Part shown: in pieces, positions 1 through 54,390 of the stretch
Position numbering within the stretch: the stretch's first letter is position 1
How the letters are laid out: each line of letters starts with the position of its first letter
Assembly (NCBI GenBank): GCA_036569045.1
Contig: DATCRI010000067.1
Location: 1-54,390 of the forward strand
Direction: 5' to 3'
DNA from: Chthoniobacterales bacterium
GTDB lineage: Bacteria; Verrucomicrobiota; Verrucomicrobiia; Chthoniobacterales; JAATET01
Length of the DNA: 54,390 nucleotides
Made by a program: the position numbers and the translations under genes
The notes under the pieces: model-generated
What the model was told of the DNA's origin: nothing
The model's input: the letters and a program-made list of their open reading frames with translations, nothing else
Databases searched by the model: none

Positions 1-1383
1 GGTCTGTTGCTCGACCGCCCGCCGACGCCGCTGAACAGCATCGGCGCGGCCGGCCTCGTGATCCTGCTCGGCGACTCGAGCCAGCTCTTCAACTCCGGCT
101 TCCAGCTCTCCTTCGGCGCGGTGACGGCGATTATTTTCTTCGCCCACCCGCTCCGCAGCCGCATCACCGCGCGGTTCGAGCCGGATCCCTTCCTGCCCAC
201 GCGTCTCATCGGGCCGCTGCACCACCTTGCGCTGAAGCTCGCCGGCGTGGCGGCCACTCTCGTCGCGGTCTCCTTCGCCGCGTGGCTCGTCTCGCTCCCG
301 CTCACGATCTGGTATTTCCACCTCGTCTCGCTCTCGTCGATTCCCGCGAATCTCTTCGCCGTGCCGCTCTCGAGCGCCGTGCTCGGCCTCGCGGCGATCT
401 CGATCGTGAGCGGCATCGTGTCGCCGTGGCTGGCGACGGTGTTCAATCACGCGAACTTCCTGCTCGCGAAACTGCTCCTCGTCATCGTGCAGGCCTTTGC
501 CGCGATTCCCGGCTCGTCGTTCTACGTCGGCCCGGCCGCGCCTGCCGGCACCTTCGCCACGCTCACCGTGCTCGACGCCGGGGCGGGCGGCAGCGCCGTG
601 CTTCTCGCGGACGGCCTCTCGTGGGTGATCGACCCGGGCGGCGAGTTCTTCGCGGACACGGTGACGATTCCCTTCCTGCGCATGCACGGCGTGAACGCCC
701 TCGACGGACTCGCGCTCACCCACGGCGACGCGAAGCACATCGGCGGCACCGAGCGCCTGCTCGACACCATCCCGCCGCGCGAGGTCCTCGACTCCGGTCT
801 GCCGGACCGCTCGCCGAACCGCAAACGCGTCCTCGCCATACTTGCCGCCCGCGACATTCCGCTCGTTCGCGCGCAGACCGGGCTCACGCTCCCGCTCGCT
901 CCGATCCCCCCGCCCGCGCGCCTCACGGTGCTGTATCCGCCAGCGAATGCGCGCGGCATCTCCGCCGACGACAAGGCCCTCGTTCTCCGCATCGAGGCGG
1001 GCGGATTCACCGCGCTGCTCATGTCCGACGCGGGCGTCGCCACCGAGCAATGGCTCCTCGCCCATGCGCCGAAGGAACTCGCCTGCGACCTCCTCGTGAT
1101 GGGCCGCCACATCTCGGGATTGTCCGGCGATCCCGACTTCCTCCGCGCCGCGAAGCCGCAGGCCCTCATCGCCAGCGTCGCGGACTTTCCGCCGACCGAA
1201 CGCCTCCGCCCCGGCTGGCCGGAGGCCGTTCACGCCCTCGGCATCGCCCTCTATCGCCAGGATGAAACCGGCGCCGTCACCGTGACCGTGCAGCGCGGGC
1301 AATTCACGGCAACACCTTTCCTTGCCACGGGCGGAGCGCCGCGCATGTTTCCCCTCTCGCATGCACCCGATCCTCTCCGTTGA
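1..1383 (+). CDS. comEC: ComEC/Rec2-family DNA uptake protein, C-terminal part (5' truncated by window edge)
   Basis: The reading frame is open from the first base, so the start lies outside the window. ComEC forms the inner-membrane channel for transforming DNA. The visible part has hydrophobic segments in the first ~175 residues, including the family-like stretch LNSGFQLSFGA, followed by a metallo-beta-lactamase-like domain starting around ATLTVLDAGAGG. The expected metal motif (HxDxDH) reads THGDAKHIGG, so the second Asp is replaced by Lys. A catalytically weak or inactive nuclease domain is therefore possible. The 3' end overlaps the ABC ATPase start by 23 bases, suggesting co-transcription. 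The family assignment is firm; activity is not. Confidence 0.85.
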   Translation, partial: GLLLDRPPTPLNSIGAAGLVILLGDSSQLFNSGFQLSFGAVTAIIFFAHPLRSRITARFEPDPFLPTRLIGPLHHLALKLAGVAATLVAVSFAAWLVSLPLTIWYFHLVSLSSIPANLFAVPLSSAVLGLAAISIVSGIVSPWLATVFNHANFLLAKLLLVIVQAFAAIPGSSFYVGPAAPAGTFATLTVLDAGAGGSAVLLADGLSWVIDPGGEFFADTVTIPFLRMHGVNALDGLALTHGDAKHIGGTERLLDTIPPREVLDSGLPDRSPNRKRVLAILAARDIPLVRAQTGLTLPLAPIPPPARLTVLYPPANARGISADDKALVLRIEAGGFTALLMSDAGVATEQWLLAHAPKELACDLLVMGRHISGLSGDPDFLRAAKPQALIASVADFPPTERLRPGWPEAVHALGIALYRQDETGAVTVTVQRGQFTATPFLATGGAPRMFPLSHAPDPLR

Positions 1384-2152
1384 AAATCTCTCGATCCGTC
1401 GCGGCGCCGCCACCCTCGTGGAATCCGTCGACTGGGCCGTGCGCCCCGGCGAACATTGGGTGATCCTCGGCGCGAACGGCTCCGGCAAGACGTCGCTTCT
1501 CCGCGCTCTCGGCGGCTACCTCACGCCCACCGAAGGCGAGGTTCGCCTGCTCGGTGAGACCTTTGGCGAGGCCGATTGGCGCGAACTCCGCACCCGGCTC
1601 GGCTTCGTCAGCGCCAGTATCGCCCAGCTCCTCCACGACGAAGACCCCGCTCTCGAGATCGTCGCCGGCGGCCGGCAGGCGATGGCCGGTTACTGGGGCG
1701 AACTCCCCCCGGCCGATCGCACCACCGCCCAGCGCCTCCTGCGGGAGCTCGACGCCGCCGACCTCGCCACGAAGCCCTGGCAAATCCTTTCGCAGGGCGA
1801 GCGCCAGCGCGTGCTCATCGCTCGCGCCCTCATGGCAAATCCCGGCCTGCTCCTGCTCGACGAACCCTGCGCCGGACTCGATCCCGTCGCCCGCGAGCGT
1901 TTCCTCGCCATCGTCCAGCGCCTCGGTTCCCGCACCCGCGCCGTCCCCCTCGTCCTCGTCACCCACCACGTCGAGGAAATCCTCCCCGTCTTCACCCACG
2001 CCCTCATCCTTTGCCATGGCCGCGTCTTCGCCACCGGCCCCGTCGCCAGCGTCATCACCGAGCGCATTCTCTCCGACGCCTTCAAGGCCCCGCTACGGCT
2101 CATCCGCCGGCAGGGCCGCTTCCGCATCCAACCCCTTGCGACCGAAGCGTAG
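1361..2152 (+). CDS. ABC transporter ATP-binding protein
   Basis: A complete single ABC ATPase domain of about 263 residues. Walker A is GANGSGKTS, the signature is LSQGERQR (a variant of LSGGQ), Walker B is LLLLDEP, and the H-loop is VTHHVEEI. The domain resembles the ModF/YlmA-type ATPases that stand apart from an obvious permease, and no permease gene is adjacent. The ATG at 1361 is chosen because it directly precedes the conserved start HPILSVENLSI; an upstream ATG at 1322 would add residues lying inside comEC. The substrate cannot be told from the sequence. Confidence 0.85.
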   Translation: MHPILSVENLSIRRGAATLVESVDWAVRPGEHWVILGANGSGKTSLLRALGGYLTPTEGEVRLLGETFGEADWRELRTRLGFVSASIAQLLHDEDPALEIVAGGRQAMAGYWGELPPADRTTAQRLLRELDAADLATKPWQILSQGERQRVLIARALMANPGLLLLDEPCAGLDPVARERFLAIVQRLGSRTRAVPLVLVTHHVEEILPVFTHALILCHGRVFATGPVASVITERILSDAFKAPLRLIRRQGRFRIQPLATEA

Positions 2153-2203
2153 TTTTTTCCTTGTCTCGACTCCCGCCCCTCCCAACCGTAAACTGACACA
2201 ACA

Positions 2204-2938
2204 ATGGAACTCACCCAGCTTACTCCCGCCGCTCTCAGCGAGCTCATCCAGCTCGTCGAAAAGAAACAGAGCCTGCTCGATCAGATCGCCAAGATCGAAG
2301 CCGACATGGAAGCCGTCGTCACCGGCAAGGCTCCTAAGACCGCTGTCGCCAGGGCCCCGCGCACTCCGGCCCCGCCGAAAGCCGCGCCCGCTCCCAAGGA
2401 AGCCCCCGCCCCGAAAGCCGCCGCCCCCGTCCGCGCCAAACGCGGCGCGTTGAAGGAAGGCATCCTCGCCGCCCTCGAGGCCGCCGGCCCGGAAGGCCTT
2501 TCCGTCAGCGAACTCTCGAACAAGCTCGGCGTCGAACCCGCCAACGTCCACGTCTGGTTCTCCACCACCGGCAAGAAGCTCACCGAGATCAGCAAAGTGG
2601 CCGCCGGCCGCTACGCCCTTGGCGCCGCCGCCCCCGTTGCCGCTGCCGCCGTCGTTGAAGAAGCTCCCGCCGCCACGCCGGAGCCCGCGCACGAACACGT
2701 CGCCGCCGTCCTCGAAGCTCCCGCCGAATCGAAACCCGAAGCCGTCTCGACTCCGGAGCCCGCTCCAGCGGCCCCCGAGCCCATCGTCGAGGAAACGCCG
2801 GTGATCGACCCGGTCGTCGAAGAGGCCCCCGTCGCCGAATCCACGATCGAACTCGAGCCCGAGGCCGACGCTCCCGCCCCTGAAGATGTCGAGGATTCCG
2901 CCAGCAAGCGCGACGAGCTTCTCCTCTCCTCCGACTAA
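2204..2938 (+). CDS. Ala/Pro-rich protein with winged-helix-like core, function unknown
   Basis: A 244-residue protein in three parts. Residues 1-40 form a heptad-like helix (SELIQLVEKKQSLLDQIAKIE). A basic Ala/Pro/Lys linker with APAPK-like repeats follows. Residues ~80-145 form a compact domain (LKEGILAALEAAGPEGLSV, then ELSNKLGVEPANVHVWF and GRYAL) that looks like a winged helix. The last ~100 residues are an acidic Ala/Pro/Glu-rich tail, probably disordered. No Shine-Dalgarno is evident; the ATG follows an AC-rich leader. A hairpin terminator follows directly. I do not recognise a named family. A nucleic-acid-binding or nucleoid-associated role is only a guess from the architecture. Confidence 0.75.
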   Translation: MELTQLTPAALSELIQLVEKKQSLLDQIAKIEADMEAVVTGKAPKTAVARAPRTPAPPKAAPAPKEAPAPKAAAPVRAKRGALKEGILAALEAAGPEGLSVSELSNKLGVEPANVHVWFSTTGKKLTEISKVAAGRYALGAAAPVAAAAVVEEAPAATPEPAHEHVAAVLEAPAESKPEAVSTPEPAPAAPEPIVEETPVIDPVVEEAPVAESTIELEPEADAPAPEDVEDSASKRDELLLSSD

Positions 2939-2956
2939 TCGCCGAAATCTCGAACG

Positions 2957-2988
2957 AGGCCGCCGCGCAAACCGCCGGCGGCCTTTTC
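2957..2988 (+). terminator. Rho-independent terminator after the Ala/Pro-rich protein
   Basis: An AGGCCGCC arm at 2957-2964 pairs with GGCGGCCT at 2977-2984, followed by a T-rich run. It lies 18 bases after the stop codon. Confidence 0.7.
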
Positions 2989-3050
2989 CGTTTTCCGAGA
3001 CCGCGAACTCCCCCGAACCGCCGCCCAAAAAATTTCCTCACGCGGCACGC

Positions 3051-3078
3051 TTGCAATCGGCGGCGCAGTCCGTATTCT
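3051..3078 (+). promoter_or_regulatory. Sigma-70-type promoter of tRNA-Phe
   Basis: TTGCAA (3051-3056), a 16-base spacer and TATTCT (3073-3078) match a housekeeping promoter. The -10 box ends 17 bases before the tRNA 5' end, as expected for a short precursor leader. Confidence 0.6.
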
Positions 3079-3095
3079 AACCGTCCCTTCCCGAA

Positions 3096-3171
3096 GGCTG
3101 GATAGCTCAGTTGGCAGAGCAGAGGACTGAAAATCCTCGTGTCGGGGGTTCGATTCCCTCTCCAGCCACCA
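3096..3171 (+). tRNA. tRNA-Phe (anticodon GAA)
   Basis: A 76-base cloverleaf. The acceptor stem GGCTGGA pairs with TCCAGCC, the D-arm is GCTCAGTTGGCAGAGC, the anticodon loop CTGAAAA carries GAA, and the T-arm contains GGTTCGATTCC. The A discriminator and CCA end (3169-3171) are genomically encoded. Confidence 0.97.
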
Positions 3172-3715
3172 CTCTCAACTCTCTGGAGAGTGCCTTAAAT
3201 ACAAGCTCTACAGGCTTTTCACTGTATTTCACCCGTTCCAACAGAAGGCGCACGAAATCGACGAGAAGGGGCTGAATTTATACGCCACTTCTCCGCCCGA
3301 TTCGAAAATTGTCCGCCCGCGATCGACCGAGCGGCCACCGAGAAAAATCACTCCAGTCGATAACTACCGCGGCCGCGTGTAGCGGCATTGGGGAAATGCC
3401 GAGCACCCCAGAAAAATTCCGCCGGCATTTCGGCCGCGCCAGGCGGTTTGCTCCGCCAAGGCTCCGCCGCATTTGAGACATGGCTGCCAGATCCTTTGCA
3501 GGCAGGCCAACAGGTTCTCAGATTTCCCGGTGGCCTGATCCAAAGGCGGATGGCTCTCGGGACGGGAAGTTTCGGCTTCATGCGCAACGATGTGCACGAA
3601 ATCCAGAGCGCGTGAAGCGGGCATGGCCGCCCCGTGGCATGTCGAGTGCTGAATGTTCACCCGACAGCGCGACCCGATGGTCGTGCGGAAAATTCAACAC
3701 AACCACTCACACATC
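3172..3715. other. Gene-poor stretch downstream of tRNA-Phe
   Basis: This 544-base interval separates the tRNA from the Nit1C operon. Its first ~130 bases are noticeably more AT-rich than the surroundings. Its only recognisable coding signal is the minus-strand zinc-finger fragment annotated separately. A plus-strand frame is open from ~3174 to ~3380 but has no convincing start and no family resemblance. No integrase or attachment repeat was identified. The position behind a tRNA and the gene remnant would fit an old insertion scar, which is an inference only. Confidence 0.5.
3364..3660 (-). pseudogene. Topoisomerase-type C4 zinc-finger ORF, probable gene remnant
   Basis: The C-terminal ~37 residues read CLKCGGALAEQTAWRGRNAG and then GCSAFPQCRYTR. 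This matches the zf-C4_Topoisom pattern CxxCG...GCSxFPxCRYT with all four Cys present. This finger is usually a C-terminal add-on to topoisomerase I or to NERD-type nuclease proteins. Upstream residues (from the ATG at 3660) resemble nothing known, and there is no visible ribosome site. The most likely reading is the surviving 3' end of a larger gene; a free-standing small zinc-finger protein is the alternative. Confidence 0.45.
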
Positions 3716-4198
3716 ATGCCCACTGTAAACATTCCGGCCTACAAAAACGGCGACATCCTTGTCGATTACGAGGAGAAGGTCTTCGAAGACGTCAAAGCGA
3801 ATCCCGGCGAGAAGGCGCTCGTCACGTTTCACGGCCTGGCGATGGAAGGCTCCATCGGCCTCGTGAACACGCTCAACGCCACACGATTGCTCCGCAAGGG
3901 CTACGAGACCTCGATCCTGCTTTACGGGCCGGGCGTGACGCTGGGTTTCCAGCGCGGCTTCCCGACGCTCGGCGACGAGGCATTTCCGGGGCATCTCGTC
4001 ATCAACCAGCGTCTTGCGAAGTTCATGGAGGAGGGCGGCAAGGTCTATGCCTGCCGGTTCGCGGCGCAGGCTCTCTACGGGCAAACGGAGAAGGCGTTCA
4101 TTCCGGGAATCCGCCCGATCAACCCGCTGGACGTGCTCGACATCGTGCTGCTGCACCAGCGGGCGAATGCCGTGATGATCCATTCCTGGAATCTGTAG
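3716..4198 (+). CDS. nitB: MSMEG_0572/Sll0783-family nitrogen-starvation protein (NitB)
   Basis: A 160-residue soluble protein beginning [20 protein letters not shown], matching the small conserved first protein of the Nit1C cluster (Sll0783 in Synechocystis, MSMEG_0572 in Mycobacterium, NitB in cyanotrophic Pseudomonas). Its biochemical function is unknown. The start at 3716 fits the family N-terminus; an in-frame upstream extension to 3653 lies in non-conserved sequence. The leader is AC-rich without a clear Shine-Dalgarno. It heads a seven-gene operon, with nitC beginning 20 bases downstream. Confidence 0.9.
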
Positions 4199-4218
4199 GC
4201 CGCGGGGGTGTCGCTTCC

Positions 4219-5220
4219 ATGAGCAAGGCCACCATTCGCGCCGCGGCGGTGCAGATCGCCCCGGTGCTCCAGAATCGCGACGGCACCACGGAGAAGATCC
4301 TCGACGCCATGTCGAGGGCGGCGGGGCAGGGCGCGCAACTCATTGTCTTTCCGGAGACATTTGTTCCGAGCTACCCGTATTTCTCCTTCGTGCTGCCGGC
4401 GGTGCGGATGGGCGCGCCCCATCTCGAGCTTTACGAGCAGGCCGTGGAGGTGCCAGGGCCGGTCACGGAGGCTGTGTCGGCGCAGGCGCGCCGGCTCGGG
4501 CTGGTCGTGGTGCTGGGCGTGAACGAGCGCGATCACGGCTCGCTCTTCAACGCGCAGCTTGTCTTCGATGCGGACGGCACGCTCGTGCTCAAGCGCCGAA
4601 AGATCACGCCCACGTATCACGAGCGCATGGTCTGGGGACAGGGCGACGGCAGCGGCCTGCGGGCCGTGGAAACGGCGGTGGGGCGCGTGGGCGCGCTGGC
4701 ATGCTGGGAGCATTACAATCCCCTGGCGCGGTATGCGCTCATGGCCGGGCACGAGGAGATTCATTGCAGCCAGTTTCCCGGGTCCATGGTCGGGCCGATC
4801 TTCGCCAGCCAGATGGAGGTGACGATCCGCCATCACGCGCTGGAATCGGGCTGCTTCGTGGTGAACTCCACGGGGTGGCTTACCGACGAGCAGATCGGCG
4901 CGATCACGCCGGACCCTTCGCTGCAAAAGGCCCTGCGGGGCGGCTGCCACACGGCGATCGTCTCGCCCGAGGGCGCGCATCTTTGCGAGCCGATCACCGA
5001 AGGGGAAGGTATCGCCATTGCCGATCTCGACATGGCGCTCATCACGAAGCGCAAGCGCATGATGGATTCCGTGGGGCATTACGCGCGGCCGGAGCTGCTT
5101 TCGCTCGTTGTGGACCGCACGGCCTACGCGCCGGTGAGCGCCGCGCCGGCGGCCGGTGAAATTTTGCCCGGCTTCCCGCCGGCGCAGGGCATCGAAGAAC
5201 TGGAGGTTTCCAATGGTTGA
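4219..5220 (+). CDS. nitC: Nit1 nitrilase (Nit1C cluster, NitC)
   Basis: A 333-residue carbon-nitrogen hydrolase. The catalytic triad is visible: Glu46 in [12 protein letters not shown], Lys128 in [12 protein letters not shown] and nucleophile Cys162 in [10 protein letters not shown]. Nitrilases hydrolyse R-CN to the acid and ammonia. Orthologues in this cluster are required for growth on cyanide as nitrogen source in some pseudomonads and are induced by nitrogen starvation in cyanobacteria. The start at 4219 was chosen over a long upstream extension that merely reads through nitB in another frame. The stop overlaps the nitD start by eight bases, implying translational coupling. Confidence 0.93.
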
Positions 5221-6346
5221 TTTCCCAACAGTGCTGGCCGCGAGGAAGCAGACTCTTCTTTCCGAGCTGCAATCGCGCGGGTTGCGCCTGGAGAGCGGCA
5301 TCCTGGGCGCGCCCGGGCGGAAAGGCGGTGCCGGCCCGACCGATCACAAGGCGGTAACGGTGCTCGGAACCACGATCATGGCGCCGATTCACACGGACGG
5401 CGCGGCGCGGTCGCCGTTCGTCGCGACGGCGCCGGACGCGAAGGGCGTCTCGCGGCTGGAGCAGGACGGAGAGCCGCTCTGCGAGGTGAGTTTTCCGCCC
5501 GAGCCGGCGTTCTACGGACTGAGCACGGCGGAAGGCGTGCCGTATTGGCAGATCGCGCAGCTTCACTCCCGTGACACGCTGGCGACCACGGTGCTGCAGA
5601 CGTGCATTCGCTACGGGAACGCGAGCACGAAGTGCCAGTTCTGCGCGATCGGCGAGTCGCTGCGTGCCGGACGCACGATCGCGCGCAAATCCCCGGCCCA
5701 GCTCGCGGAGGTCGCCGCGGCCGCCCAGCGGCTCGACGGCATCCGCAATGTCGTGATGACGACCGGCACGCCGGCCACGGACGATCGCGGCGCGGGCGTG
5801 CTCGCCGAGTCTGCGGCGGCGATCAAGGCGGCCACGGGGCTGCCGATCCAGGCCCAATGCGAGCCGCCGGCCGACTTTGCTTGGTTCCAGCGATTGAGCG
5901 ACGCCGGCGTGGATGCGCTTGGCATGCACCTCGAGGCGTGGGACGAGTCCGTACGCCGGCGGATCATGCCGGGCAAGGCCGAGGTGCCGCGCGCCTTTTA
6001 CATGGAGGCGTTCGACGCGGCGGTGGAGGTGTTTGGCCGCGGACAGGTGAGCACGTATCTGCTCGCGGGGCTGGGAGATTCCGCCGCGGATCTTCTCGAG
6101 GCCGCGAGGGAGTTGATCGCGCGCGGGGTGTATCCCTTCATCGTGCCGTTCGTCCCCGTCACGGGCACGCCGCTGGCGGGTCACCCGCCGCCGAGTCCCG
6201 AGTTCATGCGCGCCGTGCTCGCTCCGGTCGGCGAGTGGCTGACCGAAGCAGGCATGACGTCCGACACCGCGAAGGCCGGCTGCACCAAGTGCGCCGCCTG
6301 CTCGTCGCTTTCCGCCTTTGAAAATCGCACCGCCTGCGCGGCCTGA
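5213..6346 (+). CDS. nitD: MSMEG_0568-family radical SAM protein (NitD)
   Basis: A 377-residue radical SAM enzyme of the Nit1C cluster. The putative cluster-binding cysteines are Cys131, Cys141 and Cys144 ([17 protein letters not shown]), so the spacing is Cx9CxxC rather than the classical Cx3CxxC. A second Cys group, CTKCAACS, lies near the C-terminus and could hold an auxiliary cluster. A good Shine-Dalgarno (GGAGG) inside nitC precedes the ATG at 5213, supporting this start. The substrate is unknown; the context suggests activation or modification of a nitrile-related nitrogen compound. Confidence 0.9.
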
Positions 6347-6366
6347 ACCCGAAAATCACCCACACC

Positions 6367-6645
6367 ATGCCCGAAATTGTTCTGACCATTGAACTCCCCG
6401 ACGGGAAAGCACTGCCGTGCTACTCGCCGTCCACCATCATCCGCTCGCATTTCCAGGTCGGCGAGACCCTCACCGTCCACGAGTTTGTGCAGCGCAGCCG
6501 CGTGGCTTTCGCCGCGGCCTCCGAGCGCGTGCGTGCGCGCTACGGCTTCGCCTGCTCGGCCGCCGCGGGGCAGCTCGCCGAGATCGAGGCGCAATCCTCC
6601 CTCTACGCCGGCGACGCCGAGGTGCGCATCCTTTCCATCACCTGA
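6367..6645 (+). CDS. nitG: MSMEG_0570-family nitrogen-starvation protein (NitG)
   Basis: A small 92-residue protein starting MPEIVLTIELPDGKALPCYS with motif SPSTIIRSHFQVGETL, typical of the short conserved Nit1C protein MSMEG_0570. No membrane segment or signal peptide is visible and the molecular role is unknown. It lies 20 bases after nitD and 22 bases before nitH. Confidence 0.85.
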   Translation: MPEIVLTIELPDGKALPCYSPSTIIRSHFQVGETLTVHEFVQRSRVAFAAASERVRARYGFACSAAAGQLAEIEAQSSLYAGDAEVRILSIT

Positions 6646-6667
6646 ACCCCTGCTTCAACCCACCACC

Positions 6668-7987
6668 ATGACTCCGCGACTTTCCGAGGCGACCCGCCTC
6701 GCCCAGCCCGACAACCACTACACCGTCATCATCATCGGCGGAGGCCAGGCCGGCCTCTCGATGAGCTACTGCCTCAAGCAACGCGGCATCGACCATCTCC
6801 TCTTCGAGAAGAAGCGGGTCGGCGAGGCGTGGCGCTCCGAGCGCTGGGACACGTTCTGCCTCGTCACGCCGAACTGGCAGTGCGCCCTGCCCGGCTTCGA
6901 CTACCCGGGCGACGATCCCAAGGGGTTCATGAAGAAGGACGAGATCGTGGCCTACATCGAGGATTACGTGAGATCGTTTTCCCCGCCGGTGCGCGAGGGC
7001 GAGGCGGTCTCCCGACTCTGCCAGCTCGGCGATCACGAGTTCGAGGTCACAACGGACAAGGGCGTCTATACGGCCAACCACGTCGTCGTGGCCACGGGCG
7101 GCTTTCATCGGCCGGAGATTCCGCGAATGGGCGAGCGCCTGCCCGGCGGGATCGTGCAGATGCACTCGCTTCGTTACACGAATCCCGAGTCGCTGCCGCC
7201 CGGCGAAGTCCTCGTGGTCGGCTCCGGCCAATCCGGCTGCCAGATCGTGGAAGACCTCCATTTCACGGGTCGCCGCGTCCACCTCTGCGTCGGCGGGGCG
7301 CCCCGAACGGCGCGGCGTTACCGCGGTCGCGATGTCGTGGAATGGCTGCACGACATGGGCTACTACGACAGGCCCGTGCACGAGCATCCCGACCGCGAGA
7401 ACGTGCGCCTGAAGACGAACCACTACGTGACCGGCCGTGACGGCGGGCGCGACATCGACCTCCGGAAACTCGCGACGGAGGGCGTGCAGCTCTACGGCAC
7501 CCTCACCGATATCCGCGACGGCAGGCTGCGTTTCGCGCCCGATCTCACGAAGAACCTCGACCATGCCGACGCCGTCGCCGAGAGCATCAAGGATTCCATC
7601 GACAAATACATCGCCGCGCAGGGCATCGCCGCGCCCGAAGAGCCCCGCTACACCCCCGCCTGGGCGCCGCCGGCCGATCCCCTCGAGCTCGATCTCGCCG
7701 ACGCGAACATCAGCGCCGTGATCTGGTGCACGGGCATCCCGACCGACTACCGCTGGGTGGACATCCCGCTCTTCGACGGCAGGGGCTATCCCAGCCACGT
7801 TCGCGGCGTGACCTCCGTGCCCGGCGTCTATTTCGTCGGCCTGCCGTGGCAATACACCTGGGGCTCGGGACGGTTCTCCGGCGTCGCCCGCGACGCGTGG
7901 CATGTGGCCGACGTGATCACGAACCGCCAGCAGGCGCCGAAAATCGCCAGCGAGCAGGCCCTCAATGTCTGGGCCCTTGGCTCCTGA
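6668..7987 (+). CDS. nitH: MSMEG_0569-family flavin-dependent oxidoreductase (NitH)
   Basis: A 439-residue flavoprotein with an N-terminal FAD-binding motif (TVIIIGGGQAGLSMSY), a second dinucleotide motif around residue 180 (VLVVGSGQSGCQIVEDL) for NAD(P)H, and a linker ATGG. The layout resembles flavin monooxygenases. Within Nit1C this family is thought to oxidise a cyanide-derived or nitrile intermediate, but the reaction has not been defined. The ATG at 6668 follows CCACCACC; the much longer open frame upstream only reads through nitG in a different frame. Confidence 0.88.
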   Translation: MTPRLSEATRLAQPDNHYTVIIIGGGQAGLSMSYCLKQRGIDHLLFEKKRVGEAWRSERWDTFCLVTPNWQCALPGFDYPGDDPKGFMKKDEIVAYIEDYVRSFSPPVREGEAVSRLCQLGDHEFEVTTDKGVYTANHVVVATGGFHRPEIPRMGERLPGGIVQMHSLRYTNPESLPPGEVLVVGSGQSGCQIVEDLHFTGRRVHLCVGGAPRTARRYRGRDVVEWLHDMGYYDRPVHEHPDRENVRLKTNHYVTGRDGGRDIDLRKLATEGVQLYGTLTDIRDGRLRFAPDLTKNLDHADAVAESIKDSIDKYIAAQGIAAPEEPRYTPAWAPPADPLELDLADANISAVIWCTGIPTDYRWVDIPLFDGRGYPSHVRGVTSVPGVYFVGLPWQYTWGSGRFSGVARDAWHVADVITNRQQAPKIASEQALNVWALGS

Positions 7988-8045
7988 GGCCGCACCCCAT
8001 TTGGCATGAACTTTGCGTCAACCACGAAGTGAAGGAGTTTGCACC

Positions 8046-8648
8046 ATGATTCTCGAACGCGTCCCGCCCTACCGTCCCGCGGATTTCGTCTTCAAGGTTG
8101 CCCGGTCGCCGCACGAGCTGGCGGGCTACTGGAATCTTCGCCAGGAGGTCTTCTGCGAGGAACAGCACGTCTTCGGCGAGCACGACCGCGACGCGATCGA
8201 CGAGCGCGCGATCCCCATTATTTGCGCCACGATCATCGCCGGCATGGTGGACGAAGTCGTGGGCGCCGTGCGCATCGACGAGCGCTCGCCGCGCGAGTGG
8301 TATGGCAGCCGGCTGTGCGTGAGCAGGCCGTATCGCCGCCTGCTCGAGCTCAGCCCCGGCGTGAGCCTGCGGAATCACCAGCCCGTCTACAAGGGCTTCG
8401 GCGCGCTGGGAGCGGGGCTCATCTACAAGGCGGTCTCCCTCGCGAACGCCCTCGGCTGCGACCGCTTCCTCGCCAACGTGCAGGAGCAGAACGCCCGCTT
8501 CTTCCAGCGCCTCCACTGGCAGACGCTCGGCGAGCAGATGCTCTTCGGACGGCGGCACATTCACATGGAAGCCCAGCTCGACCGCTATCCGCCAGCGAAG
8601 CTCGTCGAGTTCGAGGCGTGTGTCGATGCCCGGGCCAAAGCCGCTTGA
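8046..8648 (+). CDS. nitE: MSMEG_0567/Sll0786-family GNAT N-acetyltransferase (NitE)
   Basis: A 200-residue GNAT-fold protein; LRQEVFCEEQHVF and GFGALGAGLIYKAVSLANAL fit the family. The AAGGAG Shine-Dalgarno six bases upstream fixes the start at 8046. It belongs to the Nit1C set, and its substrate is unknown. The end overlaps nitF by about 23 bases, so the two are probably coupled. The 58-base gap between nitH and this gene is the largest in the operon and could hold an internal promoter, though I see none clearly. Confidence 0.87.
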   Translation: MILERVPPYRPADFVFKVARSPHELAGYWNLRQEVFCEEQHVFGEHDRDAIDERAIPIICATIIAGMVDEVVGAVRIDERSPREWYGSRLCVSRPYRRLLELSPGVSLRNHQPVYKGFGALGAGLIYKAVSLANALGCDRFLANVQEQNARFFQRLHWQTLGEQMLFGRRHIHMEAQLDRYPPAKLVEFEACVDARAKAA

Positions 8649-9594
8649 CGAACTCGTTCGCGCCCTGCGCGCGCACCCGAACGTCCGCGAGAAGCTCCAC
8701 ATCGCCTCCGCCTACGCGCCGGCGCTTTCCGTCGCGGGCTCCGTGGCGGTTGGCGACGACGCGTCCGCGATTCCCGACGGGGACGGCTACCTCCTGCTGG
8801 CCGCGGAGGGCATGATGGAGGCATTCATCGAGCGCGATCCGTGGTTTGCGGGGTATTGCGCGGTGATGGTCAATATCAGTGACATCGCCGCCATGGGCGG
8901 GCATCCCACCGCCATCGTCGATGTGCTTTGGGCCCACGAAGATTCCGTCGTCGCGCGCGAGATCTGGGCCGGGATGCAGGCGGCCAGCGTCGCCTATGAC
9001 GTGCCCATCGTGGGCGGGCACACCACGCGCTTTCCAGCGGAACGCACGCCGCTGCTTGCCGCGGCGGTGCTTGGCCGTGCGCGAAAGCTGATCAGCAGCT
9101 TCGCCGCACGCCCGGGCGACGACCTGCTCATGGCCGTGGATCTGCGCGCCGCCTACCGCGGGGAAGGGACGCTTTTCTGGAACGCCAGCGTCGGCAGCCC
9201 CGCCGGGCGTCTGCGCGGCGATCTCGACCTGCTGCCGGAGCTCGCGGAGGCCGGCCTCGTCACCGCCGGGAAGGATATCAGCAACGGCGGCGTGCCCGGC
9301 ACGCTCTCCATGTTGCTTGCGACATCACGATGCGGCGCGACGCTCGATCTCGACGCGCTCCCGCAGCCCGATGGCGTGGAACTCGAGCGCTGGCTGCTCT
9401 CCTTCCCGAGCTACGGATTCCTGCTGACCGCGGACCCCGCGCATACGAATGCCGTGGCCGAGAAGTTTCGCGAGCGCGGACTCACCTGCGCGCGCATCGG
9501 CCGGCTCGACTCCGGCCCGGCCATCCATTTCACGCAAGGCGGAGCGACCGCCGAATTTGTGCGTGTCCACGGGGAGCCATGGCGAAATCCTTGA
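8626..9594 (+). CDS. nitF: AIR synthase-like protein, Sll0787 family (NitF)
   Basis: About 322 residues with PurM/AIR-synthase architecture. There is a glycine-rich, Asp-containing N-terminal half (VAVGDDASAIPDGDGYLLLA, then MVNISDIAAMGGHPTA) and a C-terminal half with GKDISNGGVPGTL. Such proteins (PurM, HypE, ThiL, SelD) bind ATP to activate an oxygen or carboxyl group. HypE makes a nitrile on HypF/HypE, which is a suggestive parallel in a nitrilase cluster but not evidence of the same chemistry. A GTG at 8620 is an alternative start. Confidence 0.87.
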   Translation: MPGPKPLDELVRALRAHPNVREKLHIASAYAPALSVAGSVAVGDDASAIPDGDGYLLLAAEGMMEAFIERDPWFAGYCAVMVNISDIAAMGGHPTAIVDVLWAHEDSVVAREIWAGMQAASVAYDVPIVGGHTTRFPAERTPLLAAAVLGRARKLISSFAARPGDDLLMAVDLRAAYRGEGTLFWNASVGSPAGRLRGDLDLLPELAEAGLVTAGKDISNGGVPGTLSMLLATSRCGATLDLDALPQPDGVELERWLLSFPSYGFLLTADPAHTNAVAEKFRERGLTCARIGRLDSGPAIHFTQGGATAEFVRVHGEPWRNP

Positions 9595-10607
9595 ACATGG
9601 CCGAGGTGGCCCGCACGATGGGCGTTTCGGCCTCCACCGTCTCGCGCGCCCTGCGCAACGACCCGCGCATCAGCCCCTCGGTGCGGGAACGAGCGCGGCT
9701 GATCGCCGAGGAAATGGGCTATCGCCCGAATCCCCTCGTGAGCGCGCTCATGTCCACGCGCCGGCGGCGCGCCGGAAACGGCGAGGTGGACGTCATCGCT
9801 CTCGTCACGCATTACGGCGGCCCGCAGGACTGGCGGGCAAAGGACGTGTGCCGATGGGAGTTCAACGGCATCCAGGCGCGCGCCGACGCGCTTGGGTTTC
9901 GCATCGAGATATTCTCGCTCAACGCGTATCGCGGGAATGCGGATCGCCTGGCGGCCACCCTGCGCACGCGCGGCATCCGCGGCGTGTTGCTGGGCTTCGC
10001 CCGCGAGGAGGAGGAAATCGCGTTTCCAATGGAGGGATTCGCCGTGGCGGGACTAAGCGCGTATTTTCGGAACATCACCGTCGATCGCGCGAACTTCCAC
10101 GGCTTCTTCAACGTCCAGCTCGCGCTCGACGAAATCCGCCGCGCCGGCTATCGCCGTCCCGCGCTCGCCGTGCCCGAGTTCAACAATCGCCTCTCGAACA
10201 ATCTCTGGTCAGGCGCCTTCCTCGACTGGCAGCGCAGCGTGCCGAAGAAGGATCAATGCGCGCCTTTCATCCCCTCGGGAGATGTCGATCCCGCATGCTT
10301 CTACGACTGGCTCTATCGCAACAATCCCGACGCCCTGCTCGTTTACAAGCTGCCGCTCCGCAGTCTGCTCGCAAAGAAGAAGATATGGGTGCCTCAGGAC
10401 ATCGGCCTCGCCTACCTCTACCGCACCGCTGACGAAATGGGTGGCGCGGCGGGCATCGATGGCAACCTTTCCGCTGTGGGCGCGGCCGCGCTCGACCTTG
10501 TCGTCGAGAAGCTGAATACGAACGCACTCGGCGCGGGTCCCCTCCCGAAGGAAGTGCTCATCAAAGGACGCTGGCAAAGCGGTGACACGCTGCCATTGGT
10601 GAAATAA
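9579..10607 (+). CDS. LacI-family transcriptional regulator
   Basis: A 342-residue protein. The N-terminal helix-turn-helix is MAEVARTMGVSASTVSRALR followed by the hinge region YRPNPLVSALMSTRR. The C-terminal part resembles a periplasmic-binding-protein-like effector domain. The gene overlaps nitF by 16 bases on the same strand, so it is very probably transcribed with the Nit1C operon and a candidate for its control. The effector is unknown, and it may instead regulate distant sugar genes. No clear LacI palindrome was seen near the nitB start. Confidence 0.85.
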   Translation: MAKSLNMAEVARTMGVSASTVSRALRNDPRISPSVRERARLIAEEMGYRPNPLVSALMSTRRRRAGNGEVDVIALVTHYGGPQDWRAKDVCRWEFNGIQARADALGFRIEIFSLNAYRGNADRLAATLRTRGIRGVLLGFAREEEEIAFPMEGFAVAGLSAYFRNITVDRANFHGFFNVQLALDEIRRAGYRRPALAVPEFNNRLSNNLWSGAFLDWQRSVPKKDQCAPFIPSGDVDPACFYDWLYRNNPDALLVYKLPLRSLLAKKKIWVPQDIGLAYLYRTADEMGGAAGIDGNLSAVGAAALDLVVEKLNTNALGAGPLPKEVLIKGRWQSGDTLPLVK

Positions 10608-10657
10608 CGCCCTCGACGAACAGTCTAAGCCCGTTCCTTTCTGCCGGAAAAATTTTG

Positions 10658-10685
10658 TAAGGATCTCTCGTCCGGACCGACCAAT
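10658..10685 (+). promoter_or_regulatory. ECF-type promoter motif, copy 1
   Basis: TAAGGATCT, 11 bases, CGACCAAT. It matches the locus-wide motif (TAAGGAATC-N11-CGACNAAT) with two changes in the first box. The second box ends only 7 bases before the ATG at 10693, so the transcript may be nearly leaderless. Confidence 0.65.
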
Positions 10686-10692
10686 CGGCGGG

Positions 10693-11376
10693 ATGGCTGA
10701 AACGATTGTCAGTGGGTTCTGGATAGGCGTCGCGATCTACGCGGCGCTGGGTATCGGATTTTCGATTCCGTTCGTGCGTCATTGGTCTGGAAAACTGGAC
10801 CCCTCGGCGAAGGCGGGTTCCCGGGGATTTCGCCTCGCGATCCTCCCGGCCACGGTGGCGCTCTGGCCCCTGCTCCTGCGCAAGGTGTCTCGGCGATCGG
10901 GGCCCCCTCTCGACATCGAATGGCCCATCCCGCCGGCGGCTCAGCGACGCCTCCACGGACTCGCCTTTATCCTTATCGCCCTGTTTGTTCCCTTGATCGG
11001 CATCGCCGCTCTGAGGTTCCGAGTCGAGCCCCCGTCGTCCCGCATCCCTCTCAACGAGGCCGCAAATTCCACCGAAGTCGCCATCGCCTCCCTCGCGGCA
11101 ACGAAGCTTCCCATTCGCGCGGAAACCACCCTCGTCGCCGGCCGGCGGACCCTGCGACTGGTCATCTCCCGTCCCCTCGCCGATCCGGTTGTGGCCGTCT
11201 ATTGGAGCCCGGCCGCCATCGCCGACGGCATCAGTCCCGAGGCGGTTTTTCTTGGCACCATCTGGGGCCCAGCCCGTCTCGCCTTTCCTCTCCCATCCGG
11301 AGCCGAGGGCGGCGTCCTGACCTTCATCGCTCTCGCCGGAGAGCAGCGCGTCCTCGAGATCCTTCCCCTTCCCTGA
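10693..11376 (+). CDS. Membrane protein of unknown function, partner of the ferric-reductase/Rieske gene
   Basis: A 227-residue protein with two or three membrane segments in the first ~110 residues (around 5-25, 45-60 and 88-107). A soluble, probably extracytoplasmic C-terminal domain of ~115 residues follows. The motif RLAILPATVALWPLLLRK resembles small integral proteins found next to cytochrome-type genes, but I cannot name the family. The gene starts immediately after an ECF-type motif and ends three bases before the reductase/Rieske gene. It is therefore probably its partner, perhaps a membrane anchor or assembly factor. Confidence 0.7.
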   Translation: MAETIVSGFWIGVAIYAALGIGFSIPFVRHWSGKLDPSAKAGSRGFRLAILPATVALWPLLLRKVSRRSGPPLDIEWPIPPAAQRRLHGLAFILIALFVPLIGIAALRFRVEPPSSRIPLNEAANSTEVAIASLAATKLPIRAETTLVAGRRTLRLVISRPLADPVVAVYWSPAAIADGISPEAVFLGTIWGPARLAFPLPSGAEGGVLTFIALAGEQRVLEILPLP

Positions 11377-11379
11377 CCC

Positions 11380-13182
11380 ATGTCCGTCTCCTACCTCGCC
11401 GTCGGCTGGAACCGGCAAAAGCGGCGCTACGACCTCGCCCTCGGGCTGGCCCTGGCCCTCGGCGCGATTGTCTACGCAGCCATCACCTTTCTGCTGCGCC
11501 CCGCGACCACGGTCGAAACGTTCGTGATTCGCTTCACCGCCATCGCCGCGCTCGCATTGCTTCATGTCATCCTCGTAATCGGCCCGCTCACCCGACTGGA
11601 CCGCCGCTTCCTGCCGCTGCTCTACAATCGCCGCCATCTCGGCGTAACGATGTTCCTGCTGGCCCTGGGGCACGGAATCTTCGCCATCGTCCAGTTCCAC
11701 GCCGGCGGCGATGTGAATCCCCTCGTGAGCGTGCTCACCGCCTGTCGCCGCGATTATCTATCCGGAGACATCGGCCAGTTCCCATTCGAGGCGCTGGGAC
11801 TCACCGCACTCGTCATCCTGTTCGTCATGGCCGCCACCAGCCACGACTTCTGGTTGAAGAACCTCGGCCCGTCGTTCTGGAAGACGCTCCACATGCTCGT
11901 CTATGCGGCGTATGCGCTCATCCTCGCGCACGTCTGTCTCGGTGCATTGCAATCCGAGCGCGCCCCGGCGCTGGCGATTCTGCTCGGCTCCGGCTTCGCG
12001 GTCGTTGTCTCGCTCCATCTCGCCGCGTTCGCCCGGGAACGCCGCATCGATCGCCAGCGAATCCTTGCCCGCGACGACGGATTCGTGCCCGTTCTGCGCG
12101 CAGATGGCCTCGAGGAAGGCATCGGCAAGGTCGTCATGGCCGGCCATCAGCGCGTCGCGCTCTTTCTTCGCGAAGGCCGCATCTTCGCGCTGTCCAACGT
12201 CTGCCGGCACCAGGGCGGTCCGCTCGGCGAAGGCCGCATCGTCAGCGGCTGCCTCACGTGCCCCTGGCATGGTTACCAATACCGCGTCGAAGACGGCTGC
12301 AGCCCGCCCCCATTCACCGAGGTCGCGCCGACCTATGCCGTGCGCGTGATCGACGGCGAGATTTTCGTGCAAGCCAAGGCCCTGCCGCCCGGCACGAAGT
12401 CCGAAGGCGTCCCCGCCCCGGCGTCCGGCGTGCCATCCGCGCCCCCGGATTTCTATATCGGCTGGCAGGCAAAAGCGGCACCGGCGCAACGTCGCTTCAC
12501 GCGCGCTGTCGTTGTCGTTCTCCTGCTTTTCGCCGCGGGCGTGGCCAGCATGACCGCGTGGTTCCAGGCTCCCGTGGATGCAGGCATCTTCGAGTTCGGA
12601 GTGGTGCGCACTTTCGAAGGCACCCTCCGCGAAACGCCGCTCCCGCTTTTGCAGGTGAATGCGGGCCCCTCCGCCGACGGCATGAACTTCCTCCTCGTGG
12701 GCGCGGGAAAATTTGGGCCACCGTCCGTCATCCGCGGCCACGACGGCGATCGCGTGCGCTTTCGCGGCAGCCTGATCTCGCGCAACGGTGTGGCGATGAT
12801 CGAAATGAACGACCCGGCCTCGTTCACCGTGATCGGTCGCAACGCGGCCCCGCTATCCGTCGAACGCGTCACCCCTCTCGGAATCGGCACGTTCACCGGC
12901 GAGCTCGTCGATACGAAGTGCTTCTTCGGCGTCATGCGCCCGGCGGTCGGGAAGGTTCACCGCGCCTGCGCCATTCGCTGTCTGAGCGGCGGCGCCCCTC
13001 CGGGGCTGCTCGTGCAGGACGAGGCCGGAAACACCGTCGTCGTCCTGCTTGTCGGGGCGCCCGGCCGATCCCTCGACGTGCCCGTGGATCTCGCGGCTCA
13101 CGTGCTGGATGTCGAAGGTGCGCTGGAGCTGCACAACGGCACGCCCATCCTCCGCGTGCAATCCTGGAAGCTTCGCAACTAG
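11380..13182 (+). CDS. Ferric-reductase-like membrane domain fused to a Rieske [2Fe-2S] domain
   Basis: 600 residues in three parts. Residues ~15-215 form a six-helix ferric-reductase/MsrQ-like module with possible haem histidines H98, H171 and H184. Residues ~235-345 form a Rieske domain with ligands Cys275, His277, Cys294 and His297 (CRHQGG ... CPWH). After one more membrane segment (~370-390), a C-terminal domain of ~210 residues contains an OB-like stretch and four cysteines. The protein should pass electrons between haem and an iron-sulfur centre across or along the membrane. Donor and acceptor are unknown. It is co-transcribed with the preceding membrane protein behind ECF motif copy 1. 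Confidence 0.82.
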   Translation: MSVSYLAVGWNRQKRRYDLALGLALALGAIVYAAITFLLRPATTVETFVIRFTAIAALALLHVILVIGPLTRLDRRFLPLLYNRRHLGVTMFLLALGHGIFAIVQFHAGGDVNPLVSVLTACRRDYLSGDIGQFPFEALGLTALVILFVMAATSHDFWLKNLGPSFWKTLHMLVYAAYALILAHVCLGALQSERAPALAILLGSGFAVVVSLHLAAFARERRIDRQRILARDDGFVPVLRADGLEEGIGKVVMAGHQRVALFLREGRIFALSNVCRHQGGPLGEGRIVSGCLTCPWHGYQYRVEDGCSPPPFTEVAPTYAVRVIDGEIFVQAKALPPGTKSEGVPAPASGVPSAPPDFYIGWQAKAAPAQRRFTRAVVVVLLLFAAGVASMTAWFQAPVDAGIFEFGVVRTFEGTLRETPLPLLQVNAGPSADGMNFLLVGAGKFGPPSVIRGHDGDRVRFRGSLISRNGVAMIEMNDPASFTVIGRNAAPLSVERVTPLGIGTFTGELVDTKCFFGVMRPAVGKVHRACAIRCLSGGAPPGLLVQDEAGNTVVVLLVGAPGRSLDVPVDLAAHVLDVEGALELHNGTPILRVQSWKLRN

Positions 13183-13196
13183 GCCTTCCGTGCACG

Positions 13197-13237
13197 AAAA
13201 AGCCGCCGCCTGAGAACTCAGGCGGCGGCTTTCGTTT
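13197..13237. terminator. Bidirectional hairpin terminator between convergent genes
   Basis: A perfect 14-base-pair stem: AGCCGCCGCCTGAG (13201-13214) pairs with CTCAGGCGGCGGCT (13217-13230). It is flanked by an A-run on the left and T-rich sequence on the right. It sits between the stop of the Rieske fusion (plus) and that of the CxxC microprotein (minus) and can serve both. Confidence 0.9.
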
Positions 13238-13254
13238 CGACGGAAGCCAGCCGG

Positions 13255-13488
13255 TTAGTGAACCTTCGGATTCGCGCCCTTCTGGATGGCCTCGAGCTTG
13301 ACCTCGATGGCGTTGTCCTTCGTCGCGCGGGCGAGCACGTGATACTCCGCGCCGCACGCCTGGCAGCGAACGGTATTCGGAAAGGTCGTGTAGCCCTTGC
13401 TGGAGCTGGCGTCTTCCGCGAAGGCGGCGGCGGCGAGCCCGACGATGCCCAAGGCCGCGAGGGTGAGCGCGTTGATGGATTTTTTCAT
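13255..13488 (-). CDS. Secreted CxxC microprotein B
   Basis: 77 residues with a signal peptide (MKKSINALTLAALGIVGLAA, cleavage near AFA-ED). A mature domain of ~53 residues holds one CxxC (TVRCQACGAEY) and the tail IEVKLEAIQKGANP. It is a paralogue of the upstream gene at 13532: both share VRCxxCGA, an (E)IKLK-like strand and a GNP-like end. The CxxC suggests metal binding or redox work in the envelope. It resembles ECF-controlled secreted metal-buffering peptides in general design, but I cannot assign it to a named family. Confidence 0.8.
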   Translation of the reverse strand: MKKSINALTLAALGIVGLAAAAFAEDASSSKGYTTFPNTVRCQACGAEYHVLARATKDNAIEVKLEAIQKGANPKVH

Positions 13489-13531
13489 GATGTGTGGATT
13501 TCGGTTCGAGATTTTTCGGATTGATGAGACA

Positions 13532-13753
13532 TCAGCTGCCGCGCGGATTGCCCGTTGCGGAGCTGCGCTTGAGCTTGATCTCGAGCGTGTTCTTCTTGCC
13601 GACCGTCACGACGACGTCGTTCGGAGCGCCGCAGACGGAACAGCGAACCGGATGCGGCAGCGTCACGGTGTTGATGTTCGTGGTGGCGTCCACCGCGAAG
13701 GCGGCGGAGCTGAGGCTGACGAGCGCGATTGCGCCCAGGAAGAGGATTTTCAT
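13532..13753 (-). CDS. Secreted CxxC microprotein A
   Basis: 73 residues with a signal peptide (MKILFLGAIALVSLSSAAFA), then a short mature domain with PVRCSVCGAPND and NTLEIKLKRS. It is homologous to microprotein B 43 bases downstream and probably arose by tandem duplication. The promoter motif at 13804-13831 lies 50 bases upstream of the ATG, so the two genes form a likely ECF-controlled operon that ends at the bidirectional terminator. No Shine-Dalgarno is evident. Confidence 0.8.
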   Translation of the reverse strand: MKILFLGAIALVSLSSAAFAVDATTNINTVTLPHPVRCSVCGAPNDVVVTVGKKNTLEIKLKRSSATGNPRGS

Positions 13754-13803
13754 GGATTACGATGTTGAGTTTGGGTTTCCGCGCGCACTTCACGCGCTTA
13801 CCC

Positions 13804-13831
13804 ATTAGTCGCAGAGCCGCTTGATTCCTTA
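13804..13831 (-). promoter_or_regulatory. ECF-type promoter motif, copy 2
   Basis: On the minus strand TAAGGAATC (13823-13831), 11 bases, CGACTAAT (13804-13811). The TAA of the first box is the stop codon of the upstream NRDE gene. It drives the CxxC microprotein pair. Confidence 0.75.
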
Positions 13832-14575
13832 CGCCGCAGCGCACGGAATCTGCCGAGACAGTCGCAACGCCTTCACGAACCGGGGGCCGCGTTCACAGGC
13901 CGGCCCCGCATGATACGACATCGTCGCGGAGCTCCCGGTCACCGAGAGTTCGGTGAAACTCACCGTGCACGCATCGATCCGATGCATGCAGATCGAGAGC
14001 GCGCCCTTGGAGGGATGGTGCGAACGATGGAGATCACGCAGCCAGGCCGGGGAAGCTGGCGGCGCCAGCCGCGAGGCCCGCGCACAGGTGAGCGCCCGCA
14101 CGCGATTCGCCGCCGCCTCGTCGAAGCCGGAGGAAAACCAATGTCGCCGCTCCCAGGAAAACGAGGTCCCTTCCAGATTTCCGCCGCTCGACTTCCACTC
14201 GCACAACGCTCGCTCCCGACGGGAAATCACGATCAGACGAAACGGATTCATCGACGCGACAGGGAGCGCTCCAAAATGAGCCTCCGCATCCGCGACTGTC
14301 GCCGCCCCGAGCAGGGCCGGGATCACCTCTCCCCGACTGACCGTGCCGGCCCGAAGGCGCTGCGGCTCGGAATACCAGTTGATCAGCGCGAAGGTGAGCC
14401 CGACGGCATTGACACCGATCCACGTCCCCCCGCTCCATTCGTGCGGGTAGAGCGCGCGGAAGGCGCCGCATTTCGCAATCCGTGGAGGCAGCGCCGCTCT
14501 TCGGGAAAGCTGCTCGTCGCGATTCATCGCGAGATGGAAGCCGTCGCCGGCGGGAAGAAAGGAAACCGTGCACAT
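13829..14575 (-). CDS. NRDE-domain (TANGO2-like) protein
   Basis: 248 residues starting MCTVSFLPAGDGFHLAMNRD; the N-terminal Cys after Met and the NRDE motif (NRDEQLSRR) are family hallmarks. TWIGVNAVGLTFALINW also fits. In eukaryotes TANGO2 relates to haem or lipid handling; the bacterial function is poorly defined. The N-terminal Cys2 could act as an Ntn-type nucleophile. The start lies five bases after the DedA/ATP-grasp gene, so it is the last gene of the DoxX operon. The stop codon doubles as the beginning of ECF motif copy 2. Confidence 0.82.
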   Translation of the reverse strand: MCTVSFLPAGDGFHLAMNRDEQLSRRAALPPRIAKCGAFRALYPHEWSGGTWIGVNAVGLTFALINWYSEPQRLRAGTVSRGEVIPALLGAATVADAEAHFGALPVASMNPFRLIVISRRERALCEWKSSGGNLEGTSFSWERRHWFSSGFDEAAANRVRALTCARASRLAPPASPAWLRDLHRSHHPSKGALSICMHRIDACTVSFTELSVTGSSATMSYHAGPACERGPRFVKALRLSRQIPCAAA

Positions 14576-14580
14576 GGTCG

Positions 14581-16191
14581 TCAGTCCGCGAGGGGATGGC
14601 AGGTGCTCCGCTGCCGGTAGCGGCGAAGTTCCGTCCAGAGCGCGCCGAGGGAATCCGCGCGATGGCCGGCCCGGCGATTGGCGGCGCCGATGGCGAAGAC
14701 GAGTTCCCATTGCTGAAAGAGCAACCGATAGGCCTCGCCGAGCGACTTGCGCGCGTCGTAGGCACTGGTGGCCTCGGACGCCGCGCCATTGAGCTCGAGA
14801 ATGGAAAATCCGCCTCCGCTCTGCAGCTCCGCGACGGACTCGAATCGCACATCGTAACGGCCGATGAAAAAACCCGGCAGCGCCCGCGAGATGTCGTCGA
14901 TGCGCCTCTCGAGGCCCGCGCTCCACAGGTGCATCCCGTCCTGGAAAATGCAGCCCTGCGCGTGATTGCCCGCCTCCACGAGACGCACCGCTTCGCCGAA
15001 TGCCGGCACGCGCGCCCGTTCGGAAGCGAAACGCCGGAGGTAAACGTCGGCGAGCAGCACGGCCCGCGCGTCCGCAAGAATCAACTCCTCCAGCGTGCGC
15101 CGCCCGTCGCCGAAAACCACCGGAAAGATTTTTTCCGTGATGGCGAAGATACGACCCTCGTGCTCGTGCGGCAGCCGGTAATAGAAAATGCCGATTTCCT
15201 GCGGCCCGCGAATGTATTCCTGGGCGACGATGGCGACATCCACGGTGGAAAGATACGCCCCGGCGTCCGCCATCGACCGGACGACCTTGAATCCGCTCCC
15301 GCGCTGGGCCACATCGGGCTTCAGCACGAACGGAAACGATAGCTGACCCGAGGCCACAAGCGCCTCCAGATGCGCAAGACGTTCCCCACCCTCCGCGAGG
15401 AGAAAGCTGTTCGCCGTCCACTCCGGGCTCGTGCGTTGGAGATCCGCCAGCGTCGCGAATTTCGATTCGCCGATCAGTCCGCCCGTGAACATCCCGGGAT
15501 TCGCGCAGGTCGGAACGTTGAAGCCGCCATATTTCAGAGCGAGGCGGACGTAATTCGCGCCGATCGGCAGATAGAAAAGCCATGCGGGCCAGAACTCCCA
15601 CTGCACCCAGCGCTGCACGCGGGGCGATCCGAGGCGGCGCCGGAGCACGGAGCCCCAATGCCCCGCGCAGACCGCGAGAAGGCCGAGAGCGATCGCGACG
15701 ACGCCTCCGACGATCGCTCCATGCGAGCTCCCCGCGAACATCCCGACCGCGGCTCCGAACTGGCGCACGAGCCCAAACACCAGCCCCACCCAAAGCACCG
15801 CCAGCGCGGCGGTGATCGCCGTGAACTTCGCGACGGGCATGCGCAACAATCCGGCCGTGGCGAACGTGGGCAGCCGCGATCCGGGAACGAATCGGCACAG
15901 CACGAGAGCCCAGCCGCCGAATCGCGCGAACCAGGTCTCGCTTTGCTTGATCTTCTGCGCCGTCTGCGCTTTGCGCAGCCAAAGGCGCTCGAGAATCGGG
16001 CGTCCAAAATTGCGCGCGAGCAGGAACAGCCCGAGGTCGCCAAGCCAGATGCCGAGCACGCAGGCCAGGAACGCGGTGTCGGGGGACATCCGGCCGAGCG
16101 AAGACAGCGCCGCGCCGCCGAGAGTCGCGGCATCCTCCGACACGAAGGTCAAAAGGAACAGGCCGACGGCGCTGGTCGTGTCGAGATTCAT
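14581..16191 (-). CDS. DedA/VTT membrane domain fused to an ATP-grasp-like ligase domain
   Basis: 536 residues. Residues 1-180 form a DedA/SNARE-associated (VTT) module with several membrane segments and the motif CRFVPGSRLPTFATAG; DedA proteins handle lipid scrambling or proton-driven transport. After a short linker, residues ~200-510 look like an ATP-grasp enzyme: FVLKPDVAQRGSGFKVV (Lys291), EYIRGPQEIGIFYY and FSILELNGAASEATSAYD. The C-terminal part may ligate or modify a substrate presented at the membrane. This fusion is not one I recognise as characterised. The start at 16191 follows the DinB-like gene by five bases. Confidence 0.8.
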   Translation of the reverse strand: MNLDTTSAVGLFLLTFVSEDAATLGGAALSSLGRMSPDTAFLACVLGIWLGDLGLFLLARNFGRPILERLWLRKAQTAQKIKQSETWFARFGGWALVLCRFVPGSRLPTFATAGLLRMPVAKFTAITAALAVLWVGLVFGLVRQFGAAVGMFAGSSHGAIVGGVVAIALGLLAVCAGHWGSVLRRRLGSPRVQRWVQWEFWPAWLFYLPIGANYVRLALKYGGFNVPTCANPGMFTGGLIGESKFATLADLQRTSPEWTANSFLLAEGGERLAHLEALVASGQLSFPFVLKPDVAQRGSGFKVVRSMADAGAYLSTVDVAIVAQEYIRGPQEIGIFYYRLPHEHEGRIFAITEKIFPVVFGDGRRTLEELILADARAVLLADVYLRRFASERARVPAFGEAVRLVEAGNHAQGCIFQDGMHLWSAGLERRIDDISRALPGFFIGRYDVRFESVAELQSGGGFSILELNGAASEATSAYDARKSLGEAYRLLFQQWELVFAIGAANRRAGHRADSLGALWTELRRYRQRSTCHPLAD

Positions 16192-16196
16192 CGACG

Positions 16197-16715
16197 TCAG
16201 GCGGCCAGCCGCTCCTGCTCGTGCTTGATCGTGGAGGGCGCGACGCCGAATCCATCGGGAAGCGTCGCGCCAAGCATCTGCGCCATCACGCCAACGAGCG
16301 CGTAATGATGGATGGCGTGGACGATGCCGAACATGATCTCGCGCCCAACGGTCGACTCCGCCGTCGACGATTCGCCCGCAGCGTAGGAGACCTTCGCACG
16401 CACCCGGATGGGGCGATCGAGCACCGCCGCATCGAGCGACTCGATCTCGCGCAACTGTCGACGCGTGGCCGCCAGCGCCGCGATCCGGACATTCTCGATG
16501 CGAGGGTCCCGCGTGCGGGCGTCGTAGTTGATCTCGTCGGCATCGAGTCCGTCCAGCACGCTGCGGAAATGGTCGAGGCAATGGCGAACATGGCCGCCGA
16601 TCGAGGCATTGAAGGCAGCCGGAAGTCGGGTCGCGTAGGCGACATCGTCCAGCGCGAGCAGGAGCGCGGAGCCCTGCGCAAGCACTTCGCGGGCGGATTC
16701 GAGAAGCGCGTTCAT
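16197..16715 (-). CDS. DinB/YfiT-like putative metal-binding protein
   Basis: 172 residues predicted as a four-helix bundle. Candidate metal ligands are His45/His49 (HVRHCLDHF) and His133/His137 (VHAIHHYA), the DinB-superfamily arrangement. Superfamily members include thiol-dependent transferases (bacillithiol, mycothiol) and damage-inducible proteins; nothing here picks a substrate. Its ATG overlaps the DoxX stop codon by four bases, so it is translated with doxX and lies in the ECF-controlled operon. Confidence 0.8.
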   Translation of the reverse strand: MNALLESAREVLAQGSALLLALDDVAYATRLPAAFNASIGGHVRHCLDHFRSVLDGLDADEINYDARTRDPRIENVRIAALAATRRQLREIESLDAAVLDRPIRVRAKVSYAAGESSTAESTVGREIMFGIVHAIHHYALVGVMAQMLGATLPDGFGVAPSTIKHEQERLAA

Positions 16716-17119
16716 CGGGCGATCAGACTGCCGACGACCGGAATGGAGCGGCGATAAATGAGAAGGAGAATCGCGGAGCAAAGCGCGACGACCAGCGCGA
16801 GGCCGAAGAGCAGCCCGTGATCGCCCTGCACCTCGATGCCGAGCACGGTGAGATGGCTCATGATCGCGCCGCCGATCACGCCCAGGGCGAGCGCCGCGCC
16901 GAGCCAGGTGAGACCGGGCACGAAGAGAAGAACGGCCGCAATGAGCTCGAAGACGCCGGAGCCAATGCGCCCCCACGGCTCGAGGCCGACCCTGGTGAAG
17001 ATGTAGACGGATTCCGGCGCGGCCGTGAATTTGAAGAATAGCGTCTGCAGCAGAATGACGGCGGCGACGACGCGACAGATCCAGGCGATGATGATTTCGG
17101 GTTTGGTGATGGAGTTCAT
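16712..17119 (-). CDS. DoxX-like membrane protein
   Basis: 135 residues with four membrane segments (about 8-27, 50-70, 75-95 and 103-122) and motifs RVVAAVILLQTLFFKFTAAP and GVFELIAAVLLF, typical of DoxX/DoxD-like proteins. These are often found in thiol/oxidative stress operons with ECF sigma factors. It is the first gene of a four-gene minus-strand operon (DoxX, DinB-like, DedA/ATP-grasp, NRDE). The second promoter box ends 10 bases before its ATG. Confidence 0.85.
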   Translation of the reverse strand: MNSITKPEIIIAWICRVVAAVILLQTLFFKFTAAPESVYIFTRVGLEPWGRIGSGVFELIAAVLLFVPGLTWLGAALALGVIGGAIMSHLTVLGIEVQGDHGLLFGLALVVALCSAILLLIYRRSIPVVGSLIAR

Positions 17120-17129
17120 GGGTTTGGTG

Positions 17130-17157
17130 ATTGGTCGAGGGACGGAGCGATTCCTTA
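17130..17157 (-). promoter_or_regulatory. ECF-type promoter motif, copy 3
   Basis: On the minus strand TAAGGAATC (17149-17157), 11 bases, CGACCAAT (17130-17137): a full match to the locus consensus, immediately upstream of doxX. Confidence 0.8.
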
Positions 17158-17171
17158 CACTCGCGGGCCCG

Positions 17172-17876
17172 TCATTTTGGGAGCCACCCGCCGGTGGCCT
17201 GGATGGGCGCGGGGTCGCCCGCGGCGTGCACCCAGACAGCCACGGAGGAAATCGGAGCCGGTGTTTTCCTCGGCAGGTCGACTGCCGCGGTGAATTCCCC
17301 CTCGTGCGGCTCGTGCGGCTCGTGCGGCACCGAGAGGAGCGCGAGGGCGACGAATTCGTGAGCGAGCTTGCGGCCCGCGTTCTCCCCGCGACGCACGTCG
17401 ACCGCGATGTCGTTGGCCAGCGGCGCAATCTCGGCGACAAGCGGACCGGGGACCTTTCCTGCCGCACGGAAGGTGATCGCGATCCGCCCCGACGGATCGA
17501 CCGTGGCGCGGAGTCTTCCTTCCCTGGCGGAAGGCAGAACGACGAGGCCTTCCCGCCCGTTGCTCACGAAGGCGGGCGTGTAGATGGTCTCCGCGCGCCA
17601 GCGGGCCGCGTAGTTACGCTGGCGCTGCGCGAAGGCTGGCGACGCGAAGCGATCAGGCCAGCCGAGGTCGTCCCAGTAGTTCACGTGGAAGGCGACCGGA
17701 ACGACCTCCGACCAAAGACCGGGATCCCTGCGAAGGCCGGCCAGACTCTCCTCCGCCGGCGGGCAACTGCTGCATCCCTCGGAGGTGTAGAGCTCCACGA
17801 GCGTGGCCCGATCCTCTCCGCTCTCGAAGACGACAGGCCCGGCCATCATCGCGAGGAGCACACCGATCAGCCACAT
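17172..17876 (-). CDS. DUF1223-family secreted thioredoxin-fold protein
   Basis: 234 residues. An N-terminal hydrophobic stretch (WLIGVLLAMMAGPVV) is a likely signal sequence. LVELYTSEGCSSCPPAEESL is the DUF1223 hallmark with a CxxC active-site-like motif, and FHVNYWDDLGWPDRF is also conserved. A small tandem repeat encodes HEPHEPHE near the C-terminus. The role is probably envelope redox; the partner is unknown. It starts two bases after the YHS gene and is likely translated with it. Confidence 0.85.
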   Translation of the reverse strand: MWLIGVLLAMMAGPVVFESGEDRATLVELYTSEGCSSCPPAEESLAGLRRDPGLWSEVVPVAFHVNYWDDLGWPDRFASPAFAQRQRNYAARWRAETIYTPAFVSNGREGLVVLPSAREGRLRATVDPSGRIAITFRAAGKVPGPLVAEIAPLANDIAVDVRRGENAGRKLAHEFVALALLSVPHEPHEPHEGEFTAAVDLPRKTPAPISSVAVWVHAAGDPAPIQATGGWLPK

Positions 17877-17878
17877 GG

Positions 17879-18328
17879 CTATTTCCCCTTCTTTTCGACG
17901 ATCCCGGGCCAGTTCGCGTCGGCCTTCTTCAAGTTGCCCGCGGTATCGGCGCTGAATTTCTCGCGGACATCGAGATCGTATTGGAGAAGCAGGCGCCCAT
18001 CCACGATCTGGAAGGCCTCCGGGGTGATTCCCGCCGTGGAATTCTTCGAGACCGCGTAGGCGCAGAAGCCGCCGAACTGCGGCTCGTATTTCGCGGGATC
18101 CTTGTCGAACGCGGCCTTGTGGTCCGCCGATGCGAAGTAATAGATCGCGCCCTTGTCGGAGCTCTGGAACTTCGCGTCGCCCTTCACGGCCTTGCCGTCG
18201 GTGAAGTAGGCGACGGGATCGTAGCCCCTGATGGCGACACCGCTCCAGTTGACGTTGACGAGGTCCTTTGCGAAAGCGGCGGTGGCTAGCGCAAGCAGCA
18301 CAGCAGTGGTGGTAACGAGACGTTTCAT
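17879..18328 (-). CDS. YHS-domain secreted protein
   Basis: 149 residues with a signal peptide (MKRLVTTTAVLLALATAAFA). The YHS-type metal-associated domain reads IRGYDPVAYFTDGKAVKGD, YYFASADHKAAFDKDPAKY and GFCAYAVSKN. Such proteins are widespread envelope proteins of unknown detailed function, possibly copper- or haem-linked. It lies 168 bases after the GMC gene with no ECF motif of its own in that gap, so it could be read from the GMC promoter or a separate unseen one. Its leader CGAAATCCACATC-ATG resembles that of CxxC microprotein B. Confidence 0.85.
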   Translation of the reverse strand: MKRLVTTTAVLLALATAAFAKDLVNVNWSGVAIRGYDPVAYFTDGKAVKGDAKFQSSDKGAIYYFASADHKAAFDKDPAKYEPQFGGFCAYAVSKNSTAGITPEAFQIVDGRLLLQYDLDVREKFSADTAGNLKKADANWPGIVEKKGK

Positions 18329-18496
18329 GATGTGGATTTCGAGGGTTTGCGGGTTGGGTTTATTCCGGGGAAATTTTTCAATGCCGCGAGAACTCGCGGA
18401 GAAGCCGGGCGTGGCGGCCTGGCCGTGGCCGGGCGATGTTCACGGCGTGCGGTGGCGTCTTCGCGCGCGCAGGCGCGGCGATGGCGAGCGGAATCC
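18329..18496 (-). other. Intergenic region between the GMC and YHS genes
   Basis: 168 bases. I see no ECF-type motif and no credible ORF. A short inverted repeat (GCGAGAACTCGC near 18382) is present, but no T-run makes it a clear terminator. Confidence 0.4.
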
Positions 18497-20059
18497 TCAT
18501 CCGAGCCGCTCCAGCAGATGGTCGCCGACGCGCAGGGCGTTCGCGATGATGGTGAGGGCGGGATTCACCGCGCCGCTCGACGGGAAGAAGCTGCCGTCCA
18601 CGACGTAGAGGTTGTCGACCTCGTGCGCGCGGCAGTTCACGTCGAGGGCGCTTGTCGCGGGATCGAGTCCGAAGCGGATCGTGCCATTCTGGTGCGCGAC
18701 GCCGGCCAGCGGGATGCGCTGGCCGATGAAGAGGTTTCGCGCGAAGAGGCCCTGATGGCAGTCGTGGCCGTGGTGCGGGCACGAGGTCTGCGCCTGCATG
18801 AGGTGCTCGAGCCGCTTGATGAGGCGCTTGTGGCCGGCTTCGTTGTTCGGCTTGTAGGCGAGGACGATGTTCCCGTCGCGGTCGAGGGTGACGCGATTCT
18901 CCGGGTCGGGCAGGTCCTCCGACGTCAGCCAGAAATCGAGCGAGTGCCGACCCATGAGGTCGAGCGTCCAGCCAGGAGCGACCGGTGGCGCGCCGGCCTT
19001 CAGCGTGTCGCCGTCGAGCTTGCCAACGAACGAGATGTGGCCCATCGGGAATTCGAAGCTGTCGTCCCCAAAATAGAAATCATTCACCGAAAGCGTCTTT
19101 TGAAAGACCGTCGGGTTCTCGCATTTCGAGAGCGCGACGAGCACGGAGTTCGTGTGGCCCATGTAGTGGCGACCGACGACGCCGGAGCCGTTTGCAAGGC
19201 CCTGCGGGTGTTTGTCGCTCGCGGAGCGCAGGAGCAGCGCAGCGGAATTGATCGCCCCGGCGGAAAGCACGACGACGTCCGCGGAGAAGCGATCCGTTTT
19301 TCCGCCACGTTCGACCTCGACGCCCTCGACGACGCGCGCGCTGCCGTTCGTGAAAAGGCGAGTGACCTTCGTGTCGGTGAGCAGCGTGACGTTCGGATGC
19401 TCGAGTGCGGGCCGCACGCAGCAGACGTGCGAGTCGGCCTTCGCGTTGACGAGGCACGGATGCCCGTCGCACGTGCTGCAGCGGATGCACGGGCTGGCAT
19501 GCGGGTTTTTCTCGTCGAGCATGATCCCGAGCGGCGTGTGAAACGGGCGCAATCCCTGCGCCGCGAAATCCTCGCTGAGGAATTGCATCCGCCGCTCATG
19601 GCTGACCGGCGCGTAGGGATACGGCGCGCTGCGGTGCGGCTCGGTGGGTTCCTCGCCCGCGACGCCATGCACGTGATAGAGCCGCTCGGCCTGGCTGTAA
19701 TAGGGCTCGAGGTCGTCGTAGGAGATCGGCCACGCGGGCGAGATACCACCATGATGCGCCAGCTCGCCGAAGTCGCGCTCGCGCAGGCGGAAGAGCGCGG
19801 CGCCGTAGAACTTCGTGTTGCCGCCGACGTAGTAGTTCGTGTGCGGGTGGAGCGGCTTGCCGTCCGCGCCGCGCCAGCTTTCCTTCGTGTTGTAACGGCC
19901 TTCGAGGTTGACCGCCTTCGTGCTCCAGTTGTCCTTCTCGCGGGGAACGTAAGGGCCGCGCTCGATGAGGAGGATGCGCTTGCCGCTTGGCGCCAGTTTC
20001 CAGGCAAGCGTGCCGCCGCCCGCGCCCGTGCCAATGATGATGACGTCGTAGTGCTCCAT
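18497..20059 (-). CDS. GMC-family FAD oxidoreductase
   Basis: 520 residues. The N-terminal FAD motif is DVIIIGTGAGGGTLAWKLA with the acidic end IERGPYVPRE. GMC-type segments include NYYVGGNTKFYGAALFRLR, VVVLSAGAINSAALLLRSA and a C-terminal VVDGSFFPSSGAVNPALTI. The substrate (alcohol or sugar) is unknown. A Cys-rich insert (PCIRCSTCDGHPCLVNAKAD) near residues 190-215 might bind a metal or iron-sulfur centre. The second ECF promoter box ends five bases before the ATG. The gene reads away from the sigma-54 regulator's 3' end. Confidence 0.88.
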   Translation of the reverse strand: MEHYDVIIIGTGAGGGTLAWKLAPSGKRILLIERGPYVPREKDNWSTKAVNLEGRYNTKESWRGADGKPLHPHTNYYVGGNTKFYGAALFRLRERDFGELAHHGGISPAWPISYDDLEPYYSQAERLYHVHGVAGEEPTEPHRSAPYPYAPVSHERRMQFLSEDFAAQGLRPFHTPLGIMLDEKNPHASPCIRCSTCDGHPCLVNAKADSHVCCVRPALEHPNVTLLTDTKVTRLFTNGSARVVEGVEVERGGKTDRFSADVVVLSAGAINSAALLLRSASDKHPQGLANGSGVVGRHYMGHTNSVLVALSKCENPTVFQKTLSVNDFYFGDDSFEFPMGHISFVGKLDGDTLKAGAPPVAPGWTLDLMGRHSLDFWLTSEDLPDPENRVTLDRDGNIVLAYKPNNEAGHKRLIKRLEHLMQAQTSCPHHGHDCHQGLFARNLFIGQRIPLAGVAHQNGTIRFGLDPATSALDVNCRAHEVDNLYVVDGSFFPSSGAVNPALTIIANALRVGDHLLERLG

Positions 20060-20064
20060 GCGCC

Positions 20065-20092
20065 ATTCGTCGACGCCTGGAGCGATTCCTTA
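20065..20092 (-). promoter_or_regulatory. ECF-type promoter motif, copy 4
   Basis: On the minus strand TAAGGAATC (20084-20092), 11 bases, CGACGAAT (20065-20072). The TAA is the stop codon of the sigma-54 regulator. Only five bases separate the second box from the GMC start codon. Confidence 0.8.
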
Positions 20093-21691
20093 CACGGAAC
20101 CGCGAGGCGGCGGTGAGTCTGGACGCGCGACGCCGAGCGCCCGGATGCGCGACGCGAGCGTCGTGGGCTTCATGCCGAGGAGGGCCGCCGCGCCGTCCGG
20201 GCCAAAAACCCGTCCGCCGGTCTGCGCAAGAGCGGCGGCGATGCTCTCGCGTTCGCGCTGCTTCCATTCGGCGCGTGTGAGCACGGGCGCATCCGCGGAG
20301 ATTGGAGCGAGGGTTCGAGAGGAGACCGCGGGCGCATCGAATTGCAGCGGGCCGCCCTGCGCGAGGATGACGGCGCGCTCGACGGCATTTTGCAGCTCGC
20401 GCACGTTGCCGGGCCAGTCGCGCGCGGCAAGCTGTCGGGCGGCGGCCTGCGTGAATTTCGGAGCGCGGCGATTCATGCGTTTCGCGGCGGTGCGGATGAA
20501 GTGATCGGCGAGGCGCGGAATGTCCTCACGGCGCTCGCGCAGCGGCGGGTTTTCGATGGGAAAGACGCTCAGCCGGTAGAACAAATCCTGCCGGAATCGC
20601 CCGGCCTCGACCTCGGCCTTCAGGTCCCGGTTTGTCGCGGCGATGATGCGCACGTTGACCTTGCGCGGACGCGGATCGCCCACGCGTTCGATCTCCTGTT
20701 CCTGCAGCACGCGCAGCAGCTTCGCCTGCATCGGCAGCGGGACCTCGCCGATCTCGTCGAGGAAGAGCGTGCCGCGATCGGCGAGTTCGAAGCGGCCGGC
20801 CTTGTCGCGCACCGCGCCGGTGAACGCGCCCTTCACGTGGCCAAAAAACTCGCTCTCGAACAGCGCCTCCGGCACGGCGCCGCAATTCACCGCGATCATC
20901 GTCCGCCCCCGCCGCTCGCTGCGCTCGTGGATGGCGCGCGCGACGAGTTCCTTGCCCGTGCCGCTCTCGCCGGTGACGAGCACGGTCGCGTCGGTCGGCG
21001 CGACGAGCTCGACCTGCTGGAGCACCTTGCGCAACGCGGCGCTTTCGCCCACGAGATCGTCCGGCCCGCGGGCGGCGTCCACCTCCTCGCGCAGGTAGCT
21101 GTTTTCCTCCTCGAGGCGCTCCTTGAGATAGGCGATCTCCTCGAAGGCGTTCGCGTTCGCGATGCTCACCGCTGCGTGATCGGCAAAGACGCGCAGCCAT
21201 TCGAAATCCGCCTCGCCCAGCACGGCGCGGTCGAAAAGGCCGAGCACGCCGAGCACCTCGCCGCGAAAGACGAGAGGCTGCGCGGCAAACGTGCGGATCT
21301 TTGCGTCGCGGAACCAGTCTGGATCGGCGATCCATTCCTCGTCGCCGCGCAAGTCCGGCAGCAGCAGCGATTGCCCGCTCGCAGCCACGCGGCCGATCTT
21401 GCGCCTGCCGAGCGGAAACCGCCGGAATCCGCCGTCCGTGCGCGTGAGATTCACCGCCGGATCGTCGGAGTTTCCCGCGCTGGCGACGAGATGCAGGCAC
21501 CGCGTCTGGTCGGGACATTCCTCGCGGAATCGGCACCTCGCGCAGAGATCGCCGGCATTCAGCAGCCAGATGCGCACGAGGGCGACGTTCCCGCACTGGG
21601 CGATTCCGCTCGTGATCGCCCGCAGCACTTCCGGCAACGTCCGATTCTGCGCCGCCGAGACCATCACGTGGGGAAATGCGGCGACGTTCAT
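20090..21691 (-). CDS. Sigma-54-dependent transcriptional activator with Cys-rich GAF domain
   Basis: 533 residues. A GAF sensor (~20-185) carries Cys50, Cys53, Cys59 and Cys65 ([16 protein letters not shown]), a possible metal or redox site. After a coiled linker comes the AAA+ domain with Walker A GESGTGKE (241-248), the sigma-54 contact motif GAFTGA (288-293) and LFLDEIGE. The C-terminal Fis-like helix-turn-helix includes [20 protein letters not shown]. It is divergent from the CMD/PPOX operon, with three palindromes in the gap, and is the obvious activator of that operon. The inducing signal is unknown. Its stop codon forms part of ECF motif copy 4. Confidence 0.92.
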
Positions 21692-21702
21692 TCCGTTTCA
21701 CT

Positions 21703-21754
21703 ACGAGAACTCGTCCCAATCAGAAACGAGTTTTCGTATTCCACGAAACTTCGT
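21703..21754. promoter_or_regulatory. Three 12-base palindromes, probable enhancer (UAS) sites
   Basis: ACGAGAACTCGT (21703-21714), ACGAGTTTTCGT (21726-21737) and ACGAAACTTCGT (21743-21754) are related near-perfect palindromes of form ACGARNNYTCGT. The first two with flanks also form a larger inverted repeat (13 of 15 bases). They start 12 bases upstream of the activator's ATG and lie ~60 bases before the sigma-54-like promoter, as expected for binding sites of the divergent enhancer-binding protein. They may also give autoregulation. Confidence 0.7.
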
Positions 21755-21814
21755 AGCGCCCGCATGGCCCACCATGCGGCGCGTTTTACTCTGGGAAATC
21801 CGCATTTTCGGCCG

Positions 21815-21831
21815 TTGGCACGCCACATGAG
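21815..21831 (+). promoter_or_regulatory. Sigma-54-like (-24/-12) promoter
   Basis: TTGGCACG is a full match to the -24 element. Four bases later comes ATGAG in place of TTGCA, so the -12 GC is GA. The -24 half is strong and the -12 half weak. It lies about 53 bases upstream of the CMD gene, downstream of the palindromes. Confidence 0.5.
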
Positions 21832-21883
21832 ATAGAGAGACCCGTCGAAACCATTCGGCGAGAACCTCAAACATCCGAAGACC

Positions 21884-22435
21884 ATGAACCGCATCCATCA
21901 GATCGATCCCATCCAATCAACCGGCAAATCGAAGGCTCTCTTCGACGCCGTCCAGTCCCAGCTCGGCTTCGTGCCGAACCTCATGCGCGTCCTCGGCAAT
22001 TCGCCCGCCGCGCTCGAGGGCTACCTCGGCCTCAACCGCCCCCTCGCCGCGGGCGTGCTCTCCGCCAAATTGCGCGAGCAGATCGCGCTCACCGTCGGCG
22101 AGATCAACGGCTGCGACTATTGCCTGAGCGCCCACACGCTGCTCGGCAGCCACGCCGGATTGAGCGCCGGGGACGCCCTCGCCGCGCGCCGCGCCACAGC
22201 CGCCGACGAGAAATCCGACGCCGCGCTCAAGCTCGCCCGCGCCGTCACGCTCCAGCGCGGCCACATCGCCGACACCGACCTGCAAGCCGCCCGCAGCGCC
22301 GGCCTGAGCGACGCCGAGATCATCGAAGTCGTGCAGCATGTCGCACTGAACATCCTCACGAACTACACGAACAATGTCGCCCGCACGGTGATCGATTTTC
22401 CCGCCGTCGAGCCCGCCATGGCCATCGCCGCGTGA
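21884..22435 (+). CDS. Carboxymuconolactone decarboxylase/AhpD-like peroxidase-related protein
   Basis: 183 residues with the AhpD-type redox motif CDYCLSAH (CxxCxxxH), preceded by [15 protein letters not shown]. Members reduce peroxides via the Cys pair or act on carboxymuconolactone-like rings. The CxxCxxxH form favours the peroxidase-like role. It is the first gene of a plus-strand operon facing the sigma-54 activator. The C-terminal [18 protein letters not shown] is typical of the alkylhydroperoxidase-related subfamily. Confidence 0.88.
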
Positions 22436-22473
22436 TCTCCGAAGTTTCCCGAAAAATCCTCATCCCAACAATC

Positions 22474-22920
22474 ATGACCATGAAATCATCTGACCTTGCC
22501 CAGCGCCCGCCCCTGCCTCCCTTCACCGAGGAGACGGCACGCCAGAAAGTGCAGCTTGCCGAGGACGCGTGGAACTCGCGCGATCCGGAGCGCATCGCCC
22601 TCGCCTACACGCCCGACACGGAATGGCGCAACCGCGTCGAGTTCGTAAACGGCCGCGCGGAAGCCATCGCGCTCCTTCGCCGCAAATGGGCGAAGGAGCA
22701 CGACTACCGGCTGCGCAAGACGCTCTGGGCCTTCACCGGCAATCGCATCGCCGTGCGCTTCGAATACGAGTGGCACGACGACGCCGGCCAGTGGTGGCGC
22801 AGCCACGGCAACGAGAACTGGGAATTCGACGCGCACGGCCTCATGGCTCGCCGCTACGCCAGCATCAACGACCAACCCATCGACGAGTCCGAGCGGAAAT
22901 TCCGCTGGGCCCGCCCATGA
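22474..22920 (+). CDS. DUF1348/SnoaL-like (NTF2-fold) protein
   Basis: 148 residues; [40 protein letters not shown] and [13 protein letters not shown] are typical of the DUF1348 NTF2-like family. The fold forms a cone-shaped pocket used by isomerases and small-molecule binders; the ligand is unknown. An ATG at 22480 is an alternative start. It lies 38 bases after the CMD gene and 19 bases before a membrane microprotein. Confidence 0.85.
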
Positions 22921-22939
22921 ACCTCAACCAGCAACAATC

Positions 22940-23089
22940 ATGAACTCCACCCAAGCCCAAAGGAACGCGCCCGGCCGCTGGCGCGAATACCTCATGTATC
23001 CGCGAATTCTCTTCACCATCGTCCTGTGCGCGATCACCCTCGTGCTGCACGTGGCGTTCGGAATCTACGTGTGGCTCTTCGAAAAATAA
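22940..23089 (+). CDS. Single-pass membrane microprotein
   Basis: 49 residues, starting MNSTQAQRNAPGRWREYLMY. A basic N-terminus precedes one membrane helix (ILFTIVLCAITLVLHVAFGI), and the end is YVWLFEK. The frame is set by operon spacing: 19 bases after the DUF1348-family gene and 7 bases before the PPOX gene. No family is recognised. It may be a membrane tether or a subunit of a small complex. Confidence 0.6.
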   Translation: MNSTQAQRNAPGRWREYLMYPRILFTIVLCAITLVLHVAFGIYVWLFEK

Positions 23090-23096
23090 ACGCGCC

Positions 23097-23705
23097 ATGG
23101 CCGCCCGATTCATGCAGATCGCGCTCACGCCCGCCGTCCAGGCCGCGCAGGAGCGCTCCTTCGGCAAGCATCAGGAGGTCGCCACCGCGCCCGAGCGGGA
23201 CGCTTTCACCGAGGACGAGGCCGCGTTCATCGCGAGCCGCGACAGCTTCTACCTCGCCACGACGAACAGCGACGGCTGGCCCTACATCCAGCACCGCGGC
23301 GGCCCGCCGGGGTTCCTGAAGGTTCTCGGCCCGCACCAGCTCGGCTTCGCCGATTTCAAAGGCAACCGCCAGCTCCTCAGCACCGGAAACCTCGACGGCA
23401 ACGACCGCGTCGCGCTCTTCCTCATGGACTACCCGCGCCGCGAACGCCTGAAGATCCTCGGTCACGCCCGCGTGCTCGACGCGCGGGAGGATTCCGCGCT
23501 CGCGGACGAGCTCAGCCCCGCCCCGGAGCTGCGCGACAGGGTCGAGCGCCTCTTCCTCATCGACGTCGTCGGCTTCGACTGGAACTGCCCGCAATACATC
23601 ACGCCGCGCTACACCGCGGCCGAGGTCGCGGAACTCGTCGCGCCGCTGAAGGCCCGCCTCGCCGAGCTCGAGGCCCAGGTCCGCTCCGCGAAAGACGGCG
23701 CCTAG
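23097..23705 (+). CDS. Pyridoxamine 5'-phosphate oxidase-family flavoprotein
   Basis: 202 residues with the split-barrel FMN-binding pattern: FIASRDSFYLATTNSDGWPY, QHRGGPPGFLKVLG and LLSTGNLDGNDRVALFLMDY. Such proteins are FMN or F420 reductases/oxidases; this long form resembles the GGPPG-containing subgroup. It is the last gene of the sigma-54 operon. Its stop codon overlaps the stop of the convergent aquaporin remnant, so no room remains for a terminator. Confidence 0.87.
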   Translation: MAARFMQIALTPAVQAAQERSFGKHQEVATAPERDAFTEDEAAFIASRDSFYLATTNSDGWPYIQHRGGPPGFLKVLGPHQLGFADFKGNRQLLSTGNLDGNDRVALFLMDYPRRERLKILGHARVLDAREDSALADELSPAPELRDRVERLFLIDVVGFDWNCPQYITPRYTAAEVAELVAPLKARLAELEAQVRSAKDGA

Positions 23706-23908
23706 CGTTGCCCCGTCTCCCGGCGAATCAGCTCGCCAAACGCGCAGCGGAAGATGCAGCGCTCGCCGTTGTGGTGGTGCAGCTTCGCGCAATACACAGC
23801 CCGCCCGCCTGTGAGCGAGGTAAACGTCGCCGCCGAGATCATGAAGGCGCCGAGCAGACAGCCCTCGATGAGGTATTCCGGCCAGTGGTTGCGGAACGAG
23901 GAGATCAT
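23702..23908 (-). pseudogene. Internally deleted aquaporin (N- and C-termini fused in frame)
   Basis: 68 residues. The first ~29 (HWPEYLIEGCLLGAFMISA) match the beginning of bacterial MIP/aquaporin proteins. The last ~35 (RAVYCAKLHHHNGERCIFRC) match the Cys/His-rich tail I recall for some of the same proteins. The ~200 residues with the NPA pore motifs are absent, and the junction is in frame. It cannot form a channel. It may be decayed, or a retained one-helix microprotein with two CxnC pairs. An ECF-type motif lies just before the start. The family match is from memory. Confidence 0.6.
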
Positions 23909-24216
23909 TTCCCTTCGTCGCGAGGCGGCGGGGTTTCCTTACGCGCGGCGGCCAGCGCGGCCTTGATGCGCGCCGCGCGCTCCTTCGCAAGGCGTGGTCC
24001 CGGAGCCCTTTCGCGCAACGTGCGCATCCATCGCCGCATGGCTCGAATCTGTCGCGCGTAGGCCCGGCACCAGCGGCACAGACCGTAGTGGCAGATCAAG
24101 GTGAAGCGCTCCCGCGCCGTCAGCCTCCGCTCGAGGGCCTGCGAGGAAAGACGCACGGCCTCCCGGCAGTTCATCCCGTGGAGATCCCAGATCCAGTCGA
24201 GAACGCGCTCCCACAT
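23905..24216 (-). CDS. Second ZAS-type zinc-finger anti-sigma-like protein
   Basis: 103 residues. Cys17 (MNCREAVRLSSQ) plus His43, Cys47 and Cys50 (HYGLCRWC) reproduce the HxxxCxxC zinc-binding anti-sigma pattern, followed by a basic helical tail. No membrane segment is present, so it would act in the cytosol. It is homologous to the ZAS protein next to the ECF sigma gene but has no sigma gene beside it. The ATG at 24216 is preferred because GGGAGGTGG lies eight bases upstream; a GTG at 24273 would lengthen it. It has its own ECF-type promoter. Confidence 0.75.
   Translation of the reverse strand: MWERVLDWIWDLHGMNCREAVRLSSQALERRLTARERFTLICHYGLCRWCRAYARQIRAMRRWMRTLRERAPGPRLAKERAARIKAALAAARKETPPPRDEGK
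23913..23941 (-). promoter_or_regulatory. ECF-type promoter motif, copy 5 (inside the second ZAS gene)
   Basis: On the minus strand TAAGGAAAC (23933-23941), 12 bases, CGACGAAG (23913-23920). It has one mismatch in the first box and one extra spacer base, and lies within coding sequence four bases before the aquaporin-remnant ATG. It is weaker than the other copies. Confidence 0.5.
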
Positions 24217-24286
24217 CTCAGCGCCACCTCCCGGTCGCGCATCCGGCTCGCCGAGGCGCCGATGTCTGGACACACTTCATCAACAG

Positions 24287-24314
24287 TGGAGTCGTCCAAA
24301 AGCGCGATTCCTTA
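24287..24314 (-). promoter_or_regulatory. ECF-type promoter motif, copy 6
   Basis: On the minus strand TAAGGAATC (24306-24314), 11 bases, CGACTCCA (24287-24294). The TAA is the amidase stop codon. It lies 70 bases upstream of the second ZAS start. Confidence 0.65.
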
Positions 24315-25649
24315 CAGCGCACAGCCCTCGACGCACGCACCGGCAGCCAGAACGAGATCTTCACGCCACGGCGCAGCGGCGACCTGGACGCCGATCGGCA
24401 GCCCCGCCGCGGTCTTCGCCACGGGAACCGAAAGTGCGGGCCAGCCGGTGAGATTGTGCAGCATCGTGTGCGCGAATCCAGGAAAGCAGTCATCGTCGAA
24501 CGAGCGCCCATGCCGGAGCGCAGGAAACGGACAGACCGGCGAAACGAGCACGTCGAACGCCCGTGCCGCCTCCCCCATGCGCCGCCGGAAGGCGCGCCAC
24601 CGGGCAAGCACGGCTTCGACATCGGTCGCCTTCCCGCGCTCGCAGACGCCGAGCACGATTTCCATGAACGGCGAAATTTCCGTCGTGCCGCTCGCGGCGA
24701 GAACCTCGCGGAACGCCTCGCCTCCATCGGCCGTCCACATCGCCAGCGTGAGGTCGAAGGTCTCCTCGACGCCCGGGAGCAGGACGGGTTCGACGCAAGC
24801 GCCCGCGGACGCGAGTGCCCGGCATGCTGCGTTCACGACCTCGCCAATCTCGGACGTCGGCGCGGCAAGACCGCCGCTCGTGAAGAACCCGACACGAAGC
24901 CCGCCGATCGAGACTTTTCCCGGATCGGGCACCTCGCTCTCCGACAACACGGGCAACAGGAGCACGAGGTCCTCCACGGTGCGCGCCATCGGGCCGAGCT
25001 GCGTCGTGAGGTCGGCGGGCGCGCCTGGCGGCACGATGTGGCCGGCCTTGGAAATGCGGCCGTCGGTCGCCTTCAGCCCCGCCGTGCCGCAGAAATGCGA
25101 CGGCACGCGGATGCTCCCGCCCGTGTCGCTGCCGATGTCGAACGCCGCTCCGCCGGCCGCGAGGATCGCCGCCGCGCCGCCGCTGCTGCCGCCGGGCGTG
25201 AGGTTCGCATCGAGAGGATGGTTCACCCGTCCGTGCAGGAGATTCGCGGTCTCGTAGGCCATCGTGAGCTCGGGCGTGGTCGTGCGGCCGAGCAGGATCG
25301 CCCCGGCGTCGCGCAGCCGGCGCATCACGGAGGAATCCTCGCGCGGCACGAAATTCCGCCGTCCCTGCGTGCCGCCGGTCGTCACCACACCGGCCACGTT
25401 GAGGTTGTCCTTGAGCGTCATCGGCACGCCGTGCAGCGGCCCGAGGAGTTCGCCGCGCGCGATGGCGGCGTCTGCCCGGCGGGCGGCGTCGAGAGCCGCA
25501 TCCGCCGTGAGCAGGCATACGGCATTGATCGCCGGATTCACTGCCTCGATGCGACGCCGGTGCGCCTCGACGACCTCGACGACGGAAAGTTCCCGATCCC
25601 GAATCGCGCGCGCGATCGCCGTCGCCGATTCGAAGATCCCGCCGCTCAT
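24312..25649 (-). CDS. Amidase signature (AS) family hydrolase
   Basis: 445 residues with the full amidase core: Lys80 (PMTLKDNLNVAG), the cis-Ser region TPGGSSGGAAA (Ser155/156) and nucleophile Ser179 (DTGGSIRVP). The family hydrolyses amides; members include indoleacetamide hydrolases, GatA and fatty-acid amidases. There is no gatB/gatC nearby and the substrate is unknown. The ATG at 25649 overlaps the stop of the ZAS gene by four bases, so it belongs to the sigma/anti-sigma operon. A longer upstream frame is only a read-through of that gene. Confidence 0.88.
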   Translation of the reverse strand: MSGGIFESATAIARAIRDRELSVVEVVEAHRRRIEAVNPAINAVCLLTADAALDAARRADAAIARGELLGPLHGVPMTLKDNLNVAGVVTTGGTQGRRNFVPREDSSVMRRLRDAGAILLGRTTTPELTMAYETANLLHGRVNHPLDANLTPGGSSGGAAAILAAGGAAFDIGSDTGGSIRVPSHFCGTAGLKATDGRISKAGHIVPPGAPADLTTQLGPMARTVEDLVLLLPVLSESEVPDPGKVSIGGLRVGFFTSGGLAAPTSEIGEVVNAACRALASAGACVEPVLLPGVEETFDLTLAMWTADGGEAFREVLAASGTTEISPFMEIVLGVCERGKATDVEAVLARWRAFRRRMGEAARAFDVLVSPVCPFPALRHGRSFDDDCFPGFAHTMLHNLTGWPALSVPVAKTAAGLPIGVQVAAAPWREDLVLAAGACVEGCAL

Positions 25650-25993
25650 TCCTCGCCGCGGAGTTTCCGCTTCATTCGTTCCTTCGCGTCGTCGGGCATC
25701 GTGAACGTCTCGAGATTGCTGACGCGTTCGGGGAAGTTGCGGCTGAAGCGGCGGAGCAGATGGAGCTGCTGCTCGTAGCGCTGGCACCAGCAGCAGATGA
25801 GGTAGTGAAAGCGGAGCTGGATGCGCGTGCGCAGCGGCAGCGGCCCGTCGAGCGATTGCGAGAGGATGCGCACGACATCGCGGCACTTCGGCGTGTGGCG
25901 ACCGATGAACTTCACGAGCTGCGTCTCGAGCCAGCTGCGGCGCTTGAGCAGGGAGGGGTTGCCGATGGGCGTGGGATTGTATTCGTCCGCCAT
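25646..25993 (-). CDS. ZAS-type (zf-HC2-like) anti-sigma factor
   Basis: 115 residues. Cys37 (CRDVVRILSQSLDG) together with His63, Cys67 and Cys70 (HYLICCWC) gives the zinc-binding anti-sigma signature; an additional Cys68 is present. No membrane helix is visible, which points to a soluble, possibly redox-sensing anti-sigma factor in the manner of RsrA or ChrR. It overlaps the ECF sigma gene by three bases and the amidase gene by four, the usual arrangement of a sigma/anti-sigma pair. Confidence 0.82.
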   Translation of the reverse strand: MADEYNPTPIGNPSLLKRRSWLETQLVKFIGRHTPKCRDVVRILSQSLDGPLPLRTRIQLRFHYLICCWCQRYEQQLHLLRRFSRNFPERVSNLETFTMPDDAKERMKRKLRGEE

Positions 25994-26586
25994 CAGTGGC
26001 CCTCCGGCGGGTTCTCGCGATCGAACCAGTTCATCTCCAGGCACTCGCGCAGCGCCATCCGCGCGCGGTGGAGCATCACCCAGAGATTGCTCTCGGTGAT
26101 GGACAGCATGCGGCAGATTTCCTTGCTCGGCACCTCCTCCATCTCGCGCAGCGAAAATACGTCGGCCACGCGCTGGGGCAGCTTGCCCATGCAGTCGCGC
26201 ATCGTCTGCCAGAACTCGTCCCGGTGCGCGACCTCGTCGGCCTGCTTCCAGTCGTGCGGGCCGCGGTCGTGATTCCAGAAGCCCTGCTCGACGAACTTGT
26301 GCGCGCACTCGTCCTTGAGGAATTCCATGTCGGTGAACGTCGTCTCGCGCCCGAGCTTCCGGTAGTGATCGACGATCTTGTTCTTCAAAATGCCCACGAG
26401 CCAGCTCCTCTCGGAAGATCGTCCGGCGAAGCGCTCCTGCGTGCGCACGGCCGCGAGCAGCGTGTCCTGCACGAGATCCTCGGCCACTTCCTGGGTGCGC
26501 ACGCGGACGAACGCGTAGCGAAACAGGCAGTCGCCGTGGTCATCCACCCAGCGGGTGGGGTCGGCAGCGGACGGGTGCGATTCCAT
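25993..26586 (-). CDS. ECF-type RNA polymerase sigma factor
   Basis: 197 residues. Region 2 (~16-80) includes DCLFRYAFVRVRTQEVAEDL and SWLVGILKNKIVDHYRKLGR. After a ~55-residue linker, region 4 (~135-190) includes LPQRVADVFSLREMEEVPSK and ICRMLSITESNLWVMLHRAR. The ATG at 26586 is preceded by AGGGAGA. It is presumably the factor that reads the eight TAAGGAATC-N11-CGAC motifs in this locus. I do not see that motif in front of its own gene, so autoregulation is not evident. Confidence 0.9.
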   Translation of the reverse strand: MESHPSAADPTRWVDDHGDCLFRYAFVRVRTQEVAEDLVQDTLLAAVRTQERFAGRSSERSWLVGILKNKIVDHYRKLGRETTFTDMEFLKDECAHKFVEQGFWNHDRGPHDWKQADEVAHRDEFWQTMRDCMGKLPQRVADVFSLREMEEVPSKEICRMLSITESNLWVMLHRARMALRECLEMNWFDRENPPEGH

Positions 26587-26659
26587 GAATTCTCCCTGGA
26601 CGAAAAGGTTCGCCGGCGCACTTCCTACTCCTCCCGCTCGCGCGTTGGAAAGGCTTTTG

Positions 26660-26687
26660 TAAGGAATCCCGCGCGGCAGCGACGAAT
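26660..26687 (+). promoter_or_regulatory. ECF-type promoter motif, copy 7
   Basis: TAAGGAATC, 11 bases, CGACGAAT, 20 bases before the SDR start and in the divergent gap next to the ECF sigma gene. Confidence 0.8.
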
Positions 26688-26707
26688 CGGGCGAACTTCC
26701 ATTTGCC

Positions 26708-27571
26708 ATGACTCCAACCACACCCACCTTCCCCGAGCCCATGCTCCCCAGCTGCCCGGCCCTCAAGCTCCTCAAGGGCCAGCGCGCCCTCGTCACCGGC
26801 GCCAGCTCCGGCATCGGCAAGGCCATTGCCATCGCGCTCGGCCAGGCCGGCGCCGATGTCGTCGTGAACTACGTGTCGAATCCCGACGATGCGCAGGCGG
26901 TGCTCGACGAGATCGCCCGCTGCGGCTGCGGCCACGGCCGCTCCTACGCGTATCGCGCCGACATTTCCAAGGAGGACGAGGTGCAGGCGATGTTTGCCGA
27001 CATCGACGCGAAGCTCGGCGGCGTCGACATCCTCGTGAACAACGCCGGCCTGCAAAGCGACGCCGCGTTCGACGAGATGACGCTCGCGCAGTGGAACAAG
27101 GTCATCGGCGTGAACCTCACCGGCCAGTTCCTCTGCACGCGCGAGGCCGTGCGGCGCTTCAAGCGGCAGGGCGTGAACCCCAACGTCTCCGTCGCCGCCG
27201 GCAAGGTGATCTGCATCAGCTCCGTCCACGAGGTCATTCCGTGGGCCGGCCACGTGAACTACGCAGCATCGAAGGGCGGCGTGATGCTCATGATGAAGAG
27301 CGTCGCGCAGGAGGTCGCGCCCTGGCGCATTCGCGTGAACAGCATCGCCCCCGGCGCCATCCGCACGCCGATCAACATGGAGGCCTGGGACACGCCCGAG
27401 CACTACAGCGAACTGCTGAAACTGATCCCCTACAAACGCATCGGCGAGCCGCACGAGATCGGTCGCGCCGCGGTGTGGCTCGCCTCCGACGAATCCGACT
27501 ACGTGCACGGCATCACGCTCTTCGTCGATGGCGGCATGACGCTCTACCCGGGCTTCGAAACGGGCGGCTAG
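26708..27571 (+). CDS. Short-chain dehydrogenase/reductase (glucose 1-dehydrogenase-like)
   Basis: 287 residues with the classical SDR pattern: cofactor motif TGASSGIGK (30-38), NNAG, the catalytic Ser in ICISSVHEV, and YAASK (YxxxK). The C-terminal ASDESDYVHGITLFVDGGMT is typical. It resembles glucose 1-dehydrogenases and related sugar or alcohol dehydrogenases. It is transcribed divergently from the ECF sigma gene behind motif copy 7. An internal ATG at 26741 would remove the non-conserved N-terminal residues. Confidence 0.9.
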   Translation: MTPTTPTFPEPMLPSCPALKLLKGQRALVTGASSGIGKAIAIALGQAGADVVVNYVSNPDDAQAVLDEIARCGCGHGRSYAYRADISKEDEVQAMFADIDAKLGGVDILVNNAGLQSDAAFDEMTLAQWNKVIGVNLTGQFLCTREAVRRFKRQGVNPNVSVAAGKVICISSVHEVIPWAGHVNYAASKGGVMLMMKSVAQEVAPWRIRVNSIAPGAIRTPINMEAWDTPEHYSELLKLIPYKRIGEPHEIGRAAVWLASDESDYVHGITLFVDGGMTLYPGFETGG

Positions 27572-27610
27572 CCGCTCGCGCTCATCACTTTTCCGGTTTA
27601 GCCTCGCCTC

Positions 27611-28189
27611 ATGACTCCTCCGAAAATCGTCGCTCTCGCCGGCAGCCTTCGCACCGGATCGTTCAACAAACTCCTCGTGGGCATCGCCGCCGAGTCCGCC
27701 CGCGCGGCCGGCGCCGAGGTCACCGTCATCGATCTGCGAGACCTCTCACTGCCCGTGTTCGATCAGGATGTCGAGGACACCACCGGGCTGCCGGATGGCG
27801 CAAAGAAATTGAAGGCCCTCCTGCGCGAGAGCGACGGCTTCCTCATCGCCTCGCCGGAATACAACAGCTCGGTGACCGCCGCGCTGAAGAACGCGATCGA
27901 CTGGGCGTCGCGCGCCGAGACGGACGACGAGCCGCCGCTCGCGGCATTTCGCGGCAAGGCGGCGGCGATCATGGCCGCGTCGCCGGGCGGCCTCGGCGGC
28001 ATTCGCGGCCTCGTGCACCTGCGCGCGATCCTTGGGAACATCGGCGTCCACGTGCTGCCGGACCAGGTCACCATCTCCTCGGCGCATGAGGTCTTCCAGG
28101 GCGGCAAGCTCGTCGACGAGCGCAAGGGCAAGCAGATCGCCGCGCTCGCCACGCAGCTCGTCGAGTTCGCGAAAAAGCACCGCGCGTGA
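27611..28189 (+). CDS. NADPH-dependent FMN reductase
   Basis: 192 residues with a flavodoxin-like fold: GSLRTGSFNKLL (phosphate loop), SPEYNSSVTAALKNAIDWAS and KAAAIMAASPGGLGG, as in ArsH/ChrR/azoreductase-type reductases. These two-electron reductases detoxify quinones, chromate or azo compounds. It lies 39 bases after the SDR gene in the same likely operon. Motif copy 8 starts nine bases after its stop. Confidence 0.9.
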   Translation: MTPPKIVALAGSLRTGSFNKLLVGIAAESARAAGAEVTVIDLRDLSLPVFDQDVEDTTGLPDGAKKLKALLRESDGFLIASPEYNSSVTAALKNAIDWASRAETDDEPPLAAFRGKAAAIMAASPGGLGGIRGLVHLRAILGNIGVHVLPDQVTISSAHEVFQGGKLVDERKGKQIAALATQLVEFAKKHRA

Positions 28190-28197
28190 TTTCCGCG

Positions 28198-28225
28198 TAA
28201 GGAATCGGCGGCAGGACCGACCAAG
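28198..28225 (+). promoter_or_regulatory. ECF-type promoter motif, copy 8
   Basis: TAAGGAATC, 11 bases, CGACCAAG, 21 bases before the GH63-like gene. The sequence GGACCGACCAA around the second box is identical to copy 1. Confidence 0.8.
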
Positions 28226-28246
28226 AAGCAAATCCACTTTGCTTCC

Positions 28247-30853
28247 ATGGCCCGCAAGACTCCCGCCGCACCCTCCTCCATCGATCTCTCCTGGCGCCGC
28301 TGGGGCCCGTATCTCAGCGAGCGCCAGTGGGGCACAGTGCGCGAGGATTACAGCCCGCATGGCAACGCCTGGGAGTATCTCCCCCACGACCACGCCCGCA
28401 GCCGCGCCTATCGCTGGGGCGAGGACGGCATCGCCGGCTGGAGCGATCACCACCAGCGCCTCTGCCTCTCGCTCGCACTTTGGAACGGCAGCGACGCGAT
28501 CCTGAAGGAGCGCCTCTTTGGCCTCACGAACAGCGAGGGCAACCACGGCGAGGACTGCAAGGAGCTCTACTACTACCTCGACGCGACGCCGGAGCAGACC
28601 TGGCTGCGGATGCTCTACAAATACCCGCAGCGCGCGTTCCCCTACGCCGATCTCGTCGAGACGAACCGCCGCCGCGGCAGGCACGAGGCCGAATATGAGT
28701 TGCTCGACACCGGCGCGTTCGACGAAGACCGCTACTTCGACGTGTTCGTCGACTACGCGAAGCCCGACGCGGACTCCGTGCAGATGCGCGTCACCGTCCA
28801 CAACCGCGGCCCCGAGGACGCCACGATCCACCTTCTCCCGCAGCTCTGGTTCCGCAACACCTGGTCGTGGAAGCCCGGCCAGCCGCGGCCTCACCTCGCC
28901 GCGCGCGACGAGCAATCGATCACCGCGCACCACGCCGACCTCGGCGACTACGAGTTCCTCGTCGAGGGCGCCGACGCCTGGCTCTTCACCGAGAACGAGA
29001 CGAATACGCGCCGCCTCCACGGCAGCGACGCGAGCGGGTATTTCAAGGACGCCTTTCACGAGGCGATCGTCGACGGTCGCCGCGACGCCGCGAATCCACT
29101 CACCGGCACGAAAGCCGCCGCGCACCTCGAGCGCGTCGTGCCCGCCGGCGGCGCGATCACGCTGCGGGCTGTGCTGCGCCCGCGCGGCGAGGGCGACCCC
29201 TTCGCGCGCTTCGACGAAATCTTCGCCAAGCGCCTCGCCGAGGCCGATGCCTTTTACGCCCGACTGCAAAAGGACATCGCCGACGCGGACGCCCGCCACG
29301 TCCAGCGTCAGGCGCTCGCCGGCATGATCTGGAGCAAGCAGTATTTCTACTACGACGTCCCCGAGTGGCTGCGCGGCGATCCCTCCCAGCCCGCGCCTCC
29401 CGCCGAGCGCCGCCACGGCCGCAACGCCGAGTGGCAGCATCTTAACAATGCCGACGTGGTCTCGATGCCCGACAAGTGGGAATACCCGTGGTATGCGGCC
29501 TGGGACCTCGCCTTCCACACCATCGCCCTCGCGCTCGTCGACACCGACTTCGCCAAGTCGCAGCTCCTGCTCATGACGCGCGAGTGGTATATGCACCCGA
29601 ACGGCCAGCTGCCCGCCTATGAGTGGGCGTTTGGCGACGTGAACCCGCCCGTCCACGCGTGGGCCACGTGGCGCGTCTTCGAGATCGAGCGCGAAAAGAC
29701 CGGTGGCCCCGGCGATCTCGCCTTCCTCGAGCGCGTCTTCCACAAGCTCATGCTGAACTTCACCTGGTGGGTGAATCGCAAGGACGCGCAGGGCCGCAAC
29801 ATCTTCCAGGGCGGCTTCCTCGGCCTCGACAACATCGGCGTCTTCGACCGCAGCGCGCCTCTGCCCACCGGCGGCCACATCAACCAGGCCGACGGCACGA
29901 GCTGGATGGCGATGTATTCGCTCAACCTCATGCGCATCGCCCTCGAGCTCGCGCAGCACAACGCCGTCTACGAGGACATCGCCACGAAATTTTTCGAGCA
30001 CTTCCTCCACATCGCCGAGGCGATGAACGACATCGGTGAAAGCGGCATCGGCCTGTGGTGCGACAGCGACGAGTTCTACTACGACGTCCTCAACTTGCCC
30101 GGTGGCCGCATGATCCCGCTGAAGGTCCGCTCCATGGTCGGCCTCATCCCGCTCTACGCCGTCGAGGTGCTCGAGCCCGGGCTGCTCGAGAAAGTTCCCG
30201 CCTTCGCCGAGCGGTTGAAGTGGTTCCTCGACTACCGCCCCGACCTCGCTGCGCTCGTCTCCCGCTGGGAGGCGCCCGGCATGGGCGACACGCACCTCCT
30301 CTCGCTCCTGCGCGGTCACCGCATGAAGTGCCTGCTCCGGCGCATGCTCGACGAGACGGAATTCCTCTCCGATCACGGCATCCGCGCCGTCTCCAAATTC
30401 CACGAGGCGCACCCCTACACCTTCGGCTGCTGCGGGAGCGAAGTCGGTGTGAGCTACCAGCCTGGCGAATCCGACAGCGGCCTCTTCGGCGGCAACTCGA
30501 ACTGGCGCGGCCCCATCTGGATGCCCGTGAACTACCTGCTCGTCGAATCGCTCCGCCGCTTCCACCGCTATTACGGCGACGATTTCCGGGTCGAATGTCC
30601 CACCGGCTCCGGCACTTTCCTCACGCTCGCCGAGGTCGCCGACGAACTCGCCCGGCGACTCGCGAGCTTGTTTCTGCGGAATAAGGACGGCCGCCGCGCG
30701 CTCTACCACGGGAACGAACGCATGCAGACCGACCCGCATTTCCGCGACCACGTGCTCTTCCACGAATACTTCCACGGCGACACCGGCCGCGGCGTCGGCG
30801 CCTCGCACCAGACCGGCTGGACCGGCCTCGTCGCCAACCTCCTCGCGCCATGA
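28247..30853 (+). CDS. GH63-like glucosidase
   Basis: 868 residues, cytosolic (no signal peptide). The beginning [20 protein letters not shown] with the end [20 protein letters not shown] is typical of bacterial MOGS-like GH63 glucosidases. An (alpha/alpha)6 catalytic region lies in the C-terminal half ([30 protein letters not shown]). Likely substrates are alpha-glucosides such as glucosylglycerate or trehalose-type solutes, an inference from family members. It overlaps the OlsB-like gene by four bases and leads an operon behind ECF motif copy 8. Confidence 0.88.
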
Positions 30854-31584
30854 AAACGCTCGCCGCCCCACGTTACGCCACCCGCCTCGCCACCACGCAC
30901 CGCGAGGTCGAGGCCGCCCTGCGGCTCCGCTACGAAGTCTTCAACCTCGAGCTGAACGAGGGGCTCGAATCCTCCCACGCCACCGGCCAGGACGAGGACG
31001 CCTTCGACCCCGTCTGCGACCACCTCCTCGTCACCGACGAGACGACTGGCGCCGTCGTCGGCACCTACCGCATGCAGACCGGCCCCATGGCCCGCCAGCA
31101 CCTCGGCTACTACAGCGAGCAAGAGTTCGACTTCGCGCCCTACGAGCCCATCCGCCCCGAGCTCGTCGAACTCGGCCGCGCCTGCGTCCACCGCGACCAC
31201 CGCACGCTCCGCGTCGTCAGCCTCCTCTGGCGCGGCATTGCCGACTACGCCGCCGCTCACCACGCCCGCTACCTCATCGGCTGCAGCTCGCTCACGTCGC
31301 AGGACGCCGCCCTCGGCCATGCCACCTTTCACCAGCTCGCGAAGAGCCACCTCGCCGCTCCCGATCTGCGCACGACACCGCTCCCGGAATACACCCTCCC
31401 GCCCGCCGAGCCGCCCCCAGCCTGCCCCGCGCCGCCCAAACTCCTCCGCGCCTACCTCAGCCTCGGTGCAAAAATCTGCGGCCCGCCCGCCATCGATCGC
31501 GCCTTCCGGACGATCGACTTCCTCACGTTGATGGATTGCCGGGCGCTTCCCGCAATCGTGACCGAGCATTTCCGTCCCGCATGA
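30850..31584 (+). CDS. OlsB-like N-acyltransferase (ornithine-lipid synthesis)
   Basis: 244 residues of the GNAT-type acyltransferase family (Acetyltransf_5): LRLRYEVFNLELNEGL, VVGTYRMQTG, RPELVELGRACVHRDHR and ARYLIGCSSLTSQD. OlsB attaches a 3-hydroxyacyl chain from ACP to ornithine, giving lyso-ornithine lipid. The next gene is a lysophospholipid-type acyltransferase (OlsA role), which supports the assignment. Start and stop overlap both neighbours by four bases. Similarity to haemolysin-like acyltransferases means the amine acceptor is not certain. Confidence 0.78.
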   Translation: MKTLAAPRYATRLATTHREVEAALRLRYEVFNLELNEGLESSHATGQDEDAFDPVCDHLLVTDETTGAVVGTYRMQTGPMARQHLGYYSEQEFDFAPYEPIRPELVELGRACVHRDHRTLRVVSLLWRGIADYAAAHHARYLIGCSSLTSQDAALGHATFHQLAKSHLAAPDLRTTPLPEYTLPPAEPPPACPAPPKLLRAYLSLGAKICGPPAIDRAFRTIDFLTLMDCRALPAIVTEHFRPA

Positions 31585-32297
31585 GCTTCCTTCGCGCTGC
31601 GACCCGCCTTCTCCTTCTCACCGGCCTCGTGCTGGCAAGCCTGCCTGCCGGATTTGGAGATCGCCCATCGGCCCAGCGAGCCCGCTGGATGCAGCGCCTC
31701 AGCCGGCGCATTCTCCGAGTGCTCGGCGCCACGGTTGAAATCCGCGGCGAAATCCCGTCCCACGGCCTCGTCGTCTCCAACCACCTCGGCTACCTCGACG
31801 TCTTCGTCATTGGCTCCGTCGTTCCGGCCATCTTCGTCGCGAAAAGCGACGTCCGCGACTGGCCAGTCGTCGGCCTGCTCTGCCAGCTCGCGGGCACCCT
31901 CTTCGTCGACCGCGACCGTCGCCTTTCGGTGAGCGCGAACCTCCCGGCGATCCGCGCCGCGCTGGATTCCGGCCTCCCCGTCGTCATCTTCCCCGAGGGC
32001 ACGAGCAGCGATGGCGCCACCGTCCTTCCCTTCAAGGCCTCCCTTCTGGGAGCGGGAAAGGGTCACCTCTCGACTCCCGCCGCAATCGCCTACGACCTTC
32101 CCGGCGGATCCGTCGCGGACGAGCTTTGCTACTGGCGCGACATGACCTTCGGCCCGCATTTCTGGAACGTTCTCGGCAAGCGCGGCTTCCGCGCCCGCCT
32201 GCACTTCGGTCCGCAACGACCGCCCGCCGCAAATCGGAAAATCCTGGCGCAGGAACTCCACGCCGAGATCGCCGTTCTCCGGAACTCGGCAAGGTAG
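31581..32297 (+). CDS. PlsC-family acyltransferase (OlsA-like)
   Basis: 238 residues with an N-terminal membrane segment (~8-25), the acyltransferase motif NHLGYLD (NHx4D), FVDRDRRLS and FPEGTSSDGA. In the pair with the preceding OlsB-like gene it would add the second acyl chain and complete ornithine lipid. A role as general 1-acylglycerol-3-phosphate acyltransferase cannot be excluded. It is the last gene of the operon begun by GH63. Confidence 0.82.
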   Translation: MSFLRAATRLLLLTGLVLASLPAGFGDRPSAQRARWMQRLSRRILRVLGATVEIRGEIPSHGLVVSNHLGYLDVFVIGSVVPAIFVAKSDVRDWPVVGLLCQLAGTLFVDRDRRLSVSANLPAIRAALDSGLPVVIFPEGTSSDGATVLPFKASLLGAGKGHLSTPAAIAYDLPGGSVADELCYWRDMTFGPHFWNVLGKRGFRARLHFGPQRPPAANRKILAQELHAEIAVLRNSAR

Positions 32298-32624
32298 CCG
32301 GCGTCGGATTTCCGACCGGGCAACAAAATCGGCGACCTTTTGCCGACGCACCGGCGGCCAAAAGCAACCTTTCAGGCAGGAAACCACCTGCGCTCGGAAA
32401 GAAAAGCCCCCTAAAAAAGGCGCTCCGCCAAAAATTTTTCAGAATTTTCCGCAAGTCGGCGAAACCGGTGCGTAATAATGACATACGGTAGCCGCAAGTT
32501 TCCACCCCGACTACAAGAAAGCCCCGCCGCAGCCTCCCCCCTTGGGCCGCGTGCGGGGCTTTTCTTGCCCTGATCTTGCGACCGCCGGTGCATTCTGCTT
32601 CGAGGCCTGATCTCGGCGGAATAA
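32298..32624. other. Intergenic region between convergent acyltransferase genes
   Basis: 327 bases with no credible coding sequence. The centre (32380-32450) is A-rich against the background. A TAATAAT box at ~32473 has no good -35 partner. The only clear element is the hairpin terminator at 32517-32572. A small RNA ending at that hairpin is possible but unsupported. Confidence 0.4.
32517..32572. terminator. Bidirectional hairpin terminator
   Basis: AAAGCCCCGC pairs with GCGGGGCTTT across a C/G-rich loop, followed by TTCTT on the plus strand and by TTTCTT on the minus strand. It can end the ols operon (plus) and the acyltransferase gene (minus). Confidence 0.75.
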
Positions 32625-33434
32625 TTACCGCGCCAGCCGGATATCCGCTCCGACGTTCTCGATGCGCTCCTCGAAATACCGTTCGACCCTCCGGGCCAGC
32701 TCCGTGGCGCTTTCTCCGGCCTCCGGATGAATGACATCACCGAGATGCAGCCGGAACCGCACCGGCAGGGACGCCCGGTCGAGCAGCGACACTTTCTTCG
32801 ACAGGTAAAGCCCCTCGCGCTCGATGAGAATGGTCTGGATCGGCGCCCCGGCGTTGCGGGCAATCAGCGCAAAGCCCTTCTTGAACGGGTTCACCGCGCG
32901 CGTGCGGGTGCGCGTGCCCTCCGGGAAGATCAGCAGATTCTCTCCCCGCCGAACTTTCTCCAGGCCGCCTCGCACGAGCAATCGGCCGCGGTCGTTCGGA
33001 ACGAATCCGGCCATCCTCGACATGCCGCCGAAGACGGGATTGAGCGCCAGGTCGGCCCGCATCACGCAAACCGCCCGCGGCAGCACCGCGAGCAGGATGA
33101 TGGCGTCGATCAGGCTGGGGTGATTGGGCGCAACGATGACCCCGCGCAGGTTTTCCAGCTTCTCCGCGTCCGGAAAATCGACCTGAATTGCGTTCACGCG
33201 CCTGGCAAAGCCGAGCCAAAAACGGATAAGTCGCGCGATCAATCGCTGGCCAACGGAGCAGGGAATCCGATCTCCGAAGATCAGGGAAAGCAGCAGGCAG
33301 GGCGGGCTGAACGTGACATTGATGAGGAAAAACAGGCCCAGCACGGTCAACTGCCGCAGATATTCGGTGAGCTTTCGCCAGGAAAGCGCGTCGGCAACGA
33401 CCGGAGCGGTGGTTTCGGCGCGAACCGTGGGCAT
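32625..33434 (-). CDS. PlsC-family acyltransferase of the biosynthetic locus
   Basis: 269 residues. Hydrophobic segments around 25-50 precede the acyltransferase motif NHPSLID (NHx4D), GFVPNDRGRLLVRGGLE and FPEGTRTRTRAVNPF. It would transfer an acyl group, from ACP or CoA, to a glycerol- or sugar-like acceptor. The start at 33434 is chosen because the longer upstream frame is Pro/Arg-rich read-through of intergenic and halogenase sequence. It follows the halogenase-like gene by 127 bases on the same strand. Comparable acyltransferases occur in aryl-polyene clusters. Confidence 0.85.
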   Translation of the reverse strand: MPTVRAETTAPVVADALSWRKLTEYLRQLTVLGLFFLINVTFSPPCLLLSLIFGDRIPCSVGQRLIARLIRFWLGFARRVNAIQVDFPDAEKLENLRGVIVAPNHPSLIDAIILLAVLPRAVCVMRADLALNPVFGGMSRMAGFVPNDRGRLLVRGGLEKVRRGENLLIFPEGTRTRTRAVNPFKKGFALIARNAGAPIQTILIEREGLYLSKKVSLLDRASLPVRFRLHLGDVIHPEAGESATELARRVERYFEERIENVGADIRLAR

Positions 33435-33561
33435 CTTCCGCGAAGAATAGCTGGGATTGCCCGCCGAAGGAAGCGTCCGTCCGCGGGGGGTGGGGCTGTC
33501 GATGGGCACGCTTGAGGATCGTTTCCGCCCGCGATTTGCGGGTGTCGCTGGGCTTGAAAGG

Positions 33562-35100
33562 CTAGGTCGCCGGTTTTGCGGCGGAATAGGCGGGGGATTC
33601 TTCCTTCTCGGGCGCGCGCCACCAGCTGCGCCAGCCTTCGGCGATCTCGAGGCGCGCCCAGGCAAGCAGCGGACGGATCAGCAAGCGGATGTCGCCGGGC
33701 GCGAGCGTATAGCCGGCGGCGAGGTGCCGCATGCCGCAATTCATCCGGCCAAAGCGGCCGCGTTCGCGCCGGCTGCGAGCGATCGCCGCAAAGCGACGGT
33801 TGTAGGTGCGCATCACGTGGTAGGCCGAATGCGACGTCACGCCGGAGAACGGCGGACAGTGCAGCGCGGCGAGGCCTTCCTTGAAGGGCTTGGCCACCAC
33901 GCCGATGTAGTAAAGGCCGAGGTCGAGCAGGAAGGCCAGTTTCACGAGGTCGAACTCGCCGATGTATTCGTATTTGTCCTTGTAGAGCGCGGCGAACCAC
34001 CGCTGGTAGCTCCTCGAGAAATCGCGGTTGTATTTCTTCAATCGCGGCGCCATCGCCTCACCCCGCATCTGCGCGTCGATGAGGTCGACTGCGCTTGTCG
34101 AGGTGAAGGAAATCCAGTCCATGCCCGGGCTGTAGAAGGGATCGAGAAACGCCGCCGCATCGCCGACCAGCACATAGCCATCACCGGCATACGTCTCGCT
34201 GGAGTAGGCGAGATTCCGGCGCCAGTGGACGTCGCCCTCGATGAGCTCGGCATCGGCAAGCATCTCTCGCGCGACCGGATGCCGGAACAGGAAATCCTTC
34301 AGACGCCCGGCCAGATTTCCCTCGCCCTGCGGCCATTCGACAAGGCGCTGATCGAACACGACGCCGACGCTCACATCGCCGCCCTTGAGCGGAATCCACC
34401 AGCTCCACCAGCCGTCGCCGACCACGTGATTCGTCGCCGTGTTGCGAAAGCCGTGCGTCGCCGAGGCCCACTCGGGATATTTCGTCGCCAGCTCGAGCCC
34501 GTCCCAGTCCTTCACCCCGCGCCACCGGCCCCAGCAGGCCGCCGTCGGATGCTCCGCATTCGTCCGCCACCAACCCTGCTTGCGAGCCAGCAGACAGGCC
34601 ACCCCGGAGGCATCGACCACCCAGCGGGCCGAGAAGGTCTCCGTCGTCTCGCCGTGGCGGACGGTGACGGATTGCACGCCGCCAGCCTCGAGCACGACGT
34701 CCGTGACGTTCGCCGGGCGCAGCAGCGTCGCCCCGGCGTCCACCGCGCGACGCAGGACTTCCTCGTCGAGCACGGAGCGATCGACCTGGAACGACGGCAG
34801 CCGCACCTGGTAGCGGGGCCCGATCTCACTCGCCTCGGGCAGCGTGCGGACATCGTCGTTTGCGAACCAGAACCGCAGCCCCTGCTTGGCGAGCTGCGTC
34901 TCGTTGAGAAATTGCGTGAGACCGAGCCCGCGGGTGAGAAAATAGCCGCTCACCTCCACCGTGGCCTCACCGACCTTGCGGGTGAAGCGAGGCGATTTCT
35001 CCACGATCAAAACGCGCAGAGCGGGATTTTTCCGCAGGAGCAGCATCGCCGCAGAGCCACCGGACAGCGCTCCGCCGATGATAATGACATCATACAGCAT
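33562..35100 (-). CDS. Flavin-dependent halogenase-like oxidoreductase 1
   Basis: 512 residues: FAD motif DVIIIGGALSGGSAAMLLLR, acidic VEKSPRF, GDAAAFLDPFYSPGMDW (second FAD contact), and a variant of the halogenase WxWxIP motif (GWWSWWIPLKGG). It belongs to the tryptophan-halogenase-like flavoprotein group, which also contains pigment-cluster oxidoreductases that do not halogenate. The extended C-terminal ~120 residues with YHVMRTYNRRF are probably substrate- or membrane-facing. It is divergent from the LolA/MMPL pair across an 89-base gap that probably holds both promoters. Confidence 0.85.
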   Translation of the reverse strand: MLYDVIIIGGALSGGSAAMLLLRKNPALRVLIVEKSPRFTRKVGEATVEVSGYFLTRGLGLTQFLNETQLAKQGLRFWFANDDVRTLPEASEIGPRYQVRLPSFQVDRSVLDEEVLRRAVDAGATLLRPANVTDVVLEAGGVQSVTVRHGETTETFSARWVVDASGVACLLARKQGWWRTNAEHPTAACWGRWRGVKDWDGLELATKYPEWASATHGFRNTATNHVVGDGWWSWWIPLKGGDVSVGVVFDQRLVEWPQGEGNLAGRLKDFLFRHPVAREMLADAELIEGDVHWRRNLAYSSETYAGDGYVLVGDAAAFLDPFYSPGMDWISFTSTSAVDLIDAQMRGEAMAPRLKKYNRDFSRSYQRWFAALYKDKYEYIGEFDLVKLAFLLDLGLYYIGVVAKPFKEGLAALHCPPFSGVTSHSAYHVMRTYNRRFAAIARSRRERGRFGRMNCGMRHLAAGYTLAPGDIRLLIRPLLAWARLEIAEGWRSWWRAPEKEESPAYSAAKPAT

Positions 35101-35189
35101 GGGCGATCATCGTGCGTCCACTGCGAGATGATTGCCAGAAAGAATCCGTTGCTTCGCCGGTCGATTCCGGCATTTTACCCGTCCCGGCC

Positions 35190-35864
35190 ATGCGCAAATT
35201 CCTCCTGATCGCCCCTCTTTGTCTGCTCGGAATGAGCGCCCGCGCGGAGGAGATCCCGGCCGCCGCGATGGCTCCGATCAAGCGCTGGATTGCGCAGCAG
35301 GCCGACATTCGCACGCTCTCCGCCGACTTCGTCCAGACCCGCCGCCTGCGCGTGCTGCGCGACCCCGTGGCGCGCCCCGGCCAATTCTGGTTTGCGACAC
35401 CCGGCAGCTTCCGCTGGCAGCTCGGCAACCCGCCCGAGACGATCGCCCTGCGCCGCAAGGACGCCGTGTATCTGATCTCCGTGAAGGGGCGCAAATTCTC
35501 ACGGCAGAATCCCGCCGCGATGGCCGCGAAGAGCGGGATGCGGGACATGCCGATGATGGAGTTTCCCATGGCGACGGACTACGCCGACTTTGCGAAGCGC
35601 TTCGAGGTGCGCAGCATCAGGGTCGACGGCGGCCTCTGCACGGCGAACATCCTCCCTCGCGACGCCAGTGCGCGCAAATTTCTTCAGAAGGTCGAGGTCG
35701 TCTTCGACACGAACACGGGCAACATGCACGCCTTCGAGGTCGCCTTCCGCGACGGCTCCGCCCTGCGCAACGAGTTCTCCAACGTGCAGGTGAATCGCCG
35801 GATCGACCCGGAGACCTTCTCGTTCGACCTCACCGGCTACACCGAGATCCGTGGGAAAGATTAA
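35190..35864 (+). CDS. LolA-like outer-membrane lipoprotein carrier protein
   Basis: 224 residues with a signal peptide (MRKFLLIAPLCLLGMSARA) and a LolA-type domain: TLSADFVQTRRLRVLRDP, GQFWFATPGSFRWQLGNPPE and TNTGNMHAFEVAFRDGSALR. It would ferry a hydrophobic product or lipoprotein across the periplasm. In aryl-polyene clusters a LolA-like protein stands beside an MMPL exporter exactly as here. The 3' end overlaps the MMPL gene by 14 bases. Confidence 0.85.
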   Translation: MRKFLLIAPLCLLGMSARAEEIPAAAMAPIKRWIAQQADIRTLSADFVQTRRLRVLRDPVARPGQFWFATPGSFRWQLGNPPETIALRRKDAVYLISVKGRKFSRQNPAAMAAKSGMRDMPMMEFPMATDYADFAKRFEVRSIRVDGGLCTANILPRDASARKFLQKVEVVFDTNTGNMHAFEVAFRDGSALRNEFSNVQVNRRIDPETFSFDLTGYTEIRGKD

Positions 35865-38205
35865 GCTTCTCCTCGCGCTTGTCCTGCTGGCGGTCGTCGG
35901 CGTCGGTCTGTCCCGGATCAGCTTCAACGTCGACATCCTGAAGCTTCTGCCGGGCAACCTCACGCAGGTTCGCGGCCTCTCGCTTTTCCTCGAGCATTTC
36001 GCGCTGCCGAACGAACTCCTCATCACCGTCGAAGGCGATGACGCGAATGACGTCGAGACGGCCACCACCGCGCTCGCCGCCAAGCTCCGCACCCAGCCCG
36101 CGCTGGTGAAGCGCGCCGTCGACACCGCGCCGTGGGAATCCCACCCCGAGGACCTCGCGGAGCTCATCGCCTACCTGCTCCTCAATCAGCCGCCGGCCAG
36201 GATCGCGGAACTCACCCACCGCCTCGCGCCCGCCGAGGCCCCGCGAATCGCCCAGGCCGCGGTCGAGACGCTCAGTGAATCGATGGCGCCCGCGGATATT
36301 GCGATGCTCGGTTACGATCCCTTTGGCCTTGGCGCCTCGCTCTTCAGCTCTGGCCTCATCCCGGAAGACATGAAGTCGGAATTCTCGTCCGCCGACGGGA
36401 AGTTCCGCGTCGTCTACGTCGAGGCGGCGAAGCCGATCGAGAACTACGAGGACGCCATCGAATGGATCGGAAAGATCAGGAAGCTCGCCGAGGAAGGCGT
36501 CGCCGGGCAGCCCGTGAAGCTCGGATTCACCGGCCAGCCGGCCTTCGTGGCCGACATTTCCGGCACGATGAAGTGGGACATGATCTCGTCGTCGTGCGTC
36601 ACGATGCTCGTGATCGGTTTCATCTTCTGGCTGTGCTACCGCCGCGTGAGGCCACTGCTCGACCTGCTGCTCATGCTCGTCATCGTATTCGTCGTCTCGA
36701 TGGGCATCGCCGGCCTGTTTCTCCATGAACTCACGATCATCGGCGTGGGATTTGCCTCGATCATGATCGGGCTGAGCGTCGACTACGGCTACCTCGTCTA
36801 TCAAAAATCCCTCCACCAGCAGGGCACCCTGCGCGACCTGCAATGGGACTCGTTCCGGAACATTCTCTGGACCGCCGGCACCACCGCCGCCGCGTTCTTC
36901 GCCCTGAACCTCAGCAGCCTGCCGGGGCTTTCCCAGCTCGGGAATCTCGTGGGCATCGGCGTGATCGTCGGCGCGGTCGTGATGATTCTCATTTTCGCGC
37001 GCATCACCCAGATGTGGAAGAAATCCGTGCCGGCGCCCACGTTCGTCGAGCGCGCGTTCCACACTCCTGCTTTTCTGCGAGCCGGCGCCTGGGTGACGGG
37101 GCTCGTGCTCGTCGCGCTCGCCGTCACGCTCGTGATCAAGGGCCCGCCGCCCGTCGATTCCTCCGCCGGCACGCTGCGCCCCCGACACAGCGGCGCCTAC
37201 GACGCGATGGACCAGCTCTACGCGAAGCTCGCCGACGACCGCGATCTGCTCAGCCTGCTCGTGACGGGCGCCACCGAGGAGGAAGTCTTTACGCGACTGG
37301 AAAAAGCCGACGCCCAGCTCCAGGCCGCCCGGGCGCGTGGTGAGATTCGCAGCTACCACACCGCCCTCCCGCTCTGGCCGCATCTCGCGAACCAGCGCGC
37401 GAATCTTCCCGTGCTCGGCGCGCTCGCCGCGGAGGCACCCCGCCTCGAACAAACGCTCGCCGACGCCGGATTCGCGCCGGAGGCCTTCGGTCTTACGCGC
37501 GCCATCCTCGATCGATGGGCGACATGGGCAAAACAGACGCCGCCCATCTGGCCGGGCAATGCCGCGAGCCAATGGATCATGCGCCGCGCCGCCAGCCGCA
37601 CCGCGGGCGAATCCGTCGCGCTCGGCATCGTTCGCGCAACACCGGGCGACGAGGACAAGGTCGTCCGCGAGATTCAGACGGAAGGCGTTTATCTCGTGAG
37701 CTGGGGCCAGCTCGGGGCGGAACTCCAGCGCGTGGTGCCCGGCGAATTCCTCAAGCTCATCGGCGGCCTCGTCGGAATCGTGCTCGTGCTGCTGCTCATC
37801 GGCTTCCGCAGCCTCCGCGATGTCGGCCTGCTCGTCTTCTCGATGGCGCTCGTTTTCGTGGCCCTCGCCGGCGCGATGCGCGTCTTCGACCTGAGCTGGA
37901 ATTTCTTCAACATGGCCGCCCTGCTGCTCCTGCTCGGCACAGGCATCGACTACGGCATCCTCATGCTGCTGGCCCTGCGCCGGAACGGCGGGGACGTGCC
38001 CGAAGCGCAGCGCACGATCGGCCTCGTGGTCGCCCTGTGCGCGGCGGCGGCTGCCGCGGGATTCGGCACGATCGGCTGGGCAAACAACCGCGGCCTCGCC
38101 AGCCTCGGCGTGACCTGCGCACTCGGTCTCGCGCTCGACGCGCTCATCTCGATCTTCCTGCTCCCGGTGCTCTGGCGGATGATCCACCCGGCCCGGCGCG
38201 CCTAA
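35851..38205 (+). CDS. MMPL/RND-superfamily exporter
   Basis: 784 residues beginning with GTG. After membrane segment 1, a large periplasmic loop (~30-250) precedes the first membrane bundle with GFASIMIGLSVDYGYLVYQK. A second loop (~430-625) precedes the second bundle with LLLLGTGIDYGILMLLAL. Duplicated (G)xSxDYG / GTGIDYG motifs are MMPL hallmarks and include proton-relay Asp-Tyr pairs. It probably exports the lipid-like product of this locus together with the LolA-like protein. The stop overlaps that of the convergent halogenase-like gene by four bases. Confidence 0.9.
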   Translation: MGKIKLLLALVLLAVVGVGLSRISFNVDILKLLPGNLTQVRGLSLFLEHFALPNELLITVEGDDANDVETATTALAAKLRTQPALVKRAVDTAPWESHPEDLAELIAYLLLNQPPARIAELTHRLAPAEAPRIAQAAVETLSESMAPADIAMLGYDPFGLGASLFSSGLIPEDMKSEFSSADGKFRVVYVEAAKPIENYEDAIEWIGKIRKLAEEGVAGQPVKLGFTGQPAFVADISGTMKWDMISSSCVTMLVIGFIFWLCYRRVRPLLDLLLMLVIVFVVSMGIAGLFLHELTIIGVGFASIMIGLSVDYGYLVYQKSLHQQGTLRDLQWDSFRNILWTAGTTAAAFFALNLSSLPGLSQLGNLVGIGVIVGAVVMILIFARITQMWKKSVPAPTFVERAFHTPAFLRAGAWVTGLVLVALAVTLVIKGPPPVDSSAGTLRPRHSGAYDAMDQLYAKLADDRDLLSLLVTGATEEEVFTRLEKADAQLQAARARGEIRSYHTALPLWPHLANQRANLPVLGALAAEAPRLEQTLADAGFAPEAFGLTRAILDRWATWAKQTPPIWPGNAASQWIMRRAASRTAGESVALGIVRATPGDEDKVVREIQTEGVYLVSWGQLGAELQRVVPGEFLKLIGGLVGIVLVLLLIGFRSLRDVGLLVFSMALVFVALAGAMRVFDLSWNFFNMAALLLLLGTGIDYGILMLLALRRNGGDVPEAQRTIGLVVALCAAAAAAGFGTIGWANNRGLASLGVTCALGLALDALISIFLLPVLWRMIHPARRA

Positions 38206-39434
38206 CGAATCGAGAGTCCGGCGAGGTCCTCCGTGCCGACGAAGTGCTTCGAAAGAAACCGGATCACCCCGCGTCCGTAGGCCGAAGACGTGGTCGCGCC
38301 GGAGGCCATGCAGGCAATGTGCGTCTCGACGTGCCTGTGCATGAACCGGCTCAGCCACATGTTCCAGCGCTGCTCGAGCTTCACGCCGGTGTGATACATC
38401 GCAAACATGCGGCCATCGTAGTAGAGCTCGATGAGTTCCATCCACGCACCGATGAGTTCGTTCATCTTTGCCGCGTAGACCGCGGGGCGCGTGAGGTTGT
38501 CCGCAAGGATCTCCGCCGAATGCAGCGCCAGCCACATGCCGGGCGACAGCATCGGATCGACGAAGCCAAAGGCGTCGCCGACCATTGCCCAGTTCGCGCC
38601 GTGGCCGCGCTCCGAGACGAGCTGGTAGTTGGAATACGTCGCCACGTCCGTCACGCGTCGGGCGTCGCCCGCCGCGGCGGCGAGCGAGGGATCGTTGCGG
38701 ATCGCGGCTTCGAGCCGTTCCTCGGGCGTGGCGCCGAGCCTGGCGATCTCGTCCTTGTTCATCACGATTCCGACCGAAAGCCGGCCGCGCAGCGGAATTC
38801 GCCAGCACCAGCCGGCATTCATCCGCCCGATGAGCACCTGCCCGCGCGGCTCCTCGGGCGCGAAGCCCTCGAAATGGGCGAAGTGCGCGACATCCTTGCG
38901 CGAACCCAGCTTCGCAGGAATTCCCAGCGCTCGGGCGAACATGCGGCTGCGGCCCGACGCGTCGACGATGAAATCCGGCTGCCGGCCGCCCAGCGATGGC
39001 GCGGCGGCGAGTGTTTCCGGAGCGAGGCGCACGCGATCCGGACCGTCGCCTTCAATCTTCGCCTGGTGCACCACGCGCGTGACGCCGGCTTCGATGGCGC
39101 GTTCCTCGATCACCCGGTCGAAGCCCGGGCGCGGCACGTTGTAGGAATACGTCGGCAGATGGCAGGCCGCGACGGGCTGAAAGCAGAAGTCGATCTTCTC
39201 CTCCGGCGACATCACGAACGACACGCCGGGCTTGTAAACGCCGATCTCCGCGACGCGTTCCTCGACGCCGAGACGCCGCAGCACCGGGATGATCGCCGGG
39301 ATCAGCGATTCGCCGACGATGAGATCCGGCCGCCGTTCGTTCGTGAACAAGGTGACCTCCATGCCCTTCTCCCGAAGGAACGTTCCGAGCGCCGAGCCCG
39401 AGGGGCCGTTGCCGATAATCGCGATGCGTTTCAT
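38202..39434 (-). CDS. Flavin-dependent halogenase-like oxidoreductase 2
   Basis: 410 residues: RIAIIGNGPSGSALGTFLRE (FAD), GESLIPAIIPVLRRLG (family GESxxP), the halogenase motif CWRIP in AGWCWRIPLRG, which fits WxWxIP, and GDAFGFVDPMLSPGMWLAL. It is shorter than halogenase-like protein 1 and only distantly related. Real halogenation needs an active-site Lys I cannot place with certainty, so desaturation or hydroxylation is also possible. It is the last gene of a six-gene minus-strand operon. Confidence 0.85.
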   Translation of the reverse strand: MKRIAIIGNGPSGSALGTFLREKGMEVTLFTNERRPDLIVGESLIPAIIPVLRRLGVEERVAEIGVYKPGVSFVMSPEEKIDFCFQPVAACHLPTYSYNVPRPGFDRVIEERAIEAGVTRVVHQAKIEGDGPDRVRLAPETLAAAPSLGGRQPDFIVDASGRSRMFARALGIPAKLGSRKDVAHFAHFEGFAPEEPRGQVLIGRMNAGWCWRIPLRGRLSVGIVMNKDEIARLGATPEERLEAAIRNDPSLAAAAGDARRVTDVATYSNYQLVSERGHGANWAMVGDAFGFVDPMLSPGMWLALHSAEILADNLTRPAVYAAKMNELIGAWMELIELYYDGRMFAMYHTGVKLEQRWNMWLSRFMHRHVETHIACMASGATTSSAYGRGVIRFLSKHFVGTEDLAGLSIR

Positions 39435-40771
39435 GACCGTTTGATTTTGCCGCTGGCCGTTAGCGGTATCGCGTCCACAAATCGAAACTCAACCGGAATC
39501 TTGTAACGCGCGAGCGCCGCGCGGCAGCACGCGACGACGGACGACAACGTCGGCGGCTGCCCCGGATTCATCGCGACCAGCTCCGCCACGGGCACCGCGC
39601 CCGCCTTGGGATGCGGTCGGCCGCTCACCCGGGCGGCGCGAATGTCCGGATGCTCGCAAAGCACCGTCTCGACCTCCTCGGGGAAGCATTTCATGCCCGC
39701 GACATTGATCACCGAGTGGCTCCGCCCGACCAGATACAGGCAGCCATCCTCATCGCGACGGCAGAGGTCGCCGGTGCGGAACCAGCCGTCCTCGAGGATA
39801 TCCGCCTGCGGTCGCCAGGGATCGAGATAGGCGTCGAGCATGCCCGGGCCTCGCACGAAGAGTTCCTCGCCGCGCACGTCCACCTCGAAATCCGGCAGGG
39901 GCTTGCCGATCGAGTCCGGCTTTGCGCGGCCCGCCTCGAGATTGAGGATCGGCAGCCCGACTTCGATGATCCCCAGGCCCTGCGAAAGCGGCACGCCGTA
40001 GCGGGCCTCGAAGGCCTGCGCGGTCGCCACGGGCAACGCCGCGGCCGTGGAAACCGCAAGTCGCAGCGTCGGCCACGGCAGACCCGACGCCTCAGCGCCG
40101 AGCAGTCCGTGATGAAACGGCGCGCCGTAAAGCACCGTGCCGCCATGCTCGCGCGCCGAGGCCAGGATGTCCTCCGCGAGATGCGACGTGACGACGATCG
40201 TCGTCGCGCCATGCAGGAGGTAGAGCATGATCGACACCGCGAAGTGATGCGCCATCGGCAGGATCCAGACGACTCGATCGGCCGGCCCGATGCGCAGGCC
40301 ACGATTGGCCGCGGTCACGCGCGCGAGCAGCGTCTCGTGAGAAATGACGATGCCCTTGCTCCGGGCCGTCGTTCCCGAGCTGAAGCGGATGAAGGCCGGA
40401 TTCAGCGCCGCCAGCGCGGCCTCGTCGAAGGACGGCGCGGCCGGCGATTCGACCTCGTGCACGCTGCCGTCCGCCTCGACGATCGCGCCGGTCGCGGTGC
40501 GCCGGATCACCTCCACCTGCTCCCGCGGGCAAAGCTCGTCCGCGATCGGCACGAGACATTTGCCGGCCCGCACGATGGCCAGCGCGAGCACGATGTGCCC
40601 CACGCCGTTCGGGCAACGCAGGCCGACGCGCGCCGCCGGCACGGCCTCGATGGGCTGCGACGCGGTCTCCACCATCTCGATGAGGCGTCCGTAGGAAATT
40701 CGCTGGTCACCGCAAATCACGGCGATGGCCTCGCGATCGGCCGTGGCAAAAATGCGTTCAACGATGTTCAT
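39431..40771 (-). CDS. AMP-dependent acyl/aryl ligase
   Basis: 446 residues of the ANL superfamily: the phosphate loop FIRFSSGTTARSKGIVISH, DGWFRTGDLCRRDEDG, YLVGRSHSVINVAGMKCFPE and the catalytic Lys in LTASGKIKRS. It should adenylate a carboxylic acid and load it on CoA or on the ACP encoded three genes upstream. The N-terminal domain is short for the family. Both ends overlap neighbours by four bases. Confidence 0.9.
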   Translation of the reverse strand: MNIVERIFATADREAIAVICGDQRISYGRLIEMVETASQPIEAVPAARVGLRCPNGVGHIVLALAIVRAGKCLVPIADELCPREQVEVIRRTATGAIVEADGSVHEVESPAAPSFDEAALAALNPAFIRFSSGTTARSKGIVISHETLLARVTAANRGLRIGPADRVVWILPMAHHFAVSIMLYLLHGATTIVVTSHLAEDILASAREHGGTVLYGAPFHHGLLGAEASGLPWPTLRLAVSTAAALPVATAQAFEARYGVPLSQGLGIIEVGLPILNLEAGRAKPDSIGKPLPDFEVDVRGEELFVRGPGMLDAYLDPWRPQADILEDGWFRTGDLCRRDEDGCLYLVGRSHSVINVAGMKCFPEEVETVLCEHPDIRAARVSGRPHPKAGAVPVAELVAMNPGQPPTLSSVVACCRAALARYKIPVEFRFVDAIPLTASGKIKRS

Positions 40772-42018
40772 GATTTGCGGATGCGTTCGCGATCGGACCG
40801 GACGGCGGCCGCATCCACCGACTGACCGGAGGCGTGGAGAGCGGCGGCAATGCCCGCGGCCTCGCCGGTCGCGAGACACGTGCCCATCACCCGAATGGAA
40901 GCCTGCGCCTCGTGGCTGCAGGAAAGGCAGCGGCCCGCCACGAAGAAGGCGTCGAGGTCGCGTGCGCGCAGTGCGCCCAGAGGGATGTCGGCGGGACGCC
41001 CGTGCTCCGGATAACGCAGGCGCGGGCCGCGGTTCGACTCGCGCAATTCCATCGGCCACGTCGCGCGCGCGATAGCGTCGGGAAAACGCGTTCCGGTTTC
41101 GAGGTCGGCCGTCTCGAGTCGACTCCGGCCCACGACGCGGCGGCTTTCGCGAATCCCCACCCGGGCCGGGAACGCCGAAATCGCGCTCGCCGCAAAGCCC
41201 TCGACGGAACGCCTCAAGAACTCCGCAAGTCGCCACGCCAATGCGCGCCCCTCAGCCTCGAGCGCGGCAATATCCGCGGCCCGCGTCGGATCGTAGTCCG
41301 CCGCGCCCGCCAGATCGATGGTCACATAGGCCTCGCCGCCGCGACCGGTCGCGCGAAGTCCCGTGCCGAGCGCTCCGGCGGGCAGCTCCGTCGAGGCCAC
41401 CGCGCGAGCAATCTGCACCGAGATCCGGAGGCGACCGTCATCATCCAGCGTGCCCGCATCGACCCCGTGCAGCCCGAAAATGAAGGCAGGCCGTTGCAGG
41501 AATTCGGCCGGCGCCTGCTCGAAAGCCGCTCCGGCCAGCGCCGCGAGCGTGCCGTCGCCAGTCGTGTCGACGAGCGCGCGCGGCTTTACCGTGCGACGAG
41601 CGCCGCGCGTGGAAATTTCCACCTCGGCTCCCCCATCGCGCACCGCGATCACCTCCGAATGCAGGAGCACCTCGAGATTCCCGGTTTCGAGAACGATTTC
41701 ATCCGCGAGTCGCGCAAAGCCCGCAGGCTGATGCGGCAGCACGAACACGCGCCCCATGCGAACGGGCGCCACCGCCCCGCCAAGCTCGATCAGCCGCGTG
41801 GCGACCTCGGAGGCGAAGCCGGGATTTGCCCATCGCAAACCAGCCTCGTCGGCGAGTTCGTAAAGGCCGCAAAAGGAATGCACGAGGGCAACTGTTCCCA
41901 TTCCGCCCAGCGCACCGTGGCGCTCGACAAGCAGCGTGCGTGCGCCGCAGCGGGCGGCGGAGACGGCGGCCGCGAGCCCCGCGCTCCCGCCACCGGCCAC
42001 GAGAACGTCAATCGCCAT
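40768..42018 (-). CDS. FAD-dependent oxidoreductase (FAD_oxidored type)
   Basis: 416 residues: VLVAGGGSAGLAAAVSAARC, LLVERHGALGGMGTVALVHS, VDTTGDGTLAALAGAAFEQA and a C-terminal FVAGRCLSCSHEAQASIRVM. It is of the FAD_oxidored/HdrA-like fold common in pigment and cofactor pathways. The start at 42018 is preferred; the longer frame overlaps the condensation gene further. The reaction is unknown; oxidation or desaturation of an ACP- or lipid-bound intermediate fits the context. Confidence 0.85.
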   Translation of the reverse strand: MAIDVLVAGGGSAGLAAAVSAARCGARTLLVERHGALGGMGTVALVHSFCGLYELADEAGLRWANPGFASEVATRLIELGGAVAPVRMGRVFVLPHQPAGFARLADEIVLETGNLEVLLHSEVIAVRDGGAEVEISTRGARRTVKPRALVDTTGDGTLAALAGAAFEQAPAEFLQRPAFIFGLHGVDAGTLDDDGRLRISVQIARAVASTELPAGALGTGLRATGRGGEAYVTIDLAGAADYDPTRAADIAALEAEGRALAWRLAEFLRRSVEGFAASAISAFPARVGIRESRRVVGRSRLETADLETGTRFPDAIARATWPMELRESNRGPRLRYPEHGRPADIPLGALRARDLDAFFVAGRCLSCSHEAQASIRVMGTCLATGEAAGIAAALHASGQSVDAAAVRSDRERIRKS

Positions 42019-43390
42019 GGCCAGGGTTTTGTCTCGGGCCACCGAGCAGATCCTCGAGCAGGCGATCGACCATGACGCGGCGTTCGTCGTCGGTGATGGC
42101 GCCATCGCGCCACGAGAGCGCCAGGTTCACGCGCTCGCCGCGTTCGCACAGGAAAATGCCGGTGCCGGGCGGCGAGCCGAGGCTCGGCAGGTGGTTTGCG
42201 TTCTCGATCTCCGCGCCGGCGAAGCTCGTGAGCTCCGGAGCGAACTGCCCGGTGTGCGAATGGAAGAACGACGAAATCTCGCCGCCAAACTGCATCCGCA
42301 CGATCGTCATGAAAACCCGCGAAGGCATCCGCATCATCAACTCGAGCAGCGTCGCAAAAGACTCGTCGAGCCGTTCGCGCGTCATCTCGCCGAATTGCTT
42401 CTTCAATGCCGCCGCCGCGGCGTCCAGCGTGCCAAGTTCCTCCCGCATCGCGCAGAAGAAAAGGATCGTCATGTGATTGTGAAAGATCGGCCCTCGGCCG
42501 CCGCGCTTGCGCATCTGGATCGGCACACTCGCAATGTATCCCTCGGGAACCTTTCCGCGTTTCTCGAAGACGGCCTGATGGGCGCGCGTCGCGCAGGCGA
42601 GGTAATACGGCAGCGGGAACAGCGAGCCCGTCATCTGCTCGGCGCGAGCCCGCACGATCGCCGACTCGGCGGGAGTGAGCGGGATCAACTCGTAGCGGCA
42701 GTGGCCGGGACGCGGGCGCGGGCCGTTGAGCGAGCGGACGCCGACGCGATCGAGCTTTGCGAGCCGCATCACGGCAGCCTTCGCCCGTTGAAATTTCTGG
42801 CCGAAGCTCACCGGCGCCCGAACGGGGTCCGGCGTCTCGCACGACAGATCCTCTCCCTCCGCGAGCCGGCCGAGATCCGCGAGCAGCAGCTCGGCGCCCT
42901 TGCCATCCATCAACAAATGCGACCAGGTGAGCGCTACGACGCTCCGGCCGTCACGAAGCTCGAGGACATCGAGTCGCGCGTTGAAGGTGATGCCGTCCTC
43001 GACGCACGGCTCGTGCATGCGCTCCTGCAGCGTCGCCATACCGTCCTCGACGGTCACGGCTTCCGGCCCGAGCGCGCCGGGTGATCCCGGCTCGCGCCAG
43101 AACCCGATCGGCAGGGGCCGGTCCGGCGGCGGCGGCACTTCCCAATACGCGAGCCACGTGCGCCAGCTCCGTCGCAGACGGCCGGTGAGCAGCGGGTGCT
43201 TTTGCACGACGCGACGCGCGGCGACGCGCAGCTTCGCGAGGTCCGGCACCCGATCGAGCTCGAGCAGGGACTGGCTGATGTGCGCCCCCTGACCGGTGCG
43301 ACGCATGAAGGCATCCATCGCGATCAGAAACGAATCGGGGACGCGCGTCGGAACGCGGGCGATGGACGCGGACTCGCCTTGCGCGGCCAT
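42008..43390 (-). CDS. Condensation-domain-like acyltransferase
   Basis: 460 residues resembling the CoA-dependent acyltransferase/NRPS condensation superfamily. The active-site motif is SHLLMDG (His158, Asp162, Gly163), so the first His of HHxxxDG is Ser while the catalytic second His is kept. LCERGERVNLALSWRDGAIT near the end fits the DFGWG-equivalent region loosely. It would join the ACP-bound acyl group to an amine or alcohol acceptor. The start overlaps the ACP stop by one base (TGATG). Confidence 0.78.
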   Translation of the reverse strand: MAAQGESASIARVPTRVPDSFLIAMDAFMRRTGQGAHISQSLLELDRVPDLAKLRVAARRVVQKHPLLTGRLRRSWRTWLAYWEVPPPPDRPLPIGFWREPGSPGALGPEAVTVEDGMATLQERMHEPCVEDGITFNARLDVLELRDGRSVVALTWSHLLMDGKGAELLLADLGRLAEGEDLSCETPDPVRAPVSFGQKFQRAKAAVMRLAKLDRVGVRSLNGPRPRPGHCRYELIPLTPAESAIVRARAEQMTGSLFPLPYYLACATRAHQAVFEKRGKVPEGYIASVPIQMRKRGGRGPIFHNHMTILFFCAMREELGTLDAAAAALKKQFGEMTRERLDESFATLLELMMRMPSRVFMTIVRMQFGGEISSFFHSHTGQFAPELTSFAGAEIENANHLPSLGSPPGTGIFLCERGERVNLALSWRDGAITDDERRVMVDRLLEDLLGGPRQNPGHGD

Positions 43391-43662
43391 CAGGCGACGG
43401 TCGCGATCCGTTCCCTCACCAGACGGGCAAGCTGCCGGACATTCTGAAAATTCGCGCGGCAGATATCGGAATCCGGCACGACGACGCCGAATTTCTCCTC
43501 GAGCAGGAGGACGAGCTGCATCATGGCCATGGAGTCGAGTCCGGCCGCATAGAGGTCGGATTCGGCGTCGAACCCGGCGGGGACCTCGAGGATCCGCTCG
43601 CCGATGGCGGTCAGGATTTGCTCTTCAAGGTTGGCAGGGTCAGGAAGCGACGACGGTGACAT
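43390..43662 (-). CDS. Acyl carrier protein
   Basis: 90 residues; ESDLYAAGLDSMAMMQLVLL holds the phosphopantetheine attachment site Ser44 (LDSM, usual form DSL/DSM). It is a stand-alone ACP between the patatin and condensation genes, so it is probably the carrier of the acyl substrate handled by the ligase, flavoproteins and condensation enzyme. The ATG at 43662 gives normal ACP length; an extended frame upstream lies in the patatin gene. Confidence 0.9.
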   Translation of the reverse strand: MSPSSLPDPANLEEQILTAIGERILEVPAGFDAESDLYAAGLDSMAMMQLVLLLEEKFGVVVPDSDICRANFQNVRQLARLVRERIATVA

Positions 43663-43696
43663 GCGGGTTCCTAATGCATCACCGACAGGACCAGAG

Positions 43697-44539
43697 TCAA
43701 GCCCGCACGGCCCGCAGCAAATCGGCCGATTCGCGCGCGGTTTGCCGCCCCATTTCGACAAGCGCGGGCCACGTTTTGGCCCGGAGGAAGCTCGGCCGTG
43801 GCGTGCTCGTGCGCAGGATGATGAGCCGTTTGCCCGCGCGCTCGACGCGGTCGATCTGCGTGCGCACGAGCTCGTCGCACACGAGCTGGTGCGAGAGGCT
43901 CACCGCATGCGAGACGTTCATCGCGCCATTCCTTCCCCGCGCGGCCGTCTCACCTTCGTGCGAAATGAGGTGCACGACGATCGTGCCGATTTCCGGGTCG
44001 TCAGCCCAATGGCCGAAGGGCACGGGATTCGCAATGCCCCCGTCCCAGTAGCGCTGGCCGGAGATCTCCCGGGCCGTGAAGAGAATGGGAAACGCGCAGG
44101 TGGCGACCATGCTCTCGGCCAGCGGCCCGGTCGTTACGATCTCGGAGCGACCGGCCGTGAGATTCGTGAGCGCCAGCGAGAGATGCGGATCGCAATCCTC
44201 GATGCGGCGGTCGCCGATGTGCCGGCGCATGAGCGCGACGACGCGATCCGCCCGAATCACGCCGTAATGTCCCGTGCGATTCAGGATCGTGTGGAAGCCG
44301 CGCACGAATCCCCGCCACTCGAAAAACGAGCGCCGCAGATCTCGCGAAAGCGTCACGCCGACGATCTCCTCCGGCGTCAATCCCCCGCCATACAGCCCCG
44401 CGACGAATCCGCCCGCCGAGGCGCCGCCGATGGCCTCGGGGCGCCCGCAGATCGCCGCAAAGCCCTCCAGGAAGCCGGCATGCGCGTAGTATCCGAGGAA
44501 CGACGAGTTGAGGCAGAGCGCAAGACCAGGACCGGACAT
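43697..44539 (-). CDS. Patatin-like phospholipase
   Basis: 280 residues with the Ser-Asp dyad: Ser41 in GGASAGGF (GxSxG) and Asp166 in YWDGGIANPVP (DGG). The N-terminal LNSSFLGYYAHAGFLEGFAA substitutes for the usual glycine-rich oxyanion loop. It is probably a lipid acyl hydrolase that might supply or recycle fatty acids for the ACP pathway. It is the first gene of the minus-strand operon, 34 bases before the ACP, and divergent from the flippase-like gene. Confidence 0.87.
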   Translation of the reverse strand: MSGPGLALCLNSSFLGYYAHAGFLEGFAAICGRPEAIGGASAGGFVAGLYGGGLTPEEIVGVTLSRDLRRSFFEWRGFVRGFHTILNRTGHYGVIRADRVVALMRRHIGDRRIEDCDPHLSLALTNLTAGRSEIVTTGPLAESMVATCAFPILFTAREISGQRYWDGGIANPVPFGHWADDPEIGTIVVHLISHEGETAARGRNGAMNVSHAVSLSHQLVCDELVRTQIDRVERAGKRLIILRTSTPRPSFLRAKTWPALVEMGRQTARESADLLRAVRA

Positions 44540-44643
44540 GTGACGCCAGCGCTTACCGTGCTTCGGCCCGGCGCGTCCAGCGGGATCGCGGTTTTTGACT
44601 TGCCAGCGGAAGGGCCGGAGCCGCGAATGCAGCGCTTCACCCC

Positions 44644-45624
44644 ATGCCCGCCTTGATCAAGAAATGGCTCCCGCTCGTCCTGCAGACGCTCGTCAGCCTC
44701 GCGCTGCTCGGGTGGATCTTTCGCAACGAATCCTTCCGGGCGCAGGCCTGGCACGTGCTGACCTCGGCGAAGCCCGGCTGGCTCGCCGCCGGTCTGGCCG
44801 CCGCCGGCCTGGGCAATCTCGTCGGCGCCTTCCGCTGGGGCATTTTTCTGCGCGTGCTCGACATTCCGATCAGCCGCTGGGAAGTGCTTCGACTCTCGTT
44901 CATCGGCCTCTTCTTCAATAACTTCCTCGTTGGCGCCGTCGGGGGCGATGCCGTGAAAGTCGTGTGGCTCGGCGCAAAGGGTTACCGCCACTCGAACGCC
45001 CTCCTCTCCGTGCTCATGGACCGCATGAGCGGCCTCGGCGCCCTCGTCATTTGCTCCGTCTCGTTCATTCTCTGGCGATTCGACTGGCTCTGCCGCAGCC
45101 CCGTCGTCGCGGGCGCGATCACCTTCGTCTTCATCTATCTCGGCAGCGTCGTGCTGCTGCTGTCGGCCACGTTTTTCCTCGCTCACCGCGGCCTCACGCC
45201 GAAGTTTCCCAAACACGAACCGACGCGGGAAAAGATTCGCGAGACGTCGCTGGCCTATCTCAAGTTCGTCCAGCAATGGCGCGAAACGCTCGTCGCCTCG
45301 GGGCTCTCGGCGATCATTCTGATCACGCACTTCCTCACGTTCTACTTCAGCGCGCGCGCCTTCGAAGCGGATATCCCGCTGCCGGACTTCTTTGCCCTCA
45401 TGCCGGCGGTGGACATCATTTCCGCCCTGCCGATCAGCCTCGGCGGGCTCGGCGTGCGCGAGCAACTCTTCGTCACCGCGCTCGGGGAACTCTGCGGCAT
45501 CCCCGCCGCGCAGGCGGTCTCGATCTCCCTCGGCGGCGCGGTCATCACGCTGATGTGCGGACTTGTCGGTCTCGCCTTCCTCCCCTCGTATCGCCGCGCA
45601 ACCCGGGTCGCGGAGGCATGCTGA
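44644..45624 (+). CDS. Lysylphosphatidylglycerol synthase TM-region/flippase-like protein
   Basis: 326 residues with about eight membrane segments. RWGIFLRVLDIPISRWEVLR, FFNNFLVGAVGGDAVKVVWL and a C-terminal DIISALPISLGGLGVREQLF are typical of the MprF-type/AglD flippase membrane domain (UPF0104). The catalytic GNAT-like domain of MprF is absent. It likely flips a lipid or polyprenyl-linked product of the locus. It overlaps the methyltransferase gene by seven bases. Confidence 0.87.
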   Translation: MPALIKKWLPLVLQTLVSLALLGWIFRNESFRAQAWHVLTSAKPGWLAAGLAAAGLGNLVGAFRWGIFLRVLDIPISRWEVLRLSFIGLFFNNFLVGAVGGDAVKVVWLGAKGYRHSNALLSVLMDRMSGLGALVICSVSFILWRFDWLCRSPVVAGAITFVFIYLGSVVLLLSATFFLAHRGLTPKFPKHEPTREKIRETSLAYLKFVQQWRETLVASGLSAIILITHFLTFYFSARAFEADIPLPDFFALMPAVDIISALPISLGGLGVREQLFVTALGELCGIPAAQAVSISLGGAVITLMCGLVGLAFLPSYRRATRVAEAC

Positions 45625-46265
45625 CCCGGTTTCGCCAGCGCAAACATGCGGTCATGCGCTTCTGGCGCTGGCCAATTCTGTTCTGCTACGCGGAAGGCAA
45701 GACCGCACTCGATCCTGCCTATCCCGCGACGTTCGAGATCCTTCGCGAATCCCGCCTGCCCCTGCTCGATCTCGGCTGCGGCATCGGCCTGCTCTCCGCC
45801 TTCCTCTGGGCCCGCGGCCATCGCCCCGAGATGCTCGGCATCGACGCCGACGCGAAGAAAATCCGCGTCGCCTCGCGGGCTCTCGCCGGCACCACCGCGC
45901 AGTTCCTCGCCGGCGACGCCCGGGAATTTCCGCCGCACTCCGGCAACGTGGTGGCCCTCGACGTCGTCCACTATTTCAACGACGCCGAGCAGCAGGCCTG
46001 GCTACGCCGCATCGCGGCCAGCATCGCGCCCGGCGGCGTCGCGATTGTGCGCGCGACGCTTCACGAGCCCGGCTGGCGCTACTCCGCGACAAAGGCCGAG
46101 GAATGGCTCATCCACCGCTGCCGCTGGATTCCCTGGGCCGGGTGGAATTTTCCCACCCGGGAGGAAATCTGCGCTCCGTTTCGCGAGGCGGGATTCGTCG
46201 AAGACGTCCGCCCGATGTGGGGCTGGACGCCGTTCAACGGCTACCTCTTCACCTTCCGACGCTAG
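45618..46265 (+). CDS. SAM-dependent methyltransferase
   Basis: 215 residues. Class I motif I is LLDLGCGIGLLSAFL, followed by the acidic MLGIDADAKK, ALDVVHYFN and APGGVAIVRATLHE. It belongs to a group found with aryl-polyene and flexirubin clusters by general appearance; the substrate is unknown. The start at 45618 lies within the flippase 3' end. The stop overlaps that of the convergent EF-hand lipoprotein by four bases. Confidence 0.85.
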   Translation: MLTRFRQRKHAVMRFWRWPILFCYAEGKTALDPAYPATFEILRESRLPLLDLGCGIGLLSAFLWARGHRPEMLGIDADAKKIRVASRALAGTTAQFLAGDAREFPPHSGNVVALDVVHYFNDAEQQAWLRRIAASIAPGGVAIVRATLHEPGWRYSATKAEEWLIHRCRWIPWAGWNFPTREEICAPFREAGFVEDVRPMWGWTPFNGYLFTFRR

Positions 46266-46690
46266 CGCGTGTAGGCCTGGCGCTTGGCGCGGGCGACCTG
46301 GAATTCCTCCCAGGTCACGTAGCCATTGTGGTTCGCATCGGCTTCGTCGAACGGCGCCGCCATGCGGTCCTTGATCAGAGCGCTCTTCTTCGCCTCTTCG
46401 AGCGAGAGCTTGCCGGTGCCGCTCTGGTTCAGCTTCCTGAAGCCCTCGGCCGTGCCGCCATCGGCGACATATTCCTCCACCGTGATGAAGCCGTCGCCGT
46501 TCTTGTCATACATCGCGAAAAGCTGCTCGACCATGAAGTCCTGGTATTCCTCACGGGACACCCGGCCATCGCCGCTCTTGTCCGCCTTCTTGAAGAGCAC
46601 CTCCACGCTGACCACTTTCGGCTGCGGACTCGCGCAGCCGCCCAGCAAAAGAACTCCGATCAGGCCAGCCGAAGCAAAAGCAAATTTCAT
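46262..46690 (-). CDS. EF-hand calcium-binding lipoprotein
   Basis: 142 residues with a lipoprotein signal sequence (LLLGGC, Cys19). Four EF-hand-type loops follow: DKSGDGRVSREE, DKNGDGFITVEE, NQSGTGKLSLEE and DANHNGYVTWEE. The first two are canonical, the third begins with Asn, and the fourth has Asn at position 5. It probably binds calcium at the periplasmic face of a membrane. The start at 46690 is defined by the signal peptide. Confidence 0.9.
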   Translation of the reverse strand: MKFAFASAGLIGVLLLGGCASPQPKVVSVEVLFKKADKSGDGRVSREEYQDFMVEQLFAMYDKNGDGFITVEEYVADGGTAEGFRKLNQSGTGKLSLEEAKKSALIKDRMAAPFDEADANHNGYVTWEEFQVARAKRQAYTR

Positions 46691-46817
46691 AGTGATCGCA
46701 GTTGAGCGAAAATCCCCCGTCGCGGTCAAACTCCGACTTTGGACAACGCCGTCTCGTTGGAAATCAGCCGCCCACTTTTTAGCTGAAAAGATTGTCTGGC
46801 GTGACACACTCCCGGGC
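46691..46817. other. Divergent intergenic region
   Basis: 127 bases between the EF-hand and TPR genes, presumably holding promoters for both. A CTGAAAAGATTGTCTG stretch (~46783) is AT-rich, but no sigma-70 pair is convincing. Confidence 0.4.
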
Positions 46818-48173
46818 ATGTCGCTGTCGCGGACCGTTCCTCTCGCGCTTGCCGCCTCGCTTTTCGCCGTCGCCCCGCTGCAATCCGCCCCGGCCGATCT
46901 CAAAACGCTCCGAGAGCAGCTCGCGCTCGCCACCGAGGACAAGGACACCCTCTCCCGCATCGAACTGCTCCGTCGCATCGTCGCCGTCGATCCCGCGGAC
47001 GCCGCCTCGCATCGGCTGCTTGTCGAACTCTGGCTCGAAATCAAGGACTACGACCTCGCCGAGGCCACTCTCAACGCCTGGCCGGACGCGCCGCCCGACC
47101 TCGCCGCCCTCACCCGCGCCGCCGTGCTGCGTTACCGCGACGAAGACGTGCCCGGGGCCGTGCGCGTGCTGCAGGACTACCTCGCCAAATCGCCAAAAGA
47201 CCTCGCCGCGCACGAGGCGCTCGTCGACGCACTGCTCGCCACGAAGGACTACGCCGCGCAGCTCGCCGCTCTCGACGCCTACATCGCCGTCCAGCGCGAC
47301 GTGACGAACCTCATCCGTCGGGCAAACACGAAGCTCGCTCTCGACGACTTCACTGGGGCCATCGCGGACGCCCGCGCCGCCGAGGCGCTTGATTCCGAGG
47401 CGGACATCGTCAAGCGCAACGTCCCCAGCTTCGAGCGGCTCGAGATCGCCCTCAATTCGCTGCCACCCCTCGACGCCACGCTCGAGAAATCCCCGCGCGA
47501 TCTCACCGCCCTTATGCAGCGCGCGTGGTGGCTGCGCTACGGCAGCCTGAACGCCCGTTCGCTCGCCGACGCAAACGCCGCCCTCGAGGCCCACCCCGGC
47601 TCCGTCGCCGCACTCGTCGCGCGGGAACGCGCCCGCTGGCTGCTCGATCAGGTCGAGTCCACGGCCTCCCGCCGCGACACGCTCGTCGGCGTCACCCGCT
47701 CCCATGCGCTCGAGTCGATCGAATCCATCGCCGCTGCCGACCTCGCGCTCCAGAAAAACCCCAGGGACGAAGTCGCTCTCCGTCAGCGCGCCCGCGGGCT
47801 GAACGGCGCCGAGCAATACCTCCTCGCCCAGCGCGACGCCGACGCCGCGCTCGCCCTCGACGAGAAGGACGCCGACGCCGCGCTCGAGTTGCTCTACGCG
47901 ACGTCACTCCTCGGCCAGGATATTACTCCCATCTTCCGGCGCATCGAGATCATCGCGCCGCCGAAGCCCAAGGTCGCCCTCGCGAACGCTTACCTCGCCG
48001 ACCTCTATTTCCGACAGTCGAACCTCCCGCTCGCGCTCGACTACGCAAACCGCTCGCTGGCCCTCGCCGAGACCGAATACGTCCTCCGCATCAAAGCCGC
48101 CGCCCTCCAGCGACTCGGCCGTTCCGACGAAGCCGCCGCCGCCACGAAACGCGCCAACGCCCTGCACCGATGA
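46818..48173 (+). CDS. Secreted tetratricopeptide-repeat protein
   Basis: 451 residues with a signal peptide (MSLSRTVPLALAASLFAVAP). TPR-like helical hairpins run through the whole length, for example RIVAVDPADAASHRLLVELW, LQKNPRDEVALRQRARGL and FRQSNLPLALDYANRSLALA. It overlaps the alpha-2-macroglobulin gene by four bases, so it is probably a periplasmic scaffold or partner of that protein. No catalytic domain is visible. Confidence 0.85.
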   Translation: MSLSRTVPLALAASLFAVAPLQSAPADLKTLREQLALATEDKDTLSRIELLRRIVAVDPADAASHRLLVELWLEIKDYDLAEATLNAWPDAPPDLAALTRAAVLRYRDEDVPGAVRVLQDYLAKSPKDLAAHEALVDALLATKDYAAQLAALDAYIAVQRDVTNLIRRANTKLALDDFTGAIADARAAEALDSEADIVKRNVPSFERLEIALNSLPPLDATLEKSPRDLTALMQRAWWLRYGSLNARSLADANAALEAHPGSVAALVARERARWLLDQVESTASRRDTLVGVTRSHALESIESIAAADLALQKNPRDEVALRQRARGLNGAEQYLLAQRDADAALALDEKDADAALELLYATSLLGQDITPIFRRIEIIAPPKPKVALANAYLADLYFRQSNLPLALDYANRSLALAETEYVLRIKAAALQRLGRSDEAAAATKRANALHR

Positions 48174-51100
48174 AACTCCGCCGGCTCGCCCCTCTCCTGC
48201 TTGGTCTCGCCGCCCTGGGCATGAACCGTCCGCCGACGCCAACGCCATCCCCCACGCCGGCGGACGCGGCGACCCCCGCCCCGACCGCGACGCCGGCCGC
48301 CTTTCCCACGCCACCGCCACCGCTGGTCTTCGGCGAAGACCCGCAGCCTTTCGTCGACGCTCCGGACGCCATCGGCATCGCCGTCGAAGGCGGCGAGGAC
48401 GAGAACGACGACACGAATAACACGCTCGGTCTCCACACGGAGTTCACGATTCAGTTTCCCGACGCGATGGTGCCGCCCGATCGCATCGACGTGACCGATT
48501 CCCAATCGCCGATCTCCATCTGGCCCGACCTCGCGGTGAAATGGGTGTGGCGCACGCAGTCGCAGGGCGAGTGGCGCGTCGACGGCCCGATCATTCCCGG
48601 CCAGAGCTACCACCTGCGTCTGCGGGAAGGGCTGACGAATCTCGCCGGCGTCCCCCTCGAGACCGCAAAGTGGGGTTACGAAGTCCGGACCGACTCGTTC
48701 ACCGTGAGCAGCGAGTTCGACGTGCGCGACGCGTTGAACGCCCAGCCGCAGATCCCGCTCGAATTCAACGTCCCCGTGCGCCTGCACGACGCCGCCGAGG
48801 GCATCTGGTTCCAGGATCGCCTTTCCCGCCAGCGTTTCCCCGCCGAGCTGCTGTTGAACCGCGCCGTGAGCGACATCGACGGCGACGTGGTGGACGTCAC
48901 GACGGCCACGAACGAAACCGCGCCGACGGAGTTCCGGGTCCGCCCGCGCGATCCCCTGCCCGTCGGCCGTTTCTACGACCTCATCGTCGAGAACGTTCAT
49001 GACTCCTACGCCGGCCGCACGCTACCCTATCCCGAGGTCTTCGCGCTCGGTCGCACGCAGCCTCTCACCATCGACTTCGTCGCCGCGCGCAACTGGCCTA
49101 CGGACAAGCCGCACATCGAGGTCAAATTCCACGGCTATCTCGGCGACGAGGCTCTTCCCGACAGCCCGCTCACCATCGAGCCGGCCGTGCCGAATCTTCG
49201 CTTCCGCAAGGAAGGCGAATCGCTCTTCGCCGACGGCGATTTCGACGTGAGCAAGCGCTACCGCGTCACCATCGCCGCCGGCATCACCGGCGCCAGCGGC
49301 TATCCCCTCGCGAAGGCCGAGACATGGGGCGCGACCTTCCATCCGAAGCAGGCCACCCTGCTCTTCCCCGAAGGCACCATCCGCCAGCGCGCCGCGCTCG
49401 GCCTCCGCTTCGCCCTGCTCCAGGCAAACACCGGCCCCATCACCTGGCGGCTCGCCCGCGTGCCCCTCGATCGTCTCGACGAGATTCGCGCCGCGCTTCG
49501 AGCGGACATTCCCCGGCCCGTGGTCGACCCCCTCCATCTGGAAGTCGTGGGACAGGGCGAGCTTCCCGCCTCCGCCGACGATCTCGAAGTCGTTCGCCCC
49601 ATCACTTGGCAGCCCGCCGCCGGCCAGCCAGCCCTTTCCGGCCCCTACGTCATCGAGGCCGAGACGAAGGACAGCGCCGGCGCCACGCTCTCGAACCAGG
49701 CCCTCATCTTCTTCAACGAGGCTGTCTTCACGCAGAAGAACACGCCCGCCGGCACGATCCTGCGACTCGCCCGGATGTCCGATGCGCAGCCGATCCGCGG
49801 AGTGCCGGTCAAGGCCGTCACCGCCCGCCTCGACGAGATCGCCCGCGGCATCAGCGACGAGCACGGCGTCGTCGCCTTCCCCACGACCGCACTCACCGGC
49901 GCCGCCTTTTTCCTCACCGATCCGAAGGACGGCTCCGCCCCATCCGTCGACCTCGCGGCTCCCGGCTCTCCGTTCCCGGGCAGCGGCTCGCTTTACGCCT
50001 CCGCACCGCCTCCCTGGCGCGGAGCCATCATCACGGATCGCCCGCTTTATCGCCCCGGCGACGACGTGAAATTCAAGGGCTTCCTGCGCCGCAACGACTT
50101 CGACGGCCTCGTCGCCCCGGCTGGCGTCGTCGTCAAATGGAAGATCGTCAGCAGCGAGCGCGACGAACGCGTCGCCGAGGGCACGGCCACCGTCAACGAG
50201 TTCGGCGGGTGGGATGGCTCGTGGGAAACCCCGCCCCAGGGCAAGCTCGGCGCCTTCCGCATCGTCGCGCAGGTCGGCGAAACACCCGCGGGCGACAACG
50301 GCGACTTCCGCGTCGAGGAATTCCGCAACCCCCCGTTCTCCGTGATCTGCGAGGTCGCTCCCGCCACGAAGGCCGGAGAATCCACGATCAACGTTTCGTC
50401 CCAGTATTTCCACGGCGCCCCGAATGTCGGCAGCCGCGTGAAATGGACCGCGACATGGCTGAGCGACTCCGACGGCGAGTATTACAACGACCAGGATGCC
50501 GAGGGCTTCACCCGCGTGGATCTCTATTCCGAGCACCATCGCACGCCCGTTTTCGAAGTCGAGGTGAGCGGCGAAACCTCCCTCGACGCGAAGGGCCGCG
50601 CGACGCTGACAAGCACCGCGCCGTTCCAGGATCCCGGCCTGCGCGCCCGGTCCAACGTCCTCTGGCGCGTCGACGTCACCGGTCCGGATGGCCAGACGAT
50701 CACCGGCGGCTCGGAGGAAACCGTCGTCATGAACGACGTCACCCTCGGCGTGAAGCCCGACACGACCACCAGCGCGACCGGCATCGCCTTCGACCTCCAG
50801 GCGACTCCGCGCGACCCCGCGCAGCCCGCGCCCGCCGAAGTGCACGCGGATCTCTTTCTCGTCCAGACGAAGTCCGTGAAGGAGCGCCTCGCCCCGTTCG
50901 TCTACCGCTACCGCAACACCGATGTGTTCGTGCCCGTCGAGCAGAAGAACGTCCCCGCGAACGGCCATCTCGCCTTCACGCCAAAAACGCCCGGCCGATA
51001 CGTGCTCGTCGTCTCGCCCCTCGCCGGCCAGCCCGGCATTCCCGTTAGCGAGGAAATTTATCTCCAGGGCACTGGCGAAGCCGAGCTGCCCGTGAAGAGC

Positions 51101-53758
51101 GATCAGTCCCTTGCGATCCAGCCCGTGGCGAAGGACAAGCCCGTGCCCGTGGGCCAGAACGCTGCCTTCGACATCCTCTCGCCGAGCCCCGGCATTGCGT
51201 GGGTCACCGTCGAGACCGACCGCATCCTCGAGACCTACACGATCCCGCTGCCCGGGAATTCCACCCGCATCGAGATTCCGGTGAAGCCCAGCTACGCGCC
51301 GAATGTGCATGTCGCCGCCTACCTGCTGCGACCCGGCAATTCCGACGAACTCCCCGGGGAAATGTTCGGCGTCACCGCGTTGAAGGTCACCCGTCCCGAC
51401 GCCGCCATCGACGTCGCCGTGAATGCGGACCGCCCGGAATACCAGCCTCGCCAGCCCGGCACCCTCCACGTGCTCACCTCGGCGGGGGGCCGCCCGCTCG
51501 CGAATGCCGAAGTCACGCTCTACGCCGTCGACGATTCCATCCTCGAACTCGGCGGCTGGACGCTGCCCGCGCTCCTCGACACGTTCCTGCCCGACCACCC
51601 CTTCAATGTCGTCACGCGCTTCGCCCTCTCGAACTACATCGAGAATTTCAGCGAGGCCGCCCTCACGCAAAAGGGCTTCATCGTTGGCGGCGGCGGCAAG
51701 GACGAGTTCGGCAACAGTCAGTTCACCCGGCAGGATTTCCGCCCGCGCATTCTCTGGCTGCCCTCGCTCCGCACCGACGCCCACGGCGAGGCCACCGCGC
51801 AATTCACCCCGCCCGACAACCTCACGCGCTTCCGCGTGATCGCCCTCGCGCAAACCCGCGCGAACCAGTTCGGCGCCGGCGACACCACCTTCACCGTTAG
51901 CAAGCCCGTCATCGTCGAGCCCGCCCTGCCGCGCTTCCTCCGTCAGGGCGACGAGATCGAGCTTCGCGCCGTTGCCCGCCAGAAGGTCGCCGATACGACC
52001 AGCCTCACGATCACCTGCGCGCCCGGCGGCGGCCTCGCGCTCACCGGCCCCGCGCAGGTCACCCGCGACGCGGCAAAGAACGACCCCGCCGTTGCCACGT
52101 TTCGCGCCCGCGTGGCTGCGGACGCCACCTCTGCAACGGTGAAATTCTCCGTCGCCTCCGCCGCCGGCAACGACGAGGTCGAGATCTCGCTGCCCGTCGC
52201 CGCCAGCACGATCCAGGTGCGCGAGGCCGTCGCCGGCAAGGCCGCCGGTCCCACCTTCGCCCCCGCAAAATTCGTCCCCGCCGCGTGGCTCGCCACGCCC
52301 GGCACCGTCGATGTCGCGCTCTCCACCTCACCCGACTTCACCCGTCTGCTCGGCATCCCCTCCGTGCTCGATTACCCCTACGGCTGCTTCGAGCAGAAAT
52401 CCTCGCGCCTCCTCGTCTACACCACGCTCGCGAAGCTCCTCGCCTTCCTCCCGCAGTCGGAGGAGCGCACCGAAAACTACCGCCGCGTGATCGTCGAATC
52501 GCTCCAGGAATTCGAGAAGTCGCTCCTGCCCGACGACACCGTTCCCTACTGGCCCTACGGAACCACCGGCAATGCCTTCGTGACCATCCAGACCGCGTGG
52601 GCCGTCGCCCAGGCCGAGCAGGCCGGCTTCGACGTTCCCGAGGGCCTCACCCTCGCGCTGCCCCGCGCCGTTACGGCGATCGCCCTCCGCAAGAGCCGCC
52701 TCGAGGTTGCCCCTTCGCTGCGCGCCTTCGCCCTCTTCGCGCTGTCGCAGCTCGGCGACGGACCCGACGACGAAGTGAAGGCCGCCGCGAACGAGCTCTT
52801 CCTCGGCCGCGACCGCCTCACCGACGAGGCCCGCGGCTTCCTCGCCCTCGCCTTCCACACCTGGGAAATCGAGCCAGAAAAACAGGCCACGCTCGCTGGC
52901 GAAATCCCGCCGAAACCGGAAGTCCGCGACTTCAATCCCGTCACCTTCGCGTCGACCACTCGCGCCGACGCCATCGCGAGCCTCGTGCGCCTCACCCAGC
53001 CGGACGCCGATCCCGCCGCCCTCCGCAAGCAGCTCACCCCGCAACTCGACCGCGCTGCCAGCCTCTCCACTCAGGAGAACCTCTGGCTACTCCTCGCCTT
53101 CGAAGCGCTCCTCGCAGACAAGCCGCCGGCCCGCCTCGCCGCCACCACGCCACCGCCGGATGCCACATCGGAGAACCGTTCCGCCGCCGTCTGGCTGCAG
53201 CGCGATCTCGCCCGGCTGAACGACTTCTCCATCCGCGCGGCCAGGACCGCCGACCTCACCTACTCCCTGTCGGCCCGCCGCACCCTCGCTCCGGCCGAGC
53301 AGGTCGCCGTCAGCCAGGGCCTGCGCATCGAGCGCATCGTCAGGAATCTCACCGATCCCGCGCGCACCGGCACCGCCGCCGCGCCGTTCAAGCTCGGCGA
53401 CCAGATCCTCATTTCCTTCCGCTTCCACGCCGACAAGGCCCAGAGCTACGTCGCCCTCGAGGATGCCCTTCCCGCCGGCCTCGAAGTCGTGAACCCGAAC
53501 CTCGAGATGATCGGCAAGTTCTACCAGATCCCCGACGAACCCGGCGCGCCCGCCGCCTGGCTCTCGTTCTCGGAAATGCGCGACAAGCAGACGAACCTCT
53601 TCTTCGACACCGTCACCGCCGGCTCGCAAAGCTACGCCATCCTTGCCCGCGCCACTGCTGCGGGCACGTTCGCCTGGCCCTCCACGCAGCTCACCCCCAT
53701 GTATGACGCCCGCTTCTACGCCCGCAGCGCGCCCTCCACATGCGTCGTGACGGAGTGA
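48170..53758 (+). CDS. Bacterial alpha-2-macroglobulin (thioester-containing protease trap)
   Basis: 1862 residues. A signal-like N-terminus without lipobox Cys precedes a Pro/Thr-rich stretch (PTPTPSPTPADA). Successive MG-type beta domains follow, including IITDRPLYRPGDDVKFKGFL and a C-terminal half with RILWLPSLRTDAHGEATAQF. The internal thioester site reads YPYGCFEQ (Cys1406, Gln1409), a CFEQ variant of CxEQ, so protease trapping by covalent capture is likely. Downstream is pbpC, the classic partner: trapping is thought to protect the envelope while the PBP repairs peptidoglycan. The ATG at 48170 overlaps the TPR stop. Confidence 0.93.
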   Translation: MKLRRLAPLLLGLAALGMNRPPTPTPSPTPADAATPAPTATPAAFPTPPPPLVFGEDPQPFVDAPDAIGIAVEGGEDENDDTNNTLGLHTEFTIQFPDAMVPPDRIDVTDSQSPISIWPDLAVKWVWRTQSQGEWRVDGPIIPGQSYHLRLREGLTNLAGVPLETAKWGYEVRTDSFTVSSEFDVRDALNAQPQIPLEFNVPVRLHDAAEGIWFQDRLSRQRFPAELLLNRAVSDIDGDVVDVTTATNETAPTEFRVRPRDPLPVGRFYDLIVENVHDSYAGRTLPYPEVFALGRTQPLTIDFVAARNWPTDKPHIEVKFHGYLGDEALPDSPLTIEPAVPNLRFRKEGESLFADGDFDVSKRYRVTIAAGITGASGYPLAKAETWGATFHPKQATLLFPEGTIRQRAALGLRFALLQANTGPITWRLARVPLDRLDEIRAALRADIPRPVVDPLHLEVVGQGELPASADDLEVVRPITWQPAAGQPALSGPYVIEAETKDSAGATLSNQALIFFNEAVFTQKNTPAGTILRLARMSDAQPIRGVPVKAVTARLDEIARGISDEHGVVAFPTTALTGAAFFLTDPKDGSAPSVDLAAPGSPFPGSGSLYASAPPPWRGAIITDRPLYRPGDDVKFKGFLRRNDFDGLVAPAGVVVKWKIVSSERDERVAEGTATVNEFGGWDGSWETPPQGKLGAFRIVAQVGETPAGDNGDFRVEEFRNPPFSVICEVAPATKAGESTINVSSQYFHGAPNVGSRVKWTATWLSDSDGEYYNDQDAEGFTRVDLYSEHHRTPVFEVEVSGETSLDAKGRATLTSTAPFQDPGLRARSNVLWRVDVTGPDGQTITGGSEETVVMNDVTLGVKPDTTTSATGIAFDLQATPRDPAQPAPAEVHADLFLVQTKSVKERLAPFVYRYRNTDVFVPVEQKNVPANGHLAFTPKTPGRYVLVVSPLAGQPGIPVSEEIYLQGTGEAELPVKSDQSLAIQPVAKDKPVPVGQNAAFDILSPSPGIAWVTVETDRILETYTIPLPGNSTRIEIPVKPSYAPNVHVAAYLLRPGNSDELPGEMFGVTALKVTRPDAAIDVAVNADRPEYQPRQPGTLHVLTSAGGRPLANAEVTLYAVDDSILELGGWTLPALLDTFLPDHPFNVVTRFALSNYIENFSEAALTQKGFIVGGGGKDEFGNSQFTRQDFRPRILWLPSLRTDAHGEATAQFTPPDNLTRFRVIALAQTRANQFGAGDTTFTVSKPVIVEPALPRFLRQGDEIELRAVARQKVADTTSLTITCAPGGGLALTGPAQVTRDAAKNDPAVATFRARVAADATSATVKFSVASAAGNDEVEISLPVAASTIQVREAVAGKAAGPTFAPAKFVPAAWLATPGTVDVALSTSPDFTRLLGIPSVLDYPYGCFEQKSSRLLVYTTLAKLLAFLPQSEERTENYRRVIVESLQEFEKSLLPDDTVPYWPYGTTGNAFVTIQTAWAVAQAEQAGFDVPEGLTLALPRAVTAIALRKSRLEVAPSLRAFALFALSQLGDGPDDEVKAAANELFLGRDRLTDEARGFLALAFHTWEIEPEKQATLAGEIPPKPEVRDFNPVTFASTTRADAIASLVRLTQPDADPAALRKQLTPQLDRAASLSTQENLWLLLAFEALLADKPPARLAATTPPPDATSENRSAAVWLQRDLARLNDFSIRAARTADLTYSLSARRTLAPAEQVAVSQGLRIERIVRNLTDPARTGTAAAPFKLGDQILISFRFHADKAQSYVALEDALPAGLEVVNPNLEMIGKFYQIPDEPGAPAAWLSFSEMRDKQTNLFFDTVTAGSQSYAILARATAAGTFAWPSTQLTPMYDARFYARSAPSTCVVTE

Positions 53759-54390
53759 AACGCCTTTGCCGGCGAGCGCTCCGATGGGGCCTGCCGACGA
53801 CTGCCGCGCTGGCCCTCGTTGCGTGGGCCGGGCTGGAAATCGCCGTCCGCCGCGCGTCGCTTCCCCAGCCCGGCCCTCCTCCCGCGACGCCCGTCCTGGT
53901 CGACATCCACGACCGGCCATTTTCCCGGCCCGGCACCGAGATCGTGCGCGACCAGCGCCCCGTCCCGCTCCGCGATCTCGGCCGCTGGCTTCCCCTCGCC
54001 ACCGTCGGCATCGAAGACCACCGGTTCTGGCAGCACCACGGCGTGGACTGGCTCGCGACGAGCGGCGCCACTCTCCGAAACCTCCGCAATCTCCGCGTCA
54101 TCTCCGGCGCATCCACGATCACGCAGCAGACCGTCAAGATCCTCGGCCCCCGCACGCATCGCACCCTCGCGGTGAAGGCTCGCGAAGCCGTCGCCGCCCT
54201 TGCGCTCGAGCGAACATGGGGCAAGGACCGCATCCTCGAGACCTACCTCAACCGGATCGACTACGGAAATCGCCGCTTCGGCGCCGAAGCCGCCGCGCAG
54301 GCCTATTTCGGCAAGCCCGCGGCCGCCCTTTCCCTCGCAGAATCCATCTTCCTCGCCGGCATTCCCCAATCTCCCACCCGCCTGAATCCC
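53740..54390 (+). CDS. pbpC: Penicillin-binding protein 1C, N-terminal part (truncated by window edge)
   Basis: 217 codons are visible and the frame runs off the window. A membrane anchor (~15-32) precedes the glycosyltransferase family 51 domain with EDHRFWQHHGVD, GASTITQQ and GKDRILETYLNRIDYG, i.e. the catalytic Glu and motifs of peptidoglycan polymerases. The starting ATG at 53740 overlaps the alpha-2-macroglobulin 3' end by 19 bases. PBP1C assignment rests on the neighbour and the GT51 motifs; the transpeptidase part is outside the window. Confidence 0.88.
   Translation, partial: MRRDGVKRLCRRALRWGLPTTAALALVAWAGLEIAVRRASLPQPGPPPATPVLVDIHDRPFSRPGTEIVRDQRPVPLRDLGRWLPLATVGIEDHRFWQHHGVDWLATSGATLRNLRNLRVISGASTITQQTVKILGPRTHRTLAVKAREAVAALALERTWGKDRILETYLNRIDYGNRRFGAEAAAQAYFGKPAAALSLAESIFLAGIPQSPTRLNP

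Follow-up and report, generated by a model that had tools for sequence, protein, structure and literature searches.

A gene on the minus strand of the window, the whole stretch of 54,390 nucleotides that was analysed, genuinely fuses a DedA/VTT membrane domain, of the kind that transports lipids, to an ATP-driven ligase of the ATP-grasp type. The encoded protein, P0001, may well be a membrane-anchored, ATP-dependent carboxylate-amine ligase that extends the headgroup of OlsB/A/F-type aminolipids and is coupled to membrane lipid handling, a reading to which we give roughly an even chance. The fold, the conserved catalytic residues and the operon linkage of relatives to OlsB, OlsA, OlsF, DinB and NRDE genes are described below, together with the explanations that compete with this one.

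The fusion gene

Translation of the plus strand between 14581 and 16191 yields no gene, the protein being encoded on the minus strand (Table 1). Within it are found all three motifs cited in a preliminary description of this DNA: CRFVPGSR (residues 99-106), KPDxxxRGSG as KPDVAQRGSG (291-300), and LELNG (465-469). Full-length fused homologues, 48-57% identical to P0001, occur on independent contigs (L021, L022 and L023) labelled as Alphaproteobacteria, Verrucomicrobia and an unclassified MAG. The fusion is considered real because it recurs at full length on these contigs, and the frameshift or assembly join that the preliminary description had raised is ruled out by equal fusion in independent genomes. 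Loss of the ATP- and metal-binding residues, the other weakness it had foreseen, was also looked for; these residues are kept in 76-81 of 81 relatives, so P0001 is not two genes joined by a frameshift, nor is it a dead enzyme. An open frame of 814 aa at 13829-16273 (minus strand, in the NRDE frame) spans the whole DedA gene and looks like an artefact of frame openness in GC-rich DNA.

Table 1. Coordinates of the fusion gene, its parts and associated genes in the window.
Feature	Position	Strand	Remarks
DedA/VTT::ATP-grasp fusion protein P0001, 536 aa	14581..16191	minus	ATG at 16191, stop at 14583-14581
DedA/VTT membrane part	15606..16191	minus	residues about 1-195
ATP-grasp ligase part	14581..15603	minus	residues about 197-536; starts with hydrophobic segment WEFWPAWLFYLP
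NRDE/TANGO2-family protein	13829..14575	minus	next gene of the run; Cys2, Ntn-hydrolase-like by family
DinB_2-superfamily protein	16197..16715	minus	metal-ligand-type His residues
DoxX-like membrane protein	16712..17104	minus	E 4.6e-5, below Pfam cut-off; conserved neighbour
DUF1223 protein	17172..17876	minus	in the run; elsewhere no conserved partner
YHS-domain exported protein	17879..18328	minus	first gene of the run
OlsB-like N-acyltransferase	30850..31584	plus	NF052554, 7e-46
OlsA-like O-acyltransferase	31536..32297	plus	NF052553, 2e-37

The ATP-grasp domain

Structure prediction bears out the assignment of the C-terminal half, which had first been made from motifs. The AlphaFold (AF2) model of P0001 (pLDDT 93.5, pTM 0.81) has an ATP-grasp fold, and residues 208-505 align with cyanophycin synthetase 1 (CphA1; 7wae) at Z 17.3 over 267 residues. 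Further matches are LysX/ArgX (Z 16.1) and the bifunctional glutathione synthetase GshF (Z 15.4), with CphA, LysX and GshF all scoring above Ddl; in its fold the domain is thus nearest to enzymes that act by extending the carboxylate of a peptide or amino acid. The PDB matches listed for P0001 span residues 201-509 only, and the DedA half is not judged by its absence there. In the window protein itself the domain is too diverged for naming by Pfam, the RimK family (PF08443) scoring 11.2 bits against a cut-off of 21 (E 0.29). RimK is matched by 40 of the 81 relatives (best 3e-8), and a profile of eight relatives retrieves CphA-type and GshF structures (1.3e-6).

Six positions, K291, G298, E332, K354, G363 and D447, are invariant in the 81-row alignment, while E466 is kept in 78 rows and N468 in 76. 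P0001 thus has the ATP-binding lysines (K291 and K354), the glycine-rich RGxG loop and the Mg ligands (D447, E466 and N468) of an ATP-grasp enzyme. Exceptions at E466 and N468 mostly belong to one deep clade, L086-L091, which also lacks the usual neighbours. Its members (about 7300-10000) are hydrolase-VTT-ATP-grasp proteins devoid of E466/N468-type metal ligands and of DinB/NRDE neighbours, and are candidate pseudo-ligases. Enzymes of the ATP-grasp superfamily form an acyl-phosphate on a carboxylate, which is then attacked by an amine; by analogy, this is most likely the reaction of the ligase as well.

The membrane domain and its counterparts

The VTT/DedA family (PF09335) matches residues 36-142 of P0001 (E 2.2e-15; 57.6 bits against a cut-off of 33.9), in agreement with the preliminary description. 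Charged residues are conserved in the membrane segments as in other DedA/VTT proteins: D20, D52, R100 and R106 are present in all 50 fused rows, and position 19 is Glu in 48 and Asp in 2.

Where the ligase is unfused, a membrane protein is often close by. In Salinivibrio and Vibrio, VTT and the ligase are encoded side by side by two genes, and in Paracoccus denitrificans the ligase, a hydrolase and a VTT protein are encoded by separate neighbouring genes, of which the VTT one lies on the other strand. A LysE translocator gene lies 1-31 bp downstream of a ligase copy in 14 of 31 unfused loci, all from Bacteroidota, although these come from related genomes and may reflect few events; beside the ligase of the fused loci examined, none was found. 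LysE-family translocators are amino-acid exporters. The presence of LysE in Bacteroidota, and of a fused DedA domain or adjacent VTT gene elsewhere, suggests that ligation is tied to a membrane transport step and that this role is filled by two different families.

Distribution and architectures

Among sampled genomes, the ligase was found in 39 of 387 from the window's phylum and in 46 of 247 from Bacteroidota, as well as in plasmid or chromid records of Azospirillum, Paracoccus, Komagataeibacter, Vibrio, Salinivibrio, Photobacterium and Variovorax. It is a widespread family, extending to Proteobacteria, and apparently undescribed so far. Homologues are currently annotated as hypothetical, VTT-domain protein or D-alanine--D-alanine ligase, and searches of the open-access PMC literature that paired ATP-grasp with DedA or with NRDE/DinB, or DedA with OlsB, gave nothing relevant.

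Three architectures are evident: the ligase alone (about 350 aa), VTT::ligase, and alpha/beta-hydrolase::VTT::ligase (about 810-1060 aa), the hydrolase and VTT domains of the latter both being confirmed by Pfam in L062. In a quick tree the unfused ligases of Bacteroidota mostly fall into a single clade, and 11 changes of architecture are required overall. One unfused close relative of P0001 (L002/L093, 63% identical) has apparently lost its DedA domain. The Ser nucleophile of the fused hydrolase is retained in only 16 of 37 fusions, so this domain is probably not a required catalyst. On one Bacteroidota contig (L025), ligase paralogues at 2084-3139 and 5710-6771 flank a single DoxX-DinB-NRDE set.

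Gene neighbourhood

In the window the fusion gene belongs to a run in the order YHS, DUF1223, DoxX, DinB, DedA::ligase and NRDE, all on the minus strand and separated by no more than about 70 bp. The DoxX and NRDE neighbours named in the preliminary description are confirmed, and DinB, YHS and DUF1223 join them. Its placement of the gene in an ECF operon does not hold, as the ECF sigma gene (25993-26832, minus strand) is separated from the YHS gene by 7.7 kb that include genes on the plus strand. What was meant is probably the ECF sigma factor and zf-HC2 anti-sigma gene at 25646-26832, which are not contiguous with the DedA run. An ECF-like gene adjoins DoxX in L068 and L072. Elsewhere in the window, a GNAT and AIR-synthase-related pair (8013-9594) resembles the nitrogen-starvation genes Sll0786/Sll0787.

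DinB and NRDE/TANGO2 proteins are near-constant neighbours of the ligase. They were found beside it in 28 and 26, respectively, of a first set of 45 loci, and DinB in 32 of 40 Bacteroidota ligase loci. The DinB His residues are kept in 60/60 proteins and the NRDE Cys2 in 41/42.

Linkage to ornithine-lipid genes

Homologues of OlsB, OlsA and OlsF were identified by Pfam and NCBIfam; all score well under the equivalog cut-offs. One or other of them lies beside the ligase in about 27 loci, within 6 kb of it in 11 of the first 45 and in 16 of the 40 from Bacteroidota. The Bacteroidota operon runs OlsB-OlsA-DinB-hydrolase::VTT::ligase, and wherever a Bacteroidota genome has a standalone OlsB as well as the ligase (20 genomes), the two share a contig and are 2.3-2.9 kb apart. 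A homologue of P0001 with 50% identity (L022) lies in an uninterrupted row of OlsB-OlsA-YHS-DoxX-DinB-VTT::ligase-NRDE, while in Variovorax an OlsB-like gene follows the ligase by 10 bp. On the chromid of Vibrio sp. THAF191d (L177, 6310-12037), VTT, ligase, DinB, NRDE, YHS, DoxX and OlsF are separate contiguous genes; this seven-gene run of a cultured organism carries no annotation in its record.

Co-occurrence across genomes points the same way. Standalone OlsB is present in 20 of 46 ligase-positive but 9 of 201 ligase-negative Bacteroidota genomes (p=1.5e-10, shared ancestry ignored), and any Ols/Gls synthase in 36/46 against 63/201. For the window's phylum the latter comparison gives 20/39 against 86/348 (p=1e-3, shared ancestry ignored). 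At the thresholds used, OlsB, OlsF and GlsB were all absent from 10 of 46 ligase-positive Bacteroidota genomes and from 19 of 39 in the window's phylum, and the substrate of the ligase therefore cannot always be an OlsB-type lipid.

Operon linkage to the Ols/Gls gene set is a feature of the relatives; in the window the two share only the 54-kb contig. The OlsB at 30850..31584, the only one detected in this genome, and its OlsA lie 14.7 kb from the fusion gene on the other strand, outside its operon. They are followed up to 38205 by another acyltransferase, an FAD-dependent halogenase-like protein and LolA-like and MMPL-exporter-like ORFs, a gene set reminiscent of an aryl-polyene type cluster.

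Several narrower assignments were considered and rejected. The ligase is probably not the serine-glycine lipid (flavolipin) enzyme of Bacteroides, as it was found in none of the eight sampled genomes with a Bacteroides-type GlsB above cut-off, and these lipids thus probably need another enzyme. The fused alpha/beta-hydrolase, seemingly mutually exclusive with OlsBA in the window's phylum, is no substitute for it, given that they share one operon in Bacteroidota. Taurine, guessed as a substrate from the taurine-ornithine lipid of Acetobacteraceae, found no clue in the neighbours of the Komagataeibacter homologues (a methyltransferase, an iron redox enzyme and arsenic genes).

Proposed function and alternatives

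In the proposed pathway, OlsB (or OlsF) would N-acylate an amino acid and OlsA would O-acylate the product, and the resulting ornithine-type lipid would still have its carboxylate free. Using ATP/Mg, the ATP-grasp domain on the cytosolic side would phosphorylate this carboxylate and couple it to an amine, either an amino acid or similar, lengthening the headgroup by one amide bond. The DedA domain would offer the lipid to the ligase, carry substrate or product across the inner membrane, or do both, and DinB and NRDE may process or edit the new headgroup. Headgroup extension is the most economical reading because a carboxylate stays free in the products of OlsB/A/F and is the group that the nearest ATP-grasp relatives extend. 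That a ligase held in the membrane modifies a lipid, as the preliminary description envisaged beside a peptide, is now better supported than by sequence alone, since relatives sit in OlsB/OlsA/OlsF operons; its example, a possible head-group aminoacylation, comes close to the best explanation. More tentatively, and at less than even probability, a single polypeptide would both couple the carboxylate of the ornithine-type lipid to an amino acid (or to an amine resembling taurine) and move the product across the membrane. Counting against an aminolipid substrate are the synthase-less genomes, the distance of the window OlsBA, the failure to identify any substrate-binding residue in the ligase and the loss of metal ligands in L086-L091.

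Alternatively, the ATP-grasp domain might make an N-acyl amino acid from a fatty acid and an amino acid, in parallel to OlsB or replacing it, with the hydrolase as an OlsI-like O-acyltransferase. The triple-fusion loci of the window's phylum, none of which has an Ols gene nearby, would fit, as would the alpha/beta-hydrolase OlsI, a lyso-ornithine-lipid O-acyltransferase in Singulisphaera (PMC12493201). The only open-access PMC literature retrieved on ATP-grasp and ornithine lipid is a review, which cites N-acyl-histidine formation by an ATP-grasp enzyme in Legionella (PMC11631085). However, the Bacteroidota triple fusion adjoins OlsB and OlsA, which already perform both steps, and the incomplete retention of the hydrolase nucleophile also speaks against this route, which we regard as unlikely.

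A biosynthesis and export cassette for a small molecule such as a thiol or peptide, in which the combination of ATP-grasp ligase, DinB and Ntn-hydrolase-like NRDE would recall glutathione/ergothioneine-type chemistry, with DedA or LysE as exporter and the Ols linkage as a shared stress regulon, seems similarly improbable. It would account for the greater constancy of DinB (60 proteins) and NRDE (about 41) as partners compared with Ols, for the LysE exporters, and for the YHS, DoxX and, at some loci, ECF neighbours, which suggest stress. Yet tight, overlapping OlsB-OlsA-DinB-ligase operons, for example L156, exceed co-regulation, and the hydrophobic WExWP entry segment of the ligase is conserved even where it is unfused. 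A cell-wall role, in which a Ddl-like ligase and a UptA-like undecaprenyl-phosphate flippase modify peptidoglycan precursors, is very unlikely, for despite the D-alanine--D-alanine ligase annotations and UptA being the top NCBIfam score of the DedA part, that score is 49.2 against an equivalog cut-off of 250, Ddl_archaea reaches 18.3 against 500, the structure is nearer CphA/GshF/LysX than Ddl, and the recurrent neighbour families include Ols genes but none recognised as a cell-wall gene.

Comparison with known systems

With CphA1 and GshF, which extend a carboxylate with an amino acid, the ligase has in common the ATP-grasp fold, the KP..G and GDG..T..EL motifs and the D/E/N metal ligands; those enzymes, however, are soluble and multidomain with other partners, have neither membrane domain nor lipid operon, and are only about 18% identical. 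Like DedA/UptA, the membrane half has a VTT domain in which acidic and Arg residues are conserved, but it is far below the UptA equivalog cut-off and carries a C-terminal ligase. MprF, the lysyl-phosphatidylglycerol synthase/flippase, likewise fuses a headgroup-modifying domain to a lipid-moving membrane domain, by analogy only, as it uses aminoacyl-tRNA and its fold is unrelated to that of the ligase. In many relatives the ligase shares an operon with the N- and O-acyltransferase genes of the OlsBA, OlsF and GlsBA systems. Reviews of aminolipids describe two acylations and later modifications such as hydroxylation, and neither names a headgroup ligase (PMC11631085, PMC10191378). The OlsH/OlsI pathway also combines ATP-dependent amide formation with an alpha/beta-hydrolase in an aminolipid operon, but OlsH is a GH3 adenylating enzyme rather than an ATP-grasp one, and DedA, DinB and NRDE are unreported there (PMC12493201).

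Implications

Two-part aminolipid headgroups, such as glycine-serine and ornithine-taurine, are chemically known. To our knowledge, no enzyme has been described that adds the second building block to an ornithine-type amino-acid lipid, and the flavolipin pathway is stated to be unknown in a review (PMC10191378). An ATP-grasp ligase tied genetically to OlsB/A/F and to a lipid-transporter domain offers a concrete and testable candidate for the enzyme that lengthens headgroups in other lineages. Functional assignment of such a common gene would correct many annotations and would suggest a function for the adjoining DinB and NRDE/TANGO2 proteins. If the proposal is true, a one-polypeptide lipid ligase would represent a new, membrane-embedded class, and an unrecognised branch of phosphorus-free membrane lipids would be common to genomes of the Verrucomicrobia, Bacteroidota and Proteobacteria types.
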